The translations under genes were made by a program, and so were the position numbers. A stretch of 21,619 bases of DNA from a virus. Under the pieces are notes generated by a model that ran no database searches, had not been told where the DNA came from, and saw only the letters and a program-made list of their open reading frames with translations. Location of the stretch: the IMG/VR virus record IMGVR_UViG_3300043466_000227, positions 1 through 21,619 of that record; one strand, written 5' to 3'. This document shows, in pieces, positions 1 through 21,619 of the stretch (within the stretch, counting starts at the first letter, position 1; the number at the start of each line of letters is the position of its first letter).

Positions 1-665
1 TTCCTACGGCCATTTTTAGCCTCGAAATGAGCTCCGAGCAGTTAGTTGAAAGGTTAGAGTCAATAACGAGTGAGATACCGTTAAAACGCCTTAGAATGAA
101 TAATTTGAATGACGCTGAAAGAAAGATACTACTAAAAACTGATGATAAGATATTACTTTCCCCTCTACATATTGAAGATATGGGCGGTATAAGTATTTCG
201 CAACTTAGAGCAAAGGCAACCATTATGAAGCAGAAGTATGGCATTAAAGTAATCTTTATCGACTACCTACAGCTTATGAGTGGACAAGGCAAAAACAACC
301 AAAACCGAGAGCAGGAGGTGAGTTTAATAAGCAGAAGCCTTAAATCCTTAGCAAAAGAGTTACAAGTACCGATTATCGCCCTATCTCAATTATCTCGTAG
401 AGTAGAGGAACGAGGAGATAAGATGCCACAGTTATCTGACCTTAGAGAATCTGGTTCTATTGAGCAAGATGCTGATGCGGTTATTATGCTAATGAGGCCT
501 AATTACTATGAAATGACTAATCCAATAGAGATTGGTGGAACAGAGTATGCCACTAATGATTTAGTTATCTGTAAGGTTGAGAAGAATAGGCATGGCACTA
601 CAAAGAATCTACCATTAAGATTTTTACCAGAAACAATGACATTTATAGATTATTCTAATGGGTAA
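1..665 (+). CDS. dnaB: Replicative DNA helicase, DnaB type, C-terminal part (5' end outside window)
   Basis: The frame is open from base 3 to the TAA at 663-665, and an ATG at 27 is internal, so the gene starts left of the window. The first residues read TAIFSLEMSSEQLV, the conserved stretch that follows Walker A in DnaB-family helicases. Further on are Walker B (VIFIDYLQLM), ALSQLSRRVEERGDKMPQLS, the LRESGSIEQDADAV motif, and KNRHGTT, which carries the arginine-finger-like basic residues of motif H4. The family forms a hexameric 5'-3' helicase at the replication fork; Walker A itself is off the left edge. The gene overlaps the next by 8 nt, so it is part of a rightward early/replication operon. 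The family call is firm. Whether the missing N-terminus has the usual primase-interaction domain cannot be seen. Confidence 0.95.
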   Translation, partial: PTAIFSLEMSSEQLVERLESITSEIPLKRLRMNNLNDAERKILLKTDDKILLSPLHIEDMGGISISQLRAKATIMKQKYGIKVIFIDYLQLMSGQGKNNQNREQEVSLISRSLKSLAKELQVPIIALSQLSRRVEERGDKMPQLSDLRESGSIEQDADAVIMLMRPNYYEMTNPIEIGGTEYATNDLVICKVEKNRHGTTKNLPLRFLPETMTFIDYSNG

Positions 666-1029
666 GCATAATGGCTATAGGAACAGACGTAAGTTCGAGA
701 TAGAAGAGGCTCGTAATGCTGATGGTACCTATCAAGCTATTAAGTTATTTGCTAAGAACACTAAGATTTTAGTAATACAAATGCCTACAGCATTGTTAGA
801 TGGTTTTATGTGGTTAGAATATGAGAGAGACAACCAACCATCTGGCATAGCTGATAAAAATGTAGAGTTCTTTGCTATAAACTTTGATTTAAGGGATAGG
901 ATATACTTTATGAGGTCAGAAATGCTAAGAAAAAAAGCTCGTAGGTACTTTAGAGTAAACAATACTAAGGTCGAAGGAAACGTCAAATATGTGCAAGTTC
1001 CAATCGATGAGATGATTCGTTATGTATAA
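658..1029 (+). CDS. Hypothetical early protein, 123 aa
   Basis: I do not recognise this family. The protein is soluble and basic at its ends, with a mixed alpha/beta look: an N-terminal basic stretch (KHNGYRNRRKFEIEEARN), a hydrophobic strand (TKILVIQM), and a C-terminal region with IYFMRSEMLRKKARRYFR, an arginine/lysine-rich helix that could contact nucleic acid. The ATG lies inside the last codons of the helicase gene (8-nt overlap), so the two are probably translationally coupled and the product may act in replication. No catalytic motif stands out. A DNA-binding or replication accessory role is inference from position and charge only. Confidence 0.75.
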   Translation: MGKHNGYRNRRKFEIEEARNADGTYQAIKLFAKNTKILVIQMPTALLDGFMWLEYERDNQPSGIADKNVEFFAINFDLRDRIYFMRSEMLRKKARRYFRVNNTKVEGNVKYVQVPIDEMIRYV

Positions 1030-1046
1030 TATATATAAATATATTG

Positions 1047-1054
1047 TAACTTTG
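1047..1054 (+). promoter_or_regulatory. Possible Bacteroidota -7 box (TAACTTTG) before the VRR-NUC gene
   Basis: The 29-bp AT-rich gap between the two genes contains TAACTTTG, matching the Bacteroidota sigma-A -7 consensus TAnnTTTG. It ends 4 nt before the ATG at 1059. No TTG or TTTG is found about 19 bp upstream, and a transcript from it would be nearly leaderless, so this is weak. Confidence 0.25.
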
Positions 1055-1058
1055 GTTT

Positions 1059-1430
1059 ATGGCAACATACAAAACAGCTTCCGAGCTGACCAAAATGATG
1101 ATTGACTATTTAGGACAAAGAGGGATGGAAGTATGGAGAAATAATAACCTTGCTGTAAAAGGTAGGGCGTTTATTGGGAGGAAAGGAGTCCCAGATATAA
1201 TCGGTTATGATAAGAAACATGGTCAGTTTGTAGCTTGTGAGATTAAGAAGTTAGGCGATAGGATTAGTCCAGAGCAGTTTACTTTTTTAACTCAGTTAGG
1301 ATTAGCAGGAGGAGCAAGTATGTTATGTAGCCAGACATCAGATGAAACAATAAAATTAGAAATATTTAAAGATGGCGAAACTAAAATCTTCAGCTGGAGG
1401 GAATCAGAAAAAGAATTTCGGCAAACGTAA
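1059..1430 (+). CDS. VRR-NUC domain nuclease
   Basis: This 123-aa protein has the compact layout of phage VRR-NUC (PD-(D/E)XK fold) nucleases. An N-terminal helix is followed by GVPDII (catalytic Asp46), then VACEIKK (Glu61 and Lys63, the ExK pair) and ISPEQFTFL, where Gln73 fits the conserved position after the catalytic core. A final strand and helix follow (GGASMLC). Proteins of this family are Mg-dependent nucleases; stand-alone phage versions are thought to act on branched or recombining DNA, and the position after dnaB fits a replication/recombination role. The last 59 nt overlap a short basic ORF in another frame. The fold assignment is strong; the exact substrate is unknown. Confidence 0.9.
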   Translation: MATYKTASELTKMMIDYLGQRGMEVWRNNNLAVKGRAFIGRKGVPDIIGYDKKHGQFVACEIKKLGDRISPEQFTFLTQLGLAGGASMLCSQTSDETIKLEIFKDGETKIFSWRESEKEFRQT

Positions 1431-1503
1431 AATGGGTAGGGCTAAAAAATCTTACAATAAACACAGTCCGAAGCCTAAACAATACAGAGGCCAAGGCAGA
1501 TAA
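1372..1503 (+). CDS. Small, very basic protein (43 aa) overlapping the nuclease gene
   Basis: An ATG at 1372 opens a 43-codon frame ending with TAA at 1501-1503. The product begins MAKLKSSAGGNQKKNFGKRK and ends KPKQYRGQGR; about a third of residues are Lys or Arg and almost none are acidic. It overlaps the 3' end of the nuclease gene by 59 nt in a different frame, then fills what would otherwise be an 83-bp gap. An internal ATG at 1432, just after the nuclease stop, would give a 23-aa form. The gly/lys-rich, low-hydrophobic composition suggests a disordered nucleic-acid-binding or ribosomal-protein-like peptide. I infer it is real from its length, composition and tight packing; its function is unknown. 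Confidence 0.6.
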   Translation: MAKLKSSAGGNQKKNFGKRKMGRAKKSYNKHSPKPKQYRGQGR

Positions 1504-1513
1504 AAATTAAATT

Positions 1514-1699
1514 ATGGAAAACTTAGAATTAGAAAACAAAGAAGAGAAAGTAGTAAAAGCTACAAAGAAAGCTAAAGAGTTTGTATCTAACGAGACAATA
1601 CAGCTTATTCAAGACATCTTGGATGATGGTACTGTAGACTTAAAGTGGAGAGAAGCCTTAAAAGCACAAGTAAAAAAATATAAAAAAGATGCAGAATAA
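1514..1699 (+). CDS. Hypothetical charged protein, 61 aa
   Basis: This is a short, highly charged, probably helical protein. The N-terminal half is Glu/Lys-rich (MENLELENKEEKVVKATKKA) and the C-terminal half, VSNETIQLIQDILDDGTVDLKWREALK, looks like a small helical hairpin. It follows an AAATTAAATT leader after the 43-aa gene, and its last 11 nt overlap the start of the next gene, so it sits in a translationally coupled chain. I do not recognise the family and see no catalytic residues or membrane segment. Confidence 0.7.
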   Translation: MENLELENKEEKVVKATKKAKEFVSNETIQLIQDILDDGTVDLKWREALKAQVKKYKKDAE

Positions 1700-1898
1700 C
1701 TACGAGTACGATTCAGTCGTTGAGAATGTTATCAATCGTTTAAAAGACAGAGCAAGGATAGGATTTGAGAAATACGGAACCGACCTTGACAGAAATGACC
1801 TAATAACAGAACAATGGATTGAACACGCTATAGAAGAGGCATTAGATTTTAGTCTTTACCTCACTAAGTTAAAAGAGCAATTAAAGAAAAGTTTATAA
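1689..1898 (+). CDS. MazG-like small protein, 69 aa (possible NTP pyrophosphohydrolase-related)
   Basis: The protein is all-helical. RARIGFEKYGTDLDRNDL is followed by a helix ending EHAIEEALDFSLYLTKL. The EEALD element is an ExxD half of the acidic metal-binding motif of all-alpha NTP pyrophosphohydrolases (MazG/dUTPase superfamily), and many phages carry small proteins of the same RxxxGxxKYG...HAxEEALDxxxYL pattern. At 69 aa it is shorter than an active MazG domain, and the first ExxE pair is not clear, so it may be a minimal dimeric enzyme or a non-catalytic relative. The ATG lies within the end of the upstream gene (11-nt overlap). If active it would hydrolyse non-canonical or excess nucleotides during infection. 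Confidence 0.65.
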   Translation: MQNNYEYDSVVENVINRLKDRARIGFEKYGTDLDRNDLITEQWIEHAIEEALDFSLYLTKLKEQLKKSL

Positions 1899-1916
1899 CA
1901 ATAAAAACCAAACAAA

Positions 1917-2165
1917 ATGTCTAAATCAAAAGAACTCTACCTTGGGAGATGCTTTACACTAACAACAGCATTCGGTAGTTTAAGAAAAATCTCATTAGGC
2001 CCACAAGACCTACAGAAGTTAAATGAATTTGCTGCTGATAACAAAGGATGGGCTAACATCTTAGTAAAGATGAAGAAGTCTCACAATCCTGGTGAATCAG
2101 ATTTCTATGTGGAAATTGACCCATGGAAGCCAGATGGCGAAGTAAAAGAAAAACTACCTTTCTAA
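1917..2165 (+). CDS. Hypothetical protein, 82 aa
   Basis: A soluble small protein with an A-rich leader (ATAAAAACCAAACAAA) typical of Bacteroidota start sites. The central part, LGPQDLQKLNEFAADNKGWA, is helical. The second half, NILVKMKKSHNPGESDFYVE, continues into IDPWKPDG and looks like a beta-hairpin with a Trp/Pro-containing turn. The protein ends EKLPF. The aromatic C-terminal tip loosely resembles the partner-binding tails of ssDNA-binding proteins, but the rest shows no OB-fold pattern, so I make no functional claim. Its place in the early operon suggests a role in DNA metabolism or host take-over. Confidence 0.7.
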   Translation: MSKSKELYLGRCFTLTTAFGSLRKISLGPQDLQKLNEFAADNKGWANILVKMKKSHNPGESDFYVEIDPWKPDGEVKEKLPF

Positions 2166-2175
2166 ATTAACTATT

Positions 2176-2358
2176 ATGAAAAATATACTTGAAGCAATGA
2201 TTGGTTTATTAGCTCTAATGGTAATGGTTTATATACCATTTGCTTTCCTTATTGCAGAATGGAACCCTATCTATTGGCATTTAACCTTTAGAGGTTTATA
2301 TGTACTTTCTATTGTAGGATTAGTTACATTTGCAGTGAAAGAGTACCAAAAAAAGTAA
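2176..2358 (+). CDS. Small two-helix inner-membrane protein, 60 aa
   Basis: Two hydrophobic segments are clear: residues about 8-27 (IGLLALMVMVYIPFAFLIA) and about 38-54 (RGLYVLSIVGLVTFAV). They are joined by a short loop with Trp/Asn/Pro and followed by a basic tail (KEYQKK), which by the positive-inside rule places the C-terminus in the cytoplasm. It is the last gene of the rightward operon, 10 bp after the previous stop and about 30 bp before an intrinsic terminator. Being an early-operon membrane protein it could be a superinfection-exclusion or host-modifying factor, but nothing in the sequence decides this. It could also be a holin, although the holin-like gene of the late lysis cassette is a better candidate. 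Confidence 0.7.
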   Translation: MKNILEAMIGLLALMVMVYIPFAFLIAEWNPIYWHLTFRGLYVLSIVGLVTFAVKEYQKK

Positions 2359-2387
2359 AGTGTTGTGTTTTGTAGATAAATAGGTGG

Positions 2388-2418
2388 CCCTCCATATTCT
2401 TATGGGGGGTTCTTTATT
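2388..2418 (+). terminator. Rho-independent terminator of the rightward early operon
   Basis: CCCTCCATA (2388-2396), loop TTCT, then TATGGGGGG (2401-2409) form a 9-bp stem with one G-U pair, followed by the T-rich tract TTCTTTATT. It lies 29 bp after the last + strand gene. Confidence 0.75.
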
Positions 2419-2420
2419 AT

Positions 2421-2454
2421 AAAAAAAGCCCCAGTTATAGCAGTAACTGAGGCT
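2421..2454 (-). terminator. Rho-independent terminator, leftward (distal copy)
   Basis: Read on the - strand, AGCCTCAGTTA (2454-2444), a 6-nt loop and TAACTGGGGCT (2437-2427) pair over 11 bp with one G-U pair, followed by TTTTTTT. On the + strand the same stem has a C-A mismatch and no T tract, so it is directed leftward. It would end the sRNA candidate and any read-through from the late operon. Confidence 0.85.
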
Positions 2455-2486
2455 CATATTTGACTATTAGCGTAGTCATATTATGG
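2421..2486 (-). ncRNA. Candidate phage small RNA, about 65 nt, leftward
   Basis: Between two leftward terminators lies a promoter-like element (2492-2522) whose predicted start is near 2486. The transcript would begin CCAUAAUA, fold a 6-bp hairpin (UGACUA, loop CGCUAA, UAGUCA at 2478-2461), continue through AAUAUG, and end in the terminator hairpin and U7 tract at 2421-2454. The unit has a promoter, two stem-loops and a terminator, with no long frame; a 14-codon ORF (MTTLIVKYEPQLLL) starts at 2476 and stops inside the terminator stem. This layout is what an independently transcribed sRNA would have. It could instead be a leaky continuation of the late transcript. No homologue is known to me. 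Confidence 0.4.
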
Positions 2487-2491
2487 TATTG

Positions 2492-2522
2492 CAAACATAA
2501 ATATTATTGTTTAATAAACAAA
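2492..2522 (-). promoter_or_regulatory. Bacteroidota-type promoter, TTTG-N19-TATGTTTG, leftward
   Basis: On the - strand TTTG (2522-2519) is followed after exactly 19 nt by TATGTTTG (2499-2492). This matches the Bacteroidota sigma-A consensus (-33 TTTG or TTG, -7 TAnnTTTG). The -33 box directly abuts the T tract of the upstream leftward terminator. The predicted start is near 2486, and what follows is the small hairpin RNA candidate, not a gene. Confidence 0.5.
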
Positions 2523-2554
2523 ATAAAAAAGCCCCAGATTTTACCTGGAGCCTT
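2521..2554 (-). terminator. Rho-independent terminator at the end of the late operon (leftward)
   Basis: On the - strand GCTCCAG (2551-2545), a 7-nt loop and CTGGGGC (2537-2531) form a stem with a G-U pair, extendable by three weaker pairs (AAG with TTT), followed by TTTTTTATTT. It lies 36 bp after the last late gene. Its stem and T tract resemble the distal leftward terminator: both end CTGGGGCTTTTTT on the transcript strand apart from stem details. Confidence 0.85.
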
Positions 2555-2589
2555 CACCAAAACCAACCAAACACCTATGAGAGAGCATC

Positions 2590-2862
2590 TTAATTCTGTT
2601 TATTAGAACTATCATAAAATTTTGTTAATACTGAGCCGTAAAGCATAGCTTGATACCTCATTATAAAACTATTGATAGATTCATTGACATAGAAGTAGTC
2701 CTCGTTTGTCATATACACAAAGCACCTTTCATCATTCTCCTCATCAGCAGTAACGCTAACTACTTGATAAATGTTGATATAAGCATCTGATTCCTCTGAA
2801 TTATCTTGGAACTCATAGCTTTCATCTTCATCTTCTGTCAGTTGTATGATGTGCATTAACAT
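2590..2862 (-). CDS. Hypothetical acidic protein, 90 aa, last gene of the late operon
   Basis: I chose the ATG at 2862; the frame can be extended to a TTG at 2907, but that would deepen the overlap with the gene upstream. The product starts MLMHIIQLTEDEDE, has an acidic linker (YEFQDNSEESD) and then a beta-rich part, INIYQVVSVTADEE and RCFVYMTNEDYFYVNESINS, ending in a helix. The last part has the feel of small Sm-like or FlbD-like beta domains (strand, loop with N/D, Y-x-V-x-E-S), but the match is too weak to name. It overlaps the 51-aa coiled-coil gene by 35 nt. Function unknown. Confidence 0.65.
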   Translation of the reverse strand: MLMHIIQLTEDEDESYEFQDNSEESDAYINIYQVVSVTADEENDERCFVYMTNEDYFYVNESINSFIMRYQAMLYGSVLTKFYDSSNKQN

Positions 2863-2983
2863 TTGTGATACTATTTTTAAGAACAGTAAGTCGCAATTCT
2901 CTAACAATCAATTCAAGCCTTGCTTCTAAATTGCTTTTCTCCTTCATTAATTGGTTAATCTTTACGTCTACTTCTCTGTTCAT
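2828..2983 (-). CDS. Small coiled-coil protein, 51 aa
   Basis: An ATG at 2983 opens a 51-codon frame that stops with TGA at 2830-2828. The product MNREVDVKINQLMKEKSNLE continues as a single long amphipathic helix with leucine/isoleucine at heptad positions (VKINQLM, LEARLELIVRELRLTVL), ending in a short polar tail. It overlaps the following 90-aa gene by 35 nt, like other coupled pairs in this operon. A TAAATTTG box lies just upstream. Such short coiled coils often form dimers with partner proteins; no specific role can be assigned. The overlap and regular heptads make it likely to be a real gene rather than chance. Confidence 0.55.
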   Translation of the reverse strand: MNREVDVKINQLMKEKSNLEARLELIVRELRLTVLKNSITNVNAHHTTDRR

Positions 2984-2984
2984 A

Positions 2985-2992
2985 CAAATTTA
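2985..2992 (-). promoter_or_regulatory. Possible -7 box (TAAATTTG) before the 51-aa gene
   Basis: TAAATTTG on the - strand matches TAnnTTTG and ends 1 nt before the ATG at 2983. There is no TTG 19 bp upstream, so only half of a promoter is seen. The 93-bp gap in which it lies (2984-3076) is the largest between late genes after the one behind the capsid gene. Confidence 0.2.
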
Positions 2993-3028
2993 CGATTTAA
3001 TTCTAATGGAAATAAAAAGTGCATACCT

Positions 3029-3043
3029 TATTGATAATCAATA
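3029..3043. repeat. Short perfect palindrome (operator-like) in the 2984-3076 gap
   Basis: TATTGAT-A-ATCAATA is a perfect 7+1+7 inverted repeat located between the metallophosphoesterase stop and the 51-aa gene. It lacks a following T tract on either strand, so it is not a terminator. It could be a repressor site for the putative promoter 36 bp downstream, or chance in AT-rich DNA. Confidence 0.25.
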
Positions 3044-3076
3044 TGATATACACTTTATGTCATCAGGTGAGAACTT

Positions 3077-3784
3077 CTATTTTTTTGGAAGCCTTATTAT
3101 TTTAGTACCTAAAGGCATCGGTACAAATATAGCAACTCTTCCGCCATCTAAAACCACTCCACAGCCTAATGTTGGTCTTTTGGGGAAAGGTCGTGAATAC
3201 TCCATAGCATAGGCATCAATATCGATACCACAGCCTACGTTCATGCCGAATATCATGTCTTTATCTGACGATGAGTATAAAACACCACCAAAACTATGGA
3301 TATGACCTATAACAGTTGATTGTCGAGCATCTCTTGCTCTGTTAATTGCACCAGCTTGTCCAGAACTACCAGTTCCATGAGTATATAGAACACCGTCTAT
3401 TTCCCATTCTAAGGCCCATTTCCAGCCTTTAGGAGCATCCCATGCTTGTTCGTATGATTTGATGAATCTCTCTGGTAAACCGCTTGTTTGAGCCTTTCTT
3501 TTATGTAAAGCTGAGTGGTTACCGATACAGACTTTAACATTAGGGAAAGCCTTGTACCATTTGTACATAGCTGCTTGAGCTAAATCAGCCTCATATCCAG
3601 CTCCATGACCGTCTGGCTTAGATTCGTGATAAGAGATTGCGTGATTGTCTACTTCATCTCCGATATGGACTACTTCGGAGCATTGAAACTTGTTATACAC
3701 TTCAAGGCAAAAGTTCCTATAAAGTGGATGACAGAATGGTTCGTGCGTATCTCCTATGACAAGCACATTTTTTTTAGATGCCAT
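3077..3784 (-). CDS. Calcineurin-like metallophosphoesterase
   Basis: The 235-aa protein has the complete set of metal-binding motifs of the calcineurin-like phosphoesterase superfamily: GDTHEPF (Asp12, His14), IGDEVDNH (Asp42), GNHS (Asn88, His89), THG (His135) and GHIHSF (His160, His162). The usual Asp/Glu after GNH is Ser90 here. Such enzymes cleave phosphomonoesters or phosphodiesters with two metal ions; phage members include nucleases and nucleotide phosphatases, so the substrate is open. There is no signal peptide, so it is cytoplasmic. It sits 19 bp after the endolysin gene at the end of the late operon, an unexpected place for DNA metabolism; it might act in host or phage RNA/DNA processing late in infection. 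Confidence 0.9.
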   Translation of the reverse strand: MASKKNVLVIGDTHEPFCHPLYRNFCLEVYNKFQCSEVVHIGDEVDNHAISYHESKPDGHGAGYEADLAQAAMYKWYKAFPNVKVCIGNHSALHKRKAQTSGLPERFIKSYEQAWDAPKGWKWALEWEIDGVLYTHGTGSSGQAGAINRARDARQSTVIGHIHSFGGVLYSSSDKDMIFGMNVGCGIDIDAYAMEYSRPFPKRPTLGCGVVLDGGRVAIFVPMPLGTKIIRLPKK

Positions 3785-3803
3785 ATTGGTTGGTTTGGTT
3801 TAT

Positions 3804-4262
3804 CTACTTGTAAGGTGCGTAGGCAGTTTTGCCGTTAACCTTAAGTGCTCTCAACACTTGCTTTCTATTTTTAGCTCCATTATAAGAAACGTGAACCCAG
3901 TCTGGAGCATCTTTTGTTCCAAACTCAAAAATTAACTGGTCAAAATCTAAAGTGTCTTTGATAAAATCAAATACTTCTTTATTAGTTGCATTAGTCATAC
4001 CATCCATATCGATATCTGCCGCTTTAGCCTCACAATGTTGTGAATTTAATGACCCTCCAATGTAATGGTTCAAAGCCTTAGACCTATATCCAGATGAAAT
4101 ATTAATAGGGCCAAACTTCATTCTGATTGGCTCTAATACTTTCTCACATAAAGTGATAAGGTTCTGTAAATGTTCTGGAGTTGGTTCATTTGATACTCCA
4201 TGTCTTTTTGCTGACTCACTACGAGTAAACTCAGCTAATGAAAAATGTGCTGTTAATTTCAT
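3804..4262 (-). CDS. Endolysin, peptidase M15 family (VanY-like D-Ala peptidase)
   Basis: The 152-aa protein fits the Peptidase_M15_3 layout: FSLAEFTRSESA near the N-terminus, ISSGYRSKALNHYIGG (residues 55-70), SQHCEAKAADID with the zinc ligands His76 and Asp83 spaced by seven, and DWVHVSY with the third ligand His124. Glu113 or Asp121 would be the catalytic base. The family cleaves peptide bonds in the peptidoglycan stem or cross-bridge. No signal peptide is visible, so it should depend on a holin for access to the wall, and a holin-like gene and a 28-aa membrane peptide lie directly upstream. Its start is 1 nt after the stop of the 28-aa gene. Confidence 0.9.
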   Translation of the reverse strand: MKLTAHFSLAEFTRSESAKRHGVSNEPTPEHLQNLITLCEKVLEPIRMKFGPINISSGYRSKALNHYIGGSLNSQHCEAKAADIDMDGMTNATNKEVFDFIKDTLDFDQLIFEFGTKDAPDWVHVSYNGAKNRKQVLRALKVNGKTAYAPYK

Positions 4263-4263
4263 C

Positions 4264-4350
4264 TTAAATCATTTGTTTTACAAAATATGCTAATCCCAGC
4301 AACCATAATAGGAAGCCAAGTGTTAAAATTATCTTTTCGTTCTTAGGCAT
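4264..4350 (-). CDS. Tiny single-helix membrane peptide, 28 aa, in the lysis cassette
   Basis: The frame ATG(4350)-TAA(4264) encodes MPKNEKIILTLGFLLWLLGL followed by AYFVKQMI: a short basic N-terminus, one 17-19 residue transmembrane helix and a Lys near the C-terminus. It fits its neighbours with almost no spare base: the ATG lies 8 nt inside the end of the holin-like gene, and the stop is followed after one G by the endolysin ATG. It is too short for most gene callers. The composition resembles small pinholin-type or holin-modulating peptides, but nothing proves a lysis role. Reality as a gene is supported by the perfect packing and the hydrophobic pattern. Confidence 0.6.
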   Translation of the reverse strand: MPKNEKIILTLGFLLWLLGLAYFVKQMI

Positions 4351-4558
4351 CTTTCTTAAATATTTTCTCTACTGAGGTTAAACCTAAACAACCGAATGCT
4401 AACAAAGCTACTGATTCTACAAGTATTGCACTTGGAGCTGTATGAACTTCACTAAATTGATTGTGATACATAGTAACACATAATGCGATAACACATAGCA
4501 ATCCACATAAACGCTTCATGCTAAATCTACCGTTATCTTCTTGGAAAAACTGTTTCAT
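4343..4558 (-). CDS. Holin-like membrane protein, 71 aa
   Basis: Two hydrophobic segments are visible: residues about 16-32 (RLCGLLCVIALCVTMY) and about 43-62 (SAILVESVALLAFGCLGLTS). An N-terminal amphipathic part (MKQFFQEDNGRFSMKR) precedes them and a basic tail (EKIFKKDA) follows. This is the layout of two-helix holins with both ends in the cytoplasm. The position just before the endolysin gene supports this. Family membership with named holins cannot be shown from the sequence alone. The stop codon is overlapped by the start of the 28-aa gene. Confidence 0.65.
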   Translation of the reverse strand: MKQFFQEDNGRFSMKRLCGLLCVIALCVTMYHNQFSEVHTAPSAILVESVALLAFGCLGLTSVEKIFKKDA

Positions 4559-4559
4559 A

Positions 4560-4952
4560 TTATAATTGACTAAATTGGAAAATGATTAAGAATATTAAGA
4601 TTACTTTTTGCCAAGCATGGTATTTATCCATCTTGTCAAGTTCTTTTTCTCTATTACGATATGTTTCGAGATTAGCTTCGTAGCGATACTTGTAATTTTC
4701 AAGCGTACTAACTTTATAGCTGTAGATAGTGAAAATAGAATCATGTTTTATTATTTTAGATTTTAACGAGTCCTTATAAGCGATTATTGTATCGTTATAG
4801 GACTTATATAGTTTGTTAATAGTGTCTGCTTGACCTATGGTCATTATAACTACAGAGTCACCCTTAATCTTTTTTGTAGTGGGATATTGCGAGTACGCTG
4901 AAACTGATAGCAGTATCATTACTAACACTATCCAAAGTCTGCTTAACTTCAT
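4560..4952 (-). CDS. Exported coiled-coil protein with C-terminal membrane anchor, 130 aa
   Basis: The N-terminus MKLSRLWIVLVMILLSVSAY is followed by SQ, a typical Bacteroidota signal peptide with likely cleavage before Gln22. Then comes a helical, charged region (NKLYKSYNDTIIAYKDSLKS and a second helix with ENYKYRYEANLETYRNREKE), and the last 16 residues are strongly hydrophobic (VILIFLIIFQFSQL). The protein would therefore span the periplasm as a helix and be held in a membrane by its C-terminus. This resembles a unimolecular spanin in layout, but the lipobox cysteine that spanins of that class need is missing. The first 89 nt overlap the end of the upstream exported-protein gene in another frame, an arrangement reminiscent of Rz/Rz1. 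Confidence 0.65.
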   Translation of the reverse strand: MKLSRLWIVLVMILLSVSAYSQYPTTKKIKGDSVVIMTIGQADTINKLYKSYNDTIIAYKDSLKSKIIKHDSIFTIYSYKVSTLENYKYRYEANLETYRNREKELDKMDKYHAWQKVILIFLIIFQFSQL

Positions 4953-5208
4953 TTAGTTCGGTTTTTAGTGTGCTTATCTCTTGCTTAATTTCGGCAAACT
5001 TGTTAACGGTAGACGTTACTATTGCTTCTTTAGCCTCATCTGCTTTTACTTGAACAGCTTTGTTCTTAGTTAAGGTCTGGTTAAAATCATTCATGAACTG
5101 CTCAAACTCCTTATCCTCAGCAATCTTGTTATCCTCTTTTTTAGCTGTCACATTAATCGTTGTGGCTGTAACCGTTAGAAACCCAAAAATTAAAAGAATT
5201 GATTTCAT
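4864..5208 (-). CDS. Exported coiled-coil protein, 114 aa, overlapping the next gene by 89 nt
   Basis: A signal peptide or N-terminal anchor (MKSILLIFGFLTVTATTINV) is followed by a charged, helical body. NKFAEIKQEISTLKTELNEV and KQTLDSV give a clear leucine/isoleucine heptad pattern. The C-terminal end (AISFSVLAISHYKKD) is encoded by the same DNA as the signal peptide of the next gene. I see no lipobox. In context (four consecutive envelope proteins before holin and endolysin), a spanin-like role in outer-membrane disruption is plausible but unproven. The short C-terminal hydrophobic run could be a second membrane contact. No named family recognised. Confidence 0.65.
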   Translation of the reverse strand: MKSILLIFGFLTVTATTINVTAKKEDNKIAEDKEFEQFMNDFNQTLTKNKAVQVKADEAKEAIVTSTVNKFAEIKQEISTLKTELNEVKQTLDSVSNDTAISFSVLAISHYKKD

Positions 5209-5214
5209 GGCATA

Positions 5215-5520
5215 TTATTTTACAGATGATTTAATAGCACCCATTGCATCAAGAGTCTCTAACTTAGTAGTCGTTGAACTTAGGGCTGTTTTACACTCAA
5301 TTAACGCTTGTGTCTTTAAGCTATCTTTATACTCAAGATTGGTAATCCTTGCGTCTTGAGAGTCGATTTGATTGTTAAAATTGCCTCTAATATCTACATA
5401 AAGGACAGTTATACCGATTATAACTAAAAACATAGTACCCTTAATCGGGTCTTTACTAAATTGGGAGAAACTAATCGGAAGAGGATTAGCACTTACGTTA
5501 ACGTCTTTCTTTGGAGCCAT
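5215..5520 (-). CDS. Membrane-anchored coiled-coil protein, 101 aa (i-spanin-like layout)
   Basis: A 25-30 residue cytoplasmic leader (LPISFSQFSKDPIKG) precedes one transmembrane helix (GTMFLVIIGITVLYVDI, residues about 28-45). A C-terminal coiled coil follows (NNQIDSQDARITNLEYKDSL and onwards to TTTKLETLDAMG). The layout, cytoplasmic N-terminus, single helix and periplasmic coiled coil, matches inner-membrane spanin subunits, and small proteins of this look are common in phages of Flavobacteriales to my knowledge. It starts 1 nt after the previous stop. There is no direct sequence evidence for fusion activity; it could equally be a membrane scaffold for lysis proteins. Confidence 0.65.
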   Translation of the reverse strand: MAPKKDVNVSANPLPISFSQFSKDPIKGTMFLVIIGITVLYVDIRGNFNNQIDSQDARITNLEYKDSLKTQALIECKTALSSTTTKLETLDAMGAIKSSVK

Positions 5521-5521
5521 A

Positions 5522-6115
5522 TTACTTTTTACCTATTTTAAAATACAAGCTACCAGAGTAACTCATATTGTTATTTTTATTAATATTAAGATTAAGGCCT
5601 ATTAGAGCCTTATTTTTGGCACTTAACATCAATCCAGGACTTAGTACTTCTAAGCCATTAGATTGGCTAAAATCGCCTCTTATGCCATAAAAAAGCCTAT
5701 ATTTAGCTTTCTCTGCATAAAATTGCTTAACATAGATGGTTTTTTCGGTAATCTTGGACTCAAAAGACCTCGATTTGATACGATTTTGGCTGATGGTATC
5801 ATTAATCACAAAGATATTAGAATCTTGATTAATGGTATCAGTATAAGCTAATACTGCATTATAATCGTTTATTATGCGTATTGTATCGTGAATAGTAGTC
5901 GTATCTGTAGCTATAATCACAAAAGGGATAGAATCCCCTTTTATGTACCGATTTCTGTACGTTTTTGTGTACACAGTATCATGCACCTCTTTGACTTTTA
6001 CATACTTGGATAGGTCAATATCCTCTGTTTTATTAGATTTATGACATGATTCATAGGCAAATACGCCTAAGAAAAAGAATCCAATAATAAGTAAGTAGTC
6101 TCTAAGATGTTTCAT
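5522..6115 (-). CDS. Membrane-anchored beta-rich envelope protein, 197 aa
   Basis: An N-terminal hydrophobic segment (YLLIIGFFFLGVFAYESC, residues 7-24) is followed by an extended, Thr/Ile/Asp-rich region (DTTTIHDTIRIINDY, TDTINQDSNIFVINDTISQN) and a C-terminal part of alternating polar and hydrophobic residues with glycines (YGIRGDFSQSNGLEV to YSGSLYFKIGKK), like beta-hairpins of an outer-membrane or lectin-like domain. Phages of Bacteroidetes often carry proteins of this architecture near lysis genes (DUF6808/DUF6549-like, from memory and unverified). Cys24 is preceded by Tyr-Glu-Ser, a poor lipobox. It starts the envelope-protein cassette, 1 nt after the preceding tail-tube paralogue. Its role in lysis is inferred only from position. 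Confidence 0.6.
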   Translation of the reverse strand: MKHLRDYLLIIGFFFLGVFAYESCHKSNKTEDIDLSKYVKVKEVHDTVYTKTYRNRYIKGDSIPFVIIATDTTTIHDTIRIINDYNAVLAYTDTINQDSNIFVINDTISQNRIKSRSFESKITEKTIYVKQFYAEKAKYRLFYGIRGDFSQSNGLEVLSPGLMLSAKNKALIGLNLNINKNNNMSYSGSLYFKIGKK

Positions 6116-6116
6116 A

Positions 6117-6494
6117 TTATGCTAAAGTATAATCTCCAGTTCCTTGTAGTGTTACAGAATAAGTAGCAACTCCTTCTACTGGCCCATCAACTGAAATTGA
6201 TTCAATATTGCAACTGCCAGAAAATACTTTAGCTCCGACTGTAAATGTTACAGAAAGTAAAGTATTGTTTTCTTGGTCTGTAAGCATATCAAAATAGTCA
6301 TAGTTGTCTAATGTGATAAGCCCTTCACAATTAATTGTAAATGATTTAAAACCATAAACATATTCTTTTCTAAACCCAGAAGATTTATTTGTAACATCAA
6401 CTTGGTCTGATGATACCTCTAACGAACATGATGTAGAAGCTGCAAATACAACACCGCTTTTTCTTAAAATTATATTTGTTCCGTTAAGTGACAT
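6117..6494 (-). CDS. Tail-tube-like protein, paralogue 2 (125 aa)
   Basis: This protein clearly shares its pattern with the tail tube protein at 11629-12048 and with its direct neighbour. The N-terminal part, NGTNIILRKSGVVFAASTSC then SLEVSSDQVDVT, mirrors NGTLLVVKIGGVAVAHSTSC then SLSVSTDLPDST in the tube protein. The glycine-rich end (VATYSVTLQGTGDYTL) mirrors PATFSASFTGTGALVM. The family is a beta-sandwich that stacks as hexameric rings in siphovirus tails. Here it lies downstream of the tail-tip gene, just before the lysis cassette, so it is not the main tube subunit. It may decorate the tail tip, cap the tube or serve as an adhesion domain. Separation from the next paralogue is 18 bp with an A-rich leader. 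Confidence 0.75.
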   Translation of the reverse strand: MSLNGTNIILRKSGVVFAASTSCSLEVSSDQVDVTNKSSGFRKEYVYGFKSFTINCEGLITLDNYDYFDMLTDQENNTLLSVTFTVGAKVFSGSCNIESISVDGPVEGVATYSVTLQGTGDYTLA

Positions 6495-6512
6495 TTTATT
6501 ATATTTTTATTT

Positions 6513-6917
6513 TTATACAAAATCATAAGGGCCAGTGCCTTGTAAAGTTACCGAATAGGTACCAGCACCCTCGGCTGGGCCAGTTAAACTTATTGATGTT
6601 ATATATACATCAGCATTTATAGTAATATTACCAGCAGAATTAAGAATCTGAAATTTTACATTTAATAATGTTCTGTTTTTTTGTGCTATCAATAAATCAT
6701 AATAACTTGTAAAAAACAATGTTACAAAACCATCAGCAGTAATTTCAAATGATGTTGATGTAGGTAAAATTTGAGTATAAGTTCCAGTAGGAGCTGTTGT
6801 TATATCTATAAACTCAGTATTTACTGAAAAAGTGCAATTTGTAGACGCACCAAAAACATTACCAGCAGATACTGAATTGCGATAAAGAACCATATTATTT
6901 CCAAGACTAATCGACAT
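6513..6917 (-). CDS. Tail-tube-like protein, paralogue 1 (134 aa)
   Basis: The same repeated fold as its neighbour: LGNNMVLYRNS, then GASTNCTFSVNTEFIDITTA, a middle TSFEITADGFVTL and the end GAGTYSVTLQGTGPYDFV. Eleven of the last residues (TYSVTLQGTG) are identical to paralogue 2, showing that the two arose by tandem duplication, while the N-terminal halves have diverged. The family is the phage tail tube beta-sandwich. It directly follows the tail-tip gene (9-bp gap with an A-rich leader), suggesting both paralogues are assembled at the distal tail or at least expressed with it. An alternative is a virion surface Ig-like adhesin; the equal size with the tube subunit argues for ring assembly. 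Confidence 0.75.
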   Translation of the reverse strand: MSISLGNNMVLYRNSVSAGNVFGASTNCTFSVNTEFIDITTAPTGTYTQILPTSTSFEITADGFVTLFFTSYYDLLIAQKNRTLLNVKFQILNSAGNITINADVYITSISLTGPAEGAGTYSVTLQGTGPYDFV

Positions 6918-6926
6918 TTTATATTT

Positions 6927-8873
6927 TTATTTATTTGTGTTTAAATAGATGTTTCTAACAATATTAGTAGTTAATCCAAAGTTAATAGCAAACATATTTA
7001 CATCTTGAGCACCTTTTCTTAAATCCCATTTAAAAGATGTTAGTATATAATTTTTAGCAGCAACTCCAGTTGCATAAGAATAAGAGAATTTAGAAAGTAA
7101 ATCATATCCTATGCTCTTAAAATTACCACTTATGTTTAACTGATTGTATAACTCATCTACGCCAACATCTTCTGATACAAGTTCAAATATAGTAGCTGTT
7201 GTTCCAGACCCATTTCTTTGCCATGTATTTAATACTGCACTTCTTCCATCTGTTAACCATGCACTTATAAACCTTGAAGCAGCTACATTATCTCCATTGT
7301 TAAAAGTAATACTTGTTTGTATAGTAACAAATATATTTTGGTCACCAAATATGGTTATATCATCATACGTTTCATTATCCTTATTAAATAGGCTGTCTTT
7401 AGCAGCCTCGTTTATTTGAGCTGTAAAATTTTGAACACTTGAATTTACACCATAGTATTGTATTCTAAAAAAGCCAACATAGGTAAATAAATTAGGAATT
7501 GTAGGGCCTACATAATAAGGTTGATATATCCTAACAAATAATTTACCATCATTTGGTATATAAGTATATTTATAAGTAGAGCCATCAAATGAATTATGGT
7601 CAAGTATAAAATCTGTATCTTGAAAAGAGCCATTTGGATTCCAATAGTAAGTAGGTAAAGTAGTATCATTTGGTACTAAGATTACTCTTGCAGATTCAGC
7701 AAATAAACCACCAGTATTTATATCTGACCATACCGAAATAATATCACCAGCAACACAATTATATGATTGAGATTCTATAAATGAACCAGAACCTAAACCT
7801 ACAGCTTGACTTGTAAAAAACCTTGCTTGGTTTGTACTACCATTTCTTTGATATGTCAAACTTCCACTCCAAGCATCTACACTTGTACTTGATGCCCATG
7901 AGCTAAAGTCTCCATTAAGTACGCATTGAATAACATTCTGCAAATTACTATTTGTAGTATATGACTTATTGCCTTTAGATAAAGAAACTTGTAATGACTT
8001 GCCAATTTGTTTAAAGTTATCAGAATCATCTATAGTTACAGTTGTATCAGTTTCAGTAAAAGTAGACTGATATGTACCAGCACTATTATACTTAAAGTAG
8101 TCTCTTGACGTACCTCTTGTTAATGAACCGTAAGATGTTAAAAAATACTCTCCATTTTTTTGATGACATATAAATCCAAACTTTCTACATATACCTTGTA
8201 ATACATTATACCAAGTAAGATAGTTACCAGCACTTTCTATAAATGCGTTCTTTTGAACATACATATTTTCAAGTTCTCTATCAGCTATCCCAGTATTTTT
8301 ATAATACCAATTTACATTATAGTTTAATCCTAATACGTTAGAACCAAAAGCATTAGTTAAAATATCTTTAAAAGAATAGGTTTCTGATGCGTTAAAAGCT
8401 ATGACAAATGTAGAATCATAGTATATTTTCTTTTCTTTAAGATTAGCTAAACCATCGTTAAATACTATTGAAAACTCTTTAATTGATACTGGGCTATAAA
8501 TAATCTGTTCAATTGGCACAAATAAACCAACAAACAATGTTGTCCATGATGCAGGAGCTGCACCACCAACAGATACGCCAGATTCTAATATTAACTTAAA
8601 ATCATTATCATCAGCATTAAAAAACTCTTCTATAACAAAGTTGTCATCAACAATAAGATTTACAGTAGCTTTTTTAGATATGATTGGATTAAATGATTTA
8701 CCCTCGCTATCTATAGTCTCTATTACAACTGGAGTACCAGTTCCGATTAATGGAAAGCTACTGCCTCCATATCCATCTTTATAGATAGATGCTCTATATT
8801 GAGTCTTATTGGTACTTGCTGGGTTAACAAATACGTTGTCAAATGTCAGTGTATATTTTAGTCCGTATGCCAT
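6927..8873 (-). CDS. Tail-tip / baseplate hub-like protein with carbohydrate-binding-like insert
   Basis: The 648-aa protein follows the tape measure gene, the position of distal-tail and hub proteins. Residues 1 to about 190 form a beta-rich domain that looks like a distal-tail or wedge module (MAYGLKYTLTFDNVF, YRASIYKDGYGGSSF). Residues about 190-300 with TWYNVLQGICRKFGFICHQK then NGEYFLTSYGS resemble hub/Tal N-terminal domains. Residues about 317-465 (LNGDFSSWASSTSVDAWSG, with AGDIISVWSDIN) look like a jelly-roll carbohydrate-binding insert. The C-terminal part has more hub-like strands (KFSYSYATGVAAKNYILTSF). Start and stop overlap neighbours as TAATG at 8873. It probably binds the cell surface and seals the tail. 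The insert call is by pattern only. Confidence 0.7.
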   Translation of the reverse strand: MAYGLKYTLTFDNVFVNPASTNKTQYRASIYKDGYGGSSFPLIGTGTPVVIETIDSEGKSFNPIISKKATVNLIVDDNFVIEEFFNADDNDFKLILESGVSVGGAAPASWTTLFVGLFVPIEQIIYSPVSIKEFSIVFNDGLANLKEKKIYYDSTFVIAFNASETYSFKDILTNAFGSNVLGLNYNVNWYYKNTGIADRELENMYVQKNAFIESAGNYLTWYNVLQGICRKFGFICHQKNGEYFLTSYGSLTRGTSRDYFKYNSAGTYQSTFTETDTTVTIDDSDNFKQIGKSLQVSLSKGNKSYTTNSNLQNVIQCVLNGDFSSWASSTSVDAWSGSLTYQRNGSTNQARFFTSQAVGLGSGSFIESQSYNCVAGDIISVWSDINTGGLFAESARVILVPNDTTLPTYYWNPNGSFQDTDFILDHNSFDGSTYKYTYIPNDGKLFVRIYQPYYVGPTIPNLFTYVGFFRIQYYGVNSSVQNFTAQINEAAKDSLFNKDNETYDDITIFGDQNIFVTIQTSITFNNGDNVAASRFISAWLTDGRSAVLNTWQRNGSGTTATIFELVSEDVGVDELYNQLNISGNFKSIGYDLLSKFSYSYATGVAAKNYILTSFKWDLRKGAQDVNMFAINFGLTTNIVRNIYLNTNK

Positions 8874-10924
8874 TAAAAAGTGCTTTGTTTGTTTCTTTCA
8901 GCTTTATTCATCAAAATTAATAAATCATTACCACTTATTCTTGCCTCAAGTGTTCCACCACCACTTCCTCCAAGCATAGATTGTAATTTATCTAATGGAG
9001 CTACAACCTCTGGATTATTAGCGGCTCCAGGATATTCTCCTACAAGTCTATAAGAAGGGCCACCAAATATTCCACCTTTAGCTGTAGGACTAAATAAGTC
9101 AGCACCAAGACCCATTCCTGCACCAACAAGATTACCAAAATATTTTAATGCACCACCAGCTTGTGCAATCTTACCTTGCATTCCAGGTAGTAAAGAAATT
9201 ACAGCAACAGCTATAGCGGCTGCAATAGCTACCTTGACTAATTTTTTAATAATATCAGTAAATGCTTTACTTAAAACTTCACCTATACTTGCACCTTTTT
9301 CTAATAACAAATCTAAAGCAGGGCCTAAAGCATTCATAATACCAATGCCCATTTGAACTATATCTTGCATAGCAGCCTTAGACTCACTTGTAACTGTTTC
9401 ATTAGACTTTTTTCTAAGTTCAAATATTGCATCTAAATATTCAGATAATTTTATCGTTCCATCCATAAAGCCTTGATTTAAGGCATTACGCATATTGGTT
9501 TCTGCTAATTTAATTTTATCAAAACTACCTTGTGCTTCGCTAACTTCTAATTGATATTGTTGTTTTAATAAATCTACTCTTGCTTTTGACATTTTCTTAT
9601 CAAAAGCCATTTTATCATCAAATGCTTTAGCTTGTGCTTTAGGGTCTATAACTGGCTCTTCTATACGTTGTATATCCCCTCCAGCCAAAGCAACTCTTTT
9701 TGCAGCAAATGCAGCAAGTTTTTTATTTTCTTTTTCTTGATTAATTAAAATTTTATCTGATTTCTTTTTTTCAGCTTCTTGTATCTTTTTTAATCTTTCT
9801 TGTTCTTTGGCAAATTCATTTGCTTTAAATTTAGCTAATCTATCTTCTGCATTTATATTTTCATTAACAATGCCCTTGTAAATAGATACCTCATCATTTA
9901 TTGCAGTTTGTTGTTGTTCAATGTCATATAATACATCACTGGACTTTTGCATTGCTTGCAAAGAATTTACTATTGGGCCAAATGCACCATTTGCAGGTAA
10001 ATCGTTTATAAACTTGTTAAATTGCTCAGTAAGTGTAAGATTATTATACATTAAATAATTTACAGTTTTCAAGCCTTTTATGTCTCTTTCTTTTTGGTCG
10101 GCTTGAGCTTTAACTCTTTTAACGTTTAACTCATTTTGCTTAACAGCTAATTCCTCTAATGACTTTTCTGCTGCTTTAGCTTGTGCATATTGCCAAATAG
10201 TGTCAGTTAAAACTCTATATGCAGTAGCAGCTTCTCCAAGAGTTATTTGCTCTTCTGTATATAAAGACAATAAATCTGGATATTCGCTTTTTAATGTTTT
10301 AGCTGCTTGTAATCTATCCTCCATACTTGCATTTACATTAGTAGATACAGTATAAAGTGATTCTAATTTTATAGTTTCATTTGCAAAAGTTGTAGCTGCA
10401 TCCTTAGAAAAATCGGTTGTTAACTTAACGCTTTTACCAAATTTTATAATACCCATATCTAAAGCAGTAATAACTGCTACAAGGCCAGAAAAAGCTACAT
10501 AAGCTATACCAGTGCCAGTTGCAATACTTCCAAATAAAGCTGGTAAGTTATTCTGAATACCTCTAAAACCATAAGGTAAATCTTGCAATACTAATGCCAA
10601 AGCCATGTATTGCTTATTGGAGTTCTTTATTGAATCAGCATTGCTATTTAAAACAGTAGTAGTAGTATTTGTAGCATTTTGAGTTTGAACTAAAGAATTT
10701 TTTAATTGGTCTAAATTAGTTTGTAATAACTTAATAGCACCACTTGCAGGACTTATACCAGAAGTAACAAGTTTTACCATGTAGGTCTGAAGAGCAGCTA
10801 TCTCTTTCTCAATATTCTTAACACTCTTGCCAAACAATTCATTAGAGGCCGTAATGTTATTAATAGTCTTAGTGTACTGGTCGGTGGCCTTAATTATAAT
10901 ATCTACACCTTCATTATTCGCCAT
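8873..10924 (-). CDS. Tail tape measure protein
   Basis: At 683 aa it is the largest tail gene after the fibre. The N-terminal half is helical and coiled-coil prone (IIKATDQYTKTINNITASNE). Residues about 105-160 carry hydrophobic segments (YMALALVLQDLPYGFRGIQN, GLVAVITALDMG), the centre is charged helix (FAKEQERLKKIQEAEKKKSD), and residues about 561-582 are a second hydrophobic stretch (VKVAIAAAIAVAVISLLPG). The end YRLVGEYPGAANNPEVVAPL is the usual tape-measure tail (GE.G.E.V.PL type). With the rule of about 0.15 nm per residue the tail would be near 100 nm. The preceding tail chaperone pair with a frameshift confirms the call. Confidence 0.93.
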   Translation of the reverse strand: MANNEGVDIIIKATDQYTKTINNITASNELFGKSVKNIEKEIAALQTYMVKLVTSGISPASGAIKLLQTNLDQLKNSLVQTQNATNTTTTVLNSNADSIKNSNKQYMALALVLQDLPYGFRGIQNNLPALFGSIATGTGIAYVAFSGLVAVITALDMGIIKFGKSVKLTTDFSKDAATTFANETIKLESLYTVSTNVNASMEDRLQAAKTLKSEYPDLLSLYTEEQITLGEAATAYRVLTDTIWQYAQAKAAEKSLEELAVKQNELNVKRVKAQADQKERDIKGLKTVNYLMYNNLTLTEQFNKFINDLPANGAFGPIVNSLQAMQKSSDVLYDIEQQQTAINDEVSIYKGIVNENINAEDRLAKFKANEFAKEQERLKKIQEAEKKKSDKILINQEKENKKLAAFAAKRVALAGGDIQRIEEPVIDPKAQAKAFDDKMAFDKKMSKARVDLLKQQYQLEVSEAQGSFDKIKLAETNMRNALNQGFMDGTIKLSEYLDAIFELRKKSNETVTSESKAAMQDIVQMGIGIMNALGPALDLLLEKGASIGEVLSKAFTDIIKKLVKVAIAAAIAVAVISLLPGMQGKIAQAGGALKYFGNLVGAGMGLGADLFSPTAKGGIFGGPSYRLVGEYPGAANNPEVVAPLDKLQSMLGGSGGGTLEARISGNDLLILMNKAERNKQSTF

Positions 10925-10926
10925 TA

Positions 10927-11214
10927 TTATACTGGTTTAATATTTTCGTATTTTTTTAGTACCTCTTCTAACTCTTCGTTAGTCATTATCCTAACATTCT
11001 TCTTCTTATTCCTCTTATCGCAATCTAAATCTAAAAGCTCAGTAGGTTTAATCTTCTTGCCTTTAGGTAGCTGCATATTGACAAGAATAGTAGTTTGCCA
11101 TCTTGACCTCACCCATTCTTGCTCCTCTTTATGCCTATAACCATACCAAATAAAGTCTAATTCAGCCATGGTCATCTCCCAAAACAAATGGGGAAGTATT
11201 TGACACTCCCCCAT
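10927..11214 (-). CDS. Tail assembly chaperone, frameshift part (GT-like extension)
   Basis: The ORF beginning at an ATG at 11214 is 95 aa, but the same frame is open further upstream through LEWIDIERYT to the A10 run at 11245-11254. The natural product is therefore a -1 frameshift fusion with the upstream chaperone (about 122 + 106 residues, 228 aa). Key stretches are MTMAELDFIWYGYRHKEEQE and, further on, TNEELEEVLKKYENIKPV. In siphoviruses the long chaperone form binds the tape measure protein, and this gene lies directly before the tape measure gene. Independent initiation at the ATG cannot be excluded. The stop is 2 nt from the tape measure start. Confidence 0.75.
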   Translation of the reverse strand: MGECQILPHLFWEMTMAELDFIWYGYRHKEEQEWVRSRWQTTILVNMQLPKGKKIKPTELLDLDCDKRNKKKNVRIMTNEELEEVLKKYENIKPV

Positions 11215-11240
11215 TGTATATCTTTCTATGTCAATCCATT

Positions 11241-11612
11241 CTAATTTTTTTTTTCTTCACCAGCCTCTGTTGACGTAGAACCAGGTTGCTCTAATCCGCT
11301 ATTCATACTTTCTGATAGTGCAGCCATGATTTCTTGGAACTGTGTTCCAGCGATACCACCCATGTCATCTATCCAATCGCATACATCAATCTCTTTAAAA
11401 TCTGGCGTTCTACCTTCCTTGTAGAAAGGGTATTCAGCAGCAGACCTTACTAAATTAACGATAGCATCTAAAGCAGATTCACCGCTTAAAGCTGTTCCTA
11501 TCTCTGTTGGGCCGATACCTTGTAACTGACAGAATCTCTTTAGAGACCATGTGCAGAAACGCAGCGGTATTACCTTACCATCAGAAAGTGATAGGTTAAA
11601 TTGTCCTCTCAT
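11241..11612 (-). CDS. Tail assembly chaperone (G-like, short form)
   Basis: A 123-aa protein between the tail tube and the tape measure genes, the fixed place of lambda G-type chaperones. The N-terminal strand region MRGQFNLSLSDGKVIPLRFC is followed by helices with LKRFCQLQGIGPTEIGTA and LVRSAAEYPFYKEG, a layout known from tail chaperone families in phages of Gram-positive and Bacteroidota hosts. The C-terminal tail is disordered and charged (STSTEAGEEKKN) and ends at the frameshift site. It is not a virion part; it holds the tape measure protein soluble and recruits tube subunits. Identification rests on order, size and the frameshift. Confidence 0.85.
   Translation of the reverse strand: MRGQFNLSLSDGKVIPLRFCTWSLKRFCQLQGIGPTEIGTALSGESALDAIVNLVRSAAEYPFYKEGRTPDFKEIDVCDWIDDMGGIAGTQFQEIMAALSESMNSGLEQPGSTSTEAGEEKKN
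11245..11254 (-). other. Programmed -1 frameshift site (A10 slippery run)
   Basis: The last codons of the short chaperone gene are GGT GAA GAA AAA AAA AAT TAG, that is ten A in a row just before the stop. Slipping back one base (X XXY YYZ is satisfied by A AAA AAA) moves the ribosome into the frame of the 10927-11214 ORF, which has no stop between the run and that ORF. Transcript slippage by RNA polymerase on the A10 tract could give the same product. Confidence 0.75.
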
Positions 11613-11628
11613 ATATTTGGTTTTTAGT

Positions 11629-12048
11629 TTATGCGTTGGTAGTCATCACTAATGCTCCAGTTCCAGTGAATGATGCAGAGAATGTAGCTGGAGATTCCAT
11701 GTCACCAGTAAAGTCTAAAGACTCAACCGCTGCAGTTCCAGTCCAAATCTTGTCACCACTTACGAAAGTAGAGAAAGTCAAAGTTACATCAGTTCTTGAA
11801 CTTACAGAAGAAAATAAATCTTCTACGTTTACACCAGCAGCAGCAGATTCGATTACCGCTAAGCCATCTGTTGATACTGACCAAGAACGAAGTCCTTGAA
11901 TTTGAGCCGCCCATCCGCCACTATCTTTTGTAGTAGAATCTGGTAAGTCTGTTGATACTGATAAAGAGCAAGAGGTTGAGTGAGCTACTGCTACACCGCC
12001 TATTTTAACGACTAATAAAGTCCCGTTGAACACACCTTGGGTTGCCAT
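11629..12048 (-). CDS. Major tail tube protein
   Basis: The 139-aa protein occupies the canonical position, after the tail terminator and before the tail chaperones. The sequence is beta-rich and Ser/Thr/Ala-rich: NGTLLVVKIGGVAVAHSTSC, SLSVSTDLPDSTTKDSGGW, then VTLTFSTFVSGDKIWTGTAA and PATFSASFTGTGALVMTTNA. This is the tail tube beta-sandwich pattern (TP901-1 MTP type) that polymerises as hexameric rings around the tape measure. Two paralogues lie at 6117-6494 and 6513-6917. A homing endonuclease gene is placed directly upstream, separated by 11 bp of AT-rich leader (TTAAAAAAAATAAAC). Confidence 0.85.
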   Translation of the reverse strand: MATQGVFNGTLLVVKIGGVAVAHSTSCSLSVSTDLPDSTTKDSGGWAAQIQGLRSWSVSTDGLAVIESAAAGVNVEDLFSSVSSRTDVTLTFSTFVSGDKIWTGTAAVESLDFTGDMESPATFSASFTGTGALVMTTNA

Positions 12049-12059
12049 GTTTATTTTTT

Positions 12060-12713
12060 TTAATGTTTAAATAATTGATTATCAATTACTTTTATTGATT
12101 TATTTTTAATCCTACTTTTTAATGCTCCATAACTTATGCCGATATAATCAGCAGCAAGTCTTTTGCTTTTAAATTCTCCGACAAAGTTACCATTCTTATC
12201 CCAAACCTTACAAGCCTTCATGAGATGGCTGTTTTCTACACCTTGCTTTGCCAAAGACATTTTTCTTTTAGATTCATCACTTTTAGAAATTCCTTTAGCT
12301 AATGAACCCCAATTATTGCCTTTATTTCTTTCAGCAATCTTTCTTTTATTTTCTTCTGACATCTTTCTACCGATACCAGCTAATCCTATCTTTTTTTTAT
12401 GCTCTTCTGATAATTTACTATTAGCACCACCTGGTCTAATGTTATATCCGAAGTTCCTATCTGTTGCTCTTAAAATCTTAATAAACTGCTCTTCGTAAAG
12501 ATTAAGACTTTCTAAGTCATCAGTTTTTAAGATGGTATAGAACATAAAGGAATCTATGCCATGTTTATTAAAAGAACGCTGAAGGTACTCATTGTCGTGA
12601 GTACCCTTCTTTAGCCTTTGTCTATGGTAACTAAACCTAACTTCTGGCTTATTTATTGTTTGTCCGATATAAGCCTTCCCAGTATTCTTGTTCAGTATCT
12701 TATATAAGTACAT
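12060..12713 (-). CDS. GIY-YIG homing endonuclease, free-standing
   Basis: The 217-aa protein begins with YLYKILNKNTGKAYIGQT, where Tyr4 and Tyr15 stand for the GIY-YIG tyrosines. Arg26, Glu75 and Asn91 (FGYNIRPGG) complete the catalytic set at spacings close to I-TevI. Then follow NUMOD3-type modules (SEEHKKKIGLAGIGRKMSEE, and SDESKRKMSLAKQG) and a C-terminal IENR/NUMOD1-like helix-turn-helix (KVWDKNGNFVGEF, RLAADYIGISYGALKSRIKN) for DNA recognition. It is not within an intron: the flanking genes are both complete. It is wedged between tail terminator (1-nt gap) and tail tube genes, so it is a mobile intruder in a conserved structural block, likely to cut the same site in phages lacking it. 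Confidence 0.93.
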   Translation of the reverse strand: MYLYKILNKNTGKAYIGQTINKPEVRFSYHRQRLKKGTHDNEYLQRSFNKHGIDSFMFYTILKTDDLESLNLYEEQFIKILRATDRNFGYNIRPGGANSKLSEEHKKKIGLAGIGRKMSEENKRKIAERNKGNNWGSLAKGISKSDESKRKMSLAKQGVENSHLMKACKVWDKNGNFVGEFKSKRLAADYIGISYGALKSRIKNKSIKVIDNQLFKH

Positions 12714-12714
12714 A

Positions 12715-13143
12715 CTATGTTGTTTGAGTTACGAAGTGGTCTACCACTATAACTCTTCTAAAAATATACGTTTCTTCTACATAGTCAAAAGTAGCCTGGT
12801 TTGATACCATATTCCTTGTAACTATTTTGAAATCTGGAGAAGCATTTGGGTAATCTGCAGGAGCTACTCCTATGATTTCCAATAAGTCATTAGCCCATTG
12901 GTCTACGGCTTTTTGACCTACCTCACCAGACTTAAATGTCCTATATACAATGTCAAACTGTATGCTTACATCAAAGTTATAGCTTGTTTTGTCACTATTC
13001 TCTACTGATGTCTGAGAACTTATTAACAAGAATGGAGGCTCTGAACCATCTGGAGCTATGGTATCATATACCGATAGTTCGTAGTTGTTAGCATTTATCT
13101 TGTCGAAATAAGCCTTTCGTATAGCATATCCGCAGTCTTTCAT
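12715..13143 (-). CDS. Tail terminator / tail completion protein
   Basis: The 142-aa alpha/beta protein begins with a helix (MKDCGYAIRKAYFDKIN), continues with strands in PFLLISSQTSVENSDK and YNFDVSIQFDIVYRTFKSGE, a helix at AVDQWANDLLEIIGV, and ends VEETYIFRRVIVVDHF. This is the arrangement of the small tail-terminator/DUF3168-type proteins that cap the tail tube and join it to the head. Its position, after the neck genes and before the tail tube, agrees. The ATG overlaps the stop of the 53-aa gene (TAATG). No residue-level signature is available for this fold, so it rests on order and secondary-structure feel. Confidence 0.75.
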   Translation of the reverse strand: MKDCGYAIRKAYFDKINANNYELSVYDTIAPDGSEPPFLLISSQTSVENSDKTSYNFDVSIQFDIVYRTFKSGEVGQKAVDQWANDLLEIIGVAPADYPNASPDFKIVTRNMVSNQATFDYVEETYIFRRVIVVDHFVTQTT

Positions 13144-13304
13144 TATCCTTCTACCTCTACTTCTTTAGAATCCGTTTGTTGGCCATTTTGAGCCTCATTT
13201 AGCTCACCAAAGAACTTAATAAGGGGTAAGCCATACTTTGTCGGTAACTCTTGAAAAAAGCCATCTAATTGCTTAATTTGCTCTTGATTTAATGTAATAG
13301 TCAT
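13143..13304 (-). CDS. Small hypothetical protein, 53 aa
   Basis: The frame ATG(13304)-TAA(13143) gives MTITLNQEQIKQLDGFFQEL followed by PTKYGLPLIKFFGELNEAQN and an acidic, flexible tail (TDSKEVEVEG). It is an amphipathic two-helix peptide without a signal peptide. It fills the 160-bp space between the fibre and the tail terminator, shares a TAATG junction with the latter, and is preceded by a good promoter-like element, so it is almost surely a gene. It might be a neck or tail accessory factor; the family is unknown to me. Confidence 0.7.
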   Translation of the reverse strand: MTITLNQEQIKQLDGFFQELPTKYGLPLIKFFGELNEAQNGQQTDSKEVEVEG

Positions 13305-13319
13305 ATTTGGTTATTTTTA

Positions 13320-13349
13320 CAAATTTAGGTAAAATTATTTAGCTTTCAA
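13320..13349 (-). promoter_or_regulatory. Bacteroidota-type promoter, TTG-N19-TAAATTTG, before the tail genes
   Basis: On the - strand TTG (13349-13347, in the last Leu codon of the fibre gene) is followed after 19 nt by TAAATTTG (13327-13320). The predicted start is near 13313, about 10 nt before the ATG of the 53-aa gene, with an A-rich leader (TAAAAATAACCAAAT). It would supply extra transcription of the tail genes. Confidence 0.5.
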
Positions 13350-16300
13350 TATTGCCATTTCAGCTTCTAAAGTTTCAATCTTAGCCATAGCCTCTTGAAG
13401 TACTTTTATAGTAGCATGGTGTAAGTCGGCAGTATAAACAGACTTTAATGGCTCTTCATTATTTACAATCTCATTACCATCTTCGTCTAATTTAGGTTTA
13501 GTATTCCATCCATCTGCATCGATAAACTCTGGTGCTACCGCTTCAACTTGTTGAGCAATTACACCTATATTAAAGTCATCGTGCGTTTGGTCTTTATATT
13601 TAAACTTAACAATCTCAATAGCTTTAAACTTATCCCAATAAGATTCTAAAGGAAATATATCTTTTTTAGTTCTTTCGTCAGAAAGATTTACGTTATTTGC
13701 TTGATAATTTGCTATACCACCATTACTTCTTATATCTACTCTTAAAGTAGTTGAATCTTCGCAATAAAAAAATTGTCCACTTGTATTATTAGGAGAAGCA
13801 GCAGTATAAGCAAGATATATACCTCTTGGATTTGAACTTGTATTTGTTATAGCAACATTCCAATCGGCTGCACTTTGTCTTATTTCGTGGTAATACAAAG
13901 TATTATTTACATAAGTACCATTGTTACTCATTTTAGTATAACCACCCGATGTGATTCTCATTCGTTCGGTAACATCTCCACTTGTTGCAGCATTTGTTCT
14001 AAATGTAATTGAATCATTTGAAGGCCCAAAATTAATATCTGCTGCTCCAAAACTACCATTATCTCTTACCCAAGCTGAACCATTATAGTAAATATTTGCA
14101 GATAAACAATTGGCGTTAATACCACTTCTACCATATAATCTAATATTACCATTTAAACCAGCAATAGTTAATGCTTCATTTGGAGTTATTCCTCCAATTC
14201 CTATTGAATTTGAAAATGTAGCAGCACCAGTAGATAATACAATACTTAAACCTTTTGCACCAGTAGCCCAATCTGTTAAATATAATTTACCATCAGAAGC
14301 TCCAGCTCCTAAAAATCCATCAGTAGAACCTTTTATTCTTATATTACCATTTGACAATCCAGCAACTAATGTACCATTAGAAGTAACTGCACTACTAAAC
14401 GTAGCACTTGTACCACTTAAAGCACCAGTAAGCGTACCACCTGCTAAAGGTAGGTAAGCAGCTAAAGCAGTTGTTGTCGCATAAGTGCTTGAGTCTACTG
14501 AGCCATCTGCCTTTAAAAACTGAGATGCTGTACCACCACTCTTAACTAAAGTAGTTGCGTTTAAAGTACCTATGATTGTAGCAGCGTTACCACTACCACT
14601 TGCTTTGTTTATATATAATCCTTCTCCGTTACCATTCTTAGTGATGTTTAAGGCTATACCGCTTCCGCTTGTATGACCAATAGTAAAAGTATCACCACTA
14701 CCACTACTTGAGAAGCTACCAGTAGTTCCTATTAATCCTCCAGTCAAAGTGCCACCAGTCAAGTTTAACTTACCATTAAGCTGTGTTTGTATAGCACTTG
14801 TAACACCAGCTAAATATCCTATCTCTGTAGTTGTTGTAGTCGCACTTGCTGCAATCTTACCACTACCATCAGAAACCAATGCTCTTGATGCAGTTAAGTT
14901 AGCAGTTACTACGCTTGATGCACCACCAGTAATAGACGCTTGTGCTCTTGCTGTAGTAAAGTATTGATTGGTTCCCTCAGCAACATCTGATGTTGTTAGA
15001 ACTACTGTTCCAGCAAATCCGTTTACAGTTGTAACTGGGAAAGTAATGTTTGTATTAGAAGCACTTGTAATTCTACCCTTGCTATCTACAGCGATTGTAG
15101 GCACAGCAGTAGAAGTTCCGTAAGTTGTTGCAGTAACACCAGTATTAGCCAATGTTAAAGCAGAAGTTACGTTTGCAGAACCATCGAAGCTAACTGACCA
15201 TGCAGCATCTCCACTTGCAGCTATTGTTCTTGCAGTAGATAAGATATTTGCAGCGTTTGCTGTACCAGCTAAGTTACCATCTACGTTAGCAACTAAAGTT
15301 GCAACTGTGTAACCAGTTCCAGTAGTGTTAACTACGTTTGTTGGTTCATCTACTAATCCGCTAAATATCTTAAACTTACCAGCATCAGAAGCATCTCTGA
15401 ATAATCCAGTAAACTCTACTCTTTCTTGAACAGAATCATAGTATCTACCATAATATCCGATGTCAACCGCATCTGTTGTGTTGTTAGTATTAGCTACCTC
15501 AAACAATGGGTCTTTAGAAGATATTGATTCTGTGTTTACATAAGTTGCAGTACCATTGATAGTTAAGTTACCACTTACAACTAAGTTGTTCGGCATTGTA
15601 ACATCATTAGTAAATGCAAGTGTTGTAGTATTACCTACAGTTGTAGCTGCAATTTGATTTGCAGTTCCGTTTATTGTTGTTATACCTTGGTCAGTCCAAG
15701 TTGCTGTTATTACGTTAGCATCTTGTTGAGTTAGGCTTAAAGTCTTTGTTGATGTACCAGTTACCGCAGCAGATACAATAGAACGATTGTAAGCTATATC
15801 GTATTGACCTAATTTAACAGTAGTAGGAATCGCATAACCAGCAGTTAAGCTGAATACACCACTATTGTTAGCATAAGATAAGCCAGTTGCTGATGATGAT
15901 AATGCAAGTCTTGCACGAGCATCTGTGTAATATAAGTTTGTGCCTTCTGCTAAGTCTGTAGTAGTTTTTGCAGCTAAAGCACTATTAAATCTTGCTTGTG
16001 TATAGTAAAGGTTAGTTCCTTCGGCTAAATTAGTTGTACTCTTATTACCAAACGCAGTATCAAATCTTGCTTGAGTGTAATATAGGTTTGTACCCTCTGC
16101 TAAGTTAGTTGTTGTTGATGCAGCTAAATTAGTTGTGAAATTAGAGTTGCCTCTCGCTTCTGTCCAATATAAGTTAGTTCCTTCTGCAATGTTTGTTGTA
16201 GTCAAAGTAACTGAACCGCCTAATGATACCGCTTGACCATTAATAGTTATTGAGCTATTAGTTAAACTTGCATTAGGAATAGCAGCTAAGTTAAATACTC

Positions 16301-16892
16301 CAGTTGTGTTATTGTAAGAAAGACCAGTTCCAGCAGTAACGCTTAAAGCAGTTCTTGCTCTTGCATTAGTAAAGTACAAGTTAGTAGCACCTTCTGCTAA
16401 ATCATCTGTATCACTTGCCGCAAGGTTAGTTGCAAAGTTTGCATTACCTCTTGCAGTTGTAAAATAAAGATTCGTTCCTTCTGCCAAGTTCGTTGTGCTC
16501 TTAGCAGCGAAAGCTGAATCAAATCTACCTTGAGTATAGTATAAATTGCTACCTTCTGGTACAACGCTTGTAGTTCCAGTAAAGTTACCAGTTAAGGTTG
16601 CAGCAGCATCATTATAAGTCCATGTAATTCCAGTACCATTCTGAATTAATGCTGCTACAGTATCATCAATAAGGTCTTTAATCTGTATTCCACCTCCAGT
16701 AATAATCAAGTCGCCAGTAATAGTTAAATCACCATTAACAGTTGCAGCTAAAGTTGAAAGAGAAAGAGCAGTGTTTACTCCAGCACCGTCTTGAACTGGC
16801 TGTAAACTACCACTTACTCCAACATTATTAGCACCAATCTGTAATACTTGTCTATATGTATTTTTTACCGCTTTACCTTGAAGAGTAGCCAT
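13335..16892 (-). CDS. Fibre protein with repeats and C-terminal S74 intramolecular chaperone
   Basis: The 1185-aa protein has an N-terminal part with DLTITGDLIITGGG, then eight copies of a LAEGTNLYYTxAR repeat (seven at residues 111-330, one near 633), a long Gly/Ser/Thr/Ala-rich beta region, and a C-terminal domain starting SDERTKKD at residue 1071. That is the Peptidase_S74 chaperone motif: Ser1071 and Lys1076 form the self-cleaving dyad with the known spacing of five, followed by GVIAQQVEAVAPEFI and a C-terminal coiled coil (VLQEAMAKIETLEAEMAILK). Such domains fold trimeric fibres and are then cut off. The gene lies between the gp10-like neck gene and the tail terminator, not behind the tail-tip gene, so it could be a neck/head fibre. 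Host receptor binding is likely. Confidence 0.92.
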   Translation of the reverse strand: MATLQGKAVKNTYRQVLQIGANNVGVSGSLQPVQDGAGVNTALSLSTLAATVNGDLTITGDLIITGGGIQIKDLIDDTVAALIQNGTGITWTYNDAAATLTGNFTGTTSVVPEGSNLYYTQGRFDSAFAAKSTTNLAEGTNLYFTTARGNANFATNLAASDTDDLAEGATNLYFTNARARTALSVTAGTGLSYNNTTGVFNLAAIPNASLTNSSITINGQAVSLGGSVTLTTTNIAEGTNLYWTEARGNSNFTTNLAASTTTNLAEGTNLYYTQARFDTAFGNKSTTNLAEGTNLYYTQARFNSALAAKTTTDLAEGTNLYYTDARARLALSSSATGLSYANNSGVFSLTAGYAIPTTVKLGQYDIAYNRSIVSAAVTGTSTKTLSLTQQDANVITATWTDQGITTINGTANQIAATTVGNTTTLAFTNDVTMPNNLVVSGNLTINGTATYVNTESISSKDPLFEVANTNNTTDAVDIGYYGRYYDSVQERVEFTGLFRDASDAGKFKIFSGLVDEPTNVVNTTGTGYTVATLVANVDGNLAGTANAANILSTARTIAASGDAAWSVSFDGSANVTSALTLANTGVTATTYGTSTAVPTIAVDSKGRITSASNTNITFPVTTVNGFAGTVVLTTSDVAEGTNQYFTTARAQASITGGASSVVTANLTASRALVSDGSGKIAASATTTTTEIGYLAGVTSAIQTQLNGKLNLTGGTLTGGLIGTTGSFSSSGSGDTFTIGHTSGSGIALNITKNGNGEGLYINKASGSGNAATIIGTLNATTLVKSGGTASQFLKADGSVDSSTYATTTALAAYLPLAGGTLTGALSGTSATFSSAVTSNGTLVAGLSNGNIRIKGSTDGFLGAGASDGKLYLTDWATGAKGLSIVLSTGAATFSNSIGIGGITPNEALTIAGLNGNIRLYGRSGINANCLSANIYYNGSAWVRDNGSFGAADINFGPSNDSITFRTNAATSGDVTERMRITSGGYTKMSNNGTYVNNTLYYHEIRQSAADWNVAITNTSSNPRGIYLAYTAASPNNTSGQFFYCEDSTTLRVDIRSNGGIANYQANNVNLSDERTKKDIFPLESYWDKFKAIEIVKFKYKDQTHDDFNIGVIAQQVEAVAPEFIDADGWNTKPKLDEDGNEIVNNEEPLKSVYTADLHHATIKVLQEAMAKIETLEAEMAILKAK
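15903..16562 (-). repeat. Seven EGTNLYYT repeats encoded in the fibre gene
   Basis: Units of 25-29 aa (one spacer is 70 aa) with the consensus [LIV]xEG[ST]NLY[YFW]Txx[RA] start at residues 111, 136, 165, 235, 264, 289 and 314 of the fibre. Codon choice differs between most units although the protein repeats are nearly identical, which suggests selection on the protein more than recent DNA duplication. Units 5 and 6 (YYTQARFD / YYTQARFN) are the most alike. Confidence 0.85.
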
Positions 16893-17359
16893 TATATTTT
16901 AATTTTTTTTATTTTAGTAACCATTTTATATAGTTCTTCCGAAGCCGAGTTAAACAAGAATGGTCTATGGGGCAAATTTACTAAATTTCCATTACTCCGT
17001 TTAAAACTTAATGCATAGGCCTCAAGTTTGTTCATACTTAGGTTTCTATACACTGGAATTTGAAAATCATTACCAGTACCAAACTCCACAAAAGGAGAAT
17101 AATTAGACTTTCTACCCATATAACCTTTTGAACCAACCTTTGCTCCTGCGTTCATTGTATAAGGCGTACTATAAATTGAAGCCTTTAATTTACCTCCATT
17201 TACTTGACCCAATGGTGCTCTTGCCCTTGCTTTGCTTTCTATTTCTAATACAGATTCATTAATAATCTTCTGTATTTGCTGAGTAATCAAATGAGGTGCT
17301 TCCTTTAGCCTTTTTGATAGGTTAGTAACACTTGCTGTTTTATTTATAGTAAATGACAT
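16892..17359 (-). CDS. HK97 gp10-like head-tail joining protein
   Basis: I use the ATG at 17359, which overlaps the previous stop as TAATG; the frame can be extended only to a TTG at 17374. The product (155 aa) has an N-terminal helix with LSKRLKEAPHLITQQIQKII, a basic hinge (ESKARARAPLGQVNGGKL), the strand SIYSTPYTM with NAGAKVGS, and then FVEFGTGNDFQIPV and PHRPFLFNSASEELYKMV. The pattern FVEFGT...PxRPFL is the signature of HK97 gp10-like proteins, which sit at the head-tail interface or tail terminator. It is the fifth gene of the head-tail connector run. Confidence 0.88.
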   Translation of the reverse strand: MSFTINKTASVTNLSKRLKEAPHLITQQIQKIINESVLEIESKARARAPLGQVNGGKLKASIYSTPYTMNAGAKVGSKGYMGRKSNYSPFVEFGTGNDFQIPVYRNLSMNKLEAYALSFKRSNGNLVNLPHRPFLFNSASEELYKMVTKIKKIKI

Positions 17360-17745
17360 TATACTGTCTCCCAAGTTTTACTAATGTTCTCCCAGAATGC
17401 TGTAATACTATCCCAAGTATCAACTCTCCTTAATGTAGCACAAGTAATTCTTAAATATTTGTCTTTGTCAAATTCATCTATAACGCTGCTAATCAAGTAG
17501 ATATTACCATTATAAGCTATTGTAAGGTCATTAGAGATAGAAATACTTTGAGCATCTCTTATCCTAAAAACTATGCTATCTGATAAAGAATCTTTACCAG
17601 CTATGTTTGTCTTGTTTTGATTCTCTCTAAATATCTCGGCCCAACAAGTATAGTAGTCGACATCTGTTAAGACCTCGCCACCAGCACCATCAGACTCAGA
17701 AATCTTAGATTGAAAAGTAATCCTATTTTTTAGTTTACTAATCAT
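17359..17745 (-). CDS. Head closure protein (head-tail adaptor)
   Basis: A 128-aa beta-rich protein. ISKLKNRITFQSKISESDGA, GGEVLTDVDYYTCWAEIFRE and FRIRDAQSISISNDLTIAYN, then IYLISSVIDEFDKDKYLRIT, fit the small beta-barrel head-tail joining family (Phage_H_T_join, SPP1 gp16-like). The motif RITFQ...DGAGGE...YTCWAEI is a good match to that family's N-terminal part. It forms the ring below the connector that closes the filled head. Both ends overlap the neighbours by the TAATG junction, so it is coupled to the gp6-like and gp10-like genes. Confidence 0.85.
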   Translation of the reverse strand: MISKLKNRITFQSKISESDGAGGEVLTDVDYYTCWAEIFRENQNKTNIAGKDSLSDSIVFRIRDAQSISISNDLTIAYNGNIYLISSVIDEFDKDKYLRITCATLRRVDTWDSITAFWENISKTWETV

Positions 17746-18290
17746 TATAATATTATGCTTACTCGTTTAAAAGGCTTCATTAGTTCGTATGCAGATGCTA
17801 TGTTAGCATTTGGCTTACTATCTTCTACAGAAGATTCTCTGTAATCGTACAAATCAGCAAGTATCTTATACAAGGCTGTTTTCATTATTGCAGGGGTAGT
17901 CGCATATCCACAAGTATAAGTAAACCTAAACTCCATGTGAGTAAAAGAGTTCATGTATAGCTTCTTGTAAGTAGTGCCTAAGATATTGTACTGAGGGATT
18001 GTCATTTCTGTCCAATCGTTATTATCCCAATATTCAACCTTAGTAATATTGTTAAGTGGTGCGTATGGTAGTTCTATAAACTCATCTACATAAGCTACAA
18101 CTTGTAAAGTACGAGCTGTCATAGCCACCCCAGCATATTTTTCTAATCTAACCCTTGCAGCCACTATTAAAGAGCTAATTAAGTCGTTATCATCATCAAA
18201 GTCAACCTTTAGATAGTTCTTAGCCTCAGATAATGTTATTGGTTCTGAAACTGGCTCTATTGTGGTTGTGACATCCCTTATAATCTGCAT
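17745..18290 (-). CDS. Head-tail connector, gp6-like
   Basis: The 181-aa protein starts MQIIRDVTTTIEPVSEPITL then SEAKNYLKVDFDDDNDLISS, the typical entry of gp6/YqbG-type adaptors (L.EAK.YL.VD...DD..I..LI.AA). It goes on with ARVRLEKYAGVAMTARTLQV, a strand-rich middle and a C-terminal helix ALYKILADLYDYRESSVE. Such proteins form the ring directly under the portal. The gene follows the capsid gene after a terminator and a promoter-like element; expression may therefore be set apart from that of the capsid. Confidence 0.9.
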   Translation of the reverse strand: MQIIRDVTTTIEPVSEPITLSEAKNYLKVDFDDDNDLISSLIVAARVRLEKYAGVAMTARTLQVVAYVDEFIELPYAPLNNITKVEYWDNNDWTEMTIPQYNILGTTYKKLYMNSFTHMEFRFTYTCGYATTPAIMKTALYKILADLYDYRESSVEDSKPNANIASAYELMKPFKRVSIIL

Positions 18291-18305
18291 ATACCGATAT
18301 TTTTA

Positions 18306-18336
18306 CAAAAATAACTAAAATATAGTAGACATAAAA
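18306..18336 (-). promoter_or_regulatory. Possible promoter after the capsid terminator (TATTTTTG)
   Basis: TATTTTTG (18313-18306) fits TAnnTTTG. Nineteen nt upstream lies TTTT (18336-18333) in place of TTTG, part of the T tract of the capsid terminator. The predicted start is near 18299, about 9 nt before the connector ATG, with an A-rich leader. The half-perfect -33 makes this a moderate call. Confidence 0.35.
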
Positions 18337-18364
18337 AAGGAGGCAGTTTGCGGCTGCCCCCTTT
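18333..18364 (-). terminator. Intrinsic terminator after the major capsid gene
   Basis: On the - strand AAAGGGGGCAG (18364-18354), loop CCGCAAA and CTGCCTCCTTT (18346-18336) form an 11-bp stem with one G-U pair, followed by TTTTTT. It lies about 20 bp after the capsid stop. A partly efficient terminator here would keep capsid mRNA more abundant than the neck and tail mRNA. Confidence 0.85.
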
Positions 18365-18384
18365 ATATTTGAGTTAATCTAAGA

Positions 18385-19551
18385 TTAAGCTACGTTACCG
18401 AAATCACCATATACAAACGCACCAGCGTAGTAGATAGGGAATGCGATTCTTGCCTCAACACGAACTGTAATCATGTTCTCAATAGCGTTGTTACCATCTT
18501 GCTCAAAGAATTGAACAGAGATACCATTACGTTGCATGATTTGAGCACCCATTGACCAGTCTCCTACTAAGAACTTGTCAGCAGTCATTGCTGTAGACTT
18601 GAAGATAGGAATACCAGCGATAGATAATTGACCATCAGTTGTAACCACAGTAGAACCTGGTAAAGAGTACGCAGAGTTAGTGTTCTTAGTGTTTACGATG
18701 TTAGCCCAATCTGTAGGGTTAATCAAGATACCAGTTGCAGAGTAGTTACTTGCTTCTACTTGTGCGATAGCTTGTACTAATTGCTCAACGTCTACAGTTG
18801 CAGCACCAGTTGGAGCAGCAGCATTTACAGTCAAACCAGTCAAGTTAACACCAATGCCAGAACCAAATAATAACTGAGCATCTTCAGCAACTAAGTATTT
18901 CTCTAACAAACGAGATTGTAAGAAAGAAGTCATAGCAGGAACGTCATCTAACATTTGGCGAGAGATTTTAACGTAACCAGCGATAACTTGTGCAGGAGCA
19001 TTAACCATGCTGATATCAAAATCAACTTGAGCCTTTGCACTACCTTGAGTTTGGTTAGCAGGAGCACCTTCACCACCAGTTTCTTGAGGGAAAGTAAATA
19101 ATCCTTGAGAGATTGTACCTACTGGTAACAAACTTCTAACGTGGATTTTACGAGAAGGTAAACCATAAACTTGATTAGCATACTGACGTGGAATATCTCC
19201 AGTCAAGTTAACCGCTTCTGTCATGTTACCTACTGCTTTAGTGTCTAAAATGAAAGAAGTGTTCTTCATTTCACCACGACCTAATTTTGCGATGCTGTCA
19301 GCATTCTTTTCAATTTGCTCACCTAAAGTGGCATTGAAACCTTTAAATTGATTTTCGTTCATTGTCTTACGATTGTTTTTTGCCTCTAATTTGTCAGCAG
19401 CATCTTTAACTACTGAGATTTGAGATTTTAATTCTTCTAATTCAGTTTTTAAGCCTTCTACTGCTACTGCACTTTCAGCTTTTGCATTTTCGATTGCTCC
19501 AGATACTTCTGTTTTGATGCCTTCGAATGCACTTTTAATTTCTTCTACCAT
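18385..19551 (-). CDS. Major capsid protein, HK97 fold, with N-terminal delta domain
   Basis: At 388 aa it has the HK97-family layout. Residues 1 to about 60 form a coiled coil (FEGIKTEVSGAIENAKAESA, GLKTELEELKSQISVVKDAA), the scaffolding delta domain that the prohead protease removes. The mature part follows with NLTGDIPRQYANQVYGLPSR, a beta-hairpin E-loop-like region (GLFTFPQETGGEGAPANQT), YVKISRQMLDDVPAMTSFL (spine helix), ILINPTDWANIVNTKN, KFLVGDWSMGAQIMQR and AFPIYYAGAFVYGDF, the usual C-terminal signature. The cleavage site is not certain; it should lie around residues 60-110. Start and protease stop overlap as TAATG, so protease and capsid protein are made in a fixed ratio. Confidence 0.95.
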   Translation of the reverse strand: MVEEIKSAFEGIKTEVSGAIENAKAESAVAVEGLKTELEELKSQISVVKDAADKLEAKNNRKTMNENQFKGFNATLGEQIEKNADSIAKLGRGEMKNTSFILDTKAVGNMTEAVNLTGDIPRQYANQVYGLPSRKIHVRSLLPVGTISQGLFTFPQETGGEGAPANQTQGSAKAQVDFDISMVNAPAQVIAGYVKISRQMLDDVPAMTSFLQSRLLEKYLVAEDAQLLFGSGIGVNLTGLTVNAAAPTGAATVDVEQLVQAIAQVEASNYSATGILINPTDWANIVNTKNTNSAYSLPGSTVVTTDGQLSIAGIPIFKSTAMTADKFLVGDWSMGAQIMQRNGISVQFFEQDGNNAIENMITVRVEARIAFPIYYAGAFVYGDFGNVA

Positions 19552-20324
19552 TAGTTGAAAATTTTAAATGATTGTAAATATTTGTTTACCTCAATTTCAA
19601 TGGAAACCATCGGGTCTTCTTCTTCTTCCAATGCCTCATCTTCTGATTCACCTACTGGTTGCAACTCAGTTGGAGCATCTACTGGCGGTTGTTCTTCTGA
19701 AGCGACTGATTCATCTTCTTCCATCTCAGCGAGATATTGTTGTAATTGCTTGAGCTTTAACTCTAACAAACCAAAAGTTTCATCAGTATAGAAACCATTT
19801 CTCAATGACTTGATAGTTTTAGCTATCTCATCAATTAGAGTTGACTTGATTTCAGACTTAACCATAACGGTTGGCGTATTAGAATTGGCACCCCATAAAA
19901 CTGAGGAACCTTCAAACAATTTAATTTCTTGAATCTCGTTATATCCAGATTTAGCTTGAGACTTTACAGTCTGGAATCCAATGCTATGCTCTGTAATATG
20001 ACCGTCTTTATACAACTCATAAGTATCTCTACCTAAAGTTGTATTAGGCATCTTAACGATTGCCTTTAAACCAAAAGCATCTTCCACCAATTCCTTTGGC
20101 TTCGCTACTGGTTTGTCTGTAGAATGGTTAAACAAGTGCCAGATTCTATTCTTTGCTTGTGGGCCATTCTCTTTAATAGACTTTGTAAATGAGCCTGGCA
20201 TGATTACATCGCCATCGCTATCTACATTACCAAACGCAGAATAGTAAACCTCAATGGTTCTTGTGTCATCAGCCATATCGACTGGTGCACCACTAACTGC
20301 TTTCTTGTTATAAAAATTACTCAT
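19551..20324 (-). CDS. Prohead protease (HK97 family, U35/S78) with acidic C-terminal tail
   Basis: I use the ATG at 20324; the open frame reaches a TTG at 20342. The 257-aa protein begins MSNFYNKKAVSGAPVDMADD, then IEVYYSAFGNVDSDGDVIMP with GSF, the family start. His67 (FNHS), Ser114 (EHSIGF) and Glu138 (LFEGSSVLWGAN) are the likely catalytic residues. After the protease domain (about 160 residues) a helix (LLELKLKQLQQYLAEMEEDE) and a strongly acidic stretch follow (VGESEDEALEEEEDP), about 95 residues in all. The extra tail may act as an added scaffold or protease inhibitor inside the prohead; this is inference. It works on the delta domain of the capsid protein encoded next. Confidence 0.93.
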   Translation of the reverse strand: MSNFYNKKAVSGAPVDMADDTRTIEVYYSAFGNVDSDGDVIMPGSFTKSIKENGPQAKNRIWHLFNHSTDKPVAKPKELVEDAFGLKAIVKMPNTTLGRDTYELYKDGHITEHSIGFQTVKSQAKSGYNEIQEIKLFEGSSVLWGANSNTPTVMVKSEIKSTLIDEIAKTIKSLRNGFYTDETFGLLELKLKQLQQYLAEMEEDESVASEEQPPVDAPTELQPVGESEDEALEEEEDPMVSIEIEVNKYLQSFKIFN

Positions 20325-20334
20325 ATATTTTTGT

Positions 20335-21174
20335 TTAAGCAATAAACACAGTACAACATCTACAGTTACAATTATTCATTGCACCTCCGTTTGCATCATG
20401 TGCGTATTGCATCTCAATTACTCCTCTTTCTGGCGTATTCACAAGGAACGGCTGATTAATCGGTATTCTTACTCCTCCTGCATCTGGATTGGTTTGTCTA
20501 TCCAATGTTCGATGCCAACTTCTGTACCTATTATTCTTAGCAGGATAATCTGCTGCCACCCATTGCTTCAGCAAAGGTATGTTAACAAATTTAACTGCAC
20601 CCATCATACCAGCACTTAATGCTTGATGTGATTCCGTTCTTGCAATCAGCAGACTCCTTGCGTTGTTAATTTTCCCTTCTTGTAGGTTTTTAATCGCAAG
20701 TGAATTAACCTCGTTAAGACTCAAGTTATTTTCTTGTCCGTATCTAATAGAGCCGTTCAATATCCTTGTAATCTCATTCTTGGTAGTATTTTCAATTCCG
20801 TACATCTTAGTTCCGCTATAGGTTGTCCAATAAGACAACATAAACGCTAACCATTCATCCATGATGTTCAGAGGGTCTAAATCTACTGATTCTGCTTTTT
20901 TAAACTTGTCAAATATCTTTTCATACGTCATGGCAGTATATCCGCCAGTCGTCTCGTACAAAGTTCGTAAAATATTATTAATCTCTTTGCCGTCAAACAA
21001 CGCATTCTGATTATTGATAGTTTGCTGAACTCCGTAGTCCTTAACCAACTGAGCAGCCTTGTCAAAGTCAGATTGTAAAGCAGCCAATATTTTAGGCTGA
21101 TACTCTCTTACTGACTTCCTTGCAATCTTTTGCTGCAAAGCGAACTGCTGAGAAGGAGTAACTATCTTAGCCAT
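20335..21174 (-). CDS. Minor head protein, MuF / SPP1 gp7-like
   Basis: The 279-aa protein is helical in its first two thirds (FALQQKIARKSVREYQPKI, EIINRILN-like segments). It ends with the typical phage head-morphogenesis module: LIARTESHQALSAGMMGAVK, LLKQWVAADYPAKNNRYRSW, HRTLDRQTNPDAGGVRIPI, then NGGAMNNCNCRCCTVFIA, where the ARTE...H..LDGQ-like and N-C-R-C-type motifs are seen. Such proteins are packaged inside heads in a few copies and bind the portal or DNA. It follows the putative portal and a conserved protein and precedes the protease, the common order. The start overlaps the previous stop as TAATG at 21174. Confidence 0.9.
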   Translation of the reverse strand: MAKIVTPSQQFALQQKIARKSVREYQPKILAALQSDFDKAAQLVKDYGVQQTINNQNALFDGKEINNILRTLYETTGGYTAMTYEKIFDKFKKAESVDLDPLNIMDEWLAFMLSYWTTYSGTKMYGIENTTKNEITRILNGSIRYGQENNLSLNEVNSLAIKNLQEGKINNARSLLIARTESHQALSAGMMGAVKFVNIPLLKQWVAADYPAKNNRYRSWHRTLDRQTNPDAGGVRIPINQPFLVNTPERGVIEMQYAHDANGGAMNNCNCRCCTVFIA

Positions 21175-21575
21175 TATTCTTTTCCGTCTATAGCTTCAAT
21201 CATTTTTCCTGCTGCTGCAAACACACCTTTTAGTCCGTTCTGTGCCGACCTTTGTCTGATTGCTCGTAATCCTTCCCTATCAACTGTTTTAAAATCAGAA
21301 GTATATATGTAGCCATAGTGTCCTTTAGTTTTTTTGTCCATAGCGGTATCAACACCTAAAAACCATTTAGAGAACTCATCCCATCCATTCTCCTCTATGT
21401 AAGCATTCTCCATCTCTACAGATGGTCTTTCCCAAGATGATGGCTTAGTAACGTCACCACTTGAGATTAAGCTGTTTGCATGACTGATACCTTTTGGGTT
21501 AGTCTTGTTTACTCGCTTCTCTGATAAATTATCTTCTACAACCTTAAAGGCTTCATCAAATGATTTAAGTTCCAT
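21174..21575 (-). CDS. Conserved head-module protein, 133 aa
   Basis: I use the ATG at 21575; the frame can be extended to a TTG at 21605 but the ATG gives the normal tight junction with the gene upstream. The protein contains WERPSVEMENAYIEENGWDE, FSKWFLGVDTAMDKKTKGHY and GYIYTSDFKTVDREGLRAIR, continuing to QRSAQNGLKGVFAAAG. This PS.EMEN.Y...WDE...W.LG.D...D..TK..Y...Y.DF..V.R.GL pattern is familiar from small conserved proteins in tailed-phage and prophage head modules, generally hypothetical. No enzymatic residues are obvious. Its place between portal (expected) and MuF suggests a role in head assembly, possibly fused to other head proteins in relatives. Confidence 0.75.
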   Translation of the reverse strand: MELKSFDEAFKVVEDNLSEKRVNKTNPKGISHANSLISSGDVTKPSSWERPSVEMENAYIEENGWDEFSKWFLGVDTAMDKKTKGHYGYIYTSDFKTVDREGLRAIRQRSAQNGLKGVFAAAGKMIEAIDGKE

Positions 21576-21580
21576 AGTTA

Positions 21581-21619
21581 TTATTTTGATGGGTCGTAAG
21601 CCCAATTTTTAAGTGATAT
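21581..21619 (-). CDS. 3' end of an upstream gene, probably the portal (partial)
   Basis: The last codons read ISLKNWAYDPSK and stop with TAA at 21583-21581, 5 nt before the next ATG. Only 12 codons are visible, so the identity comes solely from gene order: portal proteins normally precede the MuF-like gene cluster. A second frame in this short stretch is also open (YHLKIGLTTHQNNN) and cannot be ruled out. Confidence 0.35.
   Translation of the reverse strand: MSLKNWAYDPSK

Follow-up and report, generated by a model that had tools for sequence, protein, structure and literature searches.

The gap between the two converging operons of this viral DNA holds a cassette of about 100 bases that, as read from the sequence, carries its own promoter-like motif, a hairpin and a terminator. 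The DNA analyzed here, referred to as the window, is a 21,619-nt stretch (positions 1 to 21,619 of IMG/VR record IMGVR_UViG_3300043466_000227). Our preferred interpretation, to which we assign a probability of roughly 60% based on sequence comparison, is an accessory, insulated small-RNA cassette that is swapped among phages and whose RNA would act in trans. Within this interpretation, the insulation and exchange of the cassette are well supported, production of an RNA from it is likely, and a role of this RNA as a regulator is plausible.

The sequence-only reading had described TTTG, a 19-nt spacer and TATGTTTG (2522-2492, minus strand), followed by a 6-bp hairpin and a terminator stem, with the start of the unit inside the T tract of the late-operon terminator. 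Both descriptions were confirmed by inspection of the sequence (Table 1): the terminator of the unit is strong, and its TTTG lies in the T-rich tail that ends the late-operon terminator (2555-2527). A terminator scan recovered the two minus-strand terminators as well as one plus-strand terminator (2386-2411), and found eight terminator-like sites in positions 1-6000 compared to 2.6 (sd 1.6) in shuffled sequences. At the level of sequence, the unit has both boxes of the Bacteroidota sigma-A promoter, for which excerpts of PMC9723704 and PMC7366714 place TTTG around -33 and TAnnTTTG from -12 to -5. The position -12 to -5 is also the one reported for the -7 box of Flavobacterium psychrophilum (excerpt of PMC9723704), so that a start at A2487 and an RNA of about 67 nt would be expected, with ACCAUAAUAU as its 5' end. 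The fold of this predicted RNA (2487 to 2421) contains both hairpins. The folding energy, calculated for 2420-2486 with both hairpins together, is low (z -5.3, 0 of 200 shuffles), probably due mostly to the terminator. The loop letters of hairpin 1 differ among the three copies. Mechanistically, the polymerase of the host, carrying the main sigma factor of Bacteroidota, would begin transcription near 2487 from a promoter whose TTTG is provided by the tail of the late terminator. The product, an RNA of about 67 nt, would consist of a short 5' end, the 6-bp hairpin and the terminator hairpin, and the terminators on either side would insulate the cassette from both operons.

Table 1 Features in and around the putative RNA unit of the window.
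Feature	Position	Strand	Remarks
Late-operon terminator	2527-2555	-	T-rich tail supplies the TTTG of the unit; terminator scan
-33 element TTTG	2519-2522	-	Sequence reading; unchanged in 3/3 copies
-7 element TATGTTTG, 19 nt after TTTG	2492-2499	-	Unchanged in 3/3 copies
Predicted RNA, about 67 nt	2421-2487	-	Start A2487 deduced from a -7 box at -12 to -5
Hairpin 1, 6 bp, loop of 6 (TGACTA 2478-2473 / TAGTCA 2466-2461)	2461-2478	-	
Terminator hairpin of the unit, 12 pairs, then T7	2426-2455	-	Terminator scan, fold
Segment precisely missing in 14 close relatives	2434-2525	-	Flanked by the 13-bp direct repeat CTGGGGCTTTTTT
Early-operon terminator, opposite side of the slot	2386-2411	+	Terminator scan
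14-codon ORF MTTLIVKYEPQLLL	2434-2478 (frame from 2479 to about 2435)	-	Alternative product, unsupported

The exact promoter motif (spacing 18-21) occurs a single time in the window, and shuffled windows contain 0.96 such motifs on average. The motif is thus present as initially claimed, but by itself it does not rise above chance and says little in favour of a promoter. The weight of the argument rests on the place of the motif between two terminators and on the comparison with relatives.

For this comparison, relatives were collected with the neighbouring phosphoesterase gene (3077-3784) as seed, which provided 80 of the 198 IMG/VR loci encoding a relative; a few more contigs were added by further searches. 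Leaving out contigs that end before the gap, it was readable in 80 contigs including the window, five of which were read by eye (L298, L319, L320, L323 and L324). The unit is present in only three of them (the window, L008 and L010), seven further contigs carry unrelated sequences of like layout in the same slot, and 70 are without any unit. A core pattern with 20 fixed bases yielded no further copies in viral contigs. The late-operon terminator is also present in relatives without the unit. Fourteen contigs (L003-L007, L009, L012, L015, L017-L019 and L023-L025), which are 92-96% identical to the window upstream of the gap, are precisely without the unit, and in these the CTGGGGCTTTTTT of the late terminator joins the early side directly. 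The two flanking alignments share 13 bases in these relatives, which places the unit between 13-bp direct repeats.

In a tree of the flanking DNA, the row closest to the window is L017, which is 96% identical and has no unit (support 100/99). The three carriers require three changes on this tree, in which contigs ending before the gap were labelled 'none'; since all three carriers fall in a clade of 18 rows in which every gap is readable, the scattered distribution of the window family (family 1) stands inside this clade. Tree position and exact absence together characterize the unit as an accessory segment that comes and goes. We infer that its gain, loss and replacement in phages would proceed through recombination between stretches of conserved terminator sequence, in this case the 13-bp direct repeat.

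Loss of the two stems in relatives that keep the flanking terminators had been named as grounds for refuting the initial claim. Taken to the letter, this applies to 70 of the 80 contigs, but only because they do not have the cassette at all; in contigs with the cassette, every stem cell pairs (54 of 54). The three copies of family 1 contain no compensatory changes. Four variable events fall in the transcript, one of them in a stem with pairing kept, which is not significant for three copies (about 0.13, hand calculation). The number of alignable copies is about three per family.

The slot itself turns over. The seven other units of like layout comprise family 2 (L073, L014 and L085), family 3 (L080, L081 and L089) and L050. 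TTTG-N19-21-TAnnTTT[GA] is contained in 9 of 48 distinct gaps. All but one of these promoters start at an upstream terminator (8/9, the exception being L081), and in eight the -7 box is followed at 62-68 nt by the end of a scored terminator, the exception by the scan rule being L050, where a longer-looped hairpin can be seen on inspection. Counting the units themselves, a terminator ends about 62-68 nt past the -7 box in the three carriers and in six of the seven others (eight scored, L085 by eye). Adding L085 brings the count to 10 matching gaps among 49, seven of them strict matches, compared to shuffle means of 1.7 and 0.57 and maxima of 7 (loose) and 4 (strict) in 300 runs; the 49 gaps are not independent, and the ten matching gaps represent about four independent families. 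These numbers bear on the explanation that the unit is a promoter-like string arising by chance in AT-rich DNA beside a duplicated terminator. The near-shuffle frequency of the motif in the window would agree with chance, as would the background in 17 related records (about 443 kb), where 27 exact matches were found and the reversed-pattern control gave 10. Yet the excess of strict matches in the gaps, interdependent as these are, and the uniform distance to the terminator make coincidence highly improbable.

Family 2 occurs in both orientations: the L073 copy points in the late direction, and the copies of L014 and L085 point in the early one and stand behind the terminator of the other operon. 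TTTG, the N20 spacing and TAnnTTTG are kept in all three copies. By hand count over these copies, invariant columns make up only 9 of 20 in the spacer and 5 of 15 in the stretch that follows the -7 box, compared to 49 of 51 from GTGTTA into the T tract. Boxes and core that are kept while the spacer drifts are expected of a promoter with a conserved RNA, and not of a mere terminator. The alternative that the segment simply reinforces the stop between the converging operons, with a promoter match that is incidental or yields a by-product, is suggested by the strong final terminator, which resembles the late one, and by the fact that most relatives manage with one terminator per side. However, a back-up terminator needs neither a promoter nor hairpin 1, and it would account poorly for the retained boxes and spacing or for the presence of family 2 in both orientations; we consider it unlikely. 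In family 2 (L073, L085, L014), the RNAs are predicted to have 5' ends that differ in their letters and are nearly all pyrimidines, which we take to resemble anti-Shine-Dalgarno-like seeds.

A further alternative is that the promoter-terminator piece is a recombination module of the PeSL kind, retained because its shared ends aid exchange between phages, with an RNA that has no function. Such a module would fit the 13-bp direct repeats at the ends, the scattered presence and the way units and endonuclease genes are swapped at this site, but there is one such promoter per window and no dense array, and the family 2 core kept next to a changing spacer suggests a selected RNA. We regard a functionless module as quite unlikely and continue to prefer the small-RNA cassette.

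The slot also takes up endonuclease genes, as noted for the gaps of L020 and L022 and for L081. L022 has an HNH_3 protein there (ORF 6238-6711, minus strand), which replaces the late terminator; L081 has an Endonuclease_7-like protein at about 5320-5730. In L027, L028, L030, L036, L038, L054, L060, L063, L079 and L085, the slot contains short palindromic modules. These modules, for example GTGACA and TGCATGAA repeats, are shared in varying combinations and have no sigma-A-like promoter.

Beyond these relatives, a search of viral contigs for GCTTTTTTATTTG-N12-26-TAnnTTTG showed a peak at N20 behind T tracts with 16 of 55 unique matches, 25 falling at N19-21, about three on average at each of the 14 spacings other than 20, and four at 19, the spacing of the window; these counts refer to the matches listed, from 80 loci among at least 120 stretches. 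Requiring a second terminator left nine contigs for the three spacings N19-21 versus six for the 11 control spacings N8-18. Two of the six control matches are also terminator-flanked and resemble real units, and this control result speaks against the preferred interpretation. The N19-21 set with two terminators folds into hairpin RNAs of about 50-65 nt. L286 and L287, from phages of 67-73 kb, have the terminator stretch ACGAGCCCTGTTTCTACAGGGCTTT in common with L080; either shared ancestry or convergent evolution of so short a hairpin could account for this. A scan of Flavobacterium phage 11b found no promoter of this type. Annotated phages searched for the window unit and the other families gave nothing convincing; 69 annotated records listed with E values of at most 10, whose displayed rows each span about a third of the query, were rejected, as was a 35-nt match to a Staphylococcus phage (E 0.03). 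Bacterial contigs searched for the phosphoesterase gave none. In L192, L235, L187 and L242, a T tract with TTTG is followed by TAnnTTTG at N20 and no obvious gene start; these sites are possible additional RNA units.

Regarding the product, the initial claim of an independently expressed phage small RNA fared differently in its two parts: the insulated RNA unit is well supported by the comparison, but pairing with translation starts of the phage and Rfam searches gave no sign of regulation. The best pairing of the window RNA with 34 translation starts of the phage reached -14.4 kcal/mol, and 78.5% of shuffled RNAs were equal or better. With no pairing signal in the phage itself, a host or competitor target is likelier by elimination. 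A 21-base exact pattern of the 5' end had no matches in host genomes. Rfam gave no family in the window at gathering score and no matches in the units of 12 relatives; below threshold, nine chance-like matches fall in 2380-2570. Among the candidates, Spot 42 RNA (RF00021; 23.3 bits versus a gathering score of 80) was rejected and taken as chance, since its match at 2420-2516 extends over the promoter and lies far below the gathering score. The RNA would most likely act in trans, with its unpaired 5' end and its loops forming base pairs with the partner, and would target host or competing-phage RNA rather than the genes of its own phage. Bacteroides is described in an excerpt of PMC7366714 as having no obvious homologues of Hfq and ProQ, and pairing might thus not need them.

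The 14-codon ORF had been offered as an alternative product, so that the unit would be a small mRNA for a peptide. Its ATG lies about 8 nt past the predicted start and the frame is open to codon 14. Against this, both coding substitutions outside the last codons (L008, L010) change the amino acid, the L008 version stops one codon earlier, and six units of like layout (all three of family 2, L080, L286 and L287) have no ATG. The peptide is hence an unlikely product, with very low odds as an explanation of the unit.

Morons of lambdoid phages are accessory loci with their own promoter and terminator. The window unit resembles them (compare the pertinent part of PMC7067206) as an extra autonomous transcription unit between conserved operons: promoter and terminator are present in its sequence, and the insertion is missing in 14 close relatives with intact flanks. 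In contrast to classic morons, which encode proteins, it encodes at most an RNA of about 67 nt, and it reuses the tail of the upstream terminator as a promoter element. Less close are the PeSL (promoter early stem-loop) cassettes of T4-like phages, which Arbiol in 2010 and Comeau in 2014 reportedly described. These elements, mentioned in an excerpt of PMC4503421, share with the unit the composite promoter-terminator structure, the exchange among phages and the tie to modular shuffling. They differ in phage group, promoter and number, PeSLs being many and the window slot having one unit, and family 2 has a conserved transcript core of about 65 nt between promoter and terminator. The promoter of the unit is of the Bacteroidota type and not a T4 early promoter in a T4-like phage, and the closest annotated capsids are those of Cellulophaga phage phi10:1 and Flavobacterium phage 11b (35-36% identity). 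Judged by its sequence, the unit thus appears to work like a moron with an RNA product and not like a T4 PeSL. Phage regulatory small RNAs, as covered in an excerpt of PMC12197685, are likewise short, structured and terminator-capped, features predicted here, but come from other host groups and often from prophages.

More tentatively, the slot may be part of a general class of phage 'RNA morons'. Such cassettes would measure about 100 bp, be insulated by terminators and encode hairpin RNAs of about 50-67 nt; with the TTTG inside the preceding terminator tail, they would be insertable behind any terminator and in either orientation. At fixed slots, phages of Bacteroidota would maintain a varied and rapidly exchanged pool of such cassettes, as they do with accessory proteins, which would serve to regulate host RNAs or to compete with other phages. 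The terminator stretch of L080, L286 and L287 and the units in L288 and in the 86-kb record L289 would then also be part of this pool. No description of accessory RNA genes in Bacteroidota phages was found in the literature searched, and protein gene callers are blind to such genes. A fixed slot with rotating units provides a simple rule for searching: a T tract with TTTG, then N19-20 and TAnnTTTG, and a terminator after about 65 nt. It also provides natural plus/minus pairs, of which the window and L017 are one, so that function is testable by comparing near-identical phages.

Elsewhere in the window, a long inverted repeat with a T tract at its end (2981-3055, minus strand) is followed by TAAATTTG directly before the ATG of ORF 2828-2983, with no TTTG at the -33 place, and may be a second terminator-promoter tandem; among the loci, 13 distinct variants have TAAATTTGTATG again behind the same TGCACTTTTT context. 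A GIY-YIG/NUMOD homing-type endonuclease (12060-12713, minus strand) lies within the structural gene block. In L288, an Rfam match to RT-17 RNA (4614-4695, plus strand; 45.6 bits, gathering score 40.4) is located away from its unit.

Follow-up and report, generated by a model that had tools for sequence, protein, structure and literature searches.

Diverged tail tube paralogues behind a probable baseplate hub gene: a candidate tube-to-hub adaptor and an optional accessory in a virus likely to infect Bacteroidota

Why should a phage keep, behind the gene of its tail tip, two further versions of a protein that it already encodes at the usual place of the tail tube? The question is raised by the window, the whole stretch of 21,619 nucleotides of IMG/VR record IMGVR_UViG_3300043466_000227 analysed here, in which three genes on the minus strand encode related proteins. 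These are TTP, the main tail tube protein (11629-12048, 139 aa), and two copies located behind the hub gene, namely B (6513-6917, 134 aa), the first post-hub paralogue and a candidate adaptor ring between tube and hub, and A (6117-6494, 125 aa), the second post-hub paralogue and an optional accessory. The original prediction was correct as to coordinates, strand and lengths, and it had described the three proteins as tail-tube-fold paralogues that arose by duplication and then diverged.

Profile searches agree with that description. All three proteins exceed the curated cut-off of PF06199 (Phage_tail_2, 23.8 bits) in the Pfam profile search (A, 43.7; B, 32.4; TTP, 56.8 bits) and match phrog_1407, "major tail protein", in the PHROG search (E-values from 5e-19 to 4e-27), and TTP also scores above the cut-off of NCBIfam NF047353 (tube_lmo2291). 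Compared with 2000 shuffles, the similarity far exceeds chance for A-B (40% identity, z 33), A-TTP (34%, z 32) and B-TTP (27%, z 12); the paralogy is real, and trees support duplication followed by divergence. Structure prediction recovered the tail tube fold for B: the best PDB matches of its AlphaFold2 model (69-sequence alignment, mean pLDDT 72.5, pTM 0.64) in Foldseek are the tail tubes of monocin, RcGTA (Rhodobacter gene transfer agent) and 80alpha and lambda gpV, with TM-scores of about 0.6-0.65 for the monocin, RcGTA and lambda gpV tubes. The tail tube beta-sandwich with its flanking helix is assigned to B by this model and to A and TTP by sequence only. A shared NGT start, which had been claimed for all three proteins, does not extend to B, which begins GNNM, whereas TYSVTLQGTG does occur identically in both A and B. 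The two genes encode this stretch by different synonymous codons, which points to conservation of a motif rather than to recent copying, and rules out recent gene conversion between their ends. Both A and B consist of a single tube-fold domain with no appended binding domain; their beta2-beta3 loop is equal in length to that of TTP, and their N- and C-terminal arms are shorter.

The TTP gene lies ahead of a pair of genes (10927-11214 and 11241-11612, minus strand) that occupy the usual place of tail assembly chaperones, the former alone giving a sub-threshold match to a TAC profile, and of the gene for the tape measure protein (TMP; 8873-10924, minus strand, 683 aa), which was recognised by a PHROG tape measure match (E 0.0013) and by phrog_14295. 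This position fits the main, stacked-ring subunit of the tube, and the positions of A and B do not. The TMP gene overlaps the following gene (6927-8873, minus strand, 648 aa) by one base (8873), so that there is no room between the two for a gene of Dit, the distal tail adaptor protein. The product of the latter had been called a tail-tip protein, a description that is borne out and can be refined to a baseplate hub similar to gp27 and Mu gp44: its model (pLDDT 64.7, with a low-confidence middle) matched hubs of contractile systems and phage baseplates in Foldseek (7aef_q, 9rku_Af, 6j0m, 3cdd, 3d37 and the monocin tip hub), with E-values from 3.5e-5 to 2e-2 and a probability of about 1 for several of them. 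Because whole-chain TM-scores are only 0.2-0.3, the assignment leans on the E-values, the probabilities and alignments of parts of the chain, and is no more than probable. Carbohydrate-binding-module (CBM) entries also score against the hub model, and these scores may concern its low-confidence middle. Searches with the hub sequence gave no Pfam, PHROG or NCBIfam match of note and no PDB sequence match; distant hub relatives in Cellulophaga phages are virion proteins according to the MS/MS notes in their records.

On the other side of the pair, a conserved gene (5522-6115, minus strand), which had no family match in Pfam, PHROG or NCBIfam and also lies behind the paralogues in relatives, closes the post-hub slot downstream. 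Five small genes without informative family matches follow A and lead to an M15 peptidase gene (PF08291, 3804-4262), and it was fair to place the pair before the lysis genes. Three other genes of the window, all on the minus strand, may be recorded here: a metallophosphoesterase-like gene adjoining the M15 peptidase (3077-3784), strongly conserved in relatives and with Pfam scores just below the cut-offs; a GIY-YIG homing endonuclease gene with NUMOD3 and NUMOD1 motifs (12060-12713), which separates the TTP gene from that of the tail terminator and which L007 and L029 also have but many otherwise similar relatives lack; and a large fibre gene (13335-16892, 1185 aa) with a Peptidase_S74 chaperone at its end, upstream of TTP between the neck and terminator genes. 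Cellulophaga phage phi18:1 has a fibre gene near the place equivalent to that of the last of these.

Post-hub copies are not peculiar to the window. IMG/VR was scanned with B, A, TTP and a profile of A, which yielded about 150 loci, many of which share a contig with another. Slots were counted as closed when the hub gene was found on one side and the counterpart of the 5522-6115 gene on the other, and removal of identical hubs left 50 distinct closed slots. Every one of them holds tube-fold paralogues (one in 11, two in 34, three in 5 and none in 0 of the 50), which answers the search for the same doublet in related phages that had been suggested for this locus. The first post-hub paralogue, of 132-134 aa, is present in 50 of 50 slots, the second sometimes reaches 201-205 aa through an added C-terminal domain (about 70 aa), and A occurs in 19 of 50, always as the last copy. 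Loci fetched by A or B necessarily contain A or B; the TTP-anchored loci are free of that bias, and their closed slots give the same result. L048 was left out, as its slot is open, its hub frame is shortened and the 482 bases before the contig end hold no paralogue.

Among more distant relatives, the paralogue of L107 (8927-9634, 236 aa) carries a C-terminal domain and is followed by a fibre with a Peptidase_S74 chaperone, and that of L105 (14030-15202, 391 aa) has an inserted domain of about 150 aa in addition to a C-terminal domain common to both; neither the inserted nor the C-terminal domain had a family match. Tandem tube-fold genes at the tube position, seen in L113 (8999-9445 and 9501-9908) and also in L111, L112 and L115-L118, with none behind the hub where this region is covered, are another variation on this theme of duplication; L113, L115, L117 and L118 each have two such copies and a hub that no copy follows. 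Shuffling of paralogues, which a chimeric copy in L021 had suggested, was set aside: the end of the L021 contig (1-275) is inverted, matching L024 in reverse, and the palindromic contig L046 shows that such ends, which are probable assembly artefacts, do occur. A scan of bacterial genomes with the paralogue profile found no relative, and hence that scan gives no prophage or host assignment.

Cultured relatives share the arrangement in part. In Flavobacterium phage 11b the tube position is taken by gp36, and the tube-fold protein gp44 stands directly behind the hub gp43; Cellulophaga phage phi10:1 has the tube protein gp084 and a second tube-fold protein, gp089, behind the hub. As in the window, the post-hub protein of both phages stands behind a homologous hub and no Dit is recognised; unlike the window, both carry one extra copy only. 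In the tree, gp44 and gp089 group with their own tube proteins, away from A and B, and the AU test speaks against one common origin for every post-hub copy (p 0.011, with a long-branch caveat), which suggests that the copies of 11b and phi10:1 probably arose by a separate duplication. The records of both phages already annotate gp44 and gp089 as tail-related, so that as genes they are not new. No post-hub tube-fold copy was found in Cellulophaga phages phi18:1, phi12:1, phi17:1 and phi39:1 or in Salinibacter phage M8CR30-2, all of which have related hubs; phi18:1 gp60 and phi39:1 gp23 and gp24, considered as further tube-fold proteins, gave no match. The phi10:1 record has an MS/MS note on the hub, the TMP and the fibres and on neither of the two tube-fold proteins, and as it is missing from both, the missing note says little. 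The freely readable literature yielded no description or discussion of a post-hub tube paralogue. Post-hub tube paralogues are therefore real, recurrent and under-described, and the function put forward for them below is a proposal by analogy. The kinship with these cultured phages makes Bacteroidota the likely host of the window virus, and probably Flavobacterium-like bacteria.

The first paralogue and A differ in how they evolve. In pairwise comparison, the median protein distance is small for TTP (0.05), for the two chaperone-position genes (0.06 and 0.08) and for the 5522-6115 gene (0.16), and large for the hub (0.66), the TMP (0.57) and the first paralogue (0.50). Distances of the hub and the first paralogue are correlated (rho 0.77, and 0.68 when the TMP is held constant; a correlation this high arose in none of 2000 permutations), whereas those of the hub and the 5522-6115 gene are not (rho -0.07), nor are TTP distances correlated with hub distances. 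The exchange can be seen in the DNA of L070, which matches window positions 2782-6209 and 10458-13353 at 86-93% identity and has a single matching stretch of about 100 bases within 6209-10458. The swapped part of the TMP comprises residues 150-600, approximately, and both ends of the protein are conserved; residues 601-683 or so keep 67-77% mean identity in spite of the exchange of residues 150-600 and of the hub. The idea that the C-terminus of the TMP is swapped along with the hub was thus ruled out, since this end is conserved and the middle variable. The first paralogue varies along its whole length (mean entropy 1.22), in contrast to A (0.33) and TTP (0.42), and A requires about ten gains or losses on the hub tree, compared with two for the long second paralogue. 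Because swapped neighbours are linked, the co-variation demonstrates co-inheritance, from which contact between hub and first paralogue may only be inferred. If B is an adaptor ring, the hub-paralogue cassette would be a probable unit of change in host range.

Which protein, then, joins the tube to the hub? Adaptor rings of the tube fold are well known at this place, where siphophages have Dit, a small one in the case of lambda gpM, and where Mu gp43 serves in contractile tails (PMC13243795, PMC11445458, PMC7291167, PMC11915804), and both Dits and tube initiators are tube-fold hexamers at the tube-hub junction (PMC13243795, PMC7291167, PMC11915804). Fourteen related records, namely eleven IMG/VR contigs (29-34 kb), phi10:1, phi18:1 and phage 11b, were searched with the Sipho_tail profile (PF05709), with positive controls among known genomes, and none gave a match at E<=1; two or more tube-fold matches occur in every one of them but phi18:1. 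A Dit that has diverged beyond the reach of this profile is possible in these genomes. A and B have the tube-fold domain of a Dit but neither the position between TMP and hub nor a Sipho_tail match, and for these two reasons they are not to be filed as Dit. Nor is either of them built like tube initiators of the Mu gp43 type, in which a tube-like domain is joined to an added domain that reaches the baseplate. By analogy, B probably works like a Dit all the same.

We favour, with about even confidence, the reading in which A and B are diverged duplicates of TTP that reside in the tail tip, B as a hexameric ring between tube and hub and A as a dispensable extra ring or decoration. The tail tube gene would have been duplicated and the copies would have diverged into A and B; the B hexamer would join the six-fold tube to the three-fold hub, which is the job of Dit or of the initiators of contractile tubes, and would change along with the hub that it has to fit, while A would serve as an additional tip ring or an outer decoration that the phage can do without. 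This reading draws on the computed homology, B fold, gene order, presence of the first paralogue in every closed slot, co-variation with the hub and lack of a recognised Dit, and what it proposes beyond them is ring formation, a place in the virion and a division of labour between B and A. Since the first paralogue is always beside the hub gene and changes with the hub, and no Dit is recognised, an adaptor role is the simplest reading of B, and A, conserved yet optional, fits an accessory ring or decoration. Three observations count against an adaptor. The A and B genes lie behind the hub gene and not ahead of it; the C-terminal end of the TMP, in other phages a point of contact with Dit and hub, is conserved rather than swapped; and Cellulophaga phages phi18:1, phi12:1, phi17:1 and phi39:1, in which no second tube-fold protein was detected beside the related hubs, suggest that a hub may manage alone, unless a divergent or fused Dit was missed. 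A Dit domain fused to the phi18:1 hub, which is long (about 905 aa), would account for the lack of the extra copy in that phage. Of the functions named at the outset, extra rings at the tail tip are the best fit, at least for B: relatives always have a first paralogue, it is coupled to the hub, and no Dit is recognised. The evidence speaks neither for nor against a tip-capping piece, and the adhesin or decoration idea is kept for A and for the longer relatives with extra domains.

That idea can also be applied to both proteins, and it is the most serious competitor, possible though clearly less probable: B and A would be accessory adhesion or decoration subunits of the tip, displaying variable surfaces or added domains on a tube-fold base, and the tube would meet the hub directly. 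The extra domains on the paralogues of relatives (391 aa in L105, 236 aa in L107, 201-205 aa in the second paralogues) and the variation of the first paralogue over its full length agree with such a role, as do the absence of the extra copy from several Cellulophaga phages and the frequent coding of peripheral adhesion parts by post-hub genes, exemplified by the L107 paralogue and the Peptidase_S74-chaperone fibre after it. It accounts less well for a first paralogue in every closed slot of the close relatives, for A and B being small single-domain proteins with no appended binding domain, and for the fact that no other adaptor ring was recognised. We consider it improbable that the two proteins are minor subunits of the tube, mixed into it or stacked at its end, for example as the last rings, with no special adaptor role. 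They share the fold of TTP and the length of its beta2-beta3 loop, and L113, L115, L117 and L118 do have tandem copies at the tube position and none post-hub, but A and B lie behind the hub, are coupled to it and change at rates very unlike that of TTP, and their arms are shorter than those of TTP, whereas removal of the arm of the SPP1 tube protein stops polymerisation (PMC8718954). Very improbable is a non-virion protein acting in the infected cell, be it a tail-assembly factor or a decoy for a tube-sensing defence system, since, although A is last in the tail operon, adjoins the lysis region and is gained and lost among relatives, and although the Foldseek list has the tube-fold SPR bound to the defence protein DSR2 (which reflects the shared fold only), the first paralogue is tightly coupled to the hub, the genes are inside the tail operon and the copies of relatives can bear extra domains.

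If B is an adaptor ring, the step from tube to adaptor by duplication, so far suspected mainly from shared folds, has been caught here with sequence similarity still visible, and it would be explained how this lineage copes without a recognisable Dit, which would aid tail annotation in siphophages of Bacteroidota. A broader scenario, which we regard as rather unlikely, is that in a lineage of such siphophages Dit was replaced at least twice independently by a post-hub tube duplicate, which then multiplied to give as many as three different stacked rings, exchanged with the hub as a ready-made host-recognition tip.

Known systems offer three comparisons. A and B resemble Dit (SPP1 gp19.1, T5 pb9 and lambda gpM) in the tube fold and in the role expected at the tube-hub junction, and the domain inserted in the L105 paralogue is reminiscent of evolved Dits, which carry CBM insertions (PMC7291167); unlike A and B, Dit genes sit between TMP and hub, and Dits mostly possess a C-terminal domain as well as a belt, whereas A and B are much closer to TTP and have no Sipho_tail match. 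Tube initiators of contractile systems include T4 gp48 and gp54 and eCIS Afp5 and Pvc5. Their tube-like, hexamer-forming domain, which starts the tube at the baseplate, is the feature proposed by analogy for B; Mu gp43, however, has an added helix-rich domain, while here the tail is non-contractile and the proteins are small, single-domain and encoded behind the hub. Lastly, decorated tube proteins (the extended form of SPP1 gp17.1, lambda gpV and T5 pb6) share the tube fold, and some relatives of B likewise bear outward domains, but gp17.1, gpV and pb6 are main tube subunits, whereas A and B are the products of separate genes behind the hub.
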